A stretch of DNA of 64,000 bases, taken from assembly GCF_002093975.1 (NCBI RefSeq), contig NZ_MSZZ01000055.1, positions 1 through 64,000 on the forward strand, read 5' to 3'. Shown here in pieces: positions 1 through 64,000 of the stretch. How positions within the stretch are numbered: the first letter of the stretch is position 1; each line of letters starts with the position of its first letter. The stretch comes from Thermoactinospora rubra. GTDB lineage: Bacteria > Actinomycetota > Actinomycetes > Streptosporangiales > Streptosporangiaceae. The notes under the pieces were generated by a model. That model was not told where the DNA came from, did no database searches, and worked only from the letters and a program-made list of their open reading frames with translations. The position numbers and the translations under genes are program-made.

Positions 1-1
1 G

Positions 2-265
2 CGGGCACTGGCCGGCCTGCTGCCGACCGCGACCCTGCGGGCCGTGCCGGGGGACAACCACACCACCACCGCCGAGGTGCTCGCCCCCCAACTGCGAAAC
101 CTCGCCCAGCACCCCCAGCACCCCCAGCACCCCCAGTCCTACGGGCTCCCCCAGTCCCACCGGCTCCACGAGCTTCACCAGATGCCCGGGGAGGGTGAGG
201 ATGGCAAGGATCGTCGTCACCGAGTCCATCTCCCTCGACGGCGTGGCGGAGGCCCCCGGCGGTGA
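2..265 (+). CDS. C-terminal part of an alpha/beta hydrolase (partial)
   Basis: The frame is open from the window edge. It reads a Leu-Leu-Pro...Val-Pro-Gly-Asp-Asn-His-Thr-Thr stretch followed by Glu-Val-Leu-Ala-Pro. This resembles the end of the alpha/beta hydrolase fold, where the catalytic His sits in a Gly-x-x-His turn before a last helix. The tail after about residue 40 is odd: a 9-bp repeat (CCCCCAGCA, about 2.8 copies from 112) encodes His-Pro-Gln three times. The frame then runs about 65 bases into the next gene. The repeat may have shifted the original stop. The N-terminal part lies outside the window, so the identification rests on a short stretch. Confidence 0.4.
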   Translation, partial: RALAGLLPTATLRAVPGDNHTTTAEVLAPQLRNLAQHPQHPQHPQSYGLPQSHRLHELHQMPGEGEDGKDRRHRVHLPRRRGGGPRR

Positions 266-767
266 GGGCTTCAAGTACCGCAACTGGAGCTTTGAGTTCG
301 ACCGCGGCGCGGAGGGAGAGGCGTTCAAGGTCGATGAGGCGCTGGGGGCCGAGGCGCTGCTGATCGGCCGCCGGACTTATGAGTCCTTCGCCGGCGCCTG
401 GCCCCACCAGGAAGGCCGGCTGGCCGACAAGTACAACAGCATGCCCAAGTACGTCATCTCCAGCACGCTCACCGACCCCGCATGGGCCAACACCCGCGTC
501 CTGGGCGGTGAGGTGATCGAGGAGGTGCGCGGGTTGAAGCGGGCGCTGGAGGGGGAGATCCAGGTACCCGGCAGCATCCGGCTGGTGCAGGAGCTGCTCG
601 GCGCCGACCTGGTCGATGAGATCCGCCTGATGACCTTCCCGGTCATCCTCGGCACAGGACGGCGCCTGTTCGGCCAGACCGCCGACAAGACCAGGTGGAA
701 GCTGACCCGAGCCACCACGGTCGGCGAGGGCATCCTGATCACAATCTTCCAGCGGGCCGGCCGATGA
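201..767 (+). CDS. Dihydrofolate-reductase-like (RibD C-terminal domain) protein
   Basis: This 188-residue protein has the single RibD C-terminal/DHFR-like fold. It opens with the beta-strand Arg-Ile-Val-Val-Thr-Glu-Ser-Ile-Ser-Leu-Asp-Gly-Val. It also has the family motif Leu-Ile-Gly-Arg-Arg-Thr-Tyr-Glu (about residue 55) and the late Gly-Ser-Ile-Arg-Leu-Val-Gln and Pro-Val-Ile-Leu-Gly-Thr-Gly-Arg-Arg-Leu-Phe segments. Such stand-alone proteins are presumed NADPH-dependent reductases, but most have no known substrate. The ATG at 201 follows a GGGAGG ribosome site at 189-194; a GTG at 195 is less well spaced. A second member of the family sits at the other end of the window (63142-63768). Confidence 0.85.
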   Translation: MARIVVTESISLDGVAEAPGGEGFKYRNWSFEFDRGAEGEAFKVDEALGAEALLIGRRTYESFAGAWPHQEGRLADKYNSMPKYVISSTLTDPAWANTRVLGGEVIEEVRGLKRALEGEIQVPGSIRLVQELLGADLVDEIRLMTFPVILGTGRRLFGQTADKTRWKLTRATTVGEGILITIFQRAGR

Positions 768-782
768 GGCGGCCGGCCATCC

Positions 783-1102
783 ACCCCGGCTGAGCTGTCG
801 CCGCACAGCTTCGATGGACACCCCGGCGTTGCTGAGCTCGGTGGCGTGAGCGTGGCGGAGCCGGTGGATGCCGATCTTGGCTCCGGCGAGCTCGCGGTAG
901 CGTCCCAGCGGTGGTGGGCGGCGTCGCAGGACAGCGGCCCACCGGATCCGTTCACGACGGCGCGGAACATCGGCCCGCTTGCGCTTGCGGGTCGAGGCCG
1001 CCGGGTCGGAGATGTTCGCGAGGTACGCGCGCACCGGGCGCGCGGTCAGCTCACCGATCTCCTCACCGTGATGGGCGGCGAACTGGAGCAGGTCCCGCGG
1101 TA
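783..1102 (-). pseudogene. Decayed tyrosine recombinase / phage-type integrase
   Basis: Read leftwards, one frame gives the N-terminal core-binding helix (Leu-Leu-Gln-Phe-Ala-Ala-His-His-Gly ... Val-Arg-Ala-Tyr-Leu-Ala). It then jumps to the C-terminal catalytic box His-Arg-Leu-Arg-His-Ala-His-Ala-Thr-Glu-Leu and Ala-Gly-Val-Ser-Ile-Glu-Ala-Val-Arg-Arg. The HxxR box and the helix after it are typical of site-specific tyrosine recombinases. Only about 107 codons remain where 300-400 are expected. The middle of the catalytic domain and the nucleophile Tyr are missing, and I see no start codon with a ribosome site. It overlaps the last codons of the MFS gene. Confidence 0.6.
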
Positions 1103-2319
1103 GGCGCGACGGCGTCGCAGGGCTCAATCGCCTGCGACGAGGACGACGGAGACGGTGCGGCGGCGGGCGACCTGCGCGAGAGCAGGTATCCCGTCAGCGC
1201 GGCGAGCAGGCCGGCCAGGCCGGCCGCCGCGAAGCCGCCCGCCGGGGCGGACACGTCGATCGCCACTCCCACGACCGGGGAGCCGAGCGCGAACCCCGCG
1301 CCCGCCGTCGAGGCCTGCAGGCCGGTCGCCTCACCCCGCACGCTGGCCGGCGCCAGCCGGCTCACCGCGTCGGAGACCGTGGAGAGGGTCGGTGCGGTGA
1401 GCAGCCCGACACCGACGACGGCCACACACAGCCAAGGCCAGTCATGGGCGAGTCCGGCCGGAATCGTCACCAGCCCGAGCAGGCCGAGCAGCAGCCAGGT
1501 GGGCATCGGCCGGGGCAGCGCTCCGTACACCAGACCGCCCACGACGGACGTCACCCCGAACACGGCGACGACCACGGCCGCCCACGAGACCTGACCGGCT
1601 TCTTCGAGAGTGGCGACGATGGCCAGGTCGACGCCGCTGAGCAGCATGGCGACGCCGAACCCCATCGTCAGGACGGCCACCATGCGCGCTCCCAGCCACT
1701 CCCGTCGCCGGGGCCGGCCCGCCGCGTCGCCGTACGCCTCGTCCTCGGCCCGCAGCGGCGGGTTGAGCAGGGCGATCCCTGCCCCGCCCGCGACGATCGC
1801 GGCGCCCACGCCCCATGCCACCACGCCGGGGGACACCTTCGCCGCGCACAGGATCACCACCGCCGGGCCCACCATGTACGACAGCTCGCCTGCCACCGAA
1901 TCCAGCGCGAACGCCGCCCGCCGCTGCCCCGCCGTCGTCATCGCGGCGATCGCCTGCCTGGTGACCGACTGAACCGGCACCATCAGCAGACCGGCGGCGA
2001 AGGAGGCGCCCAGCAAGATCACGTACGGCAGCGCGGGCACGCTCAGCCAGAACACGATCTGCGGGACAACCGTGGCCAGCAGCACGAAACGCAGGCCCCG
2101 CCGGTCGATCATCCGGCCCAGCAACGGCCCGCCCAGCGCGACACCGGCGGTGAGCGCCGCCGCCACGGCTCCCGCCGCCGCGTAGCTCATGCCGAGGGCA
2201 AGCACGACGTACATCGTCAGCGCCATCACGTCCGCCGTGATCGCGACACGAGCGAGCAGCGAAATGCCCAGCAGTGGCGCCATCCCCGGCACCGCGAGCA
2301 CCTGTCGGAACCTGGTCAC
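1063..2319 (-). CDS. MFS transporter
   Basis: A 418-residue membrane protein with about twelve hydrophobic segments in two halves. After the fourth half-helix it carries Gly-Gly-Pro-Leu-Leu-Gly-Arg-Met-Ile-Asp-Arg-Arg-Gly, the loop 2-3 motif of the major facilitator superfamily. The central hydrophilic loop is about residues 192-210. The C-terminal tail is rich in Ser, Pro and Ala. Export of a small molecule or drug is the likely role, but the substrate cannot be told. The gene starts with GTG and is divergent from a LysR gene 72 bp away, the usual arrangement of an exporter with its regulator. Its 3' end overlaps an integrase remnant. Confidence 0.85.
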   Translation of the reverse strand: MTRFRQVLAVPGMAPLLGISLLARVAITADVMALTMYVVLALGMSYAAAGAVAAALTAGVALGGPLLGRMIDRRGLRFVLLATVVPQIVFWLSVPALPYVILLGASFAAGLLMVPVQSVTRQAIAAMTTAGQRRAAFALDSVAGELSYMVGPAVVILCAAKVSPGVVAWGVGAAIVAGGAGIALLNPPLRAEDEAYGDAAGRPRRREWLGARMVAVLTMGFGVAMLLSGVDLAIVATLEEAGQVSWAAVVVAVFGVTSVVGGLVYGALPRPMPTWLLLGLLGLVTIPAGLAHDWPWLCVAVVGVGLLTAPTLSTVSDAVSRLAPASVRGEATGLQASTAGAGFALGSPVVGVAIDVSAPAGGFAAAGLAGLLAALTGYLLSRRSPAAAPSPSSSSQAIEPCDAVAPTAGPAPVRRPSR

Positions 2320-2391
2320 CGGTTTGACGCTAGATCCTCCGTAAGGCCATAGGAAGTCGTCAATTCAGTGGACCAGGCATAATGAGAGCTT
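2320..2391. promoter_or_regulatory. Divergent promoter between MFS and LysR genes
   Basis: These 72 bp are clearly AT-richer than the surroundings. On the + strand CATAAT at 2378-2383 is a good -10 box, only 8 bp before the ATG at 2392. The LysR mRNA would therefore be leaderless or nearly so, which agrees with the lack of a Shine-Dalgarno sequence. A LysR-type T-N11-A operator is likely here, but several stretches fit it and I cannot choose one. Confidence 0.4.
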
Positions 2392-3234
2392 ATGCCCCGC
2401 GATCTCGAGACCGCGCTGCTGCGGTCGTTCGTCACCGCCGTGCGGGCGGGCAGCATCAGCCGTGCGGCGGCGGTGCTCGGCCATACCCAGCCCGCGCTCA
2501 GCCAGCAGTTGCGCAAGCTGGAGAGGGCCGTCGGCAGGCCGCTGCTGCACAGGGCGCCATCCGGCGTCTCGCCCACCCGGGCGGGAGAGGAACTGCTGCC
2601 CTACGCCGAGCGCATCCTCGCGCTGTCGGCACAGGCGCTCGCCGAAACGGGGCGTGCGCTCACCGGGCATTGCGGCGTGGGCCTCCTCGAGGATCTCGCC
2701 GTCTCCCGCCTTCCTCAGGCACTCGCCGACCTCGCGCGGCTGCACCCCGACGCGACGCTGGAGGTGCTCATCCTGTCCAGCGCGGCGATGCGGGAGGCCT
2801 ACGACACGGGCCGTGTCCAGCTCGTGCTCGACGAGGTCCCGGGTCTTCCCTGGCCGCCGCGCTGGACGGTGCGTCTGCCGCTGGTCTGGGCGGTCGGGCA
2901 GGGTGTCGCCATCGACGCCGATCCGCTGCCGGTGGTGCTGTTCTCGAACACGTGCGCCTGGCGGACGGCGGTGCTGGAAACGCTGGAAGGCACCGGGCGC
3001 CGCTGGCGGGTGGCGTTCGAAAGCAACAGTCTCGCCGGCGTGCTCGCCGCGCTACGGGCCGGGCTCGGGGTCACGGCGCTCATGCCCGCCAACCTCGAGC
3101 CGGCCATGGCCTGCCACGACACGACCGCGTTGCCCGCTCTGCCGGACGTCGAACTCGGCCTCGCCCGCCACCCCGGCACCGAAGGCGATGCGCTCGTCGA
3201 CGCCGTGGAGACCGCTCTGCGGCGGATGATCTGA
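2392..3234 (+). CDS. LysR-family transcriptional regulator
   Basis: A 280-residue protein with an N-terminal winged helix-turn-helix (residues about 1-62: Leu-Arg-Ser-Phe-Val-Thr-Ala-Val, then Ser-Gln-Gln-Leu-Arg-Lys-Leu-Glu in the recognition helix). A linker helix and a shortish LysR substrate-binding domain (about 90-280) follow. It is read away from the MFS exporter gene and probably controls that gene and itself in response to the exported compound. The ATG lacks a ribosome site, consistent with the leaderless promoter just upstream. Confidence 0.9.
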   Translation: MPRDLETALLRSFVTAVRAGSISRAAAVLGHTQPALSQQLRKLERAVGRPLLHRAPSGVSPTRAGEELLPYAERILALSAQALAETGRALTGHCGVGLLEDLAVSRLPQALADLARLHPDATLEVLILSSAAMREAYDTGRVQLVLDEVPGLPWPPRWTVRLPLVWAVGQGVAIDADPLPVVLFSNTCAWRTAVLETLEGTGRRWRVAFESNSLAGVLAALRAGLGVTALMPANLEPAMACHDTTALPALPDVELGLARHPGTEGDALVDAVETALRRMI

Positions 3235-3303
3235 GCCGCCCGCGGCATGACCGCTGTGGGAATGTGTATCTGATCTCCCTCACCATCCGGCACAGCAAAC
3301 AGC

Positions 3304-3335
3304 CTCACCCGCCCGATAGAGGACGGGCGGGTGAG
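3304..3335. terminator. Hairpin in repeat copy A, 12-bp perfect stem
   Basis: CTCACCCGCCCG (3304-3315) pairs perfectly with 3324-3335 across an 8-base loop. It lies 70 bp after the LysR stop and could terminate that gene. There is no strong T tract, which is common in high-GC actinomycetes. Confidence 0.5.
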
Positions 3336-3357
3336 ACTGTTCTCATCACTGACGAGC

Positions 3358-3408
3358 GCCCCGCCTGCCCCACGCTGGGGGTGCGGTGTGGGGCGGGGCA
3401 GGCGGGGC
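3358..3408. repeat. Large GC-rich inverted repeat in copy A
   Basis: A 14-bp perfect arm (GCCCCGCCTGCCCC, 3358-3371) is matched at 3395-3408, with a 23-base centre. Copy B has the same element near 3667-3710 with one mismatch. Confidence 0.6.
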
Positions 3409-3532
3409 AACCTGGGTACACCGGTCCCACGAAATCCGGTGTTCTGGGTTCCTCTCCCTCGGAGACAGACCCAGTAGATCAGACAGCGACTTCACTACGG
3501 CTTCACCGCGGCTTCGCCCATACGACGAAGAA

Positions 3533-3562
3533 GCCCCGCCCCTCCCGAAGGAGGAGCGGGGC
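3533..3562. terminator. Hairpin with CGAA tetraloop
   Basis: A 13-bp stem (GCCCCGCCCCTCC with GGAGGAGCGGGGC, one G-T type mismatch) closes on the loop CGAA. It is preceded by GAAGAA and followed by CTCGTC. It looks like an intrinsic terminator usable from either side. Confidence 0.5.
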
Positions 3563-3610
3563 CTCGTCATGCCGGCCAGCATCTCCGTCACCGCCCGGAA
3601 CAACGGAGAA

Positions 3611-3646
3611 GCCTCACCTGACCAGCAAAGGAGGGGCAGGTGAGGC
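3611..3646. terminator. Hairpin in repeat copy B, 10-bp perfect stem
   Basis: GCCTCACCTG (3611-3620) pairs perfectly with CAGGTGAGGC (3637-3646). It is the counterpart of the 3304-3335 hairpin and lies downstream of the leftward glycosidase gene. Confidence 0.5.
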
Positions 3647-3774
3647 TGTCTCACTCCCAGCCATTGCCCCACCTGCCCCACGCTTGAAGGGTGTGGTGCG
3701 AGGGCAGGCGGGGCGACCTGGGTATTCACCACTTGCGCCCAACCAGTAGACCAGACGGCGCCTTCACGACAGCT

Positions 3775-5349
3775 TCAGCGAACGGCGTAGCCCAGGCGTC
3801 CCTCGGTTCGCTGGCCTTCGCAGCCGGAGCTGCTGGAGACGAAGTGGTCGCCGTTGCCGGGGACGCGGCAGCGGTAGAGAGGGACGGTGCCGGAGACTTG
3901 CACGGTGTGGAGGTGGCCCACAGGGCCAAGCGGGCGCTGACCTTCACAGCCCGGATCGAGGCTGAGCATGTTGTGGCCGCCGACCTGGCATTCGTACAGC
4001 GGGACGGTTCCCGGCACCTGCGACCGGTGGAGCCTCCAGGTCGCTTCGGCGGTGAAGCCCGGCGGCAGCAGGCGTGAGGAGGCCCAGTGGCCGCGGGTGG
4101 GGTGGTTGCCGCGGGTGAGGACGGTGTACGGCAGGCGCTCGAAGCCGCAGGACAGCTGGGCCGGGGTCAGGTCGTTGCGGTTGGCCAGGGCCCAGGTGGC
4201 CCAGGCGGGCTTGGCGGTGCCGTCGGCGTTGCGCAGGCCCAGCGCCAGTCCCCCGGCGACCTCGTCGGGGTGGTCGCGCATGCGGTGGTAGACGTAGTTG
4301 ACGATGCCGGGGGTGGCGAGCACGTTGCGGAAGGAGTCGCACACCGCGGTGGCCTGGCGCTGGGGCGAGGACGGGGTGAGGGAGTTGATGCCGCTCTCGG
4401 TGAGCTGGACCTGCGACCAGGCGGCCACCTGGTCGGGGAAGGTCGCGCGCAGCCAGCCCACCAGCACGCCGAGGTTGCCGTAGGTGACATACGGGTAGTC
4501 GTCGGCGGAGAAGGTGCCGCTGCGCAGGTCGCGTGGGTAGGGGTGGAAGGCGACCCGCCACTGTCTGCCGCCCGCCCGCTCCGCCAGCCCGCGCAGCACG
4601 CTCTGACCGGCCAGGGTGGCGTCGTCGGCCGAAGGCCGTTCCAGCTCGATGCCGAACTGGTGGTCCAGGGAGATGAGCACGGTGGCGGCGGGCTGCTCGG
4701 CGACGATGCGGTCGTAGGCGGCGTTGTAGTTCGCGGAGATCTCCTCCAGCCACCGCCGGGTGTCGCAGGGCGTGCCCTGCCCGCAGCCGACGTCGAACCA
4801 AACGTTGCTGTTGACCTCGTTGCCGATGACGAAGTCGGCGATCCGGCCGTGGCCGTGCAGCCCGTCGTAGCGCTGGGCGAGCATGCCGGCGAAGCGGGCG
4901 TAGTCCGCCGGGTCGGCCGGGGTGCAGAAGATGTCGAAGCCCGGGGCCGCCGGGGAGCACGGCTTGCCCGCCCGCGCCCAGGCCGGCGTGCCGTAGACGA
5001 CGCCGGTGACGATCAGACCGCGCGCGCTCCAGTCGCGGATCTCGGCGTCCACGGACGCCGGCACGGCGAAGCAGCGGCCGTCGTACTCCTGCTCGCCCGC
5101 ATCGCACGGCGCCTGCTTGCGCTGCGGCTCCCAGTGTGCCCACACCAGGTTGAGCGCCACCCCGCCGGTGTTGTTGCCGGCGATCTCGGCCTTGTCCGGC
5201 CAGGAATCGGCCTGGATGGACTTGATCCGGTAGGCGTCGCGTACCGGATACGGCAGCGCGGCGCCGTGCGTCCGCGCCTCGGCCGGCGTGAGAGCGGCCA
5301 GCACGAGCAGGACGGCTCCGAGGCACAGCTGCCATCGTGGTGTCTTCAC
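3775..5349 (-). CDS. Secreted glycoside-hydrolase-like protein with C-terminal Cys repeats
   Basis: A 524-residue protein starting with a signal peptide (residues 1-26, ending Thr-Pro-Ala-Glu-Ala). The middle (about 35-420) reads like a clan-A TIM-barrel glycosidase. It has Val-Ile-Gly-Asn-Glu-Val-Asn with Glu178 as likely acid/base and Leu-Thr-Glu-Ser-Gly with Glu318 as likely nucleophile. The C-terminal 95 residues hold two copies of a repeat of the form Gly-Thr-Val-Pro-Leu-Tyr-x-Cys ... Gly-Cys-Glu-Gly-Gln ... Leu-Gly. The same repeat ends the LamG protein at 11574-15704. The GTG at 5349 follows a GCGAGGAG site; the frame stays open 28 codons further upstream, but that would bury the signal peptide. 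The exact glycosidase family and substrate are not clear. Confidence 0.75.
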
Positions 5350-5400
5350 GAAAACTCCTCGCTCCCAACTGGAGGCGTCGTGGCGGGATGACGGGAACGA

Positions 5401-5438
5401 CGGCCGTGCCCCACCGATGAGTCGGTGGGGCACGGCCG
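5401..5438. terminator. Strong terminator hairpin after the RHS gene
   Basis: A 17-bp perfect stem (5401-5417 with 5422-5438) closes on the 4-base loop TGAG. It lies 36 bp past the RHS stop and 50 bp before the glycosidase start. The glycosidase therefore probably has its own promoter in the short gap or depends on read-through. Confidence 0.7.
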
Positions 5439-5474
5439 CATCGCTACCTCAGTGACAGTGGATCGGCGTTCCCG

Positions 5475-8400
5475 CTACCAGCAACCGCCCGCTATGCCCG
5501 CTACTCCTCCGACGATGCTGGAGCCACCACCCACCTTGGCAGCCGTGACGGCGATGGCCGGGCCGGCGTAGGGGGCCGCCGCGATGGCAGCAGCTCCCGC
5601 CCCTATGGCGGTCACACCGGCTACGACCGCGAAACCACATGCCCTGAAGGCTTTCCAGTCCACCTTGGTCTTGACCGCCTGCGGGTCGCGAACGACGACA
5701 TTTCCGTTCGTGTTCCTGTAGTGCAGGTAATCGAGGGCCCACTCCCCACCGAGTATCTCCGGCAGTTTGAAATACGCCATCTCCATGAAGACAAACTGGT
5801 TGACCCTCAGCTGTTTCACCTGGTAGCCCACCTCGCCGGCCATGTAGCTGTATGTGGTGACCCACTCGACTGTCCTCTTGTCCCTGCTGTAGCCGCCGAC
5901 GTGGCCGCGCCTGCCGTCGGGGCCGTTCCAGTCGTGCTGCTGCGCGCGGCTGACCTGCCTGCGCTGCTGGGCCACCTTCCTCGGCAGCGCCTTGCAGTAG
6001 TCCCGGCCCCCCTCGCACCGTCTCCCGAAGTCCTTCAGGTGCGCGATGGAACGGGCGGCCCTGGGCTTGGGCCGCGGCTTCGGCCAGGACCTGAGCTTGG
6101 GCACGGGACGGGCGACGTGGACCTGGCCGCGGCTGTCGCTCTCGAAGTACTTCAGCCCGTCCGGGTCGGTCATGGTCGCGGGGCTGTTGTTGGCGTAGGC
6201 GTAGGCGTTCATCTGCTGCGGATCGAGCGCGTCGAGGATCGGGTCGGCGGAGACGAACCGTCCCGCCGCCGGGTCGTACTCGCGGACGCCCAGCCGGGTC
6301 AGGCCGGTCGCCGCGTTCGCCGTGCCGCCGACGAAGGCGCGGCTGCCGGCGGGCCAGTCGGCCGCCGAGCCCCGCGGGTTGCCGAACAGGTCCAGCCGCC
6401 GCACCGTCGCGGCCCGCGTGGTGGCGTTGACGGCCAGGTGGGAGGTGTTGTGGTGGTCGGCGATCGTCCAGGTGAGCCCGGCGGCGGTGCGGGTGCCGAG
6501 GCCGTCGTAGTAACGGGTCCCCGTGGTCGAGCCGGTCGCGGTGTTCAGCCGGACCTCGCCGCCCGGGAGGAACAGCGTCACCGTGCCGGGGTCGCGGCGG
6601 ATGAGCTGCTTTCCCTGGGCGTCGTAGAGGTAGGAGGTGACCTTGTCGCCCGCGGTGACCGACTCCAGCAGTCCCTCGTCGTTCCACTTCAGGGTCTGGG
6701 TGCCGGTGGGACCCGGCCGCGTGGTCACGCTGCCCGTCTCGTCGTAGCCGTACTGCACGCTCGCCGAACCCGTCGTCACGGCCGTCACCGCGTGCGGCCG
6801 GACGACGCCGTCACCGGGCTCCGGGTAGGCGTAGGCGGTCACGACGTCGGCGGCGCCGCCCAGGCCCTTGACGGTCTTGGTGCGGCGGTTGCCGATGGCG
6901 TCATGGCCGTACTCGTGCCAGTAGGGCGCGGGGCCGCCGACGACCTGCGCGGACGGAGCGGCCGCGCAGGTGTCGGTGCTCTGGGTCCAGGCGGCCGTGA
7001 TACGGCGCAGGTAGTCGTAGGTGTAGCACTGGGTGTCCTTCTCGAAGCCGGCGGTGCGGTCGGTGGTCCGGGTGACGTTGCCCGCCAGGTCGTAGCCGTA
7101 GGTGAGGCTGTTCACCATCATGCCGGCGCCGGTGGTGTCGCGTTCGGTCAGCACCTCGGTGACCCGCCGCGTGCCCGGCTCGTAATACGTCGTGCGCCAC
7201 AGGAGCTTGTCCGGCATGCCGAGCTCCGACTGGGCGTGCTCCCCCAGCGCGTTGTACTCGGTGTCGGCGACATAGGTCTGCGCGCCCTTGACCGTGTCGA
7301 GACGGCCGTGGTCGTCATAGCCGTACACCAGCGTCTCGGCGGGCACGTCGTCGCCCAGCTTGGGCAGGAGGCTGGTCTTCACGCTGCCGTCGTCGGCGTA
7401 GGTGTTGGTCGTGGTGTAGGTGCCGGCGAGCTGCTTCTCGACCTCCGGGATGGTGATCGACGTGCCCTGCGGGCGTCCGCCCTCGTCGTAGCCGGTGACC
7501 TGCTCAACGTAGGCGTGGCCGTTCACATACCGGGTCGAGGACGTCAGGCCGCCCTTGGACAGGGTGTCGTAGACGTTCGTGGTCAGCGGCGTGGTCGGCG
7601 CCGAGGCCAGATGGGTCTGCTTCACGCGGCCGAGCTCGTCGTACACCGACACGACCGTCTTGCCGCGCGCGTCGGTGGTGGTCTGCAGCTGGCCGGCGTC
7701 GTCGTAGGTCATGGTCGACACGCCGCGGTCCGGGTCCTCGGCCTTGATCTTGCGGCCGAGGACGTCGTAGGTGTAGCGCCACACGTTGCCCGCCGCGTCG
7801 GTGATCTTGGCCAGCTCGCCCCGCTTGGTGTAGCCGTAGCGGGTGACGTCGGCCGGGCCGGACAACGTCCTGCCCTGCCACTGCACCAGCGCGGTCACGC
7901 GGCCGCGGGCGTCGATGTACTTGGTGGTCACGGTCTTGCCCAGCGGGGGGATCTCGCTGATCCAGTCGCCGCCGTAGGACGTCGTGGTGCGCCATCTCTC
8001 GCCCAGCTGGCCGAGCTCGTTGGCCGCCACGAAGATCTCCGCGGTTTTCCGTTCCGCGCCGTCGTAGGAGATGACCGTCGCGGCCGGCACCTTGCCGGCG
8101 TCCGGCACGAACAGCGTCGTCCCGGGGTCACCCGTGGTGTGGTACGCCGGGCGGGTCAGGTTGACGAGCCCGTGCGTGTCGTACAGCGTCTCGGTCACGA
8201 TCCGTCCGCCGGCCGGGCTGGGTTCCTGCGTCTGCCTGGACCGGAGGAAGCCGTCGAACAGCTCGTACGACTCGACGTGGTTGCCGTTGGCCCGCAGGGT
8301 GCTGGTGAGCACCCAGTTCGGGCTGGTGCGGCTCAGGCCGTAGGAGTAGCGGATGTGCGGGCTGTCGCCGGCCGCGGCACTGCGGCCCGGCTTGTACACC

Positions 8401-11400
8401 TTAGTCAGGCGGCCGAGGGCGTCGTAGGTCAGCGAGGTCGTCCGGTTGTTGGCGTCGACCTCCTTGACGGGATAGCCCCAGGCCGGGTCGATGGTGGTGG
8501 TCACCACGTGTCCGGCCGGGTTGGTCACCTTGGTCTCGGTGGTCAGCCCGTTGGTCTCGGTGTACGCGGTGGCTGTGGTCCTCTTGAGGGCGTCCTGGGA
8601 CTCCTTCAACCGTCCGTAGGCGTCGAAGGTGGAGGTGTTGCTCACCAGGTAGCCGGGGGTGCCGCCGGTGTACTCCTTGGCGACCTTGGTCTGGGTGACG
8701 TCCCCGGCCTCCGGCTTCACGCCGAAGTCCTGGCCGTCGTAGGCGAACAGGGTGTCGGAGATGGCGTCGTCCGGGTAGGAGGGGGTCTTGCCGCAGGCGA
8801 CGCCCACGGTCTTGGACGCGCTAGGGAACTCGACCAGCATCTTGTCGAGGTTCTTCACGTACGTGGTGGTGGTGCACCGGTCGTCGTCCGCCGTCGCGAC
8901 GTCGCCGAGGTCGTTGACCTGGGTGGCGTTGCCGTGCTCGTCGTAGGCGGTGTCCACCTGGGTGACGCGGTGGCTGCCGCTGGCCAGGCGCGTCCGGGTG
9001 ACGGTGCGGGCGTTCTCCACCTGGTACGCCTGGAGGCTGCCCTGGGTGGCGGTGAGGCGCGTCCAGGGGTCGTGCAGCTCGGTGGTGACGTCGGTGGCGC
9101 CGTTGTAGACGATCTCCTCGCGGAGGAAGCCCGCCAGTGGCTTGTCGTCCTTGAGCCGCACGTTGGTGGAGTCGACGATCTCCGGGGTCTTCGTGCCGCC
9201 GGAGGGGCCGAGGCGGTCGCCGTACATGCCGCGGAAGAACAGGAACTGGGTCTTGGCCTGCGGCTTGTTGCCGTCGTTGGCGGGATCGCCCTTGCGGACC
9301 ACCACCTTCTCGTATCCGCGCCAGTCCGCCCAGGTGCGGTACTGCTCGCCGATCAGCGGGTCGTCGGTGTACGCCCAGGCGGCGCCGCCGACGTAGTCGT
9401 ACCAGGTGACCACGTCCTTGGTGTCGGTCGCCAGGTCGTCCTCGACCACCTTGGACACCACGTACTTGTGGAACCAGTCGTTGACCGGCTCGGTCGCGGG
9501 CGGCATCGTCCACCGCACCGGGAAGCAGCGTTTGCCGTTGGACTCCGGCGCCGGCAGGGCGCCCGGCGCGCAGTCCGGCTGCGCGTAGGTGACGTTGATC
9601 GCTCCACCGGACTCGGAGGTGACGGTGGTGACGCGGCGCTTGTAGAGCTTCGGCAGGCCGTCCGTCTCGGCGTCGACGCGGTTGGGCAGCGTCGTGCCGT
9701 CGAACGTCACCGGCGGCAGCGTGACCTGGGTGGCGGCGGCCAGGCCGGTGCGGGTGATGCTGTTGAGCCACAGTGACGGGGTGGTGGAGTCGCCGGTCGC
9801 CGGGTAGGCGTGCGAGAACTCCCACTGGTCCACGCCGCGGTAGGACCCGCCCCCGGTCGAGATCCGCGTGGTCACCTTCGCCAGGCGTTTGGTGGACCAG
9901 AACGTCGGCGAGTACTTGGTCCCGCAGGGGGCCGCCGCGCAGTCCTGGTCCCAGGGGACGTCCGGCCACGAGGTGGTGTTGTGCGTGGCGCAGTTCTGGC
10001 CGGGCACGCACCGGTCCGCGGTGTCGAACACCACCTGGGCCGGAGCCGGGCCGGAGTACTCGGCGCCGGCGCGGGTGCCGTAGTCGATCCGCCGCAGGGT
10101 GCCGCCGCGCACGTACGTCCCCGTGGTCGCGCCCATGTTCTGGGCGTACCGGTTGGTCTCCGGCGCGTAGAAGTAGCTCATCGAGTTGCCGTGCGCGTCG
10201 ACCACGTAGTCCAGGTTCCAGCGGTAGGCCTGCTGGCACGCCGAGGCGGCGAACGTGGCCGCGTGGCACGGCTCGTCGGGGGCGTCCCCGTTGGAGTCGT
10301 TGCCGTACACCGGCACGGTCCACGTCGACTGGGTGGTCTCGCGGCCCGACGTCCAGTTCGGCAGGCGGTTCAGACCGAAGAAGTACTGCGTGCCGTCCGT
10401 CGTGGTGACCTTCCAGTACTCGCCGTTGTCGTCGCCGTTGGCCTGGGGGTCGCTGCGGAACAGGTGCTCGATGCGGGTGCCGTCGTCGTGCTCGGGCCGC
10501 CACACGTCGTTCTGGAAGACCAGCCGGCCGGAGTGCTCGCCGAACGACAGCGTGGCGTTCTCGGTCTCCCAGCACAGGTCGCCGGTCTTGGTCTGGCCGT
10601 TGTTCCCGCCGAGATCCTCCGCGCAGCTCTTGTACGACCGCTCGATGAACCCGGGCGACAGGTTCCACCCCTCACCCAGCCAGGACGCCTGGTTGTTCGT
10701 CGAGACGGTGCGCCCGTCCACGGCGCTCGAGGAGTAGGAGGCCACCAGCGTCGGGGCCAGTTCCCCGGGCACCGGCGGGGTGTCCATCTCGTACGCCCAG
10801 GTGAACTCGCCTCCCTGGGTGGAGAGCTGCCATTTGCCGGACGGCGCCAGCGAGGTGGCCTTGTAGTCGCCGGTCGCTCCTGCGGCCGACGCCGTCAGCG
10901 CGAACGTGCTCGCCGCGTCGCCGACCGACACCTCGGCCGACAACTCGCCCGCCTTCAGGTCGTTGCGCAGGGCCGTGACCGGCGCGGCGCCGCCCTGCGG
11001 CACCAGCTGCAGCCGCGAGGCCCAGTCGCCGCCGTAGGCGTCCCGGAAGGCCGAGTAGTCCACCGTCACGGTCACCGGACCGGGCTCGGCCTTGCCGTCC
11101 GCGCGCCGTACCGAGAGCAGCAGGCCCTCCACGCCCGCCCGGGCGGCGGCGCCCCGGTCGAGCACCTCGACCTTCACCCGCTCCGGCCCCGGCTGCTTCG
11201 CCGCCGCCACCCAGACCGGCAGCGACCCGGCCTGGGCCCTGCCTCCCGCGGCGGACCGGTCCGCGGCGGCGGGCAGCGCGACCTCCGCGGCGCCCGCGGC
11301 CGGCCAGTCGGTCTTCGGCTCAGGCCGCCGGTCCGATGCCGCCTCGGCGTCGCGCCGGGCGGCCGGAGGCGCGAAGTCCTCGCCGGGAACCGGCTCGATC

Positions 11401-11552
11401 TTGTCCGGTTCGCTCGGCTTGGCGGGCGCCAGCGCGGCCGTCGCCGCCAGGACCATGTCAGGGGAAGTCCCGGCGGGCGTGCCCGCGAGCAACACGACGA
11501 ATAAGCAGCTGAAGGCCGTGACGGGCCACAGCCGCCGGCGATGACGGCGCAT
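5475..11552 (-). CDS. Very large secreted RHS/YD-repeat protein with unknown C-terminal domain
   Basis: This 2025-residue protein has an N-terminal signal-like segment (Arg-rich start, hydrophobic to about residue 35) and a beta-rich head (about 60-650, SpvB-like). A long run of YD repeats follows (about 800-1700, many Tyr-Asp-x-x-Gly-Arg units). The RHS-associated core ends in Arg-Glu-Tyr-Asp-Pro ... Gly-Arg-Phe-Val-Ser-Ala-Asp-Pro and Asp-Pro-Asp-Gly-Leu, near residue 1800. RHS proteins form a shell around a C-terminal, often toxic, domain released by cleavage after the core. The last 225 residues match no toxin I recognise: a basic Pro-rich linker, a mixed alpha/beta part, and a final 55 residues very rich in Ala, Gly and Val. 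No candidate immunity gene follows directly. It starts 21 bp after the LamG gene and is probably co-transcribed with it. Confidence 0.85.
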   Translation of the reverse strand: MRRHRRRLWPVTAFSCLFVVLLAGTPAGTSPDMVLAATAALAPAKPSEPDKIEPVPGEDFAPPAARRDAEAASDRRPEPKTDWPAAGAAEVALPAAADRSAAGGRAQAGSLPVWVAAAKQPGPERVKVEVLDRGAAARAGVEGLLLSVRRADGKAEPGPVTVTVDYSAFRDAYGGDWASRLQLVPQGGAAPVTALRNDLKAGELSAEVSVGDAASTFALTASAAGATGDYKATSLAPSGKWQLSTQGGEFTWAYEMDTPPVPGELAPTLVASYSSSAVDGRTVSTNNQASWLGEGWNLSPGFIERSYKSCAEDLGGNNGQTKTGDLCWETENATLSFGEHSGRLVFQNDVWRPEHDDGTRIEHLFRSDPQANGDDNGEYWKVTTTDGTQYFFGLNRLPNWTSGRETTQSTWTVPVYGNDSNGDAPDEPCHAATFAASACQQAYRWNLDYVVDAHGNSMSYFYAPETNRYAQNMGATTGTYVRGGTLRRIDYGTRAGAEYSGPAPAQVVFDTADRCVPGQNCATHNTTSWPDVPWDQDCAAAPCGTKYSPTFWSTKRLAKVTTRISTGGGSYRGVDQWEFSHAYPATGDSTTPSLWLNSITRTGLAAATQVTLPPVTFDGTTLPNRVDAETDGLPKLYKRRVTTVTSESGGAINVTYAQPDCAPGALPAPESNGKRCFPVRWTMPPATEPVNDWFHKYVVSKVVEDDLATDTKDVVTWYDYVGGAAWAYTDDPLIGEQYRTWADWRGYEKVVVRKGDPANDGNKPQAKTQFLFFRGMYGDRLGPSGGTKTPEIVDSTNVRLKDDKPLAGFLREEIVYNGATDVTTELHDPWTRLTATQGSLQAYQVENARTVTRTRLASGSHRVTQVDTAYDEHGNATQVNDLGDVATADDDRCTTTTYVKNLDKMLVEFPSASKTVGVACGKTPSYPDDAISDTLFAYDGQDFGVKPEAGDVTQTKVAKEYTGGTPGYLVSNTSTFDAYGRLKESQDALKRTTATAYTETNGLTTETKVTNPAGHVVTTTIDPAWGYPVKEVDANNRTTSLTYDALGRLTKVYKPGRSAAAGDSPHIRYSYGLSRTSPNWVLTSTLRANGNHVESYELFDGFLRSRQTQEPSPAGGRIVTETLYDTHGLVNLTRPAYHTTGDPGTTLFVPDAGKVPAATVISYDGAERKTAEIFVAANELGQLGERWRTTTSYGGDWISEIPPLGKTVTTKYIDARGRVTALVQWQGRTLSGPADVTRYGYTKRGELAKITDAAGNVWRYTYDVLGRKIKAEDPDRGVSTMTYDDAGQLQTTTDARGKTVVSVYDELGRVKQTHLASAPTTPLTTNVYDTLSKGGLTSSTRYVNGHAYVEQVTGYDEGGRPQGTSITIPEVEKQLAGTYTTTNTYADDGSVKTSLLPKLGDDVPAETLVYGYDDHGRLDTVKGAQTYVADTEYNALGEHAQSELGMPDKLLWRTTYYEPGTRRVTEVLTERDTTGAGMMVNSLTYGYDLAGNVTRTTDRTAGFEKDTQCYTYDYLRRITAAWTQSTDTCAAAPSAQVVGGPAPYWHEYGHDAIGNRRTKTVKGLGGAADVVTAYAYPEPGDGVVRPHAVTAVTTGSASVQYGYDETGSVTTRPGPTGTQTLKWNDEGLLESVTAGDKVTSYLYDAQGKQLIRRDPGTVTLFLPGGEVRLNTATGSTTGTRYYDGLGTRTAAGLTWTIADHHNTSHLAVNATTRAATVRRLDLFGNPRGSAADWPAGSRAFVGGTANAATGLTRLGVREYDPAAGRFVSADPILDALDPQQMNAYAYANNSPATMTDPDGLKYFESDSRGQVHVARPVPKLRSWPKPRPKPRAARSIAHLKDFGRRCEGGRDYCKALPRKVAQQRRQVSRAQQHDWNGPDGRRGHVGGYSRDKRTVEWVTTYSYMAGEVGYQVKQLRVNQFVFMEMAYFKLPEILGGEWALDYLHYRNTNGNVVVRDPQAVKTKVDWKAFRACGFAVVAGVTAIGAGAAAIAAAPYAGPAIAVTAAKVGGGSSIVGGVAGIAGGCW

Positions 11553-11573
11553 GATGCTGATCCCTTTCCTGCG

Positions 11574-14500
11574 TCACAATCTGATGGCCACGAATCCGAG
11601 GGAGCGGTCGAGCGTCTGGCCCTCGCAGTGGCGGTCACGTGTGTCGAAGAGGTCGCCCGAGGGGGTCCGGCAGCGGAACAGTTCGGCGCCGGTCGTGCCC
11701 GGCATCCCCGGCACGTCCTGGGGCGGGGCGGTCCAGATGTAGCCGATCGTCTTCACCGTCGTCTGGCCCTCGCAGCCGGGGTCGGTGGAGGTGAAGATGT
11801 CGACGCCGTTGCGGCACATGAGCAAGGCGGTGGTGCCGGGCAGCTGGACCATCGGCACGGTGCCGATGTTGCCCTCCGGGCGGTAGTGCGCCTCCACCCG
11901 CGAGCCGGAGGTGGCGTGGTCGTGGGGATGCCCGGTCGTCACGTGCCTGACCAGATGCCGGTAGGCGCGGGTGTGGCCGAGCGGGCCCTCCGTCTTCATG
12001 CCCTCGCAGCCGGGGTCGGTGGAGGCGAAGTGGCCCCCGCCGTTGGGGATGACGCATCGGTAGATCCGCAGCGTGGGCACGCCCTCGGGCGGCGTGCTGT
12101 ACAGCTTGCCGATGCTGCCGAGGTTGGCGTAGGGGCCCTCGGCCTGGCAGTCGAAGCTGAGGAAGTAATCGGTCGCGCCGTTACGGCAGGAGTACACCGG
12201 CACGGTGTTCGGCGCGTCCGCCGGAGCCGGCAGGCCGAGGGAGAACTCGAAGTGCGAGCCGGGCGGCACCTGCCCGGTCGTCACGATGTGCCGGCCGACG
12301 AGGTTGTAGAACCGGCCGAGCTGCCCGCCGTAGTGGTTGGTGTTCCTGGTGACCGGTTCGGCCCCGTACTCGTCGCGGATCTGGTCCGCGGTGCGGACGC
12401 CGGTCCAGGCGTGCACGTCGTCGATCGCCCCGGCGAAGGGCGTCGCCGGCGCGCCGCTCGCCTTGCCGCGGCCGATCTGGAAGACGCCCGTGGCGTTCAC
12501 TTTGGCCGTGGCCGTCTTCTCGCCCACGAAGGCGCCGTCGACGTAGAGGCGGATCTTCTGGTCCGCCGCGTCGTACACCCCGGCCAGATGCGTCCACTCC
12601 CCCTCCTGCGCGGTGGTGGTCGAGTCCACGCTGATGGTCAGCTGGCTGTCGGTTTCCGACGCCGGCAGCGCGAACGACCACTTGCGGGTGTCGCCCCGGT
12701 AGCGCAGCTGGAAGCCGCTCCCCTGGGAGCCGTCCTGGCTCAGGACGGTGCGCCACTGGGCGTCGGCCGCGTCCAGCCTGACCCGGGCGGTGACGGTGAA
12801 GCTCGCGTCCGTGCGCACAGCCGGACCGCTGGTGGAGAGCGTCGCGGCGGTCCCGTCGAACAGCACCGCCCCGGTCCCCACCCTGCCGGCGGTCCAGGAG
12901 CCGGCGCTGCCCAGCGTGCCCAGGCGGTAGTTGCCCGACACGTCCTGCGCCGTCGCGCCCGTCCCCTCGTCCAGCGGCAGGAACAGCTCCTCGGCCGCCG
13001 GAGTGCCGGCCAGGTCGTGGATCTCCTCGGCGGAGAGGACCCGGCTGTAGATCCGCACTTCGTCCAGCGCGCCCGGCCAGTAGTCCGCCGGCCCACCCGC
13101 CGACCGGGCCCGGCCGAGCTGCACCGACCCGGTCGCCTTCCACGGCGTGGTGTGGCCGGCGGAGGCGCCGGCCACGCCGTCGACGTAGATCTTGACCTGC
13201 TGGGTGGCGGCGTCGTACACGCCGACCAGATGGGTCCACCGGCCCGCCACGGCCGGCGTCGCCGACTCGGCGGTACGGCTCGCGGCCGAGCCGGCGTCGG
13301 ACGCCCGCATCCGGAAGGTCCACTTCTTGCCGGCCGCGTCGTACCCCAGGGCGAACCCGCTGACCTGGGAGCCGTCCTGGCTCACCGCGACCCGGGAGAC
13401 GGCGTCCAGCCGGTCGAGCTTCACCCAGGCAGCGACGGTGAACGACTTGTCGGTCTCCACGGTGGGACCGCCGGCGGTGTTGACGTGCCCGGCGGCGCCG
13501 TCCAGCCACAGCGCGTCGCCGTGCCGGCCGATGCGCCAGCGCGCCGCCGTGCCCAGGGCGACGGTGCCGTCATGGCCGTTGGGCGAGTCGTCGACGACCG
13601 CCGTCTCGTCGTAGCCCTCCAGCTTCCAGTGCCCCTTCGGGGGCGTGCCGCGCCCGACCCAGAAGTGGTAACGGTACTCGGGACCCGCGTTGCCGGCGCG
13701 GTCGACGCTGCGGACGTACAGGTCCATCGGGCCGTCCTCAGGCGGCGTGACCAGCACGTTCGCGGTGCCGGAGCTGCTCGCGGCGACGCGCTTGAAGGTG
13801 TCCGGGTGGCCGTACAGGTAGTACTCGAACGCCGCCACGTCGGTGACGCCGTCGGCGTTGAGCGCGAACCCTCCCGTGAAGCCGACCGCGCCACCCCGCG
13901 GGCAGGGGTCGTAGTCGGGCGGCGGGCACTCGGGATAGGTGGACGAGCTGACCTTCGGCGTCCTGTCCGGCCCCGTCCTGTCGATCGTGACGTCGCACCA
14001 CGGGCCCCACGGCCCGAAGTCGACGCCGTCCGTGCCGCGTACCCGGTAGGCCAGCCGCGCCCCGTCGGGGGCGTTCGCCGCCGGCACGTCGGCGGTGAAG
14101 GTGGCGCCGGACTGCTTCCCTCCGGTGGTGACCGTGCCGAGCAGCGGGCCGAACCGCGTGTACCACTCGAAGTTGGCCGACACCAGCCCACCGTCGGGGT
14201 CGGAGATCTTCGCCGCCATCTGCGGCCCCCGCAGGCCCAGGTTGGGGTCGTTGTCGATGTGGGGATTGACGCGAGGCTCGTTCGGCTCCACGGCGCACTG
14301 CACGCCCTCCACCGTCTGGGCGGTGGGCACGCCGGGGTAGGAGTTGTACGTGACCTCCAGGGTCGGGGTGGTGGCGAACTTCTTCCAGGCGTAGGCGTCG
14401 CCCTCGTTGCCGGCCTTGAGCATGATCGCCACAGTGCCGCCGTACCGCGTGAGCCCGTTCGTGACGGCCGCGGCGGCCGGGAACCCGAGCGACTTGCCCG

Positions 14501-15704
14501 GGCAGGCGGAGCTGTAGCCGTAGGCGACGGTGTGCGTGTACAGGTAGACCGCGTTCGGGTACGGCTGGTTGCTCCAGGTCGTCCCCGAGTTGACGGGACT
14601 CGTCCCGTACGCCACCACGTCGCGCGGGTAGACGCACGACGGCGCGTAGGTCTCGAAGGCGTTGAACTCCGCGCCGAGGATGTGCTTGCCGGCCAGGGCC
14701 GCCGCGTCGAACTGGAAGTACGACCGGGCCACGCCGATGCCGTTGCAGTAGGACCACCCGCAGTATCCGACCTTGGCCACGTTGTCCCCGTCGCCGCCCC
14801 AATAGGGATCGCCGGGATGGCCGGAGAGCACCATGGCGAACCCGGTCCGGGTCGCCGGGAAGCCCGCCATGATCTCCACCGGGAACGTCGTCGCGGAGTC
14901 GGTCAGCGCCTTGCGGTCCGGCCGCAGCACCAGCCGGTCCTCGTCCAGAGCGAAGCGGTCCACCGCCTTGGGCGCCTCCGCCGGGGCCGCGTCCCGCGTG
15001 ACCGCCGCTCCGGTGCCGAGGACCAGCGTGCCCTTCTCGTCGTAGAAGCCGGCGACGTCGTCCTCGTCGCGGCGTGCCCGCGCGCCCTTGGCGTCCACGT
15101 CCAGCGCCAGCTCGGCCAGCTTCGGGTGCTCCGCCGCGGCCCTGTCCTTGACCACCAGCGTCTGGGTGAAGCCCTGCGCGCTCGCCGTCATCCGCAGATC
15201 CACTCCGGGCAGGACCTCCGGATAGGTCGCGGAGGCCCCGTCCAGCACCGGCTCCGGCAACGCCTCCGGCCAGCGCAGCTCCACCTGCGACGAGCCCCGG
15301 GCGAGCCGTACCAGGGGCTGGTCCCCGCCCCCGGAGAAGACCACCGGAACCGTGGTCGCGACCGGCTCCACCCCGCCGTCGGCGCGCTTGCGCAGGGTCG
15401 GGTCGACCGGTACCCAGCCCGAGTCACGCCGGACACGTACCGGGACGGCCCGCAGCTCCGCCGTGAACGTCCCGTCCGGGTTGGCGTAGACGTCCTGCGT
15501 CTCGCCCTGCTCGGACGTCACCGCGACCCGCTTGCCGGTCCGTTTCGCCTCACCGGCCGCCCAGGATGCCGATCCCACCGGATCGTCGCTCGCCGAAGCC
15601 GGGGAACGGTCCACCGCTGCCGCGACGCCGGGCGGACCCACCATCGGCAACAGTCCACAGAACGTGGCCGTCGCCACGACGAAAGCGCCAAGGTGACGCC
15701 ACAC
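11574..15704 (-). CDS. Secreted LamG-domain protein (1376 residues)
   Basis: A signal peptide (about residues 1-30, ending Gly-Val-Ala-Ala-Ala) is followed by a long Ala-rich beta region. A DNRLRE-like part (about 290-430, Ser-Tyr-Phe-Gln-Phe) comes next, then a fibronectin-like stretch and two LamG/concanavalin-type domains (about 660-870 and 880-1090). Both LamG domains carry Ser-Phe-Thr-Val...Trp/Arg-Val-Lys/Arg-Leu and Trp-Thr-His-Leu-x-Gly-Val-Tyr-Asp. The C-terminal 270 residues hold several copies of a Cys-containing repeat with Asp-Pro-Gly-Cys-Glu-Gly, shared with the glycosidase at 3775-5349. It precedes the RHS gene by 21 bp, an arrangement common in actinomycetes. It may bind wall or extracellular sugar and help present or export the RHS protein. 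Confidence 0.8.
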   Translation of the reverse strand: MWRHLGAFVVATATFCGLLPMVGPPGVAAAVDRSPASASDDPVGSASWAAGEAKRTGKRVAVTSEQGETQDVYANPDGTFTAELRAVPVRVRRDSGWVPVDPTLRKRADGGVEPVATTVPVVFSGGGDQPLVRLARGSSQVELRWPEALPEPVLDGASATYPEVLPGVDLRMTASAQGFTQTLVVKDRAAAEHPKLAELALDVDAKGARARRDEDDVAGFYDEKGTLVLGTGAAVTRDAAPAEAPKAVDRFALDEDRLVLRPDRKALTDSATTFPVEIMAGFPATRTGFAMVLSGHPGDPYWGGDGDNVAKVGYCGWSYCNGIGVARSYFQFDAAALAGKHILGAEFNAFETYAPSCVYPRDVVAYGTSPVNSGTTWSNQPYPNAVYLYTHTVAYGYSSACPGKSLGFPAAAAVTNGLTRYGGTVAIMLKAGNEGDAYAWKKFATTPTLEVTYNSYPGVPTAQTVEGVQCAVEPNEPRVNPHIDNDPNLGLRGPQMAAKISDPDGGLVSANFEWYTRFGPLLGTVTTGGKQSGATFTADVPAANAPDGARLAYRVRGTDGVDFGPWGPWCDVTIDRTGPDRTPKVSSSTYPECPPPDYDPCPRGGAVGFTGGFALNADGVTDVAAFEYYLYGHPDTFKRVAASSSGTANVLVTPPEDGPMDLYVRSVDRAGNAGPEYRYHFWVGRGTPPKGHWKLEGYDETAVVDDSPNGHDGTVALGTAARWRIGRHGDALWLDGAAGHVNTAGGPTVETDKSFTVAAWVKLDRLDAVSRVAVSQDGSQVSGFALGYDAAGKKWTFRMRASDAGSAASRTAESATPAVAGRWTHLVGVYDAATQQVKIYVDGVAGASAGHTTPWKATGSVQLGRARSAGGPADYWPGALDEVRIYSRVLSAEEIHDLAGTPAAEELFLPLDEGTGATAQDVSGNYRLGTLGSAGSWTAGRVGTGAVLFDGTAATLSTSGPAVRTDASFTVTARVRLDAADAQWRTVLSQDGSQGSGFQLRYRGDTRKWSFALPASETDSQLTISVDSTTTAQEGEWTHLAGVYDAADQKIRLYVDGAFVGEKTATAKVNATGVFQIGRGKASGAPATPFAGAIDDVHAWTGVRTADQIRDEYGAEPVTRNTNHYGGQLGRFYNLVGRHIVTTGQVPPGSHFEFSLGLPAPADAPNTVPVYSCRNGATDYFLSFDCQAEGPYANLGSIGKLYSTPPEGVPTLRIYRCVIPNGGGHFASTDPGCEGMKTEGPLGHTRAYRHLVRHVTTGHPHDHATSGSRVEAHYRPEGNIGTVPMVQLPGTTALLMCRNGVDIFTSTDPGCEGQTTVKTIGYIWTAPPQDVPGMPGTTGAELFRCRTPSGDLFDTRDRHCEGQTLDRSLGFVAIRL

Positions 15705-16018
15705 GGTGCCTCCATAAATAACCAGCCGGACATCCCCGCCGACCTGATTTCCGTGACGCAGACGATCGGCAGCGCGCAGCCGCGGAACCGATCGCTGGAA
15801 GGGCCGTCGCAGGAGCTACCGGAGGTGTTCCTGCGACGGGAGTGACTGAATTCAAGCCAGGCTCAGTGTCGGGATCCGGGCGCGGCCGAGCCAGGGCAGG
15901 CGGCGGACACTTGGAGGACAATCCGCTCGCCTCCGGGTGCGTCCGCGGAAGCGGTGTAGGAGTTCGCCGGTGACAGGTGTGGCGTCCGTGATCGGCCGGT
16001 GGGGCGGCGGCCGGGAGG
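15705..16018. other. Gene-free stretch upstream of the LamG gene
   Basis: I see no convincing gene in these 314 bp. They should contain the promoter of the leftward LamG-RHS operon; an AT-rich spot (CATAAATAACCA, near 15712-15723) lies just before the LamG start. The hairpin at 15804-15839 is the only other clear structure. Confidence 0.5.
15804..15839. terminator. Hairpin, 11-bp perfect stem
   Basis: CCGTCGCAGGA (15804-15814) pairs perfectly with TCCTGCGACGG (15829-15839), with a 14-base loop. It could end the leftward catabolic operon whose last gene stops at 16019, or be an operator for the LamG operon. Confidence 0.4.
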
Positions 16019-17032
16019 TCAACGTGAGCGGGCGCGACGCTTGGTGACGGTGCCTGCCGCGGCGATGCGGTCAGCGATCTCCGCCCGGGGTGTGCCCACG
16101 GCGAGCAGCGTCCACAGCAGTATGCGGGCCTTGAGCGGGTTCAGAGTCCCGGCGCTGATGAGTCCCCGGCCGAGCAGGTCGCTCTCGGAGCCGGCGAAGC
16201 CATAGGTGGAGGACAGCACCGTGCCCGCTCCGGTGCGGCTGGCGAGGACGACCGGCATCCGGCTCGCAAGAGCGGCCAGTCGTGGAACCACCGAGGCGGG
16301 CACATGGCCGGCGCCCATCGCCGCCACGACCAGCCCATCGGCCTTCTCGCCCACGGCGTCGAGCAGTTCTCCCTCGTCCCCCAGGCAGGTGACCACGAGG
16401 GGCACGGTCGGCGAACGCGCGGGCAGCCCGGCATCGAGGACGAAGCGTACGGCGGGCTTGGCCAAGAGGCGCAGCTGTCCCTCGGCCACGTAACCCATCG
16501 GGCCCCAGGGCTCGGAGCTGAAGGCATGGACCCTGTGCGTGTGCGTCTTGGCGACGTAGCGGGCCGCGTGCACCTCATCGGCGAGCGTGACGAGGCAGCC
16601 AAGGGAGCGGGCGTCCGGGCTGCTCGCGACCTGGAGCGCCGCCAGCAGGTTGGCGGGGCCGTCGCTTCCCGGCGCGGACGACGTCCGCATGGCTCCCGTG
16701 ACCACAAGCGGTTCATCCCGGCCGTGGAGGAGATCCAGCAGGTACGAGGTCTCCTCCAGGGTGTCGGTCCCCTGGACCACGACCGCTGCGTCCGCACCCC
16801 CGTCAAGCCCGGCTCGTACGGCTGCCGCGAGCCGTACGACATCCCGCATCCGCAAGGACGCGCTCGGCACGTTCATGAGGTCATGGACCTCCAGATCGAG
16901 CCACTCGCCCACGCCCGGCACCGCGGCGAGCAGGCCGTCTGCCCCGAGAGCCGGGACCGCTCCTTCCCGCTGGGCGTGCTCCGCCATGGCGATGGTGCCG
17001 CCCAGGCAGAACACGGCGATGCGCGGTCTCAT
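16019..17032 (-). CDS. L-asparaginase-family amidohydrolase
   Basis: A 337-residue cytosolic enzyme with the family signatures in order. These are Cys-Leu-Gly-Gly-Thr-Ile with the first catalytic Thr (about residue 14), Gln-Gly-Thr-Asp-Thr-Leu-Glu-Glu-Thr (about 87-95, second Thr-Asp pair), Gly-Ala-Met-Arg, and Asp-Glu-Val-His-Ala-Ala-Arg-Tyr-Val. The family hydrolyses asparagine or related amides to the acid plus ammonia. The start overlaps the stop of the M20 gene by 4 bp, so it is the last gene of a catabolic operon. It may remove an amide group from a transported compound rather than act on free asparagine. Confidence 0.85.
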   Translation of the reverse strand: MRPRIAVFCLGGTIAMAEHAQREGAVPALGADGLLAAVPGVGEWLDLEVHDLMNVPSASLRMRDVVRLAAAVRAGLDGGADAAVVVQGTDTLEETSYLLDLLHGRDEPLVVTGAMRTSSAPGSDGPANLLAALQVASSPDARSLGCLVTLADEVHAARYVAKTHTHRVHAFSSEPWGPMGYVAEGQLRLLAKPAVRFVLDAGLPARSPTVPLVVTCLGDEGELLDAVGEKADGLVVAAMGAGHVPASVVPRLAALASRMPVVLASRTGAGTVLSSTYGFAGSESDLLGRGLISAGTLNPLKARILLWTLLAVGTPRAEIADRIAAAGTVTKRRARSR

Positions 17033-18234
17033 GGCCGGCCGAGCAAGGCCAGAGCCGCACGGGCGAGCGCGTGCGTGGCGACAGGCAGGGCACGTTCGTC
17101 TATGTCGAAGCGCGGATGATGGTGCGGGTACGGCTCGCCCGCGGAGGGGTCGCTGATCCCGACGCGGAAGTAGCAGCCGGGAACCTCGCGCAGGAACCGC
17201 CCCATGTCATCGGAGGCCGTGCCGGGCTCGGCGGGCACGACCGTGCCGGCGGGGAGCGACGCCGCCAGCGCTTCGTGGACGGTTCCGGTGACATCCGGGT
17301 CGCACATGACGGCCGGGCAATGCGCGCCCATGGAGAAGTCCAGCTCGGTCCGCCCCGCGGACGCTATCACCCGTGCCGTGTGCTCCATCTCGGCCAGGAG
17401 CCAGCGCCGGTCGTCTTCGTCCATCGTCCGCACGGTCCCCGCGAGCTCCGCGACCTCGGGCACCACGTTGGGCGCGGTGCCGGCGTGGATCTGGCCGACG
17501 GTGGCGACCGCCCGTGCGCGCAACCGCGGGCTGCAGGGGATCGCCTGCAGTTCGAGCAGGATGCGGGCGGCGACGGCGATGGGATCGACGGTGTCGCGCG
17601 GATCGCCCGCGTGTCCTCCCTTCCCTCTCACGAGGATCCGGAGCTCGTCGCTGCTCGCCCACTGCACGCCGGGACCGATGCCGACGACTCCCGTCGGCAG
17701 CCCGGCCTGCAAATGCAGGCCCACCGCGTAATCGACGGACCGGAGCGCGCCCTCCTCGATCATCCGCTCGGCGCCCGCGTCGATCTCCTCGGCCGGCTGG
17801 AAGCACATCCGCACGCGGCCGGTCCAATGTGGACGCAACCTCGCCAGGACCTCGGCGACGCCCAGCGCCACCGCCACGTGTCCGTCATGACCGCACGCGT
17901 GCATGACCCCCGGCATCGTGGAGCGATGAGGGCGATCGTCTTCGCCCTCGTCGATGGGAAGCGCATCCATGTCCGCGCGTACCAGCACCGTGGGGCCCGG
18001 CCCGGTACCGGTCAGGTCGGCCAGGACACCCGTGCCGCCGATGCCGGTACGGACCCGGAGGCCGAGTTCCCTGCAGTGGCCGGCGACCAGCGCCGCGGTG
18101 CGGACCTCCTGGAAGGCCAGCTCGGGGTGGGCGTGGAGATGCCGCCGGATGCGCAGCACCTTGTCCCGCACGCGGGTGACCTCCGGGCGAAGAGCTTCCC
18201 CGAGCGGGCGCTCCCTGTGGTGTGTCTGGAACAT
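17029..18234 (-). CDS. M20-family amidohydrolase / N-acyl amino acid deacylase
   Basis: A 401-residue metallo-amidohydrolase of the M20D type (hippurate hydrolase, IAA-amino acid hydrolase). It has Arg-Arg-His-Leu-His-Ala-His-Pro-Glu-Leu, Arg-Ala-Asp-Met-Asp-Ala-Leu-Pro, and His-Ala-Cys-Gly-His-Asp-Gly-His (metal-binding Cys/His). Gln-Pro-Ala-Glu-Glu holds the catalytic Glu pair, and Gly-Gly-His-Ala-Gly lies in the lid domain. It would release an amino acid from an N-acyl or N-carbamoyl compound. The ATG at 18234 has a GGAGG site. It lies between the M24 gene (17-bp gap) and the asparaginase gene (ATGA overlap). In E. coli the M20 gene ygeY sits beside the diaminopropionate lyase gene ygeX, as here in the same operon. 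Confidence 0.85.
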   Translation of the reverse strand: MFQTHHRERPLGEALRPEVTRVRDKVLRIRRHLHAHPELAFQEVRTAALVAGHCRELGLRVRTGIGGTGVLADLTGTGPGPTVLVRADMDALPIDEGEDDRPHRSTMPGVMHACGHDGHVAVALGVAEVLARLRPHWTGRVRMCFQPAEEIDAGAERMIEEGALRSVDYAVGLHLQAGLPTGVVGIGPGVQWASSDELRILVRGKGGHAGDPRDTVDPIAVAARILLELQAIPCSPRLRARAVATVGQIHAGTAPNVVPEVAELAGTVRTMDEDDRRWLLAEMEHTARVIASAGRTELDFSMGAHCPAVMCDPDVTGTVHEALAASLPAGTVVPAEPGTASDDMGRFLREVPGCYFRVGISDPSAGEPYPHHHPRFDIDERALPVATHALARAALALLGRP

Positions 18235-18251
18235 GACCGCCTCCTGGCTGG

Positions 18252-19442
18252 TCAAAGAACGATGATTCCCTCCGGGGAGCGCGGCGACAGCCGCTCGAAC
18301 CCGGTGGCGGCGAGGAGGTGCTCCTCCTCGACGACGAAGTTGATCCCCCCGTGCACCACGGCGGGCTCGATGCAGATCGTGAAGCCCTCCTCGAGGGGGG
18401 TGGAGTCGGCGGGGTGGAGGGAGGGAGGTTCCGGCACGTGCAGGCCGATCCCGTGACCGAACCGGCCGAAGCCGACGGTGTGGGGCGCGATGTCCATGGC
18501 AGCCGCCATCACCGTGCCGAGCCGCCCCGCCGTGCACCCGGGTTTCCCCTCGGCCACGGCGGCGTCGAGCCCTGCTCGCGCCCGCGCGTACCCGTCGCGC
18601 TCGGCCGGCCGTACGGGCCGCGCCGCGTATGTCCGGCAGTAGTCCGACCAGTACCCGTCGACGATGGGGGCGCCGTCGACATAGAGCAGCTCGTCGGCGT
18701 CCCAGGTCCGGTCGGTGGGGCCGCCGAACAGCCCGCGGTCCGGTCCGGCCACGACGCCGAAGGGGCCCACCTCGTGCGCGCCGGCTTCGAGCTGGGCAAT
18801 GCTGAAGAGTTTGGCGATCTCCCGCTCGGTCATGCCCGGTCGTAGCTGTTCCCGGAGCAGGTCGTGAGCCCTGTCCAGGATCGCGCTCGCCTGCCGCATG
18901 CGGTCCAGTTCCCAGTCGCTCTTGCGCAGCCGCAGCCGCCAGATCAGCTCGGAGGCGTCCAGCACCCGATCGGCCAGACTCGGGATGAGGGCGGTCATCT
19001 GCCCGATGGGCGGCCAGGCCGCGCCGAGCCCGTCCACGGCGACGACGCCGGGACCGGCTTCCTCGATCATCTCGCTCAGCACCTTGGCGGCGTGCGGGGC
19101 GAACTGGATGCGCCCGTCGGGAAGCCCCGTCCCCGGGGCCACCGGCCACAGCTCCACATAGGACCAGACGTCCGCGCCGGGTATCCGCAGGCGTGCCGAG
19201 TCCACCTCGGTCTCGGCGGCCAGCACCATGAGGCGCCCGCCGGCGGTGAGCACGGCGACGACTGGACGGCTGTACATCTTCCACGTCAACGTCGTGTAGC
19301 CGGTCAGGTACGTCACGCTTTGGTCGCGGACGGCCACGAGGCACGAGGCCCCGATCTCGGCCAGTTCCGCGGTGATGAGCGCGTGCCGCCGCCGGAGCTC
19401 CCCATCGAGCCCGGCCGGAGCGAATGCCGCTGTGGTTCCCAT
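18252..19442 (-). CDS. M24-family (creatinase/Xaa-Pro aminopeptidase-like) hydrolase
   Basis: A 396-residue protein with the two-domain pita-bread layout. The N-terminal creatinase-like domain is about 15-150 and the catalytic domain about 165-396. Likely metal ligands are Asp in Tyr-Val-Asp-Gly-Ala, Asp in Ser-Asp-Tyr-Cys-Arg, His in Gly-His-Gly-Ile-Gly-Leu-His, Glu in Cys-Ile-Glu-Pro-Ala, and Glu in Val-Glu-Glu-Glu-His. Members cleave Xaa-Pro bonds, creatine, ectoine rings or dimethylsulfoniopropionate, so the fold alone does not give the substrate. It is 2 bp from the lyase gene in the same operon. Confidence 0.85.
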   Translation of the reverse strand: MGTTAAFAPAGLDGELRRRHALITAELAEIGASCLVAVRDQSVTYLTGYTTLTWKMYSRPVVAVLTAGGRLMVLAAETEVDSARLRIPGADVWSYVELWPVAPGTGLPDGRIQFAPHAAKVLSEMIEEAGPGVVAVDGLGAAWPPIGQMTALIPSLADRVLDASELIWRLRLRKSDWELDRMRQASAILDRAHDLLREQLRPGMTEREIAKLFSIAQLEAGAHEVGPFGVVAGPDRGLFGGPTDRTWDADELLYVDGAPIVDGYWSDYCRTYAARPVRPAERDGYARARAGLDAAVAEGKPGCTAGRLGTVMAAAMDIAPHTVGFGRFGHGIGLHVPEPPSLHPADSTPLEEGFTICIEPAVVHGGINFVVEEEHLLAATGFERLSPRSPEGIIVL

Positions 19443-19444
19443 GA

Positions 19445-20581
19445 TCAGTTGCTCCTTGCTGCGCTGGCTGGAACGGGATCGTGCGCACCCTCCGTGGCGA
19501 ACAGAAGGACCGTGGAGTCCGGGCCGATGCCCAGCAGCCGCCTGTGCACGCCGGCGTGCTCACCGGCGAGAAGCTCGCCCGCGGCTCCGACCCCGGCCCC
19601 CGAGCAGGGCCCGACCGCGACGCCCTGGTCCGCCATCGTCCGTGTGCCCGTCATGGCCAGGTCGTCCTCGATGGCGACGGCGGCGTCCAGGCCACGGCTC
19701 AGGGTCGGCCAGGCGACGTAGGACGGCGATCCGCAGTTCAGGCCGGTCATCATGGATTTATGCGGCCCGGGGATCGTCACGAGTCTGTCCGCGGCCAGCG
19801 AGGCCATCACGCATGCCGCCTGAGCCGGTTCGACCCCGACGATGCGAGGACCGCCCGTTGCGGCGCGGAAGTGCCGGATCACCGCCGCGGCGAACGACCC
19901 GACGCCGACCTGGACGAGAACCAGGTCGGGTGCGCCACAGCCGGCCTCGGCGAGCTGCTCATCGATCTCCCACAGGATGGTGGAGTAGCCGTCGATCACC
20001 GCCGCGGGGACGCGTTCGTAGCCCGGCCAGGACGTGTCGGACACCAGCACGTGATCCTTCCGCGCGGCCTCAACAGCCGACTGCGAAACCGCGTCGTCAT
20101 AGGTTCCCGGCACGCAGACGACCTCCGCCCCTTCGGCGAGGATGGCGTCCACCCGGTGCTCTGCCGCGCTCTCCGGGATGAGCACCCGTGCTCGCAGGCC
20201 GATGAGCCGGGCGATTCTGGCCAGCGCGTGCCCGTGGTTGCCCTCGGTGGCGGTGAGCAGTGTGACCTCCGGCAGCGCCCCGGCCAGGGGGGCCAGGCCG
20301 TACTCCGGTCGCCACCACGAGGGAAGCACCGGGCGCAACGCTTCGATGACGGCCCACGAGGCGCCCATGATCTTGAAGGAGGGCAGGCCCAGGCGGGAGG
20401 TCTCCACCTTGACATGCACCTGTCCCACGCCCCAGCGTGCCGCCAGTTCGGGCTGCGCGAGCAGAGGGGTTCTGGCGTCGCCGCCAAGCGCCCGGTGGAA
20501 CCTGCGGGGCGCCCGGGGCCGGCTCGCGGTGTGGAGCTGCCGGGGGCCGGAGGGGTACAGAACTCTCATCGCTCTCATCAC
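19445..20581 (-). CDS. Diaminopropionate ammonia-lyase-like PLP enzyme
   Basis: A 378-residue fold-type II PLP enzyme. The Lys that binds PLP is in Leu-Pro-Ser-Phe-Lys-Ile-Met-Gly-Ala-Ser. Thr-Glu-Gly-Asn-His-Gly-His binds the PLP phosphate or substrate carboxylate. Further parts follow the E. coli YgeX pattern: Tyr-Asp-Asp-Ala-Val, Asp-Thr-Ser-Trp-Pro-Gly-Tyr, Gly-Val-Glu-Pro, Met-Thr-Gly-Leu-Asn-Cys-Gly and Ser-Gly-Ala-Gly-Val-Gly. That enzyme converts 2,3-diaminopropionate to pyruvate and two ammonia. The GTG start overlaps the ABC ATPase stop by 4 bp. This is the strongest clue to the substrate of the operon. Confidence 0.8.
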   Translation of the reverse strand: MMRAMRVLYPSGPRQLHTASRPRAPRRFHRALGGDARTPLLAQPELAARWGVGQVHVKVETSRLGLPSFKIMGASWAVIEALRPVLPSWWRPEYGLAPLAGALPEVTLLTATEGNHGHALARIARLIGLRARVLIPESAAEHRVDAILAEGAEVVCVPGTYDDAVSQSAVEAARKDHVLVSDTSWPGYERVPAAVIDGYSTILWEIDEQLAEAGCGAPDLVLVQVGVGSFAAAVIRHFRAATGGPRIVGVEPAQAACVMASLAADRLVTIPGPHKSMMTGLNCGSPSYVAWPTLSRGLDAAVAIEDDLAMTGTRTMADQGVAVGPCSGAGVGAAGELLAGEHAGVHRRLLGIGPDSTVLLFATEGAHDPVPASAARSN

Positions 20582-21702
20582 GTCGCGCTCACCGGCCGGC
20601 GGGTCGCGGGCTCCCGGTGGGTGCCGTGTCCTTCGTCGGACAGGATCACCGCGCAGTCCTCGGCCTGCCAGCAGACGTCCACCGGGTCTCCGGGGTGCAC
20701 GCCGGAGGGCCGGTCGGCAGGCTCCTTGACGAGCATCCGCCGCCGCGGGTCGATCTCCACTTCGATCCGCCGTGCGGAGCCCATGTAATGCACGCTGGCG
20801 ACGACGCCGCTCAGCCTCTGGCAGGACGGCTGCGCCGCCTCGCCGTAGACGAGCACCCGGGCGCGCTCGGGCCGCAGGACGACAGCGGCCCCACGACCGG
20901 CGCTGGACGCGCCGCAGCCCGGAACGCGCAGCTCTCGCCCGTCGTCCAGGCGCACCGATGTGCCTGACGCCGCGAGCGTCCCGTGGAAGACGTTGGAGTC
21001 GCCGACGAACTCGGCGACGAACGTCGTGGCGGGCCGCTCGTACAGGTCCTCCGCCGTCCCCACCTGCTCGATGCGCCCATCCTTGAAGACCGCGATGCGG
21101 TCGGAGAGCAGCAACGCCTCGTCCTGGTCGTGGGTGACGTAGACGAAGGTGATGCCGAGCTCGTCGTGGATGCGCTTGATCTCGAACTGGAGGGTTTCCC
21201 GCAGGCGCTTGTCCAGGGCGCCGAGCGGCTCGTCCATGAGCAGCACGGGCGGGCGATACACCAGGGCCCGGGCGAGTGCCACCCGTTGCTGCTGCCCGCC
21301 CGACAGCTGGGCAGGGCGCCGGCGCTCCATCCCCTGCAACTGGACCAGCCCGAGCGCCGCGCTCACCCGCTCACGTCGGACATTCGCCGGGACCTTGCGC
21401 TGCTTGAGCGGGTAGGCCACGTTCTGCTCCACCGTCATGTGCGGGAAGAGCGCGTAGTTCTGGAACACCATGCCGATCCCCCTCTTGTGGCAGGGGACGC
21501 GTGAGATCTCCCGGCCGCCCATGAAGATCTCGCCGGCGGACGGCTGGACGAAGCCCGCGATCATGTTGAGCGTCGTGGTCTTCCCCGAGCCCGACGGCCC
21601 CAGGAAGGTCATGAACTCGCCCGGGGCGATGTCGAGCGTGATCATGTCGACGGCCACCTGCCCGCCGTACTCCTTGCGGACCGATCGGAGCGACAAGGCC
21701 AT
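20578..21702 (-). CDS. ABC transporter ATP-binding protein, PotA type
   Basis: A 374-residue ATPase with Walker A (Gly-Pro-Ser-Gly-Ser-Gly-Lys-Thr), signature Leu-Ser-Gly-Gly-Gln-Gln-Gln-Arg, Walker B (Leu-Leu-Met-Asp-Glu-Pro) and the switch His in Tyr-Val-Thr-His-Asp-Gln-Asp. A C-terminal TOBE/OB regulatory domain (about 270-360) marks it as a polyamine/iron/mineral-type importer. I prefer the ATG at 21702, which has GCAGGAG six bases upstream. A GTG at 21735 would overlap the permease gene by 11 bp. It drives the two permeases encoded just upstream. Confidence 0.9.
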
Positions 21703-21724
21703 CCCGGGCTCCTGCGCGGCTCTG

Positions 21725-22525
21725 TCAAGCGCCACGTGTCGTCATCTCCTTCGCCCCCATCCTGAAGCCGACCAGGATGAGCGTCGTCGTGAGGAAAAGG
21801 ATCATGGTGGACGCCGCGGCGATCGTCGGGTCGAGCACCTGGGTCACGGCGTTGAACATCAGCACGGGCAGCGTCTGCAGGTCCGGCGAGGTGAGGAAGA
21901 TCGACAGGACCACCTCGTCGAACGACCAGATGAAGGCGAACACCGCGCCGGAGAGCACGCCGGGGGCGATGAGTGGCAGCGTCACCTGCCGCAGCACCGT
22001 GACGGGTGGCGCGCCCAAGCTCGCCGCCGCCTGCTCCAGACCGCGGTCGTGCCGGGCCAGACTGGCCGACACGGGCTGGACGACGAGCGGGATCGCCGTC
22101 ACCGAGTGCGCCAGGATGAGGCCGGTGAACGTCCCGACCAGGTCCCACCGGAGGAACACGTAATAGACGCCGAGCCCCAGCAGGATGATCGGCACGATGG
22201 ACGGCGTGAGGAGAAGCGCGGCGGCGAGCCCCTTCCCCCGGACGCGGGCGCGGTCCAGGGCGAGGGCCGCGACGGTGCCGACCGCGGTGGCGATCACCGA
22301 GGTGCTCGCCGCTATCACCAGGGAGTTGCGCAGCGCGTCCAGCCATCGCTGATCGGTGAAGAAGTTCACGTACCACCTGAGGGACGGCGACTCGGTGGGA
22401 ACGGCGAAGGACCGGACCGGCGTGAAGCTCACCGGCACCGCCACCAGGGTGGGGAGGACCAGCCACACCCCGATCAGAAAGCAGACGGCGGCCAGCAGGA
22501 CCCTGCCCGGCCGGGCTCTCCTCAT
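21725..22525 (-). CDS. ABC transporter permease, PotC type
   Basis: A 266-residue inner-membrane protein with about six transmembrane helices. Its EAA loop reads Leu-Glu-Gln-Ala-Ala-Ala-Ser-Leu-Gly-Ala-Pro-Pro (about 155-175), the contact site for the ATPase. The ATG at 22525 overlaps the stop of the preceding permease by 4 bp, so the two are made together as a heterodimeric channel. Confidence 0.9.
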   Translation of the reverse strand: MRRARPGRVLLAAVCFLIGVWLVLPTLVAVPVSFTPVRSFAVPTESPSLRWYVNFFTDQRWLDALRNSLVIAASTSVIATAVGTVAALALDRARVRGKGLAAALLLTPSIVPIILLGLGVYYVFLRWDLVGTFTGLILAHSVTAIPLVVQPVSASLARHDRGLEQAAASLGAPPVTVLRQVTLPLIAPGVLSGAVFAFIWSFDEVVLSIFLTSPDLQTLPVLMFNAVTQVLDPTIAAASTMILFLTTTLILVGFRMGAKEMTTRGA

Positions 22526-23409
22526 TTGGCACCTCCCGCGAGGGCGGGCCGGGCCCGCGACGCGACGCGCACCAGCCCGAGAATGATCAGGGCGGTGGCC
22601 AGGAGGATGAACCCCATGGCCGCGCCGTACCCCCACTTGCCGAGCTGCGTGATCTCGGTGTACATGAGCTGCGACAGCATGGCGTTGGACGGCGAGCCCA
22701 GCAGCTGCGGGGTGATGAAGAAGCCGAGAGAGACGACGAAGGTGATGGACATGCCCGCCGCCACACCGGGCAGCGACAGGGGGAAGTAGATCCGGGCGAA
22801 TGCGCTGACCGGTTTCGCTCCGCAGCTTTCCGCCGCCCGCAGCAGGCGGCGGTCGATCTTCTGCATCACCGCGTACATCGGCAGGACCGCGAAGGGCAGC
22901 ATCACCTGCGCCATCCCGATCGTGACCCCCGTCGTGTTGCGGACCAGCTCGAGCCGCCCGACGCCGAGCGCCGCCAGCGTGTCGTTGATGACGCCGTTGT
23001 CCTGGAGCAGCACGAGCCAGGAGAAGGTCCGCACCATCAGGCTCGTCCAGAAGGGGATCAGGACCACCGCGAGCAGGAGGCTGCGGGTGCGGCGCGACAC
23101 CACCGTCATCAGGTACGCGTACGGATATCCCAGAACGAAGCAGGTCAGGCAGACGATCGCGGAGGTGAGGAACGTACGTCCGAGCACATTGCGGAAGACC
23201 TGCGACCGTAGGAGATCCGTGTAATTGCCCACTCCCGGGACCGGGTCCTGCAAGCTGGCGACCAGCAGCCTGGCGAGCGGGTACACGAAGCACAGCGCGA
23301 GAAGGACCAGAGCGGGCAGCAGCAGGAGCAGCCACGGGGCGGAGCTGTCACCTCGCACGCGCGGAGCGGGCGAGCCGGGCCGGCGCTCGGCCTGGAGCGT
23401 AGCCGTCAT
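22522..23409 (-). CDS. ABC transporter permease, PotB type
   Basis: A 295-residue permease with an N-terminal cytoplasmic stretch of about 25 residues and six transmembrane helices. The EAA loop reads Leu-Leu-Arg-Ala-Ala-Glu-Ser-Cys-Gly-Ala-Lys-Pro (about 192-203). It pairs with the PotC-type permease downstream. The gap to the binding-protein gene is 7 bp. Confidence 0.9.
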   Translation of the reverse strand: MTATLQAERRPGSPAPRVRGDSSAPWLLLLLPALVLLALCFVYPLARLLVASLQDPVPGVGNYTDLLRSQVFRNVLGRTFLTSAIVCLTCFVLGYPYAYLMTVVSRRTRSLLLAVVLIPFWTSLMVRTFSWLVLLQDNGVINDTLAALGVGRLELVRNTTGVTIGMAQVMLPFAVLPMYAVMQKIDRRLLRAAESCGAKPVSAFARIYFPLSLPGVAAGMSITFVVSLGFFITPQLLGSPSNAMLSQLMYTEITQLGKWGYGAAMGFILLATALIILGLVRVASRARPALAGGAK

Positions 23410-23416
23410 GGGTGCG

Positions 23417-24490
23417 TCATCCCTGGAACATCGCTTGCCAACGCCGGGTCACCTCGTCGGCGTTCTGCGCCCACCATCGCTGATCCTGCACATGGACTCC
23501 CTCGGCCACCTTGGGGTTGGTCTCGGGCAGGAACTCCTGCAAGGGCGCGGGGAGGCCGGTCAGGACGGCCTTCTTGTTGGACGGCGAGTAGGGGATGAGG
23601 CTCGTCAGCTTCGCCTGGCGTGCCGGGTCGAGCATGTAGTCGACCAGCTTCATGGCCGCCTTCGGATCGCGAACCCCCTTGGGCACGACGAGCGTGTCGT
23701 AGATCAGGAAGGCCTCGCCGTACGCGGGGGCGAAACCGGCGCCCTGCTCGGCGATGGCGGCATAGGCCCGCCCGTTCCACGCGTGGATCATCGCGACCTC
23801 GCCTGCCGTCATGAGCTGCGTCGACTCGGCGCCGCTCGCCCAGAAGACGAGGTCCTTCCTGATGGTCGCGATCTTCTTGAACGCGCGATCCAGATCCAGC
23901 GGGTACAGGGCGTCGGGCGACACCCCGTCCGCCACCAGGGCGCATTCGATGAGCGGGTTCGGCACGGCGCTGTCTCTGACGGCTCGCTTACCGGGGAACT
24001 TCGCGGTGTCGAAGAAGTCGCGGCACCCGACGGGCTTGTCGGGGCCGGGGTAGGCCTCCTTGTTGTAGTAGATCGCCGTGGAGTAGGTGAGCAACGGCGC
24101 ACCGCATTCACCCTGGATGAGCGCCGGATCGATGTCGGACAGGTCGACCAGGGTGCGGTCCAGCGGCAGGAGGGTCTTGCCGCACTCCTGGATCTCCCAG
24201 TACCCCTCCGCGGGAGTGACGTCGATGGTGACCTTGCCCGCGCCGACCATCGTCTTGATCTTCGCGTAGCTCAGGGTCGGGTCGTTGTGTACGGCGATGC
24301 CGGTGTCCTTCGCGAACGGCTTGAGGAACGCCTCATCGAGAGCGTCCAGGTACGCGCCGCCCCCGGACATGAACGTGAGGCTCCCGGCGGACTGCCGTGG
24401 CTGGTCGGCGGTGCCGCAGCCGCCGAGGACGACTGCGGACGCCAGTGTCCCCGCCAGGGCGAGACGAAGTGCGTTTCCGGTGGTTTTCAT
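23417..24490 (-). CDS. Extracellular solute-binding lipoprotein, PotD type
   Basis: A 357-residue lipoprotein. The signal peptide ends in the lipobox Val-Val-Leu-Gly-Gly-Cys (Cys about residue 25). The mature part is a PotD/spermidine-putrescine-type periplasmic-binding-protein fold, with Phe-Met-Ser-Gly-Gly-Gly-Ala-Tyr near the start and Tyr-Tyr-Asn-Lys-Glu-Ala-Tyr in the middle. Such proteins bind polyamines or other cationic or amino-acid-like small molecules. It is the first gene of the transporter part, with a GGGAGG site before the ATG. Confidence 0.9.
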   Translation of the reverse strand: MKTTGNALRLALAGTLASAVVLGGCGTADQPRQSAGSLTFMSGGGAYLDALDEAFLKPFAKDTGIAVHNDPTLSYAKIKTMVGAGKVTIDVTPAEGYWEIQECGKTLLPLDRTLVDLSDIDPALIQGECGAPLLTYSTAIYYNKEAYPGPDKPVGCRDFFDTAKFPGKRAVRDSAVPNPLIECALVADGVSPDALYPLDLDRAFKKIATIRKDLVFWASGAESTQLMTAGEVAMIHAWNGRAYAAIAEQGAGFAPAYGEAFLIYDTLVVPKGVRDPKAAMKLVDYMLDPARQAKLTSLIPYSPSNKKAVLTGLPAPLQEFLPETNPKVAEGVHVQDQRWWAQNADEVTRRWQAMFQG

Positions 24491-24502
24491 CGTGGCCTCC
24501 CC

Positions 24503-24934
24503 TCAGGGCCTGCCGGTCGTGCTCGGGGGGCCCAGCTGTGCCGGGTCGCCCCATGCGTGCCATCGCTCGACCTGGACGATCGCGGTCACGCATTCGAGCT
24601 CGCGCTTGGGATAGGGCTTGGCCCAGTAGCGCATGGACAGTCGGTCGAGATCGGCCAGGTCGCGGTCTTCGCGAAGCCGGATGACCTTGCCGAGCAGTGA
24701 GACGTGGTCGTACCAGGAGTCGCCGAGGATCGTCAGCGAGATTCGCGGGTCGTTCCTGACGTTTCTGGCGCGCGGGCCGGTGGCGACCATGCTGAGCATG
24801 AGGCAACTGCCGTCCCAGTCGTACCAGGTCGCCGTGGTGGAGGGGGCACCGTCCGGCCGGACCGTGCCGACGATCGCAGGTCGCGGCGCGCTGATGAAGG
24901 CCGCTATTTCGGAGGGAACCGGTGCTTTGGGCAT
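24503..24934 (-). CDS. Pyridoxamine 5'-phosphate oxidase-family (F420/FMN split-barrel) protein
   Basis: A 143-residue split-barrel protein: Pro-Ala-Ile-Val-Gly-Thr-Val-Arg-Pro-Asp-Gly-Ala-Pro, Thr-Ala-Thr-Trp-Tyr-Asp-Trp-Asp-Gly, then Ala-Arg-Asn-Val-Arg-Asn-Asp-Pro-Arg. These are the usual marks of FMN- or F420-binding reductases of this fold. It starts at 24934 behind GGAGG and is 12 bp from the binding-protein gene, so it opens the whole leftward operon. Its role there is unknown. Confidence 0.8.
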   Translation of the reverse strand: MPKAPVPSEIAAFISAPRPAIVGTVRPDGAPSTTATWYDWDGSCLMLSMVATGPRARNVRNDPRISLTILGDSWYDHVSLLGKVIRLREDRDLADLDRLSMRYWAKPYPKRELECVTAIVQVERWHAWGDPAQLGPPSTTGRP

Positions 24935-25035
24935 GTGGAGACCTCCCTGGGAGGCAGCCGCCGAGCGCCTACTTCCTGGACAGGCACGGGAAGAAAGGGT
25001 AGGCCGCCCGGTATCTGATGTACTAATATATCGGT
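24935..25035. promoter_or_regulatory. Divergent promoter of the catabolic operon and the GntR gene
   Basis: The right half (25011-25036) is a sharp AT-rich island reading GTATCTGATGTACTAATATA then TCGGTATG. TAATAT (25024-25029) is a likely -10 box for the GntR gene, placing the start of transcription at or next to the ATG at 25036 (leaderless). The GntR protein probably binds here to repress both sides. No perfect palindrome is visible. Confidence 0.45.
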
Positions 25036-25794
25036 ATGCCGGAAAGCTACCTCGAGGACCGCACACCGTCAAGAAACTCCCCCGACCTCAGCGCCGATCT
25101 CCTCACCAGAGCCGCCCAGCTGGAGCCGCTTCCGCCCAGCTCCAACCGCCTGCTCCTCAGGGAGGAGATCTACGACCGCATTCGCGTGTGGATCGTGGAA
25201 GGCCATCTCCCGCCCGGAACGCGGGTTCGTGACAAGGACATCGCCGAAACGCTGAACGTCAGCCGTACGCCGGTGCGTGAGGCCATGCGCAGGCTCGAGG
25301 ACGAAGGCTTGATCGTCGCGGAGGCGAGCCGCTGGACCAAGGTCGCGCCTGTCGACATCGGCGAGGCCGAGCGCATCTACCCGATCGTCTGGACACTCGA
25401 ACGGCTCGCGGTGAGCATGACGGGTCACTGGAGCGGGGAACGTCTGCGCGGGCTGCGGGAGGCCAACGGCAGACTGGCAGCTGCCCTGGCGGTGAAGGAC
25501 GCGCCGGCGGCGTCGAGGGCCGACACCGACTTCCACAGCCGCATCCTGGAGGCGACGGCGAATCCCGAGCTGATCGCGATCATCCGCGACTTGAAGACCC
25601 GGCTGCGCCGAATCGAGATCACCTATTTCCACGGGAGCACCACGATGGAGCCTTCGGTGGCCGAACACGAGCGGATCATCGCGGCGCTCGAGGCCGGCGA
25701 CCTCGAAGCCGCCGGAGAAGAGATCGAGCACAACTGGCGGGCCAGCTTCGCGCGGCTGCGCGAGCGCAGGGCCGAGGGCACGGGGAGTCTTTGA
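25036..25794 (+). CDS. GntR-family (FadR/FCD subfamily) regulator
   Basis: A 252-residue regulator. The winged helix is at about 45-110 (Val-Ser-Arg-Thr-Pro-Val-Arg-Glu-Ala-Met-Arg-Arg-Leu, the family hallmark). The FCD ligand-binding domain is about 120-245 (Asp-Thr-Asp-Phe-His-Ser-Arg-Ile and His-Glu-Arg-Ile metal-ligand positions). It is divergent from the leftward catabolic/transport operon, whose substrate is its likely ligand. The next gene follows without a gap. Confidence 0.9.
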   Translation: MPESYLEDRTPSRNSPDLSADLLTRAAQLEPLPPSSNRLLLREEIYDRIRVWIVEGHLPPGTRVRDKDIAETLNVSRTPVREAMRRLEDEGLIVAEASRWTKVAPVDIGEAERIYPIVWTLERLAVSMTGHWSGERLRGLREANGRLAAALAVKDAPAASRADTDFHSRILEATANPELIAIIRDLKTRLRRIEITYFHGSTTMEPSVAEHERIIAALEAGDLEAAGEEIEHNWRASFARLRERRAEGTGSL

Positions 25795-25796
25795 TC

Positions 25797-26654
25797 GTGG
25801 TTGTACCGGACTCGCTGGCCGCCTCCCACGTGCCGGTGGATGCCCGTCGCGCCCGGCTGACCGCCCCGTGGCGGGTGGACGGGGACGGGGATCACATGAA
25901 CCTCCAGATCGTCCTCGACGGCGCGGCACTGGCATGGGACGCCGGATCCCCCGAGAGGCGGGCCGTTCTCCGGCGCGGCGACATCCTCGTGTCGCCGGCC
26001 GGCAGCGCCTACACGTCCACTCATTCCCCCACGGAGTCCGACAGCCTGGTGCTCACGGCCAGGTACCGGACGCTGGGCGGCTCACCGGCCCCGGCCGCGG
26101 TCGAGCTGCCGCCGCTTGTGATCGTTCCGGCCGATCCGAACCGGTGCGGAGGGCTGGCGGCGGCCGTGAACCTCCTCGCGGCGGAGACCGTCTCCCATCC
26201 CACGGCGAACCCTGTCGTGCTGAGGGCCATGCAGACGCTGCTGATCCTCGCCTTTCGCGCCTGGACCCGTGAGGGGTCCGGGAGCGTGGGACGTCACCGG
26301 ACCTCGGGAGATCCCCTGGTGGAGCGGATCATCCAGGCGTTCCACGACGACCCGGCCCGCGACTGGACGCTGGCGGATCTCGCCCGGAGCCTCTCGGTGT
26401 CTCGCGCCACCCTGACGAGACGGTTCGCCGCGGGGCTCGGGGAGGGTCCGCTCAGCCATCTGACCCGGCTCCGGATGGCCCTCGCGGCGGAAAGACTCCG
26501 CGAGACCGACATCCCGATCAAGGTGATCGCCAGAAGTGTCGGCTACACCTCGCCCTACGCCTTCAGCCGGGCTTTCACTCGCATGTACGGCATCGCACCC
26601 GAGCTGGTCCGCCGGCGGCATCGCCGTACGGCCGGCGAACTCGTGGCGAACTGA
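25797..26654 (+). CDS. AraC-family regulator with cupin N-terminus
   Basis: A 285-residue protein with an N-terminal cupin-like sensor (about 10-160). The C-terminal pair of helix-turn-helices (about 185-275) includes Ser-Val-Ser-Arg-Ala-Thr-Leu-Thr-Arg-Arg-Phe and Ser-Val-Gly-Tyr-Thr-Ser-Pro-Tyr-Ala-Phe-Ser-Arg-Ala-Phe. The family is often annotated as cupin-domain AraC regulators next to oxidoreductase or NmrA genes, as here. The start could also be the TTG at 25791, overlapping the GntR stop. Confidence 0.85.
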   Translation: MVVPDSLAASHVPVDARRARLTAPWRVDGDGDHMNLQIVLDGAALAWDAGSPERRAVLRRGDILVSPAGSAYTSTHSPTESDSLVLTARYRTLGGSPAPAAVELPPLVIVPADPNRCGGLAAAVNLLAAETVSHPTANPVVLRAMQTLLILAFRAWTREGSGSVGRHRTSGDPLVERIIQAFHDDPARDWTLADLARSLSVSRATLTRRFAAGLGEGPLSHLTRLRMALAAERLRETDIPIKVIARSVGYTSPYAFSRAFTRMYGIAPELVRRRHRRTAGELVAN

Positions 26655-26728
26655 GATGAGGCGATCGGGCATCTACTTGCGCCTTCCGGCCATTTATCGG
26701 CGCGATCCGCCCTCCTAGCTTGGGGCGC

Positions 26729-27574
26729 ATGAACCCGTACACCATCACCGTCTTCGGCGCGACCGGCAAGACGGGACGCCACGTCCTCCGGCAGGCGGCC
26801 GCACGGGGATGGCGCGTGAGAGCGGCCGGCAGACGTCCACTGGAGCACGGGGAATGGACCTCCTTCGACTGGGACGAGGAGGACACCTGGACGCGCGCGT
26901 CCACCGGTAGCGACGCCGCCTACGTCGTGATCCCGTACCGTCACCCCGGTGCGCCCGAGAAAGCACCACGACTGCTGGAGTCCATCGCGGCGGCCGGCGT
27001 GGGCCGGATCGTCCTGCTCTCCACGCTCGACGCCGAGAACGCTCCGGACTCGGACCCGTCGCGGGCGGCGGAACTGGCCCTGCAGCGCCTCCCTGTCGCC
27101 TCGGCGATCCTGCGGCCGACATGGTTCATGGACAATTTCACGGTCGGGTCGTTCGCCGCCATGACGGACGCGGGAGAGATCAGGCTGCCGGCCGGCGAAG
27201 GGCGGATTCCCTTCGTGGACGCGCGAGACATCGCCGCAGTCGCAGTGGCCGCCCTCGGCCCCGGCGGGCCTTCGGGAGTGATGCCCATCACCGGCCCCGA
27301 GCAGCTCACCCATCACGACGTCGCCGACGCCCTCGCCAAGGGCTTGGGCAAGCCGGTTCGCTACACCCACGTCGAGCCGGACGAGTTCATCGAGCTGATG
27401 ATCTCCAGGGGGTTCACGCGGGAATACGGCGTGTTCCTGGCCAACGCGCTCTCCGACGTCGCCAGTGGGCGGCTTTCCATCCCCGTCAGCGACACGGTCG
27501 CCAGGTGGGCCGGGCGCGCTCCGTACACCATTCACGATTTCGCCCGCGGGCACGAACGCCGGCGACTTCCTTAG
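26729..27574 (+). CDS. NmrA-like NAD(P)-binding protein
   Basis: A 281-residue atypical short-chain-dehydrogenase fold. The nucleotide-binding turn is Val-Phe-Gly-Ala-Thr-Gly-Lys-Thr-Gly (about 6-14), followed by a Rossmann core and a substrate lid. The catalytic Tyr-x-x-x-Lys of true dehydrogenases is not evident. It is likely a redox sensor or quinone reductase-like protein. It may be the target of the AraC regulator upstream (74-bp gap). Confidence 0.8.
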   Translation: MNPYTITVFGATGKTGRHVLRQAAARGWRVRAAGRRPLEHGEWTSFDWDEEDTWTRASTGSDAAYVVIPYRHPGAPEKAPRLLESIAAAGVGRIVLLSTLDAENAPDSDPSRAAELALQRLPVASAILRPTWFMDNFTVGSFAAMTDAGEIRLPAGEGRIPFVDARDIAAVAVAALGPGGPSGVMPITGPEQLTHHDVADALAKGLGKPVRYTHVEPDEFIELMISRGFTREYGVFLANALSDVASGRLSIPVSDTVARWAGRAPYTIHDFARGHERRRLP

Positions 27575-27591
27575 ACCTGGAGAAACCCGTC

Positions 27592-28758
27592 ATGGGCGAT
27601 CTTCTTTTGCGCGGTGGCCGGCCATGGGGGATGCCCCGGCCCGCCGACATCTGGATCCGCGATGATCGGATCCAGAACGTCGGCGAGCAGCTGACGGTGC
27701 CCGGCGCCGACGTTCTGGACATCCATGGGCACGTGGTGCTTCCCGGACTGGTGGACGCTCACTGCCATCTGGACAAGACCCTGTACGGCGGGCCGTGGGT
27801 GCCGCACTCCGCCGACGACACGTTGGCCGGCCGCATGGCCAACGACCTCCGGCGAAGGTCCGAGCTGGGCATACCCAGCACCGAGCGGATCACCGCGTTG
27901 CTGAGGCGGATGAGCGCCTGCGGAACCACGCATGTGCGAACCCATACCGACATCGACCCCGAGGTGGGTCTTCGCGGTGTGGAGGCCGTCCAGGAGGCGG
28001 CGGCACAGGTGCCGGTCGAGGTGCAGCAGGTGGCGTTCCCCCAGCATGGTCTCCTCACCCGTCCAGGTACGGCGGAACTGCTGGAAGAGGCGCTGAAGGC
28101 GGGAGTGCGCGCGGTGGGCGGCATCGACCCCGCGGGGATCGACGGCGACCCGGTCCGCCACCTCGATGTGATCTTCGGCATGGCCGAGCGGCACGGCGCC
28201 CACGTCGACATCCACCTGCACGATCCCGGCACACTCGGCGCCTGGGAGCTGGGGCTCATCATCGAACGGACGCGGACCCTCGGCCTGGCCGGCCGCGTCA
28301 CGGTGAGTCATGCCTATGCTTTCGGGCAGATCGGCGAGGCGGAGCAACGCAGGCTCGCCGATGGGCTCGCCGAGGCCGGGATAGCCATCGCAACGGCAGC
28401 CGTGTACAGCTTCCCGGTGCCACCCGTGAAGACGCTGCGCCAAGCCGGGGTGACGGTCGCCTGCGGCCACGACGGCATCCGCGACCTCTGGGGCCCGTAC
28501 GGCGGCGGCGACATGCTCGAGCGTGCCATGCACCTGGCCTATCGCAGCACGTTCCGCCGCGATGAGGACATCGAGCTCGCGTTGAGCGCCGCGACCTACG
28601 GCGGGGCGGCCGCGCTCGGCCTCCCCGACTACGGTCTGGCTCCAGGGTGCCGTGCCGACCTCGTGGCCGTCGCCGCGTCATGCCCGGCGGAGGCGGTCGT
28701 CACCCGACCTCCCCGTTCCTGGGTGATCCGCGATGGCGTGGTGGTTCATTCCTCATGA
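27592..28758 (+). CDS. Amidohydrolase, cytosine-deaminase-like
   Basis: A 388-residue TIM-barrel metal hydrolase. It has Gly-Leu-Val-Asp-Ala-His-Cys-His-Leu-Asp-Lys-Thr (the cytosine deaminase form of the HxH metal motif) and Thr-His-Val-Arg-Thr-His. Later come Asp-Ile-His-Leu-His-Asp, Val-Ser-His-Ala-Tyr-Ala-Phe and Gly-His-Asp-Gly-Ile-Arg-Asp with the final metal/catalytic Asp. Relatives deaminate cytosine, isocytosine, isopropylammelide or other ring amidines. The ATG at 27592 has a GGAGA site and lies 17 bp after the NmrA-like gene. It may act on a ring compound feeding the neighbouring pathway. Confidence 0.8.
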   Translation: MGDLLLRGGRPWGMPRPADIWIRDDRIQNVGEQLTVPGADVLDIHGHVVLPGLVDAHCHLDKTLYGGPWVPHSADDTLAGRMANDLRRRSELGIPSTERITALLRRMSACGTTHVRTHTDIDPEVGLRGVEAVQEAAAQVPVEVQQVAFPQHGLLTRPGTAELLEEALKAGVRAVGGIDPAGIDGDPVRHLDVIFGMAERHGAHVDIHLHDPGTLGAWELGLIIERTRTLGLAGRVTVSHAYAFGQIGEAEQRRLADGLAEAGIAIATAAVYSFPVPPVKTLRQAGVTVACGHDGIRDLWGPYGGGDMLERAMHLAYRSTFRRDEDIELALSAATYGGAAALGLPDYGLAPGCRADLVAVAASCPAEAVVTRPPRSWVIRDGVVVHSS

Positions 28759-28984
28759 CATAGTCGTGCGATCGGTTGACGGGCAGGTCTCATACCGGAC
28801 GCCGCTCGGCGCGGTCCACGGACCGGCGGCTCAAGACAACGGTCAGCCTCACACGAACCCTCAGGGACCAACGGCGCGTCGCGCGGGAGGCAAGACGAGG
28901 TGAAGCCTCTGTGAAAGCGTGCCCTCCTAAGATCTCCAGCCGGCGTGGTCGTCCGGTCACGCCGCACCGGAGACAAGGGACACG

Positions 28985-29800
28985 ATGAGGAACAGACTGT
29001 TAAGAGGCATCGTCGCGCTCGCGGCAATGTCGATGTTCGCCCTGGCCGGCACGGGAACCGCGGCCGCGGACGATCACGAGGTCCAGCCCTTGCTCATCGG
29101 CGGGGACCCGGCCACCGAGGAGTACCGGTTCGCCGCCGCGTTGCTGTACAAGGACCAGGGCAGTCGGCCGACCCCGCTCCGCTGCGGCGGCGCGCTGATC
29201 GATCCGAAATGGGTCATCACCGCGGCGCACTGCGTCGCGGGACGCAACCCGACCGACTTCAAGGTGAGCGTCGGTTCAAACGATTACCTGGGCGGCGCGA
29301 TGATTGACGTGGCAAAGTTCATGGTCCACCCGTATTGGAATAACCCGGACGAAACGAGTGCGGGCGACATCGCGTTGATCAAGCTGGCGGCGCCGTCGAC
29401 GGAGCAGCCGATCACCAGCTTCCGGCCCCCCATCCCCGAGACCACGGTGCGGATGATCGGCTGGGGCAGGACGGTCGCCGGCGACCCGGCCTCGATACCG
29501 CGGCAGATCTTGCAGCTCGACACAAAGCTGCTGTCGCCCTCGGAGTGCTACTTCGGCGACGAGTTCGACGCGACGCCGGGAGACCTCTGCGTCGAACGCG
29601 CGAAGAGCGACACCGCGGGCGCGTGCAACGGCGACTCCGGCAGCCCGCTGCTGCTGCAGGTCGACGGCCAGTGGCGGATCATCGGCGTCGACAGCCGCAG
29701 CGGCGGCGATTCCTGCCTCGCAACCGACGAGGTCTACACCTCTACCGCGCATTACTGGCCGTGGGTCACGAGCATGATCGGCGCCGATCGGACGTCTTGA
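28985..29800 (+). CDS. Secreted trypsin-like serine protease (S1)
   Basis: A 271-residue chymotrypsin-fold protease. Signal peptide about 1-28 (Ala-Ala-Ala); a short propeptide ends before Leu-Ile-Gly-Gly. The catalytic triad is intact: His82 (Thr-Ala-Ala-His-Cys), Asp128 (Gly-Asp-Ile-Ala-Leu-Ile) and Ser218 (Gly-Asp-Ser-Gly-Ser-Pro). The start is ATG at 28985 and the sixth codon is a TTA. It stands alone, followed by a strong terminator. Confidence 0.9.
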   Translation: MRNRLLRGIVALAAMSMFALAGTGTAAADDHEVQPLLIGGDPATEEYRFAAALLYKDQGSRPTPLRCGGALIDPKWVITAAHCVAGRNPTDFKVSVGSNDYLGGAMIDVAKFMVHPYWNNPDETSAGDIALIKLAAPSTEQPITSFRPPIPETTVRMIGWGRTVAGDPASIPRQILQLDTKLLSPSECYFGDEFDATPGDLCVERAKSDTAGACNGDSGSPLLLQVDGQWRIIGVDSRSGGDSCLATDEVYTSTAHYWPWVTSMIGADRTS

Positions 29801-29853
29801 CCAGACGCCGTCCCGTCTGAGGCCCGCTTCTCACGGCCGGCATGGGCGGGCGT

Positions 29854-29885
29854 GGGTGTCGCTTCTCGTCCGAGAAGCGACACCC
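29854..29885. terminator. Terminator after the S1 protease gene
   Basis: A 15-bp perfect inverted repeat (29854-29868 with 29871-29885; core GTGTCGCTTCTCG) with a 2-base centre, so an effective loop of 4. It lies 53 bp past the protease stop. Confidence 0.65.
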
Positions 29886-29943
29886 CGCCATCCGCGGACC
29901 ATGCTGCGTCTAGCCGATCCTCGACCCGGGATCAGGAGGCGGA

Positions 29944-30585
29944 GTGCAGGAAATCGAGTTCCAGCTGCGCAACGACCGCCAAGAGATTCTCATCGACGGC
30001 ATCCCGCTGCTCGACCTCGTGCGTGCGGCGGAGCTCCCATACGCGCGAGAAGAGCAGCTCGAACGCGCCGAGGAGTTCGCGCCTGAACCCGCGCCCCTGC
30101 TGGCCGGCGAATACAGCTACTTCCTGGGGCGCTGGACCGGCTGGCCGACCCGGCACTACCTGGGCGAGCCTGTGGAGGTGACCTACGACCAGGAAAACGA
30201 CCGGAAGGCCGAAGGCATCGCCGTACACGAATCTCACTTCGGGATGGCGTCTCCTGCCGGCATGCCTCGGGAGGTGTCGCACGCCGTGACCTGGGTGGGC
30301 TGCTTGTCCGAGCCCGCGCGCACACCGCGACAAGCCATGCGGCTCATCGCTCTACCTCCTTGGTCGGGACGTACGGAAGATCGGCGGGTCTCGGTGAGCG
30401 TTGACATGGCCGGTCCGCAAACCGGTCGTCAAGGGCTGTGCCGTCCAGGTGATGCGGGCGCCAGCCGGGTCGCGTTGGCGGCCGCCCACGCGGCGAATCC
30501 GGCGATGACGAGGCCGCAGACGATGTCGGCGACGACGTGGGTCTGCCGCCACCAGACCATGGCGAACGCGCCCGGGACGATGTAG
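29944..30585 (+). CDS. Hypothetical protein, C-terminal part doubtful
   Basis: The GTG start follows a strong AGGAGG site (29934-29939). The first 85 residues (Ile-Leu-Ile-Asp-Gly-Ile-Pro-Leu-Leu-Asp-Leu-Val-Arg, then a Glu/Pro-rich stretch and Gly-Glu-Tyr-Ser-Tyr-Phe-Leu-Gly-Arg) look like a genuine actinobacterial protein of unknown function. After about residue 110 the sequence loses any pattern and runs into the opposite-strand membrane protein gene (from 30429). I suspect a frameshift or deletion so that only the first 300-350 bases are real coding sequence. Confidence 0.5.
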   Translation: MQEIEFQLRNDRQEILIDGIPLLDLVRAAELPYAREEQLERAEEFAPEPAPLLAGEYSYFLGRWTGWPTRHYLGEPVEVTYDQENDRKAEGIAVHESHFGMASPAGMPREVSHAVTWVGCLSEPARTPRQAMRLIALPPWSGRTEDRRVSVSVDMAGPQTGRQGLCRPGDAGASRVALAAAHAANPAMTRPQTMSATTWVCRHQTMANAPGTM

Positions 30586-30908
30586 TGGGCCAAGCCGACC
30601 AGCCCCGAGAGCGAGTATCCGGCGAGCGCGATCGCCGAAGCGACGATGCGGCGGCGCGACCACAGCCAGACTCCGAGCGCGCCGCTGGCGGTGAACACGA
30701 ACCACGAGGCCCCCACCACCGTCGCCGACGGTACGGGGACCGGACTGCCGGGGCCTGGCATCGGATAGTCGTGGTAGTTCATGTAGTTGTCGATGTAGTG
30801 CACCACCGACACCGCCACTGCCAGGGCCAGCGCCACGAAGAGGAACCTGGTCGCCCGGGAGTACACGGGGTTCGTCACGCCACTTGTCCTTTCCGTCACC
30901 GCTCCCAC
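30429..30908 (-). CDS. Small membrane protein, four helices
   Basis: A 159-residue protein with four predicted transmembrane helices (about 21-41, 66-84, 92-110 and 125-147). The first loop is Pro/Gly-rich. I do not recognise the family with certainty. It follows the DUF6463-like gene by 16 bp and probably shares its promoter and TetR control. A GTG twelve bases downstream of the given start is an alternative. Confidence 0.65.
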   Translation of the reverse strand: MGAVTERTSGVTNPVYSRATRFLFVALALAVAVSVVHYIDNYMNYHDYPMPGPGSPVPVPSATVVGASWFVFTASGALGVWLWSRRRIVASAIALAGYSLSGLVGLAHYIVPGAFAMVWWRQTHVVADIVCGLVIAGFAAWAAANATRLAPASPGRHSP

Positions 30909-30924
30909 GGTGACCGACTGCTCG

Positions 30925-31329
30925 CTACGCTACCGGCCCCGGCACGGGGTTCTCGCGGCGCCTGGCACGGCGCGCCCCGGCCAGCAGCAGGACGTTCGCG
31001 AGCAGGAGGATCGGCCAGGGCGTGAGAACCATGATCACGGCGTCGACCACGGTCAAGATCCCCAGCGTCCACGCGATGAACGGCGGCGGCGCGATGCCCC
31101 GGCGGTTCAGCCACACGACCATCAGGCCGATCAGGATGAGCGGCGGGCCGAAGCTGGCCAGGCTCAGCCAGTACGCGCTGTTGGCCGGGCTCATCGCGGC
31201 CAGGTCCTCTCCCCACAGCTGCCCGCTGAACCATGCCCCGGCGTGGCGCGCGGCGCCTTCCACCGTCAGGGCGCCAAGCGTGTGCGCTGCGCCGTACAAC
31301 ACCATGATCCAGCCGGCCCATTTGATCAT
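30925..31329 (-). CDS. DUF6463-like small membrane protein
   Basis: A 134-residue protein with four transmembrane helices and the N-terminal pattern Trp-Ala-Gly-Trp-Ile-Met-Val-Leu-Tyr-Gly-Ala-Ala-His-Thr. It closely resembles small membrane proteins that sit next to TetR genes in many actinomycetes. Function unknown. It is divergent from the TetR gene at 31572 across two operator-like palindromes and is the probable main target. Confidence 0.7.
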   Translation of the reverse strand: MIKWAGWIMVLYGAAHTLGALTVEGAARHAGAWFSGQLWGEDLAAMSPANSAYWLSLASFGPPLILIGLMVVWLNRRGIAPPPFIAWTLGILTVVDAVIMVLTPWPILLLANVLLLAGARRARRRENPVPGPVA

Positions 31330-31492
31330 CTGAGCTATCCGTTCTCGCGGCGAACCCGCCCGGGGCGGCTTCGCGTCCTTGCTTGGTCAGGCGTTCGCGG
31401 CCGTGGGATTGACGAGGTCCCGCGGGAAGCCCGGCCGCCTCCGTGACGTCTCGGCGACCATGGCAGGGAAAGCCATGGCACTGTCTCTTAAG

Positions 31493-31543
31493 TTATACGA
31501 TGGCGTATAAAGGCAGGTTAGCTCGTTATACGGTTCCGTACAA
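31493..31543. promoter_or_regulatory. Two TetR-type operators in a divergent promoter
   Basis: Site 1 (31493-31510) is the perfect palindrome TTATACG-N4-CGTATAA. Site 2 (31526-31543) is TTATACG-N4-CGTACAA, one mismatch. Their centres are 33 bp apart. Site 2 overlaps the probable -10 box TACAAT (31539-31544) of the TetR gene. The sites lie between the TetR gene and the membrane-protein pair read the other way, so self-repression plus repression of the pair is the simplest reading. Confidence 0.7.
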
Positions 31544-31571
31544 TGGGTCGGGAAGTGAGGTGCTTCACACG

Positions 31572-32144
31572 ATGGGCGCGTTGCGCACGCCGCGCGAGAA
31601 GTGGGTCGAGGCCGGGCTGCGGGCGCTGGCCGACGGCGGCGTCGACGCCGTGCGTATCGAGGCCCTGGCCAAGGCGCTCGGGGTCACCAAAGGCGGTTTC
31701 TACGGCTACTTCGCCGACCGCGGCGCCCTGCTGGAGGCAATGCTGGACGCCTGGGAACGCGAGAGCGTCGACGACGTCCTCGACCGGATCGAGCAGGAGC
31801 CCGGCGACGCGCTGGACAAGGTCCGGCTGGCCGGGCGGCTCACCTTCTCCGACGACCGCCTGCTGCCCATCGACCTGGCCGTGCGCGACTGGGCCCGCCG
31901 CGACCCGGCGGTCGCCGAGCGCCTGCGCCGCGTGGACAACCGGCGCATGCAGCTGCTGCGGGACGCGATCAGCACGTTCTGCGCCGACCCCGACGAGGTC
32001 GAGGCCCGCAGCCTGCTCGCCTTCTGCATGGCCATCGGCAGCCACTTCCTCGCCGCCGACCATCCGGGCCGCAGCCGCGCCCAGGTGATGGCCCGCGCCA
32101 GCGGTCTCATCCTCAACCGTTCGCATGGCGACCCCGGCCAATGA
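31572..32144 (+). CDS. TetR-family transcriptional regulator
   Basis: A 190-residue regulator. The N-terminal helix-turn-helix (about 8-52) includes Leu-Ala-Lys-Ala-Leu-Gly-Val-Thr-Lys-Gly-Gly-Phe-Tyr-Gly-Tyr-Phe, the classic TetR recognition helix. A helical ligand domain follows. It is likely to bind the two palindromes at 31493-31543. Its ligand is unknown. Confidence 0.9.
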   Translation: MGALRTPREKWVEAGLRALADGGVDAVRIEALAKALGVTKGGFYGYFADRGALLEAMLDAWERESVDDVLDRIEQEPGDALDKVRLAGRLTFSDDRLLPIDLAVRDWARRDPAVAERLRRVDNRRMQLLRDAISTFCADPDEVEARSLLAFCMAIGSHFLAADHPGRSRAQVMARASGLILNRSHGDPGQ

Positions 32145-32204
32145 CCATCCTCCCTCGGACGTCCGGGCCCGCCGTGAACCAGTCGGGAGGCGGTCAGCCG
32201 GTAC

Positions 32205-32633
32205 GGAAGGGTGTCGGCGTGCCGGTGCGTCGATCGCCGTCCACAGCGTGAACAAGCCGCCCAGGGAACTGCCGACGAAAGCCGCCTGTGGCAGTCCGAG
32301 CGCGTCCAAAGTCCTCGTCAGCACACCGACCGCCAGGTCGCGAACGGGTCCGTCCTGCCAGCGGTACGGCGCTGCGAGACCGTGGCCGGGCAGGTCGAGC
32401 GGCAGATGACGGTACCCGGGCAGCTGGGCGATGAGAGGGGCGAAACCCATGGCCGGAGCCGAAATCCCGTTCACGTAGATCACCGGTGGGCCCGAGCCTG
32501 TGGCCAGCACGCGCAGCCGAACCGGCGGATCGTCGAGCACGATGGTGTGCTCGGTCATCGTCAGTCCGTAGGTGGCGCAGACGCGGCGTTCCGCCGCCCG
32601 GATCCGTTCCCTGAGCCTGGTGGAAACTCTCAT
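32205..32633 (-). pseudogene. 3'-truncated alpha/beta hydrolase
   Basis: From the ATG at 32633 the frame gives an alpha/beta hydrolase N-terminal half. It has Gly-Ser-Gly-Pro-Pro-Val-Ile-Tyr-Val-Asn-Gly (oxyanion region), Leu-Pro-Leu-Asp-Leu-Pro-Gly-His-Gly, and the nucleophile elbow Gly-Ser-Ser-Leu-Gly-Gly. Family likeness stops about 20 residues after the elbow, near 32205, and the frame then runs on antisense to the TetR gene. The lid, catalytic Asp and His are missing, so it should be inactive. It was apparently cut when the DNA carrying the TetR gene joined here. Confidence 0.65.
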
Positions 32634-32829
32634 GAACCCACCGTCACCGCCGGTGTGCGCCGATGTCTTGGACAAATGTCCCGACCGGGCACAAGCTCGC
32701 CTGACACATCGCGGTCCAGCCGGCGAGGGCTGAGTCGTGGACGCCTGCCTCCTGCGCCGCTTTCCCCGCGCGGACGGCCGGCCTCGGGCACGGCGTCCCC
32801 GGCGGGGGAAGGGGCACACCGGCGGGGAT

Positions 32830-33684
32830 ATGCTCGCGTGCATGCCAGCCGACACCGTGCCGACGTCGCCGCGCCACGGCGCCTGGGAGGTGGCGGTCCC
32901 CGCCGAGGGGCGCGCGCTGCCGGGGGTCACGATGGTCGGCTTCCGCGATCGCTCCGGCGGGACGTTCGAGGAGCGCGTTCTCCCCGGTCCGGCGATCGCC
33001 ATCGTGATCGACTGCGCCCCCGGCAGCCTGGAACCCTGCGGAAGCGGCGCGGTCGAGGGCGGCATCGTCGCCGGCATCTCCCCTGCGGCAGCCCGGCTGG
33101 CCGGGCGCGCCGTGGACTGCCTCGAACTGCAGGTGGATGTGCTGGCGGCGGCGGGCCTGCTCGGCGTGCCGCCGGCGGAGCTGAACGGCGCGCCGCTGGA
33201 CCTGGCCGAGCTCTGGGGGCGGGAGGCCGGCCGGCTGCGCGCGCGGCTGATCGAGGCGCCCTCCTGGGAGGACCGGTTCGCGCTGGTCCGCGAGGCGCTG
33301 GGGCGGCGCAGCCGTTCCTCGTTCCGCATCGACCCCGAGGTGGCCGACGCCTGGCGGCACATCACGGCCGGCCACGGGCGGGTGCCGATCGGCGACCTGC
33401 CCGGCCGGTACGGCTGGAGCCGTACCCGGTTCTGGAACCGGTTCAAGTCGCAAATCGGCGTCACGCCGAAACGGGCGGCGATGATCGTCCGATTCGACCG
33501 GGCGCTGCGCCGGCTCGGCACGACCGCCAGCGTCGCCGAGGTCGCCGCGGAGATCGGCTATGCCGACCAGTCCCACCTGCACCGCGAGGTGCTCAAGTTC
33601 ACCGGCCGCACCCCGGGCGCGATCGCCGCCGACCCGCTGTGGACGGTCGACAGCACAGCTTGGACGCTGGCGCGCGCCGCCTGA
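32830..33684 (+). CDS. AraC-family regulator
   Basis: A 284-residue protein whose C-terminal pair of helix-turn-helices (about 180-270) carries Tyr-Gly-Trp-Ser-Arg-Thr-Arg-Phe-Trp-Asn-Arg-Phe and Ile-Gly-Tyr-Ala-Asp-Gln-Ser-His-Leu-His-Arg-Glu. The N-terminal half is a DUF6597/cupin-like sensor. An in-frame ATG at 32842, 10 bp after TATGCT, could be the start of a leaderless mRNA. It is followed 46 bp later by a short gene and a DrrAB exporter, which it may control. Confidence 0.85.
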   Translation: MLACMPADTVPTSPRHGAWEVAVPAEGRALPGVTMVGFRDRSGGTFEERVLPGPAIAIVIDCAPGSLEPCGSGAVEGGIVAGISPAAARLAGRAVDCLELQVDVLAAAGLLGVPPAELNGAPLDLAELWGREAGRLRARLIEAPSWEDRFALVREALGRRSRSSFRIDPEVADAWRHITAGHGRVPIGDLPGRYGWSRTRFWNRFKSQIGVTPKRAAMIVRFDRALRRLGTTASVAEVAAEIGYADQSHLHREVLKFTGRTPGAIAADPLWTVDSTAWTLARAA

Positions 33685-33730
33685 ACATTCATCCAAGACG
33701 GCGGCCGCGGTGCCGGGGCACGCTGCCCGC

Positions 33731-33913
33731 ATGACATCGCTGACCAAAAGACCGGCGCACCGGCCGGGACGCACCCCGCCGGGCATGCGCCTGCCGCGGC
33801 GCCGCCGAATCGCCATCGACTCGGACCACGCTTCCGGCGAGGAAATCGCGGAGCGCAGGGACGTCCACGCCTTCCTCGAAAGCCGGCCGGGCGGGGAAGG
33901 CGCCGCGACATGA
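33731..33913 (+). CDS. Possible small basic protein (60 residues)
   Basis: The frame starts with ATG and ends in an ATGA overlap with the ABC ATPase gene, as in real operons. The product is Arg/Pro-rich in the first half and acidic in the second, with no recognised domain. The overlap argues for translation coupled to the exporter genes, but coding quality is weak. Confidence 0.35.
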
Positions 33914-34890
33914 GCCACGAGACATGGGCGATCGAAACCCGCGGCCTGGTCAAGGTCTTCGGCGCCCACCGGGCGGTCGGCGGCGTCGACCTCTCGGTGC
34001 CCGCGGGCTGCGTCTACTCCGTGCTGGGGCCCAACGGGGCGGGCAAGACGACCCTGATCCGGATGATCGCCACCCTGCTCCGTCCCGACGGCGGCACCGC
34101 CCGCGTGCTGGGCCACGACGTCACGACGGAGGCGGCACGGGTCAGGGCACGGCTCGCCCTCACCGGGCAGTTCGCCTCCCTCGACGAGGACCTGACCGGC
34201 CTGGAGAACCTCACCCTGCTCGCCCGCCTGCGCGGGCACCGGGGCAGGGCGGCCGGGAAGCGCGCCGGGGACCTGCTGGAGGCCTTCAGCCTGAGCGAGG
34301 CCGCCAAGCGGGCGGTGAAGACCTACTCCGGCGGCATGCGGCGCCGGCTGGACATCGCCGCCTCCCTGGTGGTCCGCCCCGACCTGCTGATCCTCGACGA
34401 GCCGACGACCGGCCTGGACCCGCGCAGCCGCGGCCAGGTCTGGCAGAGCGTGCGAGCGCTCGTCGACGCCGGCGCCACCGTCTTGCTGACCACCCAATAC
34501 CTGGAAGAGGCCGATCAGCTCGCCGACCGCATCGCCGTCCTCGACCACGGCCGCGTCATCGCCGAGGGCACGAGCAGCCGGCTCAAGGCGCTGGCCGGTG
34601 CGGCCGCGCTGCGCGTGCGGGTGGCCGACCGGGACGACCGTCCCGAGGCCGCCCGGCTGCTGGCGGCCCTGCTGGGCGCCGACCCGGTTCTGGAACCGGA
34701 TCCCGTCGCGCTCACCCTGCGGGTGGACGAGCCGGCGGCGGCCGCCAAGGCGCTCGCGGCCGTCACCGAACGCGGACTCCGCATCGACGAGTACGCGCTG
34801 GCCCATCCGAGTCTGGACGAGGTGTTCCTCGCCCTCACCGGAAAGCCGGCCGACGGCCCCGCACCACGCCACGAGGAGGTACCGGCGTGA
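33910..34890 (+). CDS. ABC exporter ATPase, DrrA type
   Basis: A 326-residue ATPase. Walker A is Gly-Pro-Asn-Gly-Ala-Gly-Lys-Thr-Thr (about 38-46), signature [10 protein letters not shown], Walker B Leu-Leu-Ile-Leu-Asp-Glu-Pro, then Gln-Tyr-Leu-Glu-Glu-Ala-Asp. The long C-terminal extension with [14 protein letters not shown] is typical of DrrA, the daunorubicin-resistance ATPase. It works with the permease gene that overlaps its stop. Confidence 0.9.
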
Positions 34891-35735
34891 CCGTCCACCA
34901 GGCGGCCGAACACCTGCCGTACGAGCTCGACACCCCGCTGATCTCCGCCGTCGCCGACGCGCCGCCGCCGGGCAGGGGCGCGGGCGCGCTGCGCGCCACG
35001 CTCACCTTCGCCTGGCGCGTCCTGCTCAAGATCAGGCATGTGCCCGAACAGCTCCTCGACGCCACGCTGTTCCCGATCATGTTCACGCTGATGTTCACGT
35101 TCGTGTTCGGCGGGGCGATGATCGGATCGCCGGAGGCGTACCTGCGCTACGCGCTGCCGGGCATCCTCGCCCAGACGGTCGTCTTCATGACGATGTACAC
35201 GGCGGTGACCCTCAACACCGACATCGAGCGGGGCGTCTTCGACCGCTTCCGCTCGCAGCCCATCTGGCGTCCGGCGCCACTCGTCGGCGCGTTGCTGGGC
35301 GACACCCTGCGCTACAGCCTCGCCTCCGCGTTCGTGCTCGGCATCGCGGCGCTGATCGGGTATCGGGCGTCCGGCGGCCTCGGGGGCGTCGCCGGGGCGA
35401 TCGCGTTGCTCCTGGTGTTCTGCTTCGCGTTGAGCTGGCTCTGGCTGATCGTCGGCCTCACCGTGCGGACCCCGGCCGCCGTCATGGGCGCGTCAACCAT
35501 GATCCTCTTCCCGCTGACCTTCGTCAGCTCGGCTTTCGCGCCGCCGGCGACCATGCCGGGCTGGGTGCGGGAGTTCGTGACCGTCAACCCGGTCACGCTG
35601 CTCATCGAGGCGGCGCGCGGTCTGCTCGACGGCGTGCCCGACGCCGGGGACATCGCGCTGGTCCTGGCGCTGTCGGGGGTCATGACGGCCGTGTTCGCCC
35701 CGATCGCGCTGCGGCTCTACACCCGCAAGGTCTGA
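34887..35735 (+). CDS. ABC-2 type exporter permease, DrrB type
   Basis: A 282-residue permease with six transmembrane helices. The ABC-2 core includes [12 protein letters not shown] and the late [10 protein letters not shown] and [11 protein letters not shown]. It starts with GTG, with a GTGA overlap and a GAGGAGG site inside the ATPase gene. The pair exports a hydrophobic compound; the substrate is unknown. Confidence 0.9.
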
Positions 35736-35780
35736 GCGGCTGTGGGGCGTCCGGCCGAGCCGTACCGCCGCGGACGAGTC

Positions 35781-35812
35781 GGGGCCCGCACCGGCGAAAC
35801 GGTGCGAGCCCC
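35781..35812. terminator. Bidirectional terminator between drrB-like and cold-shock genes
   Basis: A stem of GGGGC/GCCCC and CGCACC/GGTGCG with one mismatch between them encloses the loop GGCGAAAC. It sits between two convergent genes. Confidence 0.6.
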
Positions 35813-35833
35813 GATGCCCGGATGGCCGAGAGG

Positions 35834-36040
35834 TCAGGCGGGAACGATGTTCTCGGCCTGCAGGCCCTTCTGGCCCTGCGTGACGTCGAAGGACACCCGC
35901 TGGCCCTCGTGCAGCTCCCGGTAACCGCCCTGGGAGACGATGTTGGAGTAGTGCGCGAAGACGTCGCCGGCGCCGCCGTCCTGCTCGATGAAGCCGAAGC
36001 CCTTTTCAGCGTTGAACCACTTCACGGTTCCAGTAGCCAT
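35834..36040 (-). CDS. cspA: Cold-shock protein
   Basis: A 68-residue CspA-type single-stranded nucleic-acid chaperone. The RNP1 motif Lys-Gly-Phe-Gly-Phe-Ile (about 13-18) and RNP2 Val-Phe-Ala-His-Tyr (about 27-31) are intact. The ATG at 36040 follows GAGGAGA. The mRNA probably has a long 5' leader (at least 120 bases) containing a terminator-like hairpin at 36124-36161. Confidence 0.95.
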
Positions 36041-36059
36041 GTCGATCTCCTCGATAGGC

Positions 36060-36082
36060 AGAGGTGGAATCCGCCCTGTGCG
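36060..36082 (-). promoter_or_regulatory. Hairpin in the cold-shock leader
   Basis: In the leader strand GGAATCCGC is followed four bases later by GCGGATTCC, a perfect 9-bp stem. It ends about 20 bases before the start codon, next to the ribosome site, so it could influence translation of the cold-shock mRNA. Confidence 0.45.
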
Positions 36083-36123
36083 GATTCCTCGTCGGTGATG
36101 AGCCCATCCGGAAATGACCGGCA

Positions 36124-36161
36124 AACAAAAAACGCACCCGAAGGTCACAGCCCTCAGGTGC
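36124..36161 (-). terminator. Terminator-like hairpin in the cold-shock leader (possible attenuator)
   Basis: On the minus strand an 11-bp stem (GCACCTGAGGG with CCTTCGGGTGC, two G-U pairs) is followed by GCGTTTTTTG, a textbook T tract and the best in the window. It lies about 85 bases upstream of the cold-shock start codon, with no other minus-strand gene before it. It would therefore act within the leader of that gene. Confidence 0.6.
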
Positions 36162-36261
36162 ACCTAAAGTTCGTACGGGTTACCACAACGTCTGCGAGCC
36201 TAGCACACCCGGGAGACCGCGGTGTCCTACGGCTCCGAGCCATAGGCGGCCGGAGACACAT

Positions 36262-36648
36262 ATGGAGATGACGAGAATGACACCACGTTGGACCGGACTG
36301 ACGATCGACTGCGCCGATCCGGAGCGGCTGGCGCAGTTCTGGAGCCTGCTGCTGCACCGACCGCGCAGCACGGAGATGGCCGGCGAGGGATGGGCCTCGG
36401 TCGGCTCCCGCCACGACGGCGTTCCCCGCCTGACGTTCCAGCGAGTCCCCGAGCCGAAGCTCGGAAAGGTGCGCCTGCACCTGGACGTCACCGTCCCCGA
36501 CCTCGATGCGGCGCGCTCGGAGATCGAGCGACTCGGCGGGCGCTGGACGGGTGAGCGACACGACTACGACGAAGGCTCGGTCCTGATCATGCAGGACCCC
36601 GGGGGAAACGAGTTCTGCATCGTGTCCTACAAGGACAACACGACCTGA
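36262..36648 (+). CDS. VOC-family (glyoxalase/bleomycin-resistance-like) protein
   Basis: A 128-residue single-domain vicinal-oxygen-chelate protein. It has Leu-Thr-Ile-Asp-Cys-Ala-Asp-Pro-Glu-Arg-Leu-Ala-Gln-Phe-Trp at the start and His-Leu-Asp-Val-Thr-Val-Pro-Asp in the middle. Gln-Asp-Pro-Gly-Gly-Asn-Glu-Phe-Cys at the end supplies the usual metal Glu. Likely a metal-dependent or binding protein of unknown substrate. Confidence 0.85.
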   Translation: MEMTRMTPRWTGLTIDCADPERLAQFWSLLLHRPRSTEMAGEGWASVGSRHDGVPRLTFQRVPEPKLGKVRLHLDVTVPDLDAARSEIERLGGRWTGERHDYDEGSVLIMQDPGGNEFCIVSYKDNTT

Positions 36649-36760
36649 GCCGAACAGACGATCATGCGAAGGGCACGCTGCGGCAGGCCGCCCCGACGTC
36701 CTCCCAAGCCCCACGGAAAACATGACATAGGGTGTCCCGTTTTCCCGTCACGCTGGACCC

Positions 36761-37654
36761 ATGATTGCTTTGGTAGCAGGCGCGACAAGGGCCACGGGCC
36801 GGGGAATAGCCGTCGAGCTGGGCGCGGCGGGCGCGACGGTCTACTGCACCGGCCGCACCACCAGGACGCAGCGGTCGGAGATGGACCGGCCGGAGACCAT
36901 CGAGGAGACCGCCGAGCTGGTGACCGCGGCGGGCGGCGAGGGCATCGCCGTCCAGGTCGACCACCTGGACCGGGCGCAGGTCCGGGCCCTGGTCGAGCGC
37001 ATCGACGCCGAGCAGGGACGGCTGGACGTGCTGGTCAACGACATCTGGGGCGGCGACCGGCTGACCGAGTGGGACGTGCCGGTGTGGCAGCACGATCTGG
37101 ACAACGGCCTGCGCCTGCTCCGGCTGGCGATCGACACCCACCTCATCACCAGCCACTACGCGCTCCCGCTGATGATCAGGAACCCGGGCGGGCTGGTGGT
37201 GGAGGTGACTGACGGCACCAAGGAGTACAACGACGCCAATTACCGCCTCTCGGCTTTCTACGACCTGGCCAAGAGCGCGGTGATCAGGCTCGCGTTCGCG
37301 CAGGCGCAGGACCTGCGCAAGTACGGCTGCGCGGCGGTGGCGCTCACGCCCGGGTGGCTGCGGTCGGAGGCCATGCTGGAGGCCTTCGGCGTCACCGAGG
37401 AGAACTGGCGCGACGCCACGGACAAGCAGCCGCACTTCGTGATCTCGGAGACACCGCGGTACACCGGCAGGGCGGTGGCCGCGCTGGCGGCCGACGCCGA
37501 CAAGATGCGCTGGACCGGCCAGAGCCTGTCCAGCGGGCAGCTGGCGCAGGTGTACGGTTTCACCGACCTGGACGGAAGCAGGCCGGATGCGTGGCGTTAC
37601 ATCGCCGAGGTGGAGAGCCAGGGCAAGCCGGCCGATGCCACGGGATATCGCTGA
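36761..37654 (+). CDS. Short-chain dehydrogenase/reductase
   Basis: A 297-residue Rossmann oxidoreductase. The cofactor motif is Val-Ala-Gly-Ala-Thr-Arg-Ala-Thr-Gly-Arg-Gly (about 5-15) and the catalytic region Phe-Tyr-Asp-Leu-Ala-Lys-Ser-Ala (Tyr-x-x-x-Lys, about 167-171). The usual Asn-Asn-Ala-Gly is replaced by Asn-Asp-Ile-Trp-Gly-Gly, as in one SDR subgroup. Substrate unknown. Confidence 0.85.
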   Translation: MIALVAGATRATGRGIAVELGAAGATVYCTGRTTRTQRSEMDRPETIEETAELVTAAGGEGIAVQVDHLDRAQVRALVERIDAEQGRLDVLVNDIWGGDRLTEWDVPVWQHDLDNGLRLLRLAIDTHLITSHYALPLMIRNPGGLVVEVTDGTKEYNDANYRLSAFYDLAKSAVIRLAFAQAQDLRKYGCAAVALTPGWLRSEAMLEAFGVTEENWRDATDKQPHFVISETPRYTGRAVAALAADADKMRWTGQSLSSGQLAQVYGFTDLDGSRPDAWRYIAEVESQGKPADATGYR

Positions 37655-37686
37655 CCGGCCCAGCACCGGCCCAGCACCGGCCCAGC
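37654..37686. repeat. 11-bp tandem repeat, three copies
   Basis: ACCGGCCCAGC is repeated three times in tandem immediately after the SDR stop codon, between two convergent genes. No function is evident. Confidence 0.6.
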
Positions 37687-37705
37687 ACCGCCAGCATCGG
37701 CCTGG

Positions 37706-38662
37706 TTAGGAGCCGCCGCCGTACAGCCGGGACAGGCGGCTCACGGCCTGGACCACCAGGTCGCGCAGCCGCGCCGGCTCCAGCACCTCCGCCTCCGGCC
37801 CGAATCGCAGGACCTGGCCGTAGGCCACCTCCACCGACTCCACCCGCAGCCGCACGACCCCGTCGGCCGTCAACGAGGCGAGCGCGTCGTCCAGGGCCGC
37901 CGGGTCGGCGATGTGGCGGAGCAGGCGCACGCCCATCGGGCTGAGCCGCAACGTCACCGTCTCGCGCAGCAGCGAGCGGCTGAAGCGCGCCGACTGCTCG
38001 GCCCAGAACGCGGCCAGCTGGAACTCCCGATCACGCGCGAAGCGCCGTTCGTGCGCCACCTCGACCAGCTCGAACCGGTCCACCCGGAAGATGAGGAACC
38101 GCTCCCCGGCCCTGGCCGCCAGGTACCACACCCCAGCCTTCAGCACCAGCCCGTAGGGCTCCAGCACGCGCTCCCGGTCCCGGTAACGGGTCCGCACCGG
38201 GTGGTCGCCCCACACGGCCCTGGCCAGGGGAGCCAGCGACGGTGGCGGAGGGTCGCCGGGCGCGAACCATCCGGGGGCGTCCAGGTGGAACCGCTGCGCG
38301 GCGGACGACGGCGCGTCGCGCAACGCGGGCGACAAGGCGGCCGACGCCTTCAGCCGGGCCGTCGCCGCCGCCTCGGCCAGGCCCATCTCGCGCAGCGACG
38401 TCTCGGGCACCCCCGACAGGAACAGCGCCTCCGCCTCCGCCCGGTCCAGCCCGGTCAGCCGGGTGCGGTAGCCGTCGAGCAGGCGGTAGCCGCCCCCGCG
38501 TCCGCGGTCCGCGTGGACCGGGACGCCCGCCTCCGACAGGGCCAGGACGTCGCGGTGGATCGTGCGTTCGGAGACCTCGAGCTCGCGTGCCAGCTCGGCG
38601 GCGGTCATCCCGCCCCGCGCCTGCAAGAGCAGGATCAAGGAAACCAGTCGTGAAGCACGCAT
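37706..38662 (-). CDS. WYL-domain transcriptional regulator (YafY type)
   Basis: A 318-residue protein. The N-terminal winged helix (about 1-60) contains Leu-Glu-Val-Ser-Glu-Arg-Thr-Ile-His-Arg-Asp-Val. The WYL domain (about 130-220) contains Leu-Glu-Pro-Tyr-Gly-Leu-Val-Leu-Lys-Ala-Gly-Val-Trp-Tyr-Leu-Ala. A C-terminal WCX extension follows. WYL domains sense nucleotides or other small ligands. It converges on the SDR gene, and its start at 38662 gives the usual N-terminus (Met-Arg-Ala-Ser-Arg-Leu). Confidence 0.85.
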   Translation of the reverse strand: MRASRLVSLILLLQARGGMTAAELARELEVSERTIHRDVLALSEAGVPVHADRGRGGGYRLLDGYRTRLTGLDRAEAEALFLSGVPETSLREMGLAEAAATARLKASAALSPALRDAPSSAAQRFHLDAPGWFAPGDPPPPSLAPLARAVWGDHPVRTRYRDRERVLEPYGLVLKAGVWYLAARAGERFLIFRVDRFELVEVAHERRFARDREFQLAAFWAEQSARFSRSLLRETVTLRLSPMGVRLLRHIADPAALDDALASLTADGVVRLRVESVEVAYGQVLRFGPEAEVLEPARLRDLVVQAVSRLSRLYGGGS

Positions 38663-38937
38663 CAGGTCATCCAGATAAGCACGAAGTCCGCGCAAGCACT
38701 CGCCACGCTACGTCCCGTGGGCTCCGGCCTGGTGCCCTCGATGGGCGGCGTCGGGGACTGCTATGACAGGCCCGGCCTCCCTACCGCGCAACCGGCATGG
38801 CTCCGCGCCTGTGTCCGGCTAATGTCCGGTTGCTTGCCTGGACTGATCTCCACACTCGGGCGACAGTGGCGCATAGATGATCTGGAAGGTCCACGGGCAA
38901 ACCATGATTGTCATGCACCGGAGGCGAAGTCAGGGTG

Positions 38938-39828
38938 ATGTCTTTCGACAGGGTGACGAAGGTCCGTCTGGACAGGCTTGTGATCGGCACACAACAGGCG
39001 CGCAGCCGAGAAGTAGAGGACGACATCGCCGAGCTGGCGGACAATATTCGAGTCCACGGTCAGCTGGAGCCTATTATCGTCACCCCGTCAGAGGACAGAG
39101 ACGGATATTACGAGATCCTGGCCGGGCAACGGCGTTGGCTCGCAATGCGCAGGTTGGGCGCGCGAGACATCCTGGCTGCGATCGTCGAGGAGAGGCCGGA
39201 CGACGACGTCGCGAAGGCTCTGTCCATCAGCGAGAATCTCGTGCGACGCGATCTGTGCACGCTGGATCTCATAGACGCCTGCACCAGGCTCTATCACAAG
39301 TACGGATCAATCAAAGCCGTCGCCGAGACGTTCGGGCTTCCCTATGGCAGGGTCCGAAAATATGTCAAGTTCGACCGGCTCAGGCCCACGTTGAAAGCGC
39401 TCGTCGAGAGCGGTGAGATAGACCTCGGGGCGGCGCTCAGAATCCAGGATCATTACGGGGACAAACCCCTCGGCGATCAGGAGCTCCGGCAGATCGCGGC
39501 TGCTATGGCGGGCATGTCCGCCGCTCAGCAGATGGACTATCTTCGAACGGCCGAAGTCACAGCCCACCAGATGCCCGCGGCCGACGGCGGGAACGGGAAG
39601 CGCAGACCTGGAGCCGTGAAACAGATCATCGTCACCTTGAGCATCGCCGACCTGGAGGCGCTTCGCGCATGGGCCCGTGCGAAGAACCTCACTCAAGATC
39701 GTGCCGGGGCTCGCATCATCGCGGCCTTTCTGCGGAGTTCAGCGAACCAGTCCGCCATGGCCAACGGCCATCAGGAGCGTGGCACAGCGCTCCGGCCGGC
39801 CGATGACTTTAAGACCAACCTCGACTGA
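38938..39828 (+). CDS. ParB-like DNA-binding protein, probable cluster regulator
   Basis: A 296-residue protein. The N-terminal ParB/Srx domain (about 6-95) contains Gly-Gln-Leu-Glu-Pro-Ile-Ile-Val and Leu-Ala-Gly-Gln-Arg-Arg-Trp-Leu-Ala. Then Ser-Glu-Asn-Leu-Val-Arg-Arg-Asp-Leu (the KorB-like box) leads into a helix-turn-helix (about 130-160). The C-terminal part (about 235-285) is a short helical segment of unknown role. It is not near parA or a replication origin, so I read it as a transcription factor for the adjacent peptide cluster, not a partition protein. A GTG one codon upstream is also possible. The last codons and stop are duplicated by a 22-bp tandem repeat. Confidence 0.75.
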   Translation: MSFDRVTKVRLDRLVIGTQQARSREVEDDIAELADNIRVHGQLEPIIVTPSEDRDGYYEILAGQRRWLAMRRLGARDILAAIVEERPDDDVAKALSISENLVRRDLCTLDLIDACTRLYHKYGSIKAVAETFGLPYGRVRKYVKFDRLRPTLKALVESGEIDLGAALRIQDHYGDKPLGDQELRQIAAAMAGMSAAQQMDYLRTAEVTAHQMPAADGGNGKRRPGAVKQIIVTLSIADLEALRAWARAKNLTQDRAGARIIAAFLRSSANQSAMANGHQERGTALRPADDFKTNLD

Positions 39829-39847
39829 CTTTAAGACCAACCTCGAC
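39804..39847. repeat. 22-bp perfect tandem duplication across a stop codon
   Basis: TGACTTTAAGACCAACCTCG plus AC occurs at 39804-39825 and again at 39826-39847 without spacer. The first copy encodes the last residues of the ParB-like protein, and the TGA that ends the gene is the first triplet of the second copy. It looks like a recent slip or end-joining scar. Confidence 0.85.
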
Positions 39848-39925
39848 GAGATGTGACCGGCCGACCCGTAGGTCGCCGAAGTCCCGTGATGCCGATCCCT
39901 TGGCACCCGGGGGCGGCGTGGACCT

Positions 39926-42073
39926 TCAGGCGTCACCCCGGATCCGCGCGCTGATCCCGAGCAGCTTCTGCAGGTGGTCGGCCGCCATGAGGAGCTCCTC
40001 GTCCCTGAGGAGGAGGACCGTCCCCGACGGCATCACCACGGCCTTGGCCGTACCACGGCGGGCTTGTCCGGGCTCGTTGAGCCAGATCCCGATCGAGGCA
40101 CTGGTGGCTCCCGCCTGGCGCTGTCGCAGAGAGTACTCGCTTTGCACGTCTTCGAGGTTGGTGAAGTCCTCGATGTTCGCGAAGGGAATCTCGAGCTGCG
40201 CGATCTCAGCAAGACGGACATGCGGTTCGCCGAAGGCGCCGTCCAGCCCCAGCTTCGGGCCGAACCTCGCGAAATAGAGCAGTGTGTGCGCGGCGTCGAT
40301 CCCGCCGACGAAAGGCCGGTCATCCGCGGCCCGCTTCAGGGCGGACCGTCGTTCGTGGCCGACGTGCCCGTCGTCGTCGCCCGGCCAGTGGTCCGTCTGT
40401 CCCTGCCGGTCCCGCCAGGGCAGCCAGCGCTGGATGTCCTGGGTCGGCGGGAGCGGGAGTATCTCGGCGCCGAACTCTTCCGGGCGCTTGGCCACGATCG
40501 AGCCCGGAGTCAGCACGAACGCGCCGATCGCGGCGAGCGCCCAGTGGTCTCGGTGTTCGATGAGGAAGTCGTAGGTTTGCCGTGCCTCGTCCGGCCGCTC
40601 CGTGGGAAACCCGGTGAACCCCATCATCTGCACGCCGATCCGATGGTCTGCCAGGTGCGCCAGGATCGCCGGAACCTGGGCCAGGTCGACTCCCTTGTCG
40701 ATCAGATCCAGCACCCGCTGCGATCCCGATTCGTAACCAAATGAAATGGCCACACATCCGGCGTTCCTCAGCTGCCGTGCCATGTCCCGCTTGGGGAAGG
40801 TTCGTTCCAGCCGCAGCTCGGCGCTCCATCGAAGGTGCAGGCGGGAGCCGGCCATCGCGTCGCAGAGTTGGCGGAGGTATCGCGGCGACATGGCGTCCAC
40901 GGAGAAGTAGACGCTCCGGCCGATGTCGGCGATCTTTCGCAGATCCTCGAGCACCATCGCGACCGGCCGCTCCCGGGACGGGGAGGTCGGGCGGTCGAGA
41001 TTCAACCCGTAGTCGCAGAACGTGCATTTGTTCCAGTAGCAGCCGCGGGTGGGGCTGTAGAGGACGACGGGCTCCGGCGACCAGTAGGAGTCCCACTGCC
41101 ACACGTCATAAGCCGGTGCCGGCAGCTCCGCGACGTCCTCATAGTGGATGGGCGGCGTCTGCGGAGCCTCGCCACGCCTCAAGATTCCAGGGATCCCGCC
41201 GAAGTCACGGCCGTCTCTGACGGCGCTCAGGATGCCGCAGAACGCTGATTCGCCTTCCCCTGGGACGATGATGTCCGCATCGCGGAAGAGCTCCCAATAG
41301 TCGCCCGGCCGGCGGGCCAGCCGCACGTCGTCGCACACCTCGGTGCCGCCGAACACGATGACCGCGTCGGGAATGGCCGCTCGCGTCTGTCTCGCCAGGC
41401 GTAGCGCGGCGGGGAGCTGGCCGGTGAAGCTGACCGAGAATCCGACGACCCGCCACGGGCGTTCCCGGATGACGTCGGCGAACGGTCCGGTGATGTACGG
41501 GTCGAACGGCGCGGTCAGCCGGTCGATGAGCGCGGGATCGCAGAGGTCCTGATATGAGGACAGGTTGACGGTGCCGCCGGGCATGACGCTGAAATCGGCT
41601 ATGGACTTCGGCACGCCCTCGAGGCAGAGCAGTTCCTGCCAGAGCTTCATCACCATGACCGCCTGCCGGTAGGTGGGATAGTGATAGAAGGATTCGGCGT
41701 TTCTGAAGACCTGGATCGCTTCGCGCACTGAATCGGCGGTGAGAGTCTCGGCGGCGAGTGCCGCTCTATAAGTGAGTTCATCCAGCCGGGTAAGGCGCGA
41801 AAGCGCTTCGATGCGCGTCCTGGTCTTCGCCGCGCCGTCCAGCAGAGCGCCCACCCGGTGCGGATGCGCGAGGTGGTTGAGCGCATCGATATTCGCGTCG
41901 ACGCATCGCTCGCCGGTGAAGCCGGCTGCCCTGGCGGCCCCCACCAGATAGGAGATCGAATGGTAGGGCTGAGTGGGGTCGGTCAGCGGTGGATTGATGA
42001 GCAGATAGGGCAGGTCACTCGGCCGGCGCCTCGTCCGGCGAACCGTCGGGGTCTCGGCGATGAAGATGGCCAT
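39926..42073 (-). CDS. Cobalamin-type radical SAM enzyme, probable peptide maturase
   Basis: A 715-residue protein. An N-terminal region (about 20-300) resembles the B12-binding fold of class B radical SAM enzymes: Leu-Leu-Ile-Asn-Pro-Pro-Leu, and Val-Val-Gly-Phe-Ser-Val-Ser-Phe-Thr-Gly then Phe-Gly-Gly-Thr-Glu-Val. The radical SAM core (about 335-560) carries the cluster Cys345, Cys350, Cys353 in Arg-Gly-Cys-Tyr-Trp-Asn-Lys-Cys-Thr-Phe-Cys-Asp-Tyr. The spacing is CX4CX2C, not the usual CX3CX2C. A C-terminal domain of about 150 residues follows. Enzymes of this class methylate or cyclise unactivated carbons, often in ribosomal peptides. The start at 42073 has a GGGAGG site. It is divergent from the precursor-peptide operon. 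Confidence 0.8.
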   Translation of the reverse strand: MAIFIAETPTVRRTRRRPSDLPYLLINPPLTDPTQPYHSISYLVGAARAAGFTGERCVDANIDALNHLAHPHRVGALLDGAAKTRTRIEALSRLTRLDELTYRAALAAETLTADSVREAIQVFRNAESFYHYPTYRQAVMVMKLWQELLCLEGVPKSIADFSVMPGGTVNLSSYQDLCDPALIDRLTAPFDPYITGPFADVIRERPWRVVGFSVSFTGQLPAALRLARQTRAAIPDAVIVFGGTEVCDDVRLARRPGDYWELFRDADIIVPGEGESAFCGILSAVRDGRDFGGIPGILRRGEAPQTPPIHYEDVAELPAPAYDVWQWDSYWSPEPVVLYSPTRGCYWNKCTFCDYGLNLDRPTSPSRERPVAMVLEDLRKIADIGRSVYFSVDAMSPRYLRQLCDAMAGSRLHLRWSAELRLERTFPKRDMARQLRNAGCVAISFGYESGSQRVLDLIDKGVDLAQVPAILAHLADHRIGVQMMGFTGFPTERPDEARQTYDFLIEHRDHWALAAIGAFVLTPGSIVAKRPEEFGAEILPLPPTQDIQRWLPWRDRQGQTDHWPGDDDGHVGHERRSALKRAADDRPFVGGIDAAHTLLYFARFGPKLGLDGAFGEPHVRLAEIAQLEIPFANIEDFTNLEDVQSEYSLRQRQAGATSASIGIWLNEPGQARRGTAKAVVMPSGTVLLLRDEELLMAADHLQKLLGISARIRGDA

Positions 42074-42160
42074 CCCTGCCTCCCAGGCACACAGGACGCT
42101 TCCGCAATGCCGGCAGCCTACCCCGGCGCCCTGCCGGCGAAAGCAGTCCGGAGCCGGCCG

Positions 42161-42211
42161 TTCTTAAAATTCAGAAGCTTCTTCTTAAGAACATCCTCCG
42201 CATTTTAAGAA
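42161..42211. promoter_or_regulatory. Triple TTCTTAA operator array in the divergent cluster promoter
   Basis: An AT-rich island holds TTCTTAAAAT (42161-42170), the palindrome TTCTTAAGAA (42182-42191) and ATTTTAAGAA (42202-42211). The outer two are exact inverted complements, and their symmetry axis falls on the middle palindrome. Site centres are 21 and 20 bp apart, two helical turns. A further palindrome AGAAGCTTCT lies at 42173-42182. The array sits between the radical SAM gene (leftward) and the precursor-peptide operon (rightward), upstream of plausible promoter elements near 42227-42262. It is a strong candidate for a regulator binding site. Confidence 0.7.
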
Positions 42212-42303
42212 TCCGGCCGAGTACTGTTCTGGACGACCGTGACGCTCACGCTTACCGTGGGTTTCGTTCGATAGTCCGGAAAGACCAAAGAGAGGAGTCA
42301 GGA

Positions 42304-42489
42304 ATGTCCGACGACCCCCTTGCGCCCCTTCGCGCGGCAGGATTGGACAGGCTTCCCGAAGCGCAGCGAGCGGTCTTCGAACAGCTGACCCCGGAGGAAA
42401 TGGCCGTCGTGAGCTCCATCCAAGAACGTCTGAACGCCGCGGCGCCGGACGTCGAAGGGCAGGGCAACTTGATCAATTCCCTCTGCTGA
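42304..42489 (+). CDS. 61-residue RiPP precursor-like peptide with C-terminal Cys
   Basis: The peptide starts behind GAGAGGAG. Residues 3-50 form a helical, acidic, leader-like part (Pro-Leu-Ala-Pro-Leu-Arg-Ala-Ala-Gly; Gln-Leu-Thr-Pro-Glu-Glu-Met-Ala-Val-Val-Ser-Ser-Ile-Gln-Glu-Arg-Leu; Ala-Pro-Asp-Val-Glu-Gly). The last ten residues, Gly-Gln-Gly-Asn-Leu-Ile-Asn-Ser-Leu-Cys, end in the only Cys of the protein, at the very C-terminus. The leader part matches the small protein at 45838-46023. From memory it resembles what databases call the aroma-sacti cluster domain; I cannot verify that. A radical SAM enzyme and a Cys-decarboxylase-type flavoprotein follow, so I read this as their substrate. 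Confidence 0.75.
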   Translation: MSDDPLAPLRAAGLDRLPEAQRAVFEQLTPEEMAVVSSIQERLNAAAPDVEGQGNLINSLC

Positions 42490-42558
42490 TCTATAGGCAC
42501 CGGTCCGCCGGGTGGTCCGGCGGACCGGGCCACCCGGATGCCGGATGAGGAGGAAATC

Positions 42559-43911
42559 ATGGCAGAGAAGATAGGCCGCTACTTCGTCATCAGCGACAAC
42601 ATCTATACGGATGGCGAAGGGGTTCGGGTCCAACTGGTCTACGCGACGCGAACGGCCACGCTGATGTACGTCATACCGGAGGTCGCGGACGCCCTCCGCA
42701 CGGGCCGGCTCGATGCCATCTCCCCCGGCACGCGCGCCGCCTTGAGAGATTCTGAGGTTGTGGTGCCCGACGATCAGGACGAGTTAGCGGATGTGCTGGA
42801 CCGCAGCAGATCGGCCGCGCTGGACAGATCGCTGGTCAACTTCATTCTGCTCCCCACTTCGTATTGCAACATGGGCTGCACTTATTGCGGGCAGGAACAC
42901 GTGCGCGGCGGGCTGTCCGCGGATCACCGTGATCGTGTCCGGGCGCGGGTCCTGCGTGCGGTGCGGTTGCCGACGACGCGGCAAGCGCGCATCGACTGGT
43001 TCGGCTCCGAGCCGATGATGGGGTACGCCGTCATCCGAGACCTCGCCAAGGACTTCGTGCGGGTCGCCGACGAGGAGGGCGTGGAATACATCTCCGAGAT
43101 GACGACCAACGGGTCCTTGCTGAATCAGCGGAATCTGGAGGTGCTCATCAAGGAGTGCAGGGTCCGGAAGTTTCATATAACCCTGGACGGCCCCCCAGAC
43201 GTCCATGACGAGCACCGGCCGCTGAAGAGCGGTGGCCGGTCCTTCTGGAAGATCGTCCGCACGGTCAGGGAAGCACTCGACAACCCCGACTACCGGCATG
43301 CGACGTTCGTCTTCAGGACCAACGTCGACGTGCGCAACCAGGAAAGCATTCCCCGCTATATCGAACTGATGGCACACCTCGGCTTCAATCAGCCGAATGT
43401 CCAGTTCCTGCTGGCCCCCGTGCACCCGTGGGGGAACGATGTCTCGGCGATCGAGCTGGAGGGCAAGGACTACGCCGAGCGGGAACTCGGCTGGCTGAGG
43501 CTGATGCACGAGCACGGGCTCCCGTTCATGCGGATGCCCACGGTGCCGCAACGGGTGACGTGCTCGGCGGTCAAGGCCACCGCCGAGCTGATCAGCGGCA
43601 CCGGGAACATCTTCTCGTGCACCGACCATCCGCTCGTGCCCGAGGCCGAGCAGACGTCGGCACTCGGGCACATCGGCCAGGACGACCTTCCGGTCTTCCG
43701 GCCGGCCGGAGAGTTCGATGGCTGGTACGACGAGGTGGAGCAGGGCAAGTCCTGGTGCAAGGGCTGCGTCTTCCTGCCCACGTGCGGAGGCTCGTGCCCC
43801 AAGGCCTGGCACGAAGGCCGCCTTCCGTGCCCAAGCTACAAGCACAATGCCCAAGGCCGCATGGACCTGGCCGCCGCACGTCTCGGGCTGCGACCGGTCG
43901 GGGCGCCGTGA
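42559..43911 (+). CDS. Radical SAM/SPASM peptide maturase
   Basis: A 450-residue enzyme. The N-terminal 90 residues could be a peptide-recognition segment. The radical SAM core has Cys103-Asn-Met-Gly-Cys107-Thr-Tyr-Cys110 (CX3CX2C) and Phe-Gly-Ser-Glu-Pro (SAM-binding region, about 151-155). The C-terminal SPASM-type region holds many Cys residues (Val-Thr-Cys-Ser, Phe-Ser-Cys-Thr, Trp-Cys-Lys-Gly-Cys, Thr-Cys-Gly-Gly-Ser-Cys-Pro, Leu-Pro-Cys-Pro) for auxiliary Fe-S clusters. Such enzymes make thioether or C-C cross-links in peptides. The start at 42559 follows GAGGAGG. Codon 76 is TTA (42784-42786), rare in this DNA and a mark of bldA-type control. Its stop overlaps the next gene. Confidence 0.85.
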   Translation: MAEKIGRYFVISDNIYTDGEGVRVQLVYATRTATLMYVIPEVADALRTGRLDAISPGTRAALRDSEVVVPDDQDELADVLDRSRSAALDRSLVNFILLPTSYCNMGCTYCGQEHVRGGLSADHRDRVRARVLRAVRLPTTRQARIDWFGSEPMMGYAVIRDLAKDFVRVADEEGVEYISEMTTNGSLLNQRNLEVLIKECRVRKFHITLDGPPDVHDEHRPLKSGGRSFWKIVRTVREALDNPDYRHATFVFRTNVDVRNQESIPRYIELMAHLGFNQPNVQFLLAPVHPWGNDVSAIELEGKDYAERELGWLRLMHEHGLPFMRMPTVPQRVTCSAVKATAELISGTGNIFSCTDHPLVPEAEQTSALGHIGQDDLPVFRPAGEFDGWYDEVEQGKSWCKGCVFLPTCGGSCPKAWHEGRLPCPSYKHNAQGRMDLAAARLGLRPVGAP

Positions 43912-44513
43912 GCGCGACGGGTCCGGATCCGGCGGCGGCCGACCCGGCGACCGCGACGCACAAGCTGCTCATCGGCGCGTGCGGCGCGGCGGACGTGATG
44001 AGCCTTCCGAACTATCTTCTCGCCTTGCGCACACGAATGCCCGCGCTCCGTGTCCGCGTCATCATGACGGCGACCGCGGTGAAGTTCCTGCCGGCGCGGA
44101 CAGTGCGGTTGATCGGCGAGGCCGTCTTCTGCGAAGGCGAGGACAACTTCGACCCGGGCCACGCGAAGCTGGCCCAGTGGGCCGATCACTTCATCGTGCT
44201 GCCGGCGACCGCGAACGTGCTCGCGCAGGCCGCACAGGGGTTCTCGGGAAGCCTGCTGACGGCGGCACTGCTCGCATACCCGGGACGGGCGATCTTCTTT
44301 CCCTGCATGAACGCGGAGATGTGGCACAAACCTGCCGTCCAGCGCAACGTCGCCCAGCTGACGGCGGACGGGCACCACATCGCCGGGCCCGTCATGGCGC
44401 AGTGCTGGGAGATATCCACGGCCGAGTACAAGACAGGGCCGTGTCTCCCGTCGCCGTCTCAGGTCGCCGGGATCGTCGAGGACGTCGTCCGCCACCGCGG
44501 AACCCGCTCATGA
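43908..44513 (+). CDS. HFCD-family flavoprotein, probable peptidyl-Cys decarboxylase
   Basis: A 201-residue flavoprotein of the homo-oligomeric flavin-containing Cys decarboxylase family (EpiD, MrsD, TvaF, Dfp/CoaC). It has Gly-Ala-Cys-Gly-Ala-Ala-Asp (FMN phosphate loop, about 23-29), and His85 in His-Ala-Lys-Leu-Ala-Gln-Trp-Ala-Asp as the catalytic His. Pro-Ala-Thr-Ala-Asn (99-103) is the PASANT motif, and Pro-Cys-Met-Asn-Ala-Glu-Met-Trp (132-139) the PXMNXXMW motif. Family members in RiPP clusters oxidatively decarboxylate a C-terminal Cys to an aminoenethiol. The co-encoded peptide at 42304 ends in Cys, which fits. GTG start with a 4-bp overlap with the SPASM gene. It is not the CoaBC enzyme, since the synthetase half is absent. 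Confidence 0.85.
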   Translation: MSATGPDPAAADPATATHKLLIGACGAADVMSLPNYLLALRTRMPALRVRVIMTATAVKFLPARTVRLIGEAVFCEGEDNFDPGHAKLAQWADHFIVLPATANVLAQAAQGFSGSLLTAALLAYPGRAIFFPCMNAEMWHKPAVQRNVAQLTADGHHIAGPVMAQCWEISTAEYKTGPCLPSPSQVAGIVEDVVRHRGTRS

Positions 44514-44530
44514 AGGGAGAAACCGGACCG

Positions 44531-45829
44531 ATGAGCCGGACAGCCTTCGCAAAGGTCAAGGCCCTGGCCGTATCGGGACCGATGACCGTTCGAGGGTTCT
44601 GGCGGCTGCTCATCGGTCAGCTCGCCTCGAGTGTCGGCGACCTCTGCTACGCGGTCGCCCTGCCGTGGCTGGTCCTGTCCTCCGGAGGCGGTCCCGGCCT
44701 GCTCGGTGTGGTGCTGGCCTGCTTCGGAGTGAGCCGGGCGCTGGCGATCCCGGCCGGCGGGATCCTCGCGGACCGCTTCGGCCCCCGCACGGTCATGCTG
44801 GTGACCGACGCCGTCAGGTTCGGCCTCATCATGGTGCTCGGAACCCTGGCCTCCAGCATGCCGCCCACGTTCGCCGTGCTCGCGCCCATCTCGGCCGCGC
44901 TGGGGATCTGCGGCGGGGTCTTCGTCCCCGCGTCGTTCGCCCTCCTCCCCACCGTCCTGCCCGAGAAGGACCTGGCCGCGGGCAACTCGATGTCCTCCGT
45001 CGCGACCCAGCTCGGCACCCTTCTCGGGCCGGCGCTGGGCGGGATCCTGATCGCCGGCCTCGGCCAGGTTCCGGCCTTGTTCGCAGTCGCGAGCGCCTAT
45101 CTCGTCTCGGCCGCCGCCCTGCTGGCTTTCCGCCCGCCGAACGCCGATCCGGCGGGGGAGGCAGCCGTGGCGAGCGGCGCCGTGACGTTCCGTGCCGTAC
45201 TGCTTCGCGGGCGTTTCCTCCAGGTCGTCCTGGTCGCGGCTCTGATCGGCAATGCCGTCTACGCGGGTGCGGTGGAAGTGGCTCTGCCCACGCTGGCCCA
45301 TCGCGACTTCGGAGCAGCCGGATACGGCATCCTCCTCACCGGGCTCGGTGCCGGCATGATCATCGGTGCTCTGCTGGCCCGCTGGACGGTGCCGCGACTG
45401 CGGGTCGGGTATGTGGTCATGCTCCTCGGTCTCACCATGGGCGCCTCGGTCGCCGCCGTGCCCTTCGCCGGCGGCCTGGCCGGCGCGCTCGTGTGCATCA
45501 TCGTGTTCGCCGTCGCCAACGGCTGGTCAGGGATCGTCGTCATGACGATGGTGCAGTTGTGGGCTCCGCGTCACCTGCTGGCCCGCGTGATGAGCGTCAT
45601 GCTGCTGGCGATGTCGGGCACCTTCCCGCTGTCCGTCGCGGTGGCCGGCTGGGGCGTGGAGCGCTTCGGCGTGGCCACGTTCTTCCTGCTGGCCGGTTGC
45701 TCAATGGCGGCCGGCATCCTGTGGGCGATCACCCAGCCCGCCTTCAGAAACTTCCGTCCCGGCGACCAGTTCGCCGGGAGCGCCGGCGCGGTCGCCGGCG
45801 GCACAAGGCTCGATGAGGAAAGAAGGTGA
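44531..45829 (+). CDS. MFS exporter of the peptide cluster
   Basis: A 432-residue membrane protein with twelve predicted helices. It carries the loop 2-3 motif Gly-Gly-Ile-Leu-Ala-Asp-Arg-Phe-Gly-Pro-Arg, and Gln-Leu-Gly-Thr-Leu-Leu-Gly-Pro-Ala-Leu-Gly-Gly in helix 5, typical of drug/H+ antiporters. An in-frame ATG at 44510, overlapping the flavoprotein stop, is an alternative start; the ATG at 44531 has an AAGGGAG site. Placed inside the operon, it probably exports the modified peptide and gives self-resistance. Confidence 0.85.
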   Translation: MSRTAFAKVKALAVSGPMTVRGFWRLLIGQLASSVGDLCYAVALPWLVLSSGGGPGLLGVVLACFGVSRALAIPAGGILADRFGPRTVMLVTDAVRFGLIMVLGTLASSMPPTFAVLAPISAALGICGGVFVPASFALLPTVLPEKDLAAGNSMSSVATQLGTLLGPALGGILIAGLGQVPALFAVASAYLVSAAALLAFRPPNADPAGEAAVASGAVTFRAVLLRGRFLQVVLVAALIGNAVYAGAVEVALPTLAHRDFGAAGYGILLTGLGAGMIIGALLARWTVPRLRVGYVVMLLGLTMGASVAAVPFAGGLAGALVCIIVFAVANGWSGIVVMTMVQLWAPRHLLARVMSVMLLAMSGTFPLSVAVAGWGVERFGVATFFLLAGCSMAAGILWAITQPAFRNFRPGDQFAGSAGAVAGGTRLDEERR

Positions 45830-45837
45830 AGCCAGCC

Positions 45838-46023
45838 ATGGGATTCGATGCTCTGTCGGCACTCCGGGCCAGCGGTCAGTGGGTGGACCTGCTGAGCACG
45901 CGGCAGCGGGACGTCCTCGGACGGTTGACCGAGGAAGAGGTGGAGATCCTCGTACGGGTCAAGCGCATGCTGGATGAGGTGGCGCCGGACGTACAGGGAC
46001 ACCACGAATTCAAGGTGCTGTGA
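45838..46023 (+). CDS. Second small cluster protein, Cys-free paralogue of the precursor peptide
   Basis: A 61-residue protein that aligns end to end with the peptide at 42304-42489. Ala-Leu-Ser-Ala-Leu-Arg-Ala-Ser-Gly, Arg-Leu-Thr-Glu-Glu-Glu-Val-Glu-Ile-Leu, Arg-Met-Leu-Asp-Glu-Val and Ala-Pro-Asp-Val-Gln-Gly all correspond. It lacks any Cys and ends His-His-Glu-Phe-Lys-Val-Leu. It is either a second precursor, a free-standing leader-like scaffold, or an immunity or regulatory peptide. A GTG at 45826, overlapping the MFS stop, could add four residues; the alignment favours the ATG at 45838. Confidence 0.75.
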   Translation: MGFDALSALRASGQWVDLLSTRQRDVLGRLTEEEVEILVRVKRMLDEVAPDVQGHHEFKVL

Positions 46024-46024
46024 C

Positions 46025-49000
46025 GTGGGCGGGGACGCCGGCGCCGAGCAGTCGGCATGCAGCGCGTGCGGTGCGCGGCTGACAGCCCACGCCCGGTTCT
46101 GCTCCACGTGCGGAGCCGTGGCGCGGGCCGCCGACACCGGTCCGGAATCCCGCAAGAACGTCGCCGTTCTCTTCGTCGACCTGGTGGATTCAACGAAGCT
46201 GGGCGAGCAGCTCGATCCCGAGCTGCTGCGCAACGTGCTCTACCGATATTACGAAGCCTGCAGCGAGCACATCACCGAACACGGCGGGCTGATCGAGAAG
46301 TACATCGGCGACGCCATCATGGCCGTCTTCGGCGTTCCGGTCACGCACGAGGACGACGCGCTGCGGGCGGTACGGGCCGCCTGGTCCGTGGTCGCGGCTG
46401 TCCGGAAGCTGAGCGACGGCATGCTGCCGATGCAGATCAGACTCGACGTTCATTGCGGCGTCAGCTCAGGGGAGGCCGTGGTCATCGCAAGCCCCGGGGC
46501 GCAGTTACGGATCGTCGGTGACACGGTGAACACCGCCGCACGGCTCCAGAGCGCCGCGCAGCCCGGCCAAATCCTGGTGAACGCCGAGGTGGCACAGCTC
46601 GTGCGCGGCCGTGCCGGGCTGGCGGAACTCCCGCCGCTCGTCCTCAAGGGAAAGGCCGAGCCCGAGCGCGTGTGGCGGGTCACGTCCGTGACAGTGGAGT
46701 CCCCGGCCGTCCGGGCTCCCATGATCGGGCGGGCCGAAGAGCTCCGGCGGCTGCTCGCCTCCTATGGCCAGGTGGTGGCCGACGCCAGGGGCCGCTGTCT
46801 TCTCGTGCACGGCGAGCCCGGCGTGGGCAAGACACGGCTGATGCTGGAGTTCGCCGCCCGGCGGGAGGTCGGGCAGGCCCTGGTGCTGACCGGCTCGTGC
46901 CAGCCGTACGGCAGGGACATCACGTTCCATCCTCTGATCTCCATGCTCCACGACTCCGTGCCCGGCGGCTGGGCTCATATCCGGCAGGCGCTCGGCGCGA
47001 GCGAGAGCGGCCGACGGGCATACCGGACCCTGACGGCCGTCTGCGGCGGTGAGTCTCCGAAAGGCGGTCCGCCGGTCGGCGTGGAAGAGATCGGGTGGGC
47101 GGCCACGCACCTGTTCAGGGCACTGGCCGCACGTCATCCCCTGGTTCTGGTCTGGGAGGACCTGCACTGGGCAGAGGGGGTGTTCCTGGGGTTGATCAAG
47201 ATTTTGGCGCGGGAGTTGTCGGATTTGCCCGTCCTCATCGTCTGGGTCGCCAGGGACGAGTTGCTCGAGAACCATCCGCACCTGGGCATCGATCAAGCTT
47301 CCCGGGTCCGGGTCGCACCGCTCAGCCCGGCCGAAACGGTGCAGCTCATAGACACCCTGGCGGTGGGGGAAGCCGAGGTGGCAGGCCATGCACGGAGCTC
47401 GGCGACGGCAGAGATCGTCGAACTCAGCGCGGGCAACCCGTTGTTCGTCGCGGCGATGATCGACGCGCTGGCTGACCAGGGGTCGGCCACGTCGACGCCT
47501 CCGCCGACGATCTCCGCCCTGCTGCGCGCCCGGATCGACGCCCTTCCCGCGCCGGAGCTGCGCACCCTGCAATGGGCCGCCGTGTGCGGCCAGGAGTTCG
47601 ACGTCGACCGGCTCTTGATCCTCGCCGCGCGGGACGGCCTGGACCGGGAGGAAGTGATCGGCGCGCTCGAGCGCTTGGTGCGGCGAGACTTCGTCCAGCC
47701 CCTCGGGGCAGGGCGCCTGCGCGCGCAAACCCTGATCCGCGACACCTGCTATGCGATGACTGCCAAGGCGTTGCGGGCGGAGGCGCATGCGCTGCTGGCG
47801 GACAGGACGCCACCGACGGAGACGATGTACCACGCGGAACGGGCCAGCCTGTTGTTCGGCGAGGTCGCCCCCGGCGATCCGCGCCTGCCTGCCTTGTCGG
47901 CGAAGGCGGTGAAGCTCCTCGTCCAGGAAGGGACGACGGCGTTGCATCGCCGTGACGCGAAGGCCGCGGGATCGCTGTTCGGGCGGGCACTCACCCTGCA
48001 CACCGGGCGTGGCCGCCGGTTCGCCGACATCACCGTACGGCTGAGCGAGGCTCTCCTGGCACAGGGTGAGGGTGATCGGGCGTTGCGGGTGCTCGAGGAG
48101 GGCTTGCGGGAAACAGACACGGCCGGTCGCATGCCCCTGACGTTGCAGCGCGACATCATCCGCTTCCGCCTGGGGCATCTCAGCCTGGAAACGGCGCCGG
48201 CGAATCTGGCACGCCATGAGTCCGACCTCCGCCAAGCCGCAGACGATGACATGAACTGGTGCCTGCTCCACCAGTTCGCGGCTTTCGTGGAGTTCAGCGC
48301 CGACCAGGTGGGCAGGGCCGAATCGGAATTCAGGAAGGCGCTGGCCCGCGCACGGCTGCTCGACGAGCACTGGATCGAGAACCGGCTCTCCAGCGCCCTT
48401 TGCGAACTCGTCCAATGGTCCCCCACGACCGTCGCCGACGGGTTGGAGCTGTGCGACGAGCTGCTGCGGCGGTTCGAAGCCGATCGGCTGCTCCTGATCC
48501 CTGTCCTGGCCACCCAGGCGCGCCTCCTCGCCCTTGCCGGAAAGGTGAACGAGGCCCGTGCCGCGTTGTCCGCCGCGCGGGAAACCGCCTCGGCCTTGCA
48601 CGCGGCCTTCCCGGAGATCGCGATCAGCCAGTCGGAGGCGATCCTGCTCTCGCTGACCGGTGACAACGTCCTCGCGAGCAGGCGGTTCGCCGAGGCGGCG
48701 GCGATGCTGCGAAACCTGGGCCACATTCAGCCCGCTCTGACCCTCGAGATCTACGCGGTGCGCGAGATTCTCCGCGCGGGACACCATGAGACAGCCCGCG
48801 CGGCGTTCGCGAACCTGAGCGCGGCAGAGGGCGACGCCGGCCTCGTCGCCCGTGCCCGCACCTGGCTGCACCTGCTCCAGGCCCATTTCGCCTGCCTGGA
48901 CGGACATCCGGACGAGGGCCACGCCCTGGCCCGGCGCGCGCTCGACGCGATGGCCGGCGACGATCCCTGCCTGCTTGGTGACGCCTGGCATGAGTTCGCG

Positions 49001-49144
49001 GTCATCGCGCGGACGACCGGGCGAACCTCCGAGGCCGCGCTCGCCGCGGCCCGGGCCGAAGCCTACTACCTGGCCAAAGGCGCCAGCCTGCCGGCGAGAG
49101 CCGTACGCCGCTGGGCCGCGACCGACGACGGAGACGAAAAGTGA
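46025..49144 (+). CDS. Zinc-ribbon/class III cyclase/AAA ATPase/TPR regulator
   Basis: A 1039-residue protein. Residues 10-30 form a double CxxC zinc ribbon (Cys12, 15, 26, 29). Residues 45-210 are a class III nucleotidyl cyclase domain with both metal Asp residues (Leu-Phe-Val-Asp-Leu-Val-Asp-Ser and Ile-Gly-Asp-Ala-Ile-Met-Ala-Val-Phe). Residues about 235-600 are an AAA/NTPase with Walker A Gly-Glu-Pro-Gly-Val-Gly-Lys-Thr. The rest is TPR-like helices. Other such cyclase-ATPase fusions are signalling proteins. Inside this operon it may couple peptide production to a nucleotide signal. GTG start one base after the preceding stop region. It contains a TTA codon at 46505-46507. It ends in a GTGA overlap with the protease gene. 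Confidence 0.8.
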   Translation: MGGDAGAEQSACSACGARLTAHARFCSTCGAVARAADTGPESRKNVAVLFVDLVDSTKLGEQLDPELLRNVLYRYYEACSEHITEHGGLIEKYIGDAIMAVFGVPVTHEDDALRAVRAAWSVVAAVRKLSDGMLPMQIRLDVHCGVSSGEAVVIASPGAQLRIVGDTVNTAARLQSAAQPGQILVNAEVAQLVRGRAGLAELPPLVLKGKAEPERVWRVTSVTVESPAVRAPMIGRAEELRRLLASYGQVVADARGRCLLVHGEPGVGKTRLMLEFAARREVGQALVLTGSCQPYGRDITFHPLISMLHDSVPGGWAHIRQALGASESGRRAYRTLTAVCGGESPKGGPPVGVEEIGWAATHLFRALAARHPLVLVWEDLHWAEGVFLGLIKILARELSDLPVLIVWVARDELLENHPHLGIDQASRVRVAPLSPAETVQLIDTLAVGEAEVAGHARSSATAEIVELSAGNPLFVAAMIDALADQGSATSTPPPTISALLRARIDALPAPELRTLQWAAVCGQEFDVDRLLILAARDGLDREEVIGALERLVRRDFVQPLGAGRLRAQTLIRDTCYAMTAKALRAEAHALLADRTPPTETMYHAERASLLFGEVAPGDPRLPALSAKAVKLLVQEGTTALHRRDAKAAGSLFGRALTLHTGRGRRFADITVRLSEALLAQGEGDRALRVLEEGLRETDTAGRMPLTLQRDIIRFRLGHLSLETAPANLARHESDLRQAADDDMNWCLLHQFAAFVEFSADQVGRAESEFRKALARARLLDEHWIENRLSSALCELVQWSPTTVADGLELCDELLRRFEADRLLLIPVLATQARLLALAGKVNEARAALSAARETASALHAAFPEIAISQSEAILLSLTGDNVLASRRFAEAAAMLRNLGHIQPALTLEIYAVREILRAGHHETARAAFANLSAAEGDAGLVARARTWLHLLQAHFACLDGHPDEGHALARRALDAMAGDDPCLLGDAWHEFAVIARTTGRTSEAALAAARAEAYYLAKGASLPARAVRRWAATDDGDEK

Positions 49145-50058
49145 CCCTGCCCTGGCGTGGCTCGGTGTCGGAGCACTTCCCCGGCGTACCCGCCTGGGGC
49201 GCGCCCACCTCGCGACGGCCGCTCCCCGACTTCCCCGCGACTCACCTGGCGGGGATCACACCGGAATGGGCGTGGGGCGGAGCCGACGGGAGCGGAATCC
49301 GGGTCTGTATCGTCGACAGCGGAGTCGACGGCACTCATCCGCTCGTCGCCCCCGTCGACCAGGCGATGACCGTCGCCTGGGAGAGATCGGACGAGCCGGC
49401 CGTCGTGCCGGCCGAGGCGATCGACACGGCCGGGCACGGCACCGCCTGTGCCGGCATCATCCGGTCGATGGCCCCCAACGCCTCGCTGTCGTCGATGCGG
49501 GTGTTGACCGACTCCATCACCGGAAGCGGCCAGGCCCTGCTGGCGGGTCTCAGCTGGGCGATCGACTCGGGATTCGACCTGATCAACCTGAGCCTGTCGA
49601 CCACGAAGCTCCTGCTCCTGCCCCGGCTCCATGACCTGGCCGATCAGGCCTACTTCCGGCGCTCGGTCCTCGTCGTGTCCGCGCACAACCTGCCGGTGCA
49701 CAGCTTCCCGTGGCCCTTCGCGTCGGTGATCTCAGTCGCCAGCCACGACCAGCCCGACCCCTTCCTCCACTACTACAACCCCGGCCCACCGGTGGATTTC
49801 CTTGCCAGAGGTCTGGCGGTCCCCGTCGCCTCGCCCGGAGGAGGGCGGACCCGCAATACCGGCAACAGCTTCGCCACGCCCCACATCACGGGTCTGTGTG
49901 CCTTGATCTTGAGCAAGCACCGCTGGCTCACGCCGTTCCAACTCAAGTCCGTGCTGTACCAAACCGCGCGCAACGTAAGACGCGATGGAGCTCGCCATGC
50001 CCCTGCAGAACTACTCCCTGCCGAATTCCCGTCCGGACCGGCAGGCGCCACTGACTGA
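49141..50058 (+). CDS. Subtilisin-like serine peptidase (S8) without signal peptide
   Basis: A 305-residue subtilase. The triad is complete: Asp59 (Cys-Ile-Val-Asp-Ser-Gly), His99 (Gly-His-Gly-Thr-Ala-Cys-Ala-Gly) and Ser243 (Gly-Asn-Ser-Phe-Ala-Thr-Pro-His). The oxyanion Asn is probably Asn183. No signal peptide or long propeptide is visible, so it should act in the cytosol, which suits removal of a leader from a peptide precursor. It is coupled to the genes on both sides by overlap. Confidence 0.85.
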   Translation: MTLPWRGSVSEHFPGVPAWGAPTSRRPLPDFPATHLAGITPEWAWGGADGSGIRVCIVDSGVDGTHPLVAPVDQAMTVAWERSDEPAVVPAEAIDTAGHGTACAGIIRSMAPNASLSSMRVLTDSITGSGQALLAGLSWAIDSGFDLINLSLSTTKLLLLPRLHDLADQAYFRRSVLVVSAHNLPVHSFPWPFASVISVASHDQPDPFLHYYNPGPPVDFLARGLAVPVASPGGGRTRNTGNSFATPHITGLCALILSKHRWLTPFQLKSVLYQTARNVRRDGARHAPAELLPAEFPSGPAGATD

Positions 50059-50653
50059 ACGGCAGCTGCTGCATTCGATAGTCCAGCTCGCCCGCCACGT
50101 CTTCGGCGCCGCGGCATCGTCGATCTTCCTGATCGACGGCGACACCGGTGACCTGGTTTTCGAAGCGGTCGCCGGCCAGGGCGACGCGCACCTGCCCGGC
50201 ACCCGCTTCCCTGCGGGGACCGGCATCGCCGGTTGGGTCGCGATGAGCGGCCAGGCGGTCTGCATCGACGATCTCTCGGGAAGCACCCACTTCTCCAGGT
50301 CCTCCGCGGAATCAACGGGATACGTGCCGACCAGCCTCATGGCCGCGCCCCTGACCAGGGGTGGCGATTGCGTCGGGGTCCTGGAGATCCTCGATCCTTC
50401 GGTCCCCTCCCGCAGTGAGCTGGCCGACCTCGATGTGCTGGGGCTTCTCGCCGTCCAGGCCGCCATCGGCCTGGAGATCCTGATCCGGGCCCGCCATGGG
50501 GGCACCGGAGCGCCGCTGAGCGAAGAGAACGCGCTGCTGCTCGACCGCATCGGGCATGGCATGAGGACAGCGGACGAACCCGCCATGGCCTTGGCGCTCA
50601 CCCTGCTGACGGCGGCGGAAGAGGTGCTGATCGGCGGACGGAAGGAGCCGTGA
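49997..50653 (+). CDS. GAF-domain protein
   Basis: A 218-residue protein with one GAF domain (about 20-160): Ala-Ala-Ala-Ser-Ser-Ile-Phe-Leu-Ile-Asp, Pro-Ala-Gly-Thr-Gly-Ile-Ala-Gly-Trp-Val-Ala, and Leu-Met-Ala-Ala-Pro-Leu. A C-terminal helical tail follows. GAF domains bind cyclic nucleotides or other small ligands, so this could read the product of the cyclase encoded two genes earlier. It starts inside the protease gene (62-bp overlap); the ATG at 49997 has a GGAG site. Confidence 0.8.
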   Translation: MPLQNYSLPNSRPDRQAPLTERQLLHSIVQLARHVFGAAASSIFLIDGDTGDLVFEAVAGQGDAHLPGTRFPAGTGIAGWVAMSGQAVCIDDLSGSTHFSRSSAESTGYVPTSLMAAPLTRGGDCVGVLEILDPSVPSRSELADLDVLGLLAVQAAIGLEILIRARHGGTGAPLSEENALLLDRIGHGMRTADEPAMALALTLLTAAEEVLIGGRKEP

Positions 50654-51702
50654 CAGCGCTCCTGAAGCAGTACACCTTCCGGCTGACCCCTCCCGCGGAC
50701 GACCAGGTCCGCCCGCCCCCTTCGGGAGACTCGGCGGCCGACGGATGCGTCGTCTTCTTCACCAGGCGAGCCGATCCGGAGGTGTCGGAGCTGACCAGGC
50801 TCCTCACCGTCCTCGGCGTGCCGTCCCGCCGGATCGACGCCGACAGCCTCAGCTCGATCGAGCTCGACCTGGACACTCCAGGGATCCTGCGGATCGACGG
50901 GGACCGGGTACGGATCACAGCCTGCTGGACACGCAGGTTCTGGCCCTCGGCCATGGCGGTTCCGCGGACCTCCGCCGATGTCCTTCGCAGGGACTCCTGG
51001 CTCGCCCTCGTCCGGCAGGCGCCGACGCTGGCCTCCGTCGCCTGGCCGGGTCCCAGGCTCGGGCTCCTGCAGCAGCTCACCGACGCCGTCAGAGTCGGCA
51101 TCCGCGTCCCCCCGACGGTCGTGAGCACCGACCCCGTCGAAGCGGCCCGGCGGTTCTCCGGCGACATGCTGATCGTCAAGACGCTCGGCATGCATTTCGT
51201 CGAGAGGGTTCCTGGCACCCTCGAGGGGATCTTCCCATGCGTCCGGTCGCGGGCCGACATCCAGAGCCGCGACAGATTGCCGGAAACCTCGCCACTGGTC
51301 ATTCAGGAGTATGTACGGCACGAAGCGGAGTACCGCGTCTACTTCATCCAGGGGAAGCTGATCACCTTGGAGGTGCGGAAGCCTTCACCTGATGCCGTCT
51401 GGCGGGACCAGGAATCGGTCCAGGTGCGCGAGACGAAGGACGTTCCGGAGGTGGCGGCGCTCGTCACCTGCCTGGCGGCGCGTTGGAAGCTCCATTTCGG
51501 CGCGTTCGACGTGCTGCTGGCCGACGACGGCCCGGTGTTCCTGGAGGTGAACTTCGACGGCGACTGGCGGTGGTACGAACGGCGCGCGGGGGTGCGGTCG
51601 ATCAGCAGGACGATCGCCTGCGCGATACGCGACCGGCATCGCCACGCCGGAGGCCGTGTCGACAGGTCAGGTGCCGGGCTGCTGCCGCTGATGACCGGGT
51701 GA
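50650..51702 (+). CDS. ATP-grasp ligase, MvdD/RimK-like
   Basis: A 350-residue protein. An N-terminal pre-ATP-grasp part (about 30-130, Val-Val-Phe-Phe-Thr-Arg-Arg-Ala-Asp) is followed by an ATP-grasp fold with Leu-Ile-Val-Lys-Thr-Leu-Gly (Lys for ATP). Next are Ile-Gln-Glu-Tyr-Val-Arg-His-Glu-Ala-Glu-Tyr-Arg-Val-Tyr and Phe-Asp-Val-Leu-Leu-Ala-Asp-Asp-Gly, then Phe-Leu-Glu-Val-Asn-Phe-Asp-Gly-Asp-Trp (metal Glu and Asn). MvdD-type ligases form omega-ester or omega-amide links in RiPPs such as microviridins. It could instead tag a peptide or act in immunity. GTG start with a GTGA overlap. Last gene of the operon. Confidence 0.8.
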   Translation: MTALLKQYTFRLTPPADDQVRPPPSGDSAADGCVVFFTRRADPEVSELTRLLTVLGVPSRRIDADSLSSIELDLDTPGILRIDGDRVRITACWTRRFWPSAMAVPRTSADVLRRDSWLALVRQAPTLASVAWPGPRLGLLQQLTDAVRVGIRVPPTVVSTDPVEAARRFSGDMLIVKTLGMHFVERVPGTLEGIFPCVRSRADIQSRDRLPETSPLVIQEYVRHEAEYRVYFIQGKLITLEVRKPSPDAVWRDQESVQVRETKDVPEVAALVTCLAARWKLHFGAFDVLLADDGPVFLEVNFDGDWRWYERRAGVRSISRTIACAIRDRHRHAGGRVDRSGAGLLPLMTG

Positions 51703-51885
51703 CCGGGAGCGCCCGCCCTCCTGGGAGAGCGTCCGCGCGATGGCGGACATCTCGGCGACGGCCTCGAGCACCTCGTAGTCGGGCATCGAGAGCCCGGACT
51801 GCTGCTCCAGTTCACGGGCGATCCGGGCGTCCACCAGCTGGCGTAGCGGGCGATAGGCCAGCCACGCGTCGCACTGCACGCTCAT
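51667..51885 (-). pseudogene. Truncated MarR-family regulator
   Basis: From the ATG at 51885 the frame reads the first helices of a MarR protein: Trp-Leu-Ala-Tyr-Arg-Pro-Leu, Leu-Glu-Gln-Gln-Ser-Gly-Leu-Ser-Met-Pro-Asp-Tyr-Glu-Val-Leu-Glu, Met-Ser-Ala-Ile-Ala-Arg. It breaks down before the recognition helix and wing. The last 12 codons are antisense to the end of the ATP-grasp gene. About 80 residues are missing. It marks the right edge of the peptide cluster. Confidence 0.6.
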
Positions 51886-52030
51886 ACGACCGGGCCTACT
51901 CACTTTGTTGACATGTAACGAATCATGGGTCTGGCGTCTCCGGCAAGCCGACCGACCCGGCCGTGCGGTTGCTCGCGCGACCGCCCGAATACGCTTGTCC
52001 GCCCTTCCGGCGCCGCACTACCGTGCCGAT

Positions 52031-52687
52031 GTGGATCTCTTCTCGCGCTCGTGGGCGGCGTTGCGTGCGGCGGTCGCCGACCTGCCGGACGAGGACTTCG
52101 CACGGCCGTCCGGCTGTACCGGCTGGCTCGTGCGGGACCTGGTGTGCCACCTGATCATCGACGCGCAGGACGTCCTGATCACCCTGGCGACCCCCGCCGA
52201 CACCGAGCCGACCCGCGACGCGGTGACCTACTGGGAGATCGCCGACAAGCCGCCGACCGGTGACGACCCGCTGGACGCGCTGATCGTCCGGCTGGCCGCC
52301 GCCTACCAGGAGCCGTGGCTGCTGAAGTTCCACCTCGACGACGTCGGCTCCGCCGCCGGCCGCGCCGCCGAGCTCGCCGATCCAGGACTTCGGGTCGGCA
52401 CCCGCGGCCAGGTCCTCACCGTGGCCGACTACCTGTCCGCCTACGTCCTGGAGTGGACGTTGCACCACCTCGACCTGATCGCGCACCTCCCGGATGTGGC
52501 CGAGCCGCCCGCCGAGGGGCTGGCCCGGTCCCGCGAGATGCTGGAGAGGATCGCCGGGGCGGCGTTCCCCGCCTCGCTGTCCGACCGGGACGCGCTGCTG
52601 GTCGGCACCGGACGGCGGGCCCCGACCGATGCGGAGAAAGCCGATCTGGGCGAGCCGGCCGCCAAACTCCCGCTCATCCTCACTTGA
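52031..52687 (+). CDS. Mycothiol-dependent maleylpyruvate isomerase-like (DinB/MDMPI) protein
   Basis: A 218-residue protein with the MDMPI N-terminal fold. It has Cys-Thr-Gly-Trp-Leu-Val-Arg-Asp-Leu-Val-Cys-His-Leu (first metal His, about residue 37) and Trp-Thr-Leu-His-His-Leu-Asp-Leu (later His pair). This four-helix metal fold is used by mycothiol S-transferases and isomerases. The GTG at 52031 gives the standard N-terminus (Leu-Phe-Ser-Arg-Ser-Trp-Ala); the frame continues further upstream but without likeness to the family. Confidence 0.75.
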   Translation: MDLFSRSWAALRAAVADLPDEDFARPSGCTGWLVRDLVCHLIIDAQDVLITLATPADTEPTRDAVTYWEIADKPPTGDDPLDALIVRLAAAYQEPWLLKFHLDDVGSAAGRAAELADPGLRVGTRGQVLTVADYLSAYVLEWTLHHLDLIAHLPDVAEPPAEGLARSREMLERIAGAAFPASLSDRDALLVGTGRRAPTDAEKADLGEPAAKLPLILT

Positions 52688-52709
52688 TCGTCCGTAGACG
52701 CACCCCTGC

Positions 52710-53081
52710 TCAGCGTTTGACGCAGGTGTAGGCGCCGTACACCGGTCCTTGGAACTTCACGGCCACGATCTCAAAGCCGGCGGTGGCCGGCATCGGCTCC
52801 AGCAGCCACCGGTAGGTGCTGTGCTCCGTGCGGATGTGCTCGATGTAGTCGTCCCGGGTATAGCCCGAGGCCGGATCGGCGGCGGCGCCGTCCAGCCAAC
52901 GCTCGAACACCTCCTTCGCCTGTGACGGATGGAAGTCGTAGATCAGGTCGCACAGCCGCAGCACCCCGCCGCGCCGCAGCATCCCGGCGATCCGCTCCAG
53001 CGCGAACTGCCCCGTCCCGGATCCGAGATCCACCACCGTCGAGTCATCGGTCAGGCCGTGGGCGGCAAGCCCGGAGATCAT
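52710..53081 (-). pseudogene. SAM-dependent methyltransferase with internal deletion
   Basis: About 123 codons. Motif I (Val-Val-Asp-Leu-Gly-Ser-Gly-Thr-Gly-Gln-Phe-Ala) is followed at once by Arg-Ile-Ala-Gly-Met-Leu-Arg-Arg-Gly-Gly-Val-Leu-Arg-Leu, which belongs to motif III some 70 residues later in intact class I enzymes. The C-terminal part (Phe-Glu-Arg-Trp-Leu, Tyr-Thr-Arg-Asp-Asp-Tyr) is well kept. The acidic loop that holds the ribose of SAM is gone, so activity is unlikely. The deletion is in frame. Confidence 0.6.
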
Positions 53082-53139
53082 TTTGCTGGCGCCTCCAAGG
53101 ACGACCCGACCGGCCCCGCGCTGCCGATCGCCGTGGCCG

Positions 53140-55515
53140 TCAGGTGTTGCGCCGGATGATCTCAGGAGTCGGGGGAACCGGCCAGTCGAGGAGCGCGCGA
53201 GCCGCGTTCTCGGTGAGGGCGCCGATCTCGACCAGGATGGCGGCGGACCGGTCCCAGTGGCGCCGCGCCTGGTCGCGGTGGCCGAGGTCGTGGTGCGCCT
53301 CGCCCAGTCCCCACAGCGATTCGGCTTCCTGGTAACGGTCCCCGGCCTCGCGCGCGATCGCCGCGCTCTGCTGGTAGAGGGGGACGGCCTGGGCCGAGTC
53401 ACCGGTGCGGTGGTGAGCCCATCCCAGGTTGCCGAGCGCGGTGGCCTCGCCGTACCGCTGGCCGAGCTCCCTGGTGATGGCCAGTGAGTCGCGATGGCAG
53501 GCGATCGCATCCTCGAAGCGGCCCAACCGCTGATACACGAGGCCCAGATGGTCCAGGGTCGTCGCCTCGCCGTAGCGATGGCCGATGTCCCGGCAGATGG
53601 CGAGCGCCTGCTCGAGGCATTCGACCGCCTTGGTGTACTGCTCCAGCTGACGGTGGGCGAAGCCGAGGATGTTGAGGCAGGCCTGTTCACTGCGGCGATC
53701 ACCGATCTCGCGCCATATCTTCAGCGCCCGCCGGGCGGTCCGGAGCGCCTTTTCGGCCGCGTGCCCCACCCGCACATGGGTCCACCCGAGGTCCTGCAGG
53801 GCGAAGGCCTCGCCGCGATGGTCATGGAGGCGACGTGCGGTGCGCGCGGCCAGCTGACGCATCGTGATGATGTCCTGCCAGTGTCCCCGCAGGTCGTAAG
53901 GCCGGTTGAGAGCCGCGGTGAGCCGCACGACGAGGGCGGGTGCGGCGCCTGGGTCGACGGCGGCCTGGCGGGCGATGGCCAGGAGGTTGTCACGCTCGCT
54001 GTCGATCCAGGCTGTCGCGTCGGCGGGGGTGGACAGGGGGAACTCCCCATGAGGACTGCCGACGGCGTCCGCCGGGGTGTGGTGCGTCAGCGGGTTGAGC
54101 AGCAGATTGACCTTCTCCGCCGCCGCGACATAGCACTCCAGGGCGCGTCGCCGTACGGCGCGGCGCCGGGCTTCGGGCTCGTCGTCGGCGAGCTCTCGTG
54201 CGTACAGACGGAGCAGGTCGTGGGTGTGATAGCGGCCTGGGGCCGCCAGGTCCAGCAGGCGATCGTCGACGAGGCGCTCCAGCATCTCCCGGGCGCGGAG
54301 CTGGGGCACCTCCAGAAGGGAAGCGGCGACCGGCACGCTCATCTCCGCCCACTCCAGAGCGCCGAGAAGGCGAAACGCCCTGGCCGCCTCCCGGTCGACG
54401 GGATCCTTGCTGGTCTCCAGCGCGTGATAGCTCACGGCGAAGCTGGCCCGTACCGCTCGCTCGCCCGCCCGCAGCTCGTCGAGCCGACGGGTGCGATCGG
54501 CCAGCCGCTCGACAAGGGTGGCGATGGGCCAGGCGGACCGGGCGGCCAGCCGCGCTCCGGCGAGCCGGATGGCCAGCGGCAGCATCGCGCACAGCCGCAC
54601 GACGGTGGCCGCCGCCTCCGGCTGCGCCTCCACCCGATCCGGACCGGCCAGGTGGGCGAGCATGGCCAGCGCTTCCGGCTCGCTCAGGACATCCAGGTGC
54701 AGGCGGGTGGCGCCGTCCAGAGCGGCCAGGGTGGCGCGGCTGGTGATGATCGTCAGGCATCCGGGGCTGCCGGGCAGCAACGGTTCCACCTGGGGGACGT
54801 CGCGCGCGTTGTCCAGCACCACCACCATGCGCTTGTCCGCCAGCAGGGAACGGTAGGCGGCGGCCTGCTCCTGCTCGTCGGCGGGGACCCATTCGGCCGG
54901 CACGCCGAGGCTGCGCAACAGGTATCCGAGCGCATCGGCCGGTGCCATGCTCCGGCCGGAATCATGGCCGCGCAGGTCGACGTACAGATGCCCGTCAGGA
55001 AAGTGTCCGGCCATCCTGTGCGCCGCGTGCACGGCCAGGGCGGTCTTGCCGATACCGGCCATGCCGTCGATGACGAGGACCGTCCCCGCGGTCGCGCCAT
55101 GGACCCGCTCGATGAGCGACAGTTCGCGTGCCCGCCCGACGAAGGCCACGACATCGGCTGGCAACTGCCGTGGCGTCGGTGGCCACCCCGGCACGCCCGG
55201 GTCCTGGCGGGGCGCGGCCCGATCACCGGTAGCCGGCGTGGTCGACGCACCGCCGGCGGCCGCGACCATCGCCGCCCGCTCCGCGCCCTCCAGGCCGAGA
55301 GCCTCGGCGAGCAGCTGCACCGACGCGCTGCGAGGCCGCCGCAGCGCGTCGCTTTCCAGCCTGCGGATGGTCCGGACGTTGAGGCCGGTCTTCCTCGCGA
55401 GCTGTTCCTGGGTCAGCAAGGCCCGCTCCCGCCACGCGCGCAGCAGCGTCCCCAGGGTGGCGCCCTCCGGCGGGAGGCCGGTGTCGTCACCTCCCCGCGT
55501 CTCGGCGGACATCAC
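53140..55515 (-). CDS. XRE/NB-ARC/TPR signal-transduction regulator (AfsR-like without SARP domain)
   Basis: A 791-residue protein. An N-terminal XRE-type helix-turn-helix (about 22-80, Leu-Thr-Gln-Glu-Gln-Leu-Ala-Arg-Lys-Thr-Gly-Leu) is followed by an NB-ARC ATPase (about 125-420). Walker A is Asp-Gly-Met-Ala-Gly-Ile-Gly-Lys-Thr-Ala, and Val-Val-Leu-Asp-Asn-Ala marks Walker B. Six or more TPR units (about 560-770) follow, with repeated Tyr-Gly-Glu-Ala-Thr-x-Leu and Leu-Gly-Trp/Leu patterns. These STAND proteins are common actinobacterial regulators whose trigger is rarely known. Confidence 0.85.
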   Translation of the reverse strand: MMSAETRGGDDTGLPPEGATLGTLLRAWRERALLTQEQLARKTGLNVRTIRRLESDALRRPRSASVQLLAEALGLEGAERAAMVAAAGGASTTPATGDRAAPRQDPGVPGWPPTPRQLPADVVAFVGRARELSLIERVHGATAGTVLVIDGMAGIGKTALAVHAAHRMAGHFPDGHLYVDLRGHDSGRSMAPADALGYLLRSLGVPAEWVPADEQEQAAAYRSLLADKRMVVVLDNARDVPQVEPLLPGSPGCLTIITSRATLAALDGATRLHLDVLSEPEALAMLAHLAGPDRVEAQPEAAATVVRLCAMLPLAIRLAGARLAARSAWPIATLVERLADRTRRLDELRAGERAVRASFAVSYHALETSKDPVDREAARAFRLLGALEWAEMSVPVAASLLEVPQLRAREMLERLVDDRLLDLAAPGRYHTHDLLRLYARELADDEPEARRRAVRRRALECYVAAAEKVNLLLNPLTHHTPADAVGSPHGEFPLSTPADATAWIDSERDNLLAIARQAAVDPGAAPALVVRLTAALNRPYDLRGHWQDIITMRQLAARTARRLHDHRGEAFALQDLGWTHVRVGHAAEKALRTARRALKIWREIGDRRSEQACLNILGFAHRQLEQYTKAVECLEQALAICRDIGHRYGEATTLDHLGLVYQRLGRFEDAIACHRDSLAITRELGQRYGEATALGNLGWAHHRTGDSAQAVPLYQQSAAIAREAGDRYQEAESLWGLGEAHHDLGHRDQARRHWDRSAAILVEIGALTENAARALLDWPVPPTPEIIRRNT

Positions 55516-55688
55516 GACGCCTCCCGCAGGTCCTTGCCGCTCACACCATCGATCATGCCAGCCAGTCTGTCGACCACGACATCACCGGGCAGTCGCACCT
55601 GTCTGGCGGCCTCGTCCGGGCCACGCGCACAACGTCTGGAGACAGTGCCAGGTCGTACGGCGAGGCCATGGCTCCGCCGTACGACGGC

Positions 55689-56114
55689 TCACTGATAGTA
55701 GCCCTCGACCGGCAGGCGCGCCTCGTCGTACAGGGCCGGGCCCTCCTGGGGGACGTGCGGCCAGCCGCCACCCGGTTTGAGGTCGTTGAGCTGCTCCTCG
55801 GACAGGGCGTACACGACGCGGCCGAGCCCGGACCGCTGGATCGCCCCCGTGCACATGATGCAGGGCTGGCAGCTGGTGTACATGGTGGTGGCGGCCGCAG
55901 TGGCGGGATCGAGCTCGCGGGCGGCCCAGCGGGCCAGCTTCAGCTCCGGGTGCGCGCTGATGTCGGCGTCGGTGAGCGTGGTGTTGTGCTCCTCGGCGAG
56001 GATGCGGCCGTCCGGGCCGGCCAGCAGCGATCCGAACGGCGGGTTGCCGCTCGCCCGCGCCACGGCCGCGAGCTCGATCGCGCGGCGGAGAAGTCGTTCC
56101 TCGTCCTGTGTCAC
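55689..56114 (-). CDS. Nucleoside deaminase
   Basis: A 141-residue zinc deaminase of the CDA/tRNA-adenosine deaminase fold. The first zinc/catalytic motif is His-Pro-Glu-Leu-Lys (His-x-Glu, about 66-70) and the second is Pro-Cys-Ile-Met-Cys (PCxxC, about 95-99). It resembles guanine/cytosine-type free nucleoside or base deaminases. The GTG at 56114 overlaps the stop of the LLM gene by 4 bp, so the two are co-translated. Confidence 0.85.
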   Translation of the reverse strand: MTQDEERLLRRAIELAAVARASGNPPFGSLLAGPDGRILAEEHNTTLTDADISAHPELKLARWAARELDPATAAATTMYTSCQPCIMCTGAIQRSGLGRVVYALSEEQLNDLKPGGGWPHVPQEGPALYDEARLPVEGYYQ

Positions 56115-56968
56115 GGTTGCTCCGTTCTCGGGGGAAGATCCCAGTGGGCGGCGAGGGTTGCGAGCATCTGCCATTTGGCCTCTGGGCGGAGCGTCTCGGC
56201 CGGATCGCCGTCGAACGGGTCGAGCACGACCGTCTCGGCGCCGAGCAGCCGTAGCTGCTCGAGGTCCTCGACGACCTGGTCGATGGTGCCCTCGCCGGCG
56301 AGGCGGCCGGGACCGGTGACCGGCTCGCGGGTGATCCGCAGGATGATGCGCGGGGCGAACGCGGGTACCGGCCGTTCTCCGGCGATGACCTTCATCCTGC
56401 CGACCGCCTCACGCAGCCAGGGAAGGGTGTTGCGCAGCGGATGCCAGGCGTCGCCGAGGCGGACCGCCCGGCGTATGCCGGCGTCGCTGTTGCCGCCGAT
56501 CCACAGCGGTATCGGCCCGGCGCGGTAGTCCTCGAGGTCTTCCCGGGCGGCCCGCAGCGCGCGCAGGGTGTCGTCGGTCAGCTTCCCGCGCTGCTCGAAC
56601 GGCACGCCGAGCGCCGCGAACTCCTGCCGCGCCCAGCCGGAGGCCACGCCGAGGACCAGCCGGCCGCCGCTGAGCTGGTTGAGGTTGGCGGCCATGCGCG
56701 CGGTCAGGAGCGGGTGCCGGTACGGCGCGATCAGCACCGTGGTCCCGAGCCGGACCCGCCGCGTGATGCCGGCCAGCCAGGCCAGGGTGGTGAACGGCTC
56801 GTAGAACGGCGCGGGATACTGCTCGGCCACGTCGGGCGTCACCACGACATGGTCGGAGACCATCAGCAGATCGAAGCCCAGCCCCTCCACCGTCTGCGCC
56901 CAGTCGCGCAGGACACCGGGGTCGGTGCCGGGCCCGAAGTTCGGAACGTTCACGCCTACTCGCATCAC
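56111..56968 (-). CDS. LLM-class (F420-dependent) oxidoreductase
   Basis: A 285-residue luciferase-like monooxygenase-fold protein. It has Met-Arg-Val-Gly-Val-Asn-Val-Pro-Asn-Phe-Gly at the start, Ser-Asp-His-Val-Val, and Leu-Gly-Thr-Thr-Val-Leu-Ile-Ala-Pro-Tyr-Arg-His-Pro. Gly-Arg-Leu-Val-Leu-Gly-Val-Ala-Ser-Gly-Trp and Trp-Ile-Gly-Gly-Asn-Ser later in the chain fit the F420 group. Substrate unknown. It is divergent from the Lrp gene, which could control it. Confidence 0.85.
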   Translation of the reverse strand: MMRVGVNVPNFGPGTDPGVLRDWAQTVEGLGFDLLMVSDHVVVTPDVAEQYPAPFYEPFTTLAWLAGITRRVRLGTTVLIAPYRHPLLTARMAANLNQLSGGRLVLGVASGWARQEFAALGVPFEQRGKLTDDTLRALRAAREDLEDYRAGPIPLWIGGNSDAGIRRAVRLGDAWHPLRNTLPWLREAVGRMKVIAGERPVPAFAPRIILRITREPVTGPGRLAGEGTIDQVVEDLEQLRLLGAETVVLDPFDGDPAETLRPEAKWQMLATLAAHWDLPPRTEQP

Positions 56969-57061
56969 CCGTCCAGGCTATCCAGGCGGTTAGCTCCCCA
57001 TTAAGGGGATATTTCCGGCATAGGCGGCTATTCGCCGTGGATTTGCCGGTATATTCGCCGG

Positions 57062-57517
57062 ATGGCCGAGAATCTCGACGCGACCGACTGGGCGATCCTC
57101 GTGGAGCTCCAACGGGACGGCCGCATCCCGCTCACCGAGCTGGGCCGACGGGTCAACCTCAGCTCCTCGGCGGCGACCGAGCGCGTCAGACGCCTGGAGT
57201 CGGCGGGCGTCATCACCGGCTACCGCGCCGAGGTCGACTTGGAAAAGGTCGGGTTCACGGTGCTCGCCATCGTCCGCCTCAAGTACCCGGGCAACCGGCA
57301 CGAGCCGCTGCACCAGCTGCTCGCCCAGCGGACGGAGATCCTGGAATGCCTGCGGACCACCGGCGACGACTGCTACACGCTGAAGGTCGCCGCCGCGTCC
57401 ATGCGCCATCTGGAACGGCTCGTCGGCGAACTCGCCGAGTTCGGCAGCACCACGACCAACATCGTCTACAGCCGGACACTGCCGTACCGCGGCCCGCGGC
57501 AAGCCCCAGACGCCTGA
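57062..57517 (+). CDS. Lrp/AsnC-family regulator
   Basis: A 151-residue regulator. The N-terminal helix-turn-helix (about 5-55) holds Asp-Trp-Ala-Ile-Leu-Val-Glu-Leu-Gln and Leu-Ser-Ser-Ser-Ala-Ala-Thr-Glu-Arg-Val. The C-terminal RAM domain (about 70-145) binds amino acids or related ligands. The 93-bp gap to the divergent LLM gene is AT-rich (Lrp-type sites TTTCCGG, GATTTGCCGG) and probably holds the shared promoter. Confidence 0.9.
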   Translation: MAENLDATDWAILVELQRDGRIPLTELGRRVNLSSSAATERVRRLESAGVITGYRAEVDLEKVGFTVLAIVRLKYPGNRHEPLHQLLAQRTEILECLRTTGDDCYTLKVAAASMRHLERLVGELAEFGSTTTNIVYSRTLPYRGPRQAPDA

Positions 57518-57556
57518 CGGCCGAGCTCGCCGCCGCCGCCCATCGTCGCCGTCACA

Positions 57557-57606
57557 GCGAGAGGGGGCCTCACGGTGAGAGGGGGCCTCACAGTGAGAGG
57601 GGGCCG
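57557..57606. repeat. 18-bp tandem repeat with mini-hairpins at the LysR 3' end
   Basis: GTGAGAGGGGGCCTCAC plus one base recurs with an 18-bp period (starts 57557, 57575 and 57593). Each full unit can fold on GTGAG/CTCAC. The third unit lies inside the last codons and stop of the LysR gene at 57588. The array separates two convergent genes and may act as a weak terminator. Confidence 0.6.
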
Positions 57607-58481
57607 AGGTCCGCGGCGGTCTGCGCCAGCGCGCGGATGGCGGGACTGTCGGCGGTGGAGCGCCACGTCAGGGCCCATTGGAGGGCGGGGGCGTCATGGA
57701 TGGGCAGGAAGACGACGCCAGGGGGATTGTTGTAGCGGGCGGCGATCTCGCCCAGCGGGTGGACGCAATGTCCGGCCGCGACCAGGGAGAGGACCTCGTG
57801 GAAGGTCCGCGCGGCGGGCCCCCGCGGGATGCGGCGGCCGAGCGGTGTGCGCATGGGGACCATGGACGCGACCCAGTAGTCGGGGGCGTCGGGGCCGAGG
57901 TCCACGACGTGGTTGTCACCGAGGTCCTCCAGGGAGGCGATGCCGCGATCGGCGAGCGGATGGTCCGCCGACACGGCCAGCACGCGACCTCCGGTGTACA
58001 CGATGGGGCCGACCGTGAGGTCCGGTTCGGCAACGGGCAGCCACAGCACGTGGACGTCATGGTCTCCGGTGCGCAGGGCGGTGAACGGGGCGCTGCCGTA
58101 GATTTCGCCGAACTGCACGTCGACGCCGGGGTAGCGGGTACGGAACGCCTCGACGAGGGGACGGAGTTCGTGTCCGGCATGGCCGAAGACGCCCAGCCGT
58201 AGGGTCCGGCCCGCGCCCAGGCCGGCTGCTTCCGCGCGGGCGAGTCCTGCCCGGAGGAGGTCAAGGGCCTGCTGGAGGTCTTCGCGGAGGCGCCGGCCGA
58301 CAGGGGTCAGGGTCACGCGGCGGCTGGTGCGGTCGAACAGCGCCACGCCGAGGCGCCGTTCCTGTCTGCTGATGGCCTGGCTGACGCGGGCCTGGGACAC
58401 GTGAAGCCGTTCGGCGGTGCGGCCGAAGTGGAGCTCCTCGGCCAGCGTCAGGAAGATCTCGATGTCGCGTAGCTCCACCAT
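57588..58481 (-). CDS. LysR-family transcriptional regulator
   Basis: A 297-residue regulator. The winged helix is about 1-62 (Leu-His-Val-Ser-Gln-Ala-Arg-Val-Ser-Gln-Ala-Ile-Ser-Arg-Gln-Glu) and the ligand domain about 90-295. It is divergent from the SnoaL-like gene at 58611. The gap has CCATAACTCCAGAGTTATGG (58478-58497), a perfect 20-bp palindrome, which is probably its operator. Confidence 0.9.
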   Translation of the reverse strand: MVELRDIEIFLTLAEELHFGRTAERLHVSQARVSQAISRQERRLGVALFDRTSRRVTLTPVGRRLREDLQQALDLLRAGLARAEAAGLGAGRTLRLGVFGHAGHELRPLVEAFRTRYPGVDVQFGEIYGSAPFTALRTGDHDVHVLWLPVAEPDLTVGPIVYTGGRVLAVSADHPLADRGIASLEDLGDNHVVDLGPDAPDYWVASMVPMRTPLGRRIPRGPAARTFHEVLSLVAAGHCVHPLGEIAARYNNPPGVVFLPIHDAPALQWALTWRSTADSPAIRALAQTAADLGPLSL

Positions 58482-58497
58482 AACTCCAGAGTTATGG
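58478..58497. promoter_or_regulatory. Perfect 20-bp palindrome at the LysR start
   Basis: CCATAACTCC followed by AGAGTTATGG reads as ATAACTC-N2-GAGTTAT, flanked by CC/GG. It covers the LysR start codon and the divergent gap to the SnoaL-like gene. A LysR T-N11-A box fits inside it. Binding there would repress the LysR gene and control the divergent gene. Confidence 0.6.
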
Positions 58498-58610
58498 ATC
58501 GCCCCACGAAGCTTACATTGTTCCGCCGCTGACCTGCCTCGATGCTGGACACGTCACCATCCGGACAGGCGGCACACGCCTGATGGCACATCGACAAGGC
58601 AGGTAACCCG

Positions 58611-59063
58611 ATGAGCGACATGCAGGCCATCGCCGACCGCGTCGAGATCGAGGCGCGGCGCGCCGAGCTCACCGACGCGGTGATGATGCGCGACTACGAC
58701 CGCGTCGTATCGCTGTTCACGCCCGAGGCCGCGGTGCGGTGGCCGCACGTCGGCAAGGAATTCGTCGGCCGGGAGGAGATCCGCGCGGGGATCGAGTGGG
58801 GGCAAGGGCTCTGGGAGTTCTTCGTGCAGAACGTCCACCCGGGTGTCATCCGGCTGGACGGCGACACCGCGGCCGGCCGTACATACATCCAGGAATTCGG
58901 GCGGATGCGCGACGGCGGCTCACACCTGAACTACGCCCTGTACCACGATCGCTACCAGCGGACCTCCGACGGCTGGAAGTTCAGCGAACGCATCTATGAG
59001 GTCAGATATCTCGACTCCACCCCGCTTGCGGGCTCGCCGCCTCCCACAGCGCCCGAGGCCTAG
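58611..59063 (+). CDS. SnoaL-like/NTF2-fold protein
   Basis: A 150-residue protein with the NTF2-like cone fold. Met-Arg-Asp-Tyr-Asp-Arg-Val-Val-Ser-Leu-Phe-Thr-Pro-Glu-Ala is the pocket helix. Gly-Arg-Glu-Glu-Ile-Arg and a C-terminal Gly-Trp-Lys-Phe-Ser-Glu-Arg strand follow. Members isomerise, hydroxylate or just bind small molecules. It is the likely target of the divergent LysR regulator. Confidence 0.8.
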   Translation: MSDMQAIADRVEIEARRAELTDAVMMRDYDRVVSLFTPEAAVRWPHVGKEFVGREEIRAGIEWGQGLWEFFVQNVHPGVIRLDGDTAAGRTYIQEFGRMRDGGSHLNYALYHDRYQRTSDGWKFSERIYEVRYLDSTPLAGSPPPTAPEA

Positions 59064-59076
59064 GCTCGACTCACGA

Positions 59077-59117
59077 CCGGCTCGGAGCCGGACGATCAAC
59101 CCCTTCCCCTTTTTCTC
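59077..59117 (+). terminator. Weak terminator after the SnoaL-like gene
   Basis: A 6-bp stem CCGGCT/AGCCGG with loop CGG is followed by a pyrimidine tract ending in five T residues. Confidence 0.4.
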
Positions 59118-59121
59118 CAGG

Positions 59122-59444
59122 AGCGACGAGCAGCTGCGCAGCAAGTTCCTGAACCTGGCGATCACCCGACCATCACCTTCGCCTCGACCGGGGTGCAACA
59201 GATCGGCGAGGCCGCCTTCGAACTCACCGGTGACCTGACCATCCGCGGCGTCACCAAGCCGGTCACCGTGGCCTTCGAGTGGACCGGCGCCGAACACGAT
59301 CCGCAGGGCAATGTCCGGATTCATGTCAAGGGCAGCACCACGATCAACCGCAAGGACTGGGGCGTGCACTGGGCCGCCACCACGGGCCTGGTCGGCAAGG
59401 AGGTGGCGCTGGAGTCCGACGTCACCGTGATCCGGCAAACCTGA
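59122..59444 (+). pseudogene. YceI-family protein, 5'-truncated and frameshifted
   Basis: The C-terminal 80 codons (from 59193) are a clear YceI lipocalin-like part: Phe-Glu-Leu-Thr-Gly-Asp-Leu-Thr-Ile-Arg-Gly-Val-Thr-Lys-Pro-Val and Thr-Thr-Ile-Asn-Arg-Lys-Asp-Trp-Gly. Just upstream another frame gives Asp-Glu-Gln-Leu-Arg-Ser-Lys-Phe-Leu-Asn-Leu-Ala. Inserting one base at about 59159 joins it to Asp-His-Pro-Thr-Ile-Thr-Phe-Ala-Ser-Thr-Gly-Val, the expected order. The N-terminal third is absent. YceI proteins bind isoprenoids; this copy is dead. Confidence 0.75.
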
Positions 59445-59510
59445 CGAGGCTCTGAACGGACACGCGGCCGGTTGAACCGAGCCGATGCGGCCAGGCGGTG
59501 GCGCCTTCTC

Positions 59511-59675
59511 CTACACCGCAAAGGTCTGCCGACGCACGGCCCGCTACGCCGGACGACGTAGCGGCCCGGCCGCTTGGCGGAGGACGCGCCAGGAGAGGCG
59601 GCCGTGGAGTCTTGCATCAACCACGCAGACCCACTGCCACGAGAGGGAAGCCATGCGACTCCAGACGCGATCCGG
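59511..59675 (+). repeat. Duplicated leader, copy 1
   Basis: Copy 1 of a leader also found at 60204-60358. The first 90 bp match with about a dozen changes, and the last 35 bp (CCACGAGAGG...CCATGCGACTCC) include the ribosome site, start codon and first codons of the gene at 59653. An inverted repeat CGCTACGCC-N4-GACGTAGCG (59542-59563, one mismatch) lies inside. Confidence 0.75.
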
Positions 59676-60195
59676 GACGAAACGCTTGGGGCATCGCACC
59701 TACAAGACGATGCTCGTCCTGCACGTCTTCTCGATCGCCACATGGGTCGGGATGGACCTGGCATTCGGCACCCTGGTCCTCACCGCCGTCCTCACCGACA
59801 GCCGGGACATCGCGGCCACCAGCCTGAAGGCGATCGAGATCTTCGCGGTCTGGCCCATGTTCGCCGCCAGTGTGGCCGCTTTGCTCACAGGTGCCGTCCT
59901 CGCTCTCGGCACCAAGTACGGCCTGGTCCGTTACTGGTGGGTGGTGGTGAAGCTGCTGATCAACCTGCTGATGTGCGCGCTGATCCTCTTCTCTCTGCGG
60001 TACGGCGTGGCGGAGGCGGCCGAGTACGGCCGGCGGCTCGAGGCGGGCACGGCCGAGCAGCATCCCATGAGCGACCTGCTCTATCCGGTGTTCGTGGCGC
60101 CGACCCTGTTGATGGTCGCGGTCATCTTGTCGGTTTTCAAACCGTGGGGCCGCATCGGCGGACGCCGCTCGGAACGCCGGCCTCTTCCCCGATAG
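59653..60195 (+). CDS. DUF2269-like membrane protein
   Basis: A 180-residue protein with four transmembrane helices (about 20-40, 56-80, 92-115 and 150-170). It has an N-terminal Leu-Val-Leu-His-Val-Phe-Ser-Ile-Ala-Thr-Trp-Val-Gly-Met-Asp pattern, with the His/Trp found in small integral membrane proteins of this kind. Function unknown. The ATG at 59653 has GAGAGGGAAG upstream, shared with the next gene through the duplicated leader. Confidence 0.7.
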   Translation: MRLQTRSGTKRLGHRTYKTMLVLHVFSIATWVGMDLAFGTLVLTAVLTDSRDIAATSLKAIEIFAVWPMFAASVAALLTGAVLALGTKYGLVRYWWVVVKLLINLLMCALILFSLRYGVAEAAEYGRRLEAGTAEQHPMSDLLYPVFVAPTLLMVAVILSVFKPWGRIGGRRSERRPLPR

Positions 60196-60203
60196 GCGCC
60201 CGG

Positions 60204-60358
60204 CTACACCGCAGAGGCCTGCCGGCGCACGGCCCGCTACGCCGAACGGCGTAGCGGCCCGGCCGCCCGGCGGAGGACGCGCCGAAGAGAGCGGCCCGGA
60301 AGCCTGGACCGCACCACTTCCACGAGAGGAAACCATGCGACTCCGAACACGACCCGGA
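60204..60358 (+). repeat. Duplicated leader, copy 2, with perfect palindrome
   Basis: Copy 2 of the leader at 59511-59675, directly in front of the first esterase-like gene. The inverted repeat CGCTACGCC-GAAC-GGCGTAGCG (60235-60256) is perfect here, with 9-bp arms and a 4-base centre. The repeat extends through the ribosome site into the first codons of the gene at 60335. Confidence 0.75.
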
Positions 60359-61657
60359 CTGGCGCTCGTCCTGGCGACGACCGTCTCGGCGACGTCCCTG
60401 GCCGCGGCGGCGAACGCCACCCCCACTCACCCGGTGACCCCCTCGGTCACCGGCTGGATCAGCCGGCATGCCACCCCTATCGCCACGCTCGCTCCCGACG
60501 CGCCGGTGGAGGACCTGGCTCCGCTGCGCGGGATCGTCGGCGCCGCCCCGATCGTCGGGCTGGGCGAGTCCACTCACGTCGCGAGCGAGGTGATCTCCCT
60601 CAAGCACCGCGCCCTGCGCTACCTGGTGGAGAAGCTGGGATTCCGGTCCATCGCCTGGGAGGAGGACTGGACGATCGGCCTGGAGGTCAACCGGTACATC
60701 CTCGGCGGCACGGGCGACCTGGACGCGGTGATGGCCAAGATGACCGACACCTGGCGGACCCAGGAGGTGGCGGCGGTGCTGCGGTGGTTGCGCGACTACA
60801 ACACCCGCCGCGCCGACAAGGTGCGGTTCGTGGGTGTGGAGTTCTACGCCACCGGTCACGCCGCCTACGACGCCGTCTCCTCCCACGTCGCCACGGTCGC
60901 TCCCCATCGCCTGCCGGAGCTTTCGCGGCACCTTGATCCGATCCGGCCCGCCACCACCGACATCGCCGCCCATGCCCAGCGGTACTACGCCTTGCCCGAC
61001 GACGACAAACAGCCCTACCTTCGCCACGCCCGAGCGGTCTACGACCTGCTCCGCGCGCTGCCCCGGCGACAGGGCGACCGCGCCCAGGAGCTGGCCCTCC
61101 ACCACGCTCGCCAGATTCTGTCCTTCTACGAGTACTACGCCGATCCCAACCTCCACCAGTACCGGGACCGGCGGGCGGCGGAGAACCTGCGATGGTGGCG
61201 CGGCCATACGGGCGGCAAGATCGCCTACTGGGCGGCGACGCCGCACACCGTCGCGGCACCCGGCACGGGCATCTCCGTCCCGCCGCTGACCTTCGACAGC
61301 GCGGGCTCCTATCTGCGCCGCTGGTACGGCAAGCGGTACGTGTCGATCGGCTTCACCTTCACCCGCGGCACGGTCATCGACCCCGAGGGCAAGCCGGTGC
61401 GGGTGCTCCCGCCGCCGGCGGACTGGGCCGACGCCCCCTTCGGCCAGGTCGGCATGGAGCAGTACCTGCTGGATCTCCGCGCCGAAGCCCCGGCCACGGT
61501 CCAGCAATGGCTGCGGACGCCGGCCAAGATCCGCCTCATCGGCTACTTCGACGGCAGCGACCCCGCCGGCCACTTCATGACCGGCGCCTCCCTGGCCGCC
61601 GGATTCGACGCGATCGTCCACCGGCAGGCCATCACGCCGCCGCGGCCATGGAACTGA
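60335..61657 (+). CDS. Secreted erythromycin-esterase-family protein (first of two)
   Basis: A 440-residue protein with a signal peptide (about 1-28, Ala-Asn-Ala). The family core is Gly-Leu-Gly-Glu-Ser-Thr-His (Glu and His of the Ere active site, about 73-79), then Leu-Lys-His-Arg-Ala-Leu-Arg-Tyr-Leu and Ala-Trp-Glu-Glu-Asp-Trp (third acidic residue). Ere enzymes open macrolide lactones, but many family members have other or unknown roles. Export makes drug inactivation outside the cell possible. The next gene, 16 bp away, is a paralogue. Confidence 0.8.
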   Translation: MRLRTRPGLALVLATTVSATSLAAAANATPTHPVTPSVTGWISRHATPIATLAPDAPVEDLAPLRGIVGAAPIVGLGESTHVASEVISLKHRALRYLVEKLGFRSIAWEEDWTIGLEVNRYILGGTGDLDAVMAKMTDTWRTQEVAAVLRWLRDYNTRRADKVRFVGVEFYATGHAAYDAVSSHVATVAPHRLPELSRHLDPIRPATTDIAAHAQRYYALPDDDKQPYLRHARAVYDLLRALPRRQGDRAQELALHHARQILSFYEYYADPNLHQYRDRRAAENLRWWRGHTGGKIAYWAATPHTVAAPGTGISVPPLTFDSAGSYLRRWYGKRYVSIGFTFTRGTVIDPEGKPVRVLPPPADWADAPFGQVGMEQYLLDLRAEAPATVQQWLRTPAKIRLIGYFDGSDPAGHFMTGASLAAGFDAIVHRQAITPPRPWN

Positions 61658-61673
61658 AGAGAGAGTGATCATT

Positions 61674-63020
61674 GTGACGATGACGAACCTGACCAGGCGT
61701 AGTGCTCTGGCCCTGGCCGCCGTGGTGCTGGCCGGCGCGGCGGGTGCGAGCCCTGCCGCCGCCGGCGAGCGGCCCATCGTGTCGTGGGTGAACGCGCATG
61801 CCGTACCGCTGGCAAGCGTCCACGCCTCGGGGCCGGTGGACGACCTGGAGCCGCTGCGGCGGATCGTGGGCGAAGCCGCGGTGGTGGGGCTGGGTGAGCC
61901 CTCCCACGGCACCCACGAGCAGGTCACCGCACGGCACAGGATGATCCGGTTCCTGGTGGAAGAGCTCGGGTTCCGCACCGTGGCGTGGGAGGAGAGCTGG
62001 GGCAGCGGCGTGGCCGTCGACCGGTACGTCGTCACCGGCCGGGGCGACCCGCGCCGCATCGTCTCCGACATGGGCTTCCAGTGGCGCAGCGAGGCGATGC
62101 TGGAGCTGGTGCGGTGGATGCGCGCGTTCAACCGCGACCGCGCGGAGGAGGACAAGGTGCGCTTCCTCGGTCCCGACGTGATGGAGCTGCGGGCCCTTCC
62201 GTTCACGGAGGTGCGGCGCCACGTCCGTTCCGCGGCGCCGGAGCTGATGAAGGAGCTGGACCGGCACCTTGACCCGATCCGGTTCCGCGGCTCGTCGCAA
62301 GCCCACTTCGGCTGGTACTTCCAGCAGCCGCCCACCGCCAGGCGACAGTTCATCCTCCACGCCCGGGCGGTGGCCAAGCTCGTCTCGTCCCTTCCTCCCG
62401 GCCCCAGCCGTGACGAGGCGGTCCAGCACGCGCAGGCGATCCTGGGGTTCTACGAGTCCCACGCCGAGGACATCGTCAAGGCCAAGGCGCCGATCCGGGA
62501 CCGGTACATCGCCGACTTCGTCGGCGGGTGGCGCAGCCGTACCAACCACAAGATCGTCTATAACGCGGCCAACGTCCACACCACCGCCAGCCCGCAGGTG
62601 ACCTGGAAGTTCCCGCCCAACCCGGTCGCCTTCGCGAACAAGACCATGGCCGGAGGGCACCTGCGCAAGCGGTACGGCAGCTCGTATGTGTCGATCGGCA
62701 CCGTCTCCCGTCACGGGCGGGTACTGCTTGGCTGGGAGACCGGCAAGCCGTCTGTCTTCACCGTCCCGCCGGCCGGGCCACGCATGGTGGACTACCAGCT
62801 CGGCAAGGCCGAGCATGACAACTACCTCATCGATCTCCACGCCGAAGCGCCCGCGGTGGTGCGGCGGTGGCTGGACGGACCCGCGACCATGCGGGTCATC
62901 GGCACCGCGTACGACCCGAAGAGGGACGCCGACTACATGATGAGCATCCCTTCCTTGCGGCGCGGCTTCGACGCCGTCTTGCACCTGGGCGAGACGACAC
63001 CCACACGCCTGCTGCGCTGA
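61674..63020 (+). CDS. Secreted erythromycin-esterase-family protein (second of two)
   Basis: A 448-residue paralogue of the preceding protein, with the same order of motifs: Gly-Leu-Gly-Glu-Pro-Ser-His-Gly-Thr-His, Phe-Leu-Val-Glu-Glu-Leu-Gly-Phe and Val-Ala-Trp-Glu-Glu-Ser-Trp. The N-terminus Leu-Thr-Arg-Arg-Ser-Ala-Leu-Ala-Leu-Ala looks like a Tat signal (twin Arg), unlike the Sec-type signal of the first. The GTG at 61674 is best spaced from GAGAGAG; an ATG at 61680 is possible. The two are one operon by tandem duplication. Confidence 0.8.
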   Translation: MTMTNLTRRSALALAAVVLAGAAGASPAAAGERPIVSWVNAHAVPLASVHASGPVDDLEPLRRIVGEAAVVGLGEPSHGTHEQVTARHRMIRFLVEELGFRTVAWEESWGSGVAVDRYVVTGRGDPRRIVSDMGFQWRSEAMLELVRWMRAFNRDRAEEDKVRFLGPDVMELRALPFTEVRRHVRSAAPELMKELDRHLDPIRFRGSSQAHFGWYFQQPPTARRQFILHARAVAKLVSSLPPGPSRDEAVQHAQAILGFYESHAEDIVKAKAPIRDRYIADFVGGWRSRTNHKIVYNAANVHTTASPQVTWKFPPNPVAFANKTMAGGHLRKRYGSSYVSIGTVSRHGRVLLGWETGKPSVFTVPPAGPRMVDYQLGKAEHDNYLIDLHAEAPAVVRRWLDGPATMRVIGTAYDPKRDADYMMSIPSLRRGFDAVLHLGETTPTRLLR

Positions 63021-63078
63021 TCACCTTCCGGCGGAAAGCGACGATGCCGGCCACTACCGCTGACCGGCATTCCGTATC

Positions 63079-63116
63079 GGGCGCCCTCCCGGACACCATC
63101 GTCCGGCAGGGCGCCC
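63079..63116. terminator. Bidirectional terminator between convergent genes
   Basis: An outer 9-bp stem GGGCGCCCT/AGGGCGCCC and an inner 6-bp stem CCGGAC/GTCCGG, with one mismatched pair between them, close on ACCATC. It is centred between the esterase-like and the DHFR-like genes. Confidence 0.7.
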
Positions 63117-63141
63117 GCCGGACGCTCACCCAGTCACCGCA

Positions 63142-63768
63142 CTAGACAAAGGCCGTGACGCCCTCGTATTCCCCCACCGGGGCGGCGCCGGCGGTCTCGT
63201 ACTGGAGCAGCAGCAGGCCGTTCGCCGTAACCTCGTGGTGGACGAGTCGAAGGCCGAGGGGTTCGCCCGGGTGGTCGAGCAGCCGCCGCCCGGAACCGGT
63301 CACGGTCGGGGCGACGACGAGCCGGAGCGTGTCGACGAGGCCCGCCGCCAGCAGGGCGTTGCCGAGTCGCGCACTGCCGTGGATCTGGAGTTCCCTTCCT
63401 GGCCGCGCCTTGAGTTCCCCGACGGTCCGGACCGGGTCGCCGCGGAGCACGGTCGTCGGGTGCCAGCTCCCTTCGGTGAGGGTGTTGGTCACCACGTACT
63501 TCGGCAGTGAGTTCATCCGCTCGGCGAACGGGTCGTCAGGGTCGGTGATCTGTGGCCAGTCCCGGGCGAACGCTTCGTAGGTTCGCCGCCCGAGCAGCAG
63601 GCCGTCGGCGAGATCCAGCCAGCCAGAGGTACGCCGGACGAAGAGTTCGTCCAGGTGGGGCACGAGCCAGCCGCCCCGGGTGAAGCCGTCGCTCGTGTCC
63701 TCGGTCGGTGAGCCGGGGCCCTGGCTGACCCCGTCGAGGGTGACGAACTGCATGAGAGTGATCTTCAT
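63142..63768 (-). CDS. Dihydrofolate-reductase-like (RibD C-terminal domain) protein
   Basis: A 208-residue member of the same family as the gene at 201-767. It has Leu-Met-Gln-Phe-Val-Thr-Leu-Asp-Gly-Val at the start, Leu-Leu-Gly-Arg-Arg-Thr-Tyr-Glu-Ala-Phe, and Ile-His-Gly-Ser-Ala-Arg-Leu and Val-Thr-Gly-Ser-Gly-Arg-Arg-Leu-Leu late. It overlaps the SRPBCC gene by an ATGA, a pairing often seen in actinomycetes. A reductase role is inferred from the fold only. Confidence 0.85.
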   Translation of the reverse strand: MKITLMQFVTLDGVSQGPGSPTEDTSDGFTRGGWLVPHLDELFVRRTSGWLDLADGLLLGRRTYEAFARDWPQITDPDDPFAERMNSLPKYVVTNTLTEGSWHPTTVLRGDPVRTVGELKARPGRELQIHGSARLGNALLAAGLVDTLRLVVAPTVTGSGRRLLDHPGEPLGLRLVHHEVTANGLLLLQYETAGAAPVGEYEGVTAFV

Positions 63769-64000
63769 CGCGCGACCTGGCTCTCCGCGACCCCGGCGAG
63801 TTGCCCGGTGACCGTACCCCAGCCTTCGAAGAAGCCGAGTGCCTGGTGGCGGGCGCGGGCGGCCGGATCGCCGTGCCGGACGACGACCCGGTAGTCCGTG
63901 CCGTCCGGATGATCGCTCATCGTGATCTCGGCGGTCATGGGGACCGGCGCGGGATTCGCGGGGCGCCAGGAGCTGTCGATCGCGTTCGTGAACACGATCC
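63765..64000 (-). CDS. SRPBCC/AHSA1-like protein (partial, continues past the window)
   Basis: The frame stays open to the window edge and reads Ile-Val-Phe-Thr-Asn-Ala-Ile-Asp at the cut. Met-Thr-Ala-Glu-Ile-Thr-Met and Ala-Leu-Gly-Phe-Phe-Glu-Gly-Trp-Gly follow, the C-terminal half of an activator-of-Hsp90 ATPase-like START-fold protein. Members bind hydrophobic ligands. The true start is outside the window. Confidence 0.75.
   Translation of the reverse strand, partial: IVFTNAIDSSWRPANPAPVPMTAEITMSDHPDGTDYRVVVRHGDPAARARHQALGFFEGWGTVTGQLAGVAESQVAR

Follow-up and report, generated by a model that had tools for sequence, protein, structure and literature searches.

Thermoactinospora rubra carries a RiPP gene cluster in which a SPASM radical SAM enzyme and an HFCD flavoprotein are encoded beside a precursor peptide ending in N-x-x-C. 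The cluster is real and recurrent, and is more than a chance arrangement since the set recurs in other genera. On balance, we favor a reading in which the SPASM enzyme would join the C-terminal Cys (position 0) to the Asn at position -3 and the HFCD would decarboxylate the same Cys, giving a ring like that of aminovinyl-cysteine (AviCys) peptides without a dehydrated Ser or Thr. The window, as used below, is the whole 64,000-nucleotide stretch of contig NZ_MSZZ01000055.1 that was analyzed.

Gene content and organization of the cluster

All eleven genes proposed in the earlier note are open and in place, and the domain assignments made there were borne out by domain scans. A gene for a ParB-like protein (38938..39828, + strand) lies at the cluster flank; it encodes a possible regulator and may not belong to the cluster, and homologues occur in the examined flanks of three relatives (L031, L032, and L033). 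The gene for a B12-binding radical SAM enzyme, assigned by domain scan, is on the - strand (39926..42073), and nine genes follow on the + strand (42304-51702). The first, pepA1 (42304..42489), encodes a 61-residue precursor with an NF045560-type leader and the tail EGQ-GNLINSLC. It is followed by genes for the SPASM radical SAM enzyme (42559..43911, alternative start 42538), the HFCD flavoprotein, a presumed peptidyl-cysteine decarboxylase (43908..44513), and an MFS transporter, the presumed exporter (44531..45829, alternative start 44510). A second, paralogous peptide of 61 residues, which contains no Cys, is encoded by pepA2 (45838..46023); its kinship to the first peptide went unmentioned in the earlier note. 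Downstream are a protein combining a class III nucleotide cyclase, an AAA NTPase, and TPR repeats, presumed to be a regulator (46025..49144), a subtilase, presumed to be the leader protease (49141..50058), a GAF-domain protein (50000..50653, alternative start 49985), and an ATP-grasp ligase with a distant resemblance to RiPP ATP-grasp maturases, scoring under the NCBIfam cut-offs (50650..51702).

Overlaps of 4 bp at most junctions had also been described. This is a little generous: the 4 bp overlap is certain at three of the eight operon junctions (SPASM/HFCD, cyclase/subtilase, and GAF/ATP-grasp) and occurs at HFCD/MFS and MFS/pepA2 only if the earlier start is used. The remaining junctions are gapped, by 48 or 69 bp at pepA1/SPASM and by 1 bp at pepA2/cyclase, or overlap by 59 or 74 bp (subtilase/GAF).

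Recurrence in other genera

The SPASM and HFCD genes are paired at 27 distinct loci, including loci in other genera, and all ten components are present at 17 loci (the window counted) in three gene orders. Conserved co-occurrence of the peptide with both radical SAM genes and the HFCD was thus found outside T. rubra, and the proposal of a RiPP cluster with a Cys-terminal precursor is supported. Gene calls were made with a home-made caller, and the prevalence figures are lower bounds because only the first 4 or 5 candidates per genome were scored; L128 and L130, whose contig positions coincide with those of L039 and L040, were left out of the counts. Of 13 HFCD hits at 36-44% identity, 6 lacked a SPASM gene in the surrounding 1.5 kb or so, which weighs against the favored reading.

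The reported absence of lanthipeptide and YcaO enzymes holds for the ten cluster proteins scanned, among which LanB, LanM, LanKC, LanL, LanC, and YcaO were not found, and no YcaO, which thioamitides and azole peptides would call for, and no YcaO remnant was found anywhere in the window. The absence of YcaO is not a feature of the class, because the five nearest relatives (L031-L034 and L054) carry one, 68-75% identical to that of L031. A TOMM leader-binding partner is above cut-off in the two relatives scanned (L033 and L034), with homologues in the other three (L031, L032, and L054). We rejected the idea that the relatives' YcaO is encoded elsewhere in the T. rubra genome: the YcaO genes there do not exceed 30% identity to the L031 gene.

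The leader family itself is not new, being already modeled as NF045560 ("aroma-sacti"); pepA1 and pepA2 score 68.6 and 74.1 bits against a cut-off of 30 (E 7.8e-21 and 3.9e-19). Half of the operon is also common to loci with CxC-type precursors, with StsB confirmed in the one such locus scanned (L069). On the whole, the interpretation in the earlier note is partly supported.

A C-terminal N-x-x-C motif in the precursor

The precursor ends in N-x-x-C-COOH at all 26 SPASM and HFCD loci with readable upstream DNA; such DNA is lacking for the 27th locus, L042. In pepA1 the invariant residues are Asn58 (codon 42475..42477, + strand) at -3 and the C-terminal Cys61 (codon 42484..42486, + strand), the presumed HFCD substrate and thioether donor. 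This rule had gone unseen in the earlier note, and it points to the chemistry. The 26 loci have 19 distinct tails and do not represent independent events, because several near-identical Streptomyces loci are among them and the SPASM enzymes of HFCD-containing loci form one group (92/88); the trees took in 19 of the 27 loci, 23 of the 36 without a nearby HFCD, and an outgroup. All 23 pepA1 peptides picked out solely with the leader profile ended in N-x-x-C with Asn at -3. Independence rests on these finds, since the tails compared for Ser and Thr were chosen by pattern. The A1 and A2 labels used in one comparison of the peptides were assigned by tail. Terminal N-x-x-C occurs with three unrelated leaders, namely the NF045560 type, the mini-precursors of 22-32 residues at L051-L053, and the distant L162 pair (SPASM 28% and HFCD 37% identity), whose precursor, ..PLNGNCKSCPVNGIC, ends in VNGIC.

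By comparison, of 36 loci that have no HFCD nearby, 1 carries the terminal motif, and 7 of 2600 shuffles do. A locus is called HFCD-lacking here when tblastn gave no match in the stretch examined. For most of the 36 that stretch reached about 1.5 kb to either side; longer stretches, of about 7 to 20 kb, were covered for L050 and L081 and for the loci of L093, L104, L108, L132, L133, and L134. Within the last 25 residues of an upstream small ORF, N-x-x-C was present at 19 of the 36 (18 internal, 1 terminal), while each of 16 control patterns reached at most 6 of 36; no upstream ORF with the motif was found at the other 17. The L134 precursor ends in VNGSC-COOH with no HFCD within 20 kb, so a terminal N-x-x-C need not imply decarboxylation.

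A candidate route to a predicted C-terminal ring

The assignment of the flavoprotein as a Cys decarboxylase is supported: in the PDB it matches MrsD (E 7.6e-35) and the MrsD fusion better than 7cfu (a thioviridamide HFCD), EpiD, and CoaBC. An active-site-type His and the PxMNxxMW motif are invariant in 23 of 23 HFCDs aligned. Against it, CoaBC ranks first among the NCBIfam models, though below cut-off (79.5 of 219.7 bits), and the RiPP model CypD matches weakly (16.7 of 215). A stray CoaC was considered and rejected, given MrsD as the nearest solved relative, a housekeeping CoaBC gene elsewhere in the genome, and the position of the gene beside Cys-terminal precursors. The Cys-free pepA2 was likewise rejected as an HFCD substrate.

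The SPASM enzyme has an RRE-like N-terminal fold, a CNMGCTYC motif, and seven SPASM cysteines. Its structural model (pLDDT 85.7) matches 5why/5wgg, which form thioether bonds in sactipeptides, at TM 0.61-0.65, while TigE (8vpo), which carries out a different chemistry, is fourth by fold. TIGR04463 is the best NCBIfam match for the SPASM enzymes of both the window and L162, below cut-off (191.8 and 192.7 of 525 bits).

For the predicted reactions, their order, the cleavage site, transport, and regulation, we propose the following. pepA1 would be the substrate, with its leader bound by the SPASM enzyme through the RRE-like fold. HFCD chemistry requires a free thiol, so oxidative decarboxylation of the C-terminal Cys would probably come first; the SPASM enzyme would link the sulfur of Cys(0) to Asn(-3) as a thioether. 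The resulting C-terminal ring of four residues would resemble aminovinyl-cysteine but be closed on Asn by a radical step rather than by Michael addition to Dha or Dhb. The B12 enzyme, closest to the RiPP C-methyltransferases of TIGR03975 (97.6 of 281.85 bits), may methylate a carbon. The subtilase, in which the catalytic D/H/S are invariant in 17 of 17 aligned, may remove the leader near the EGQ motif, and the MFS protein may export the product. pepA2, the cyclase/NTPase (in which a zinc ribbon was detected below cut-off), and the ATP-grasp ligase may form a control or second-peptide module.

A more specific version of this route, in which the enethiol made by the HFCD is coupled by the SPASM enzyme to Asn(-3) to give a decarboxylated ring, would be new chemistry, namely AviCys without dehydroamino acids. 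We advance it tentatively, at a little under even confidence, and with it the use of N-x-x-C-COOH beside a SPASM and HFCD pair, across three unrelated leaders, as its possible genomic signature. We know of no precedent for enethiol capture by a radical SAM enzyme.

Two known systems frame this proposal. Asn-Cys ranthipeptides of Streptococcus form the NxxC group, with an N-x-x-C motif, and the window likewise pairs a SPASM enzyme with an N-x-x-C substrate; to our knowledge, no HFCD accompanies the Streptococcus orisratti/porci peptide. S-Cbeta thioethers between Asn and Cys made by radical SAM enzymes have been published for these species in a quorum-sensing setting (PMC11002830), whereas the linkage in the window is a candidate drawn from its genes. 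AviCys peptides (mersacidin and epidermin, with LanD; cypemycin; thioviridamide, with an HFCD and an inactive kinase) resemble the window in its MrsD-closest HFCD and C-terminal Cys, and the AviCys rings of epidermin and cypemycin have the same i to i+3 spacing. They differ in that the acceptor position in the window is Asn and a radical SAM enzyme takes the place of the dehydratase. Known AviCys routes start from dehydrated Ser or Thr (PMC9415263). A RiPP with a SPASM and HFCD pair is not described in the accessible text of the open-access literature searched, a scope outside which most subscription papers fall, and no paper on "aroma-sacti" was found in it.

Alternative readings

The ATP-grasp ligase may act on pepA2 as a further substrate and join its [DE]xK tail in the manner of graspetides, in which case the cluster would make two peptides or a peptide pair; this reading is compatible with the SPASM and HFCD route, and we regard it as possible though rather unlikely. 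The pepA2 tail reads [DE]-hydrophobic-K-hydrophobic-hydrophobic, and all 20 window-type pepA2 peptides, identified by profile, have the Lys and the acid two residues before it. The nearest solved relatives of the ligase are 5ig8, AMdnB, and CdnC (5ig8, 7m4s, and 7mgv are graspetide ligases), and L033 lacks pepA2, the cyclase, and the ATP-grasp ligase all at once. Against TIGR04187 the ligase scores 74.4 of 350 bits, below cut-off. However, the tail is retained at L065, L066, L068, L069, L071, and L074, where the stretch examined gave no ATP-grasp match. The L067 tail is without the acid, and a lactam across D-x-K would close only a very small ring.

The HFCD and SPASM enzymes may instead both act on the tail without a shared ring, with some other modification of Asn by the SPASM enzyme and the decarboxylated Cys left as a free enethiol, an aldehyde, or a metal ligand. 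Enzymes of related fold have varied chemistry, L134 suggests SPASM activity independent of an HFCD, and HFCD action on an already alkylated sulfur is chemically unlikely. Against this, N and C keep one fixed spacing at HFCD-containing loci and at roughly half of those lacking an HFCD, which points to both residues as joint substrates of the SPASM enzyme, and we consider separate action unlikely.

A StsA/StsB-type sactipeptide, with sulfur joined to an alpha carbon and the HFCD as a late tailoring enzyme, is less probable still. The StsA/StsB/StsC system (PMC12710340) has the NF045560 leader domain in common with the window, and the StsB locus L069 has the same chassis of pepA2, cyclase/NTPase, subtilase, and GAF protein. 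Yet the window core is N-x-x-C rather than CxC, with pepA1 and pepA2 at 23.9 and 31.1 bits against the StsA CxC model NF045559 (cut-off 75), and its SPASM enzyme is a different one with its own RRE-like fold, for which the StsB model NF045574 (cut-off 625) is absent from the 25 best of 51 families. The window adds an HFCD and a B12 radical SAM enzyme, and no PqqD-like protein was found among the ten scanned.

Ordinary AviCys formation, by Michael addition to a Ser or Thr dehydrated by an enzyme encoded elsewhere, is highly improbable: Ser does occur at -2 in the window tail, and certain relatives carry Thr at -2, -4, or -5 or Ser at -6, but none of 23 aroma-type tails has Ser or Thr at -3, the last 12 residues are free of both in 10 of 14 Streptomycetaceae tails, and no dehydratase or kinase homologue was found among the ten cluster proteins scanned.

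Implications

If the SPASM and HFCD route holds, AviCys-type C-termini could arise by a second, radical route without Ser/Thr dehydration, which would widen the range of possible cores and provide a simple search signature (SPASM, HFCD, and N-x-x-C-COOH). The loci compared here suggest an actinobacterial RiPP family built of two halves, a recurring chassis of cyclase, protease, and second peptide and a set of exchangeable maturases that includes StsB, a split LanB-like enzyme, the B12 radical SAM enzyme, and the SPASM and HFCD pair.

Gene content and recurrence of the cluster

All eleven genes that an earlier note had claimed for the window cluster were recovered at their positions. A ParB-like protein (38938-39828, +) was assigned by domain scan, while Pfam and NCBIfam matches were obtained for a B12-binding radical SAM enzyme (39926-42073, -), a SPASM radical SAM enzyme (42559-43911, +), a flavoprotein/HFCD (43908-44513, +), an MFS protein (44531-45829, +), a cyclase + AAA + TPR protein (46025-49144, +), a subtilase (49141-50058, +), a GAF protein (50000-50653, +) and an ATP-grasp ligase (50650-51702, +). 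The note's small peptide, pepA1 (42304-42489, +), stands; it is not the only one, as a scan with NF045560 also identified pepA2 (45838-46023, +). Both exceeded the cut-off of this NCBIfam "aroma-sacti cluster domain" model, so the leader type was already known to annotators, and both fell short of the 75 bits set for the StsA model (23.9 and 31.1).

Elsewhere in the window, an HTH/NB-ARC/TPR regulator (53140-55512, -) shares 39-41% identity with large proteins adjoining the cluster in two related loci (L031, L032). A 2025-aa RHS-repeat protein adjoins a 1376-aa laminin-G-domain protein (5475-15704, -), and an operon-like run encodes an asparaginase, M20 and M24 peptidases, a PLP enzyme and an ABC transporter with binding protein (16019-24490, -).

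Searched with the SPASM protein, genome contigs yielded 24 related loci, 23 with an adjacent HFCD gene, and genome searches added three further distinct HFCD+ loci (L103/L143, L129, L131). Recurrence of the gene set in other genomes was thereby borne out: 27 SPASM+HFCD loci were found, window included, and 17 held all ten components (the window, L031, L032, L034-L038, L040, L043-L047, L049, L054 and L143). Among the incomplete loci, L041, L042 and L048 were cut by contig ends, L129 and L131 had short flanks only, L033 and L039 were partial clusters, and L051-L053 represented a minimal type that lacks the NF045560 leader and, in the stretch examined, the chassis (pepA2, cyclase/NTPase, subtilase and GAF genes). 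Nonomuraea, Sphaerisporangium and Actinoallomurus carry one operon plus the divergent B12 enzyme, Streptomyces and Streptacidiphilus two divergent operons, and L143 a single run; gene content kept across three gene orders argues for one functional set. The SPASM subfamily is uncommon. A profile search (E 1e-60 or better), giving lower bounds because the first 4 or 5 candidates were scored per genome, found it in at least 1 of 394 genomes at class level (the genome that holds the window), at least 8 of 297 at family level, and at least 27 of 300 and 13 of 394 in the families of the L053 and L052 genomes.

A terminal N-x-x-C motif accompanies the SPASM-HFCD pair

Counting the C-terminal Cys as 0, a terminal N-x-x-C closed an ORF before the SPASM gene in 26/26 HFCD+ loci for which 300 bp or more of upstream sequence was available, in 1/36 SPASM cousins that had no HFCD in the stretch examined (termed HFCD-lacking; L134, ..VNGSC) and in 7 of 2600 dinucleotide shuffles. 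When pepA1 peptides were identified by leader profile alone, with the tail ignored, 23/23 (22 + 1) ended this way. The invariant Asn(-3) used two codons, and position -2 was variable (V 13, C 6, T 2, S 1, N 1). Mini-precursors of the minimal loci ended VNVFC (L051) and VNIAC (L052, L053) and matched no family in an NCBIfam scan.

A reverse search of 388 genomes with the HFCD gave 13 matches, of which the best six adjoin a SPASM gene of the window subfamily, one more (L160/L162) adjoins a distant SPASM gene (28%), and six had none within ~1.5 kb. The distant L162 pair was discovered once the rule had been formed, and its precursor ends KSCPVNGIC. In this locus (L162:6346-11358) the SPASM+HFCD pair and precursor (..LNGNCKSCPVNGIC) are followed by a repeat protein, hemopexin-like by appearance only and with no family match, and by a gene that scored 26.6 of 140 bits, a weak likeness, against an EACC1-associated caspase model.

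An upstream small ORF with N-x-x-C in its last 25 residues was present in 19 of the 36 HFCD-lacking loci, internally in 18 (e.g., NFACAFS, VNGGCCEN, NFGCGVC, NGVCGAGC) and terminally in L134, and was absent from the other 17; each of 16 control patterns occurred in at most 6/36. When 19 HFCD+ and 23 HFCD-lacking SPASM proteins were placed in a tree with an outgroup, the HFCD+ proteins formed one group (92/88). The economical reading of these sequences is that the motif is tied to the SPASM enzyme, which would link Asn and Cys three apart; in one subgroup the linked Cys would lie at the very C-terminus, with an HFCD added. A radical SAM Asn-Cys S-Cbeta thioether has already been published (PMC11002830). 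In an AlphaFold2 model of the SPASM enzyme (18 sequences; pLDDT 85.7, pTM 0.85), three strands are predicted within residues 9-88, along with helices at 40-48, 56-64 and 75-88, the layout of an RRE, and the N-terminus is a putative RRE by topology of this predicted fold. Separately, HFCD-lacking loci L111, L113, L116 and L120 have precursors upstream of SPASM that start hydrophobic and signal-peptide-like and end ..NFACAF[SN].

Proposed decarboxylation and ring closure

In a phmmer search of PDB, the HFCD matched MrsD best (E 7.6e-35), then a MrsD fusion construct, 7cfu and EpiD, with CoaBC and PPC decarboxylases ranking after EpiD. Against NCBIfam, the best model was CoaBC, well below cut-off, and CypD was weak, which counts against a RiPP decarboxylase; the host's own CoaBC is encoded elsewhere in the genome. 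The His in GHAKLAQWAD and the PxMNxxMW motif were invariant in 23/23 aligned HFCDs.

In the AviCys pathways described in PMC9415263, the enethiol is added to Dha/Dhb derived from Ser/Thr. The last 12 residues lacked Ser/Thr in 10/14 Streptomycetaceae tails and no dehydratase was found in the cluster proteins scanned. A closure other than this Michael-type route is therefore needed, and the SPASM enzyme suggests itself for the step. Because HFCDs require a free thiol, decarboxylation would probably precede cross-linking, or HFCD and SPASM would act as a pair.

YcaO in the nearest relatives

The five nearest relatives (L031-L034, L054) carry a YcaO gene after the ATP-grasp or GAF gene (L031:19109-20401; L033:14947-16251; same place in the others). 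The L031 protein exceeded the SagD family cut-off, and a TOMM leader-binding partner exceeded its own in 2/2 scanned (L033, L034). At -2, every tail of these five loci carries a cyclodehydratable residue (Cys or Thr), as would be expected if an azoline were formed there. Among 16 aroma-type loci (those with the NF045560 leader) whose tail was listed and whose examined stretch lacked a YcaO, two had such a residue, namely Ser(-2) in the window and Thr(-2) in L047. Given the YcaO genes and -2 residues of its nearest relatives, the window, where YcaO is absent, resembles a simplified version of a more complex pathway. The earlier note's "without YcaO" thus describes the window correctly and is unfit to define a class.

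The chassis and pepA2

A pepA2-type peptide adjoins the cyclase/NTPase gene in window-type loci that retain this stretch, in CxC-precursor loci (L065, L066, L068, L069, L071-L074), in L067 and L075, and in L145, where the SPASM enzyme has no HFCD nearby; StsB was detected by scan in L069 only (896.1 bits, cut-off 625). The tail was [DE]-[LIVF]-K-[LV]-[LM] in 20/20 window-type pepA2 peptides (profile search). In a leader-domain tree, window-type pepA1 was set apart (17 rows, 98/91), and pepA2 formed a single group in just 22% of bootstrap trees; the alignment offered 56 columns. Since pepA2, the cyclase/NTPase and ATP-grasp are jointly absent from L033 (Sphaerisporangium melleum, 9689-16251), which retains pepA1, SPASM, HFCD, MFS, subtilase and GAF, its gene content suggests that the three form a working unit, possibly for regulation or for a second product, that the core chemistry can do without.

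Related arrangements were also observed. An aroma-sacti locus (L077:3615-12921; precursor ..AYASGGWCW) combines the same cyclase/subtilase/GAF chassis with a radical SAM enzyme most like YydG (51 of 300 bits) and a split LanB-like pair, and L080 has the same layout. L070:3971-10754 holds a tandem set of four aroma-sacti peptides, with the endings SFW, LFW, GLW and GLW, near a B12 radical SAM enzyme.

The earlier proposal of a peptide class outside the known ones is plausible, on the strength of the N-x-x-C rule, which the note had not noticed. We rate the cluster as a variant within the radical SAM thioether RiPPs and see a real chance of its being a new way of making aminovinyl-cysteine.
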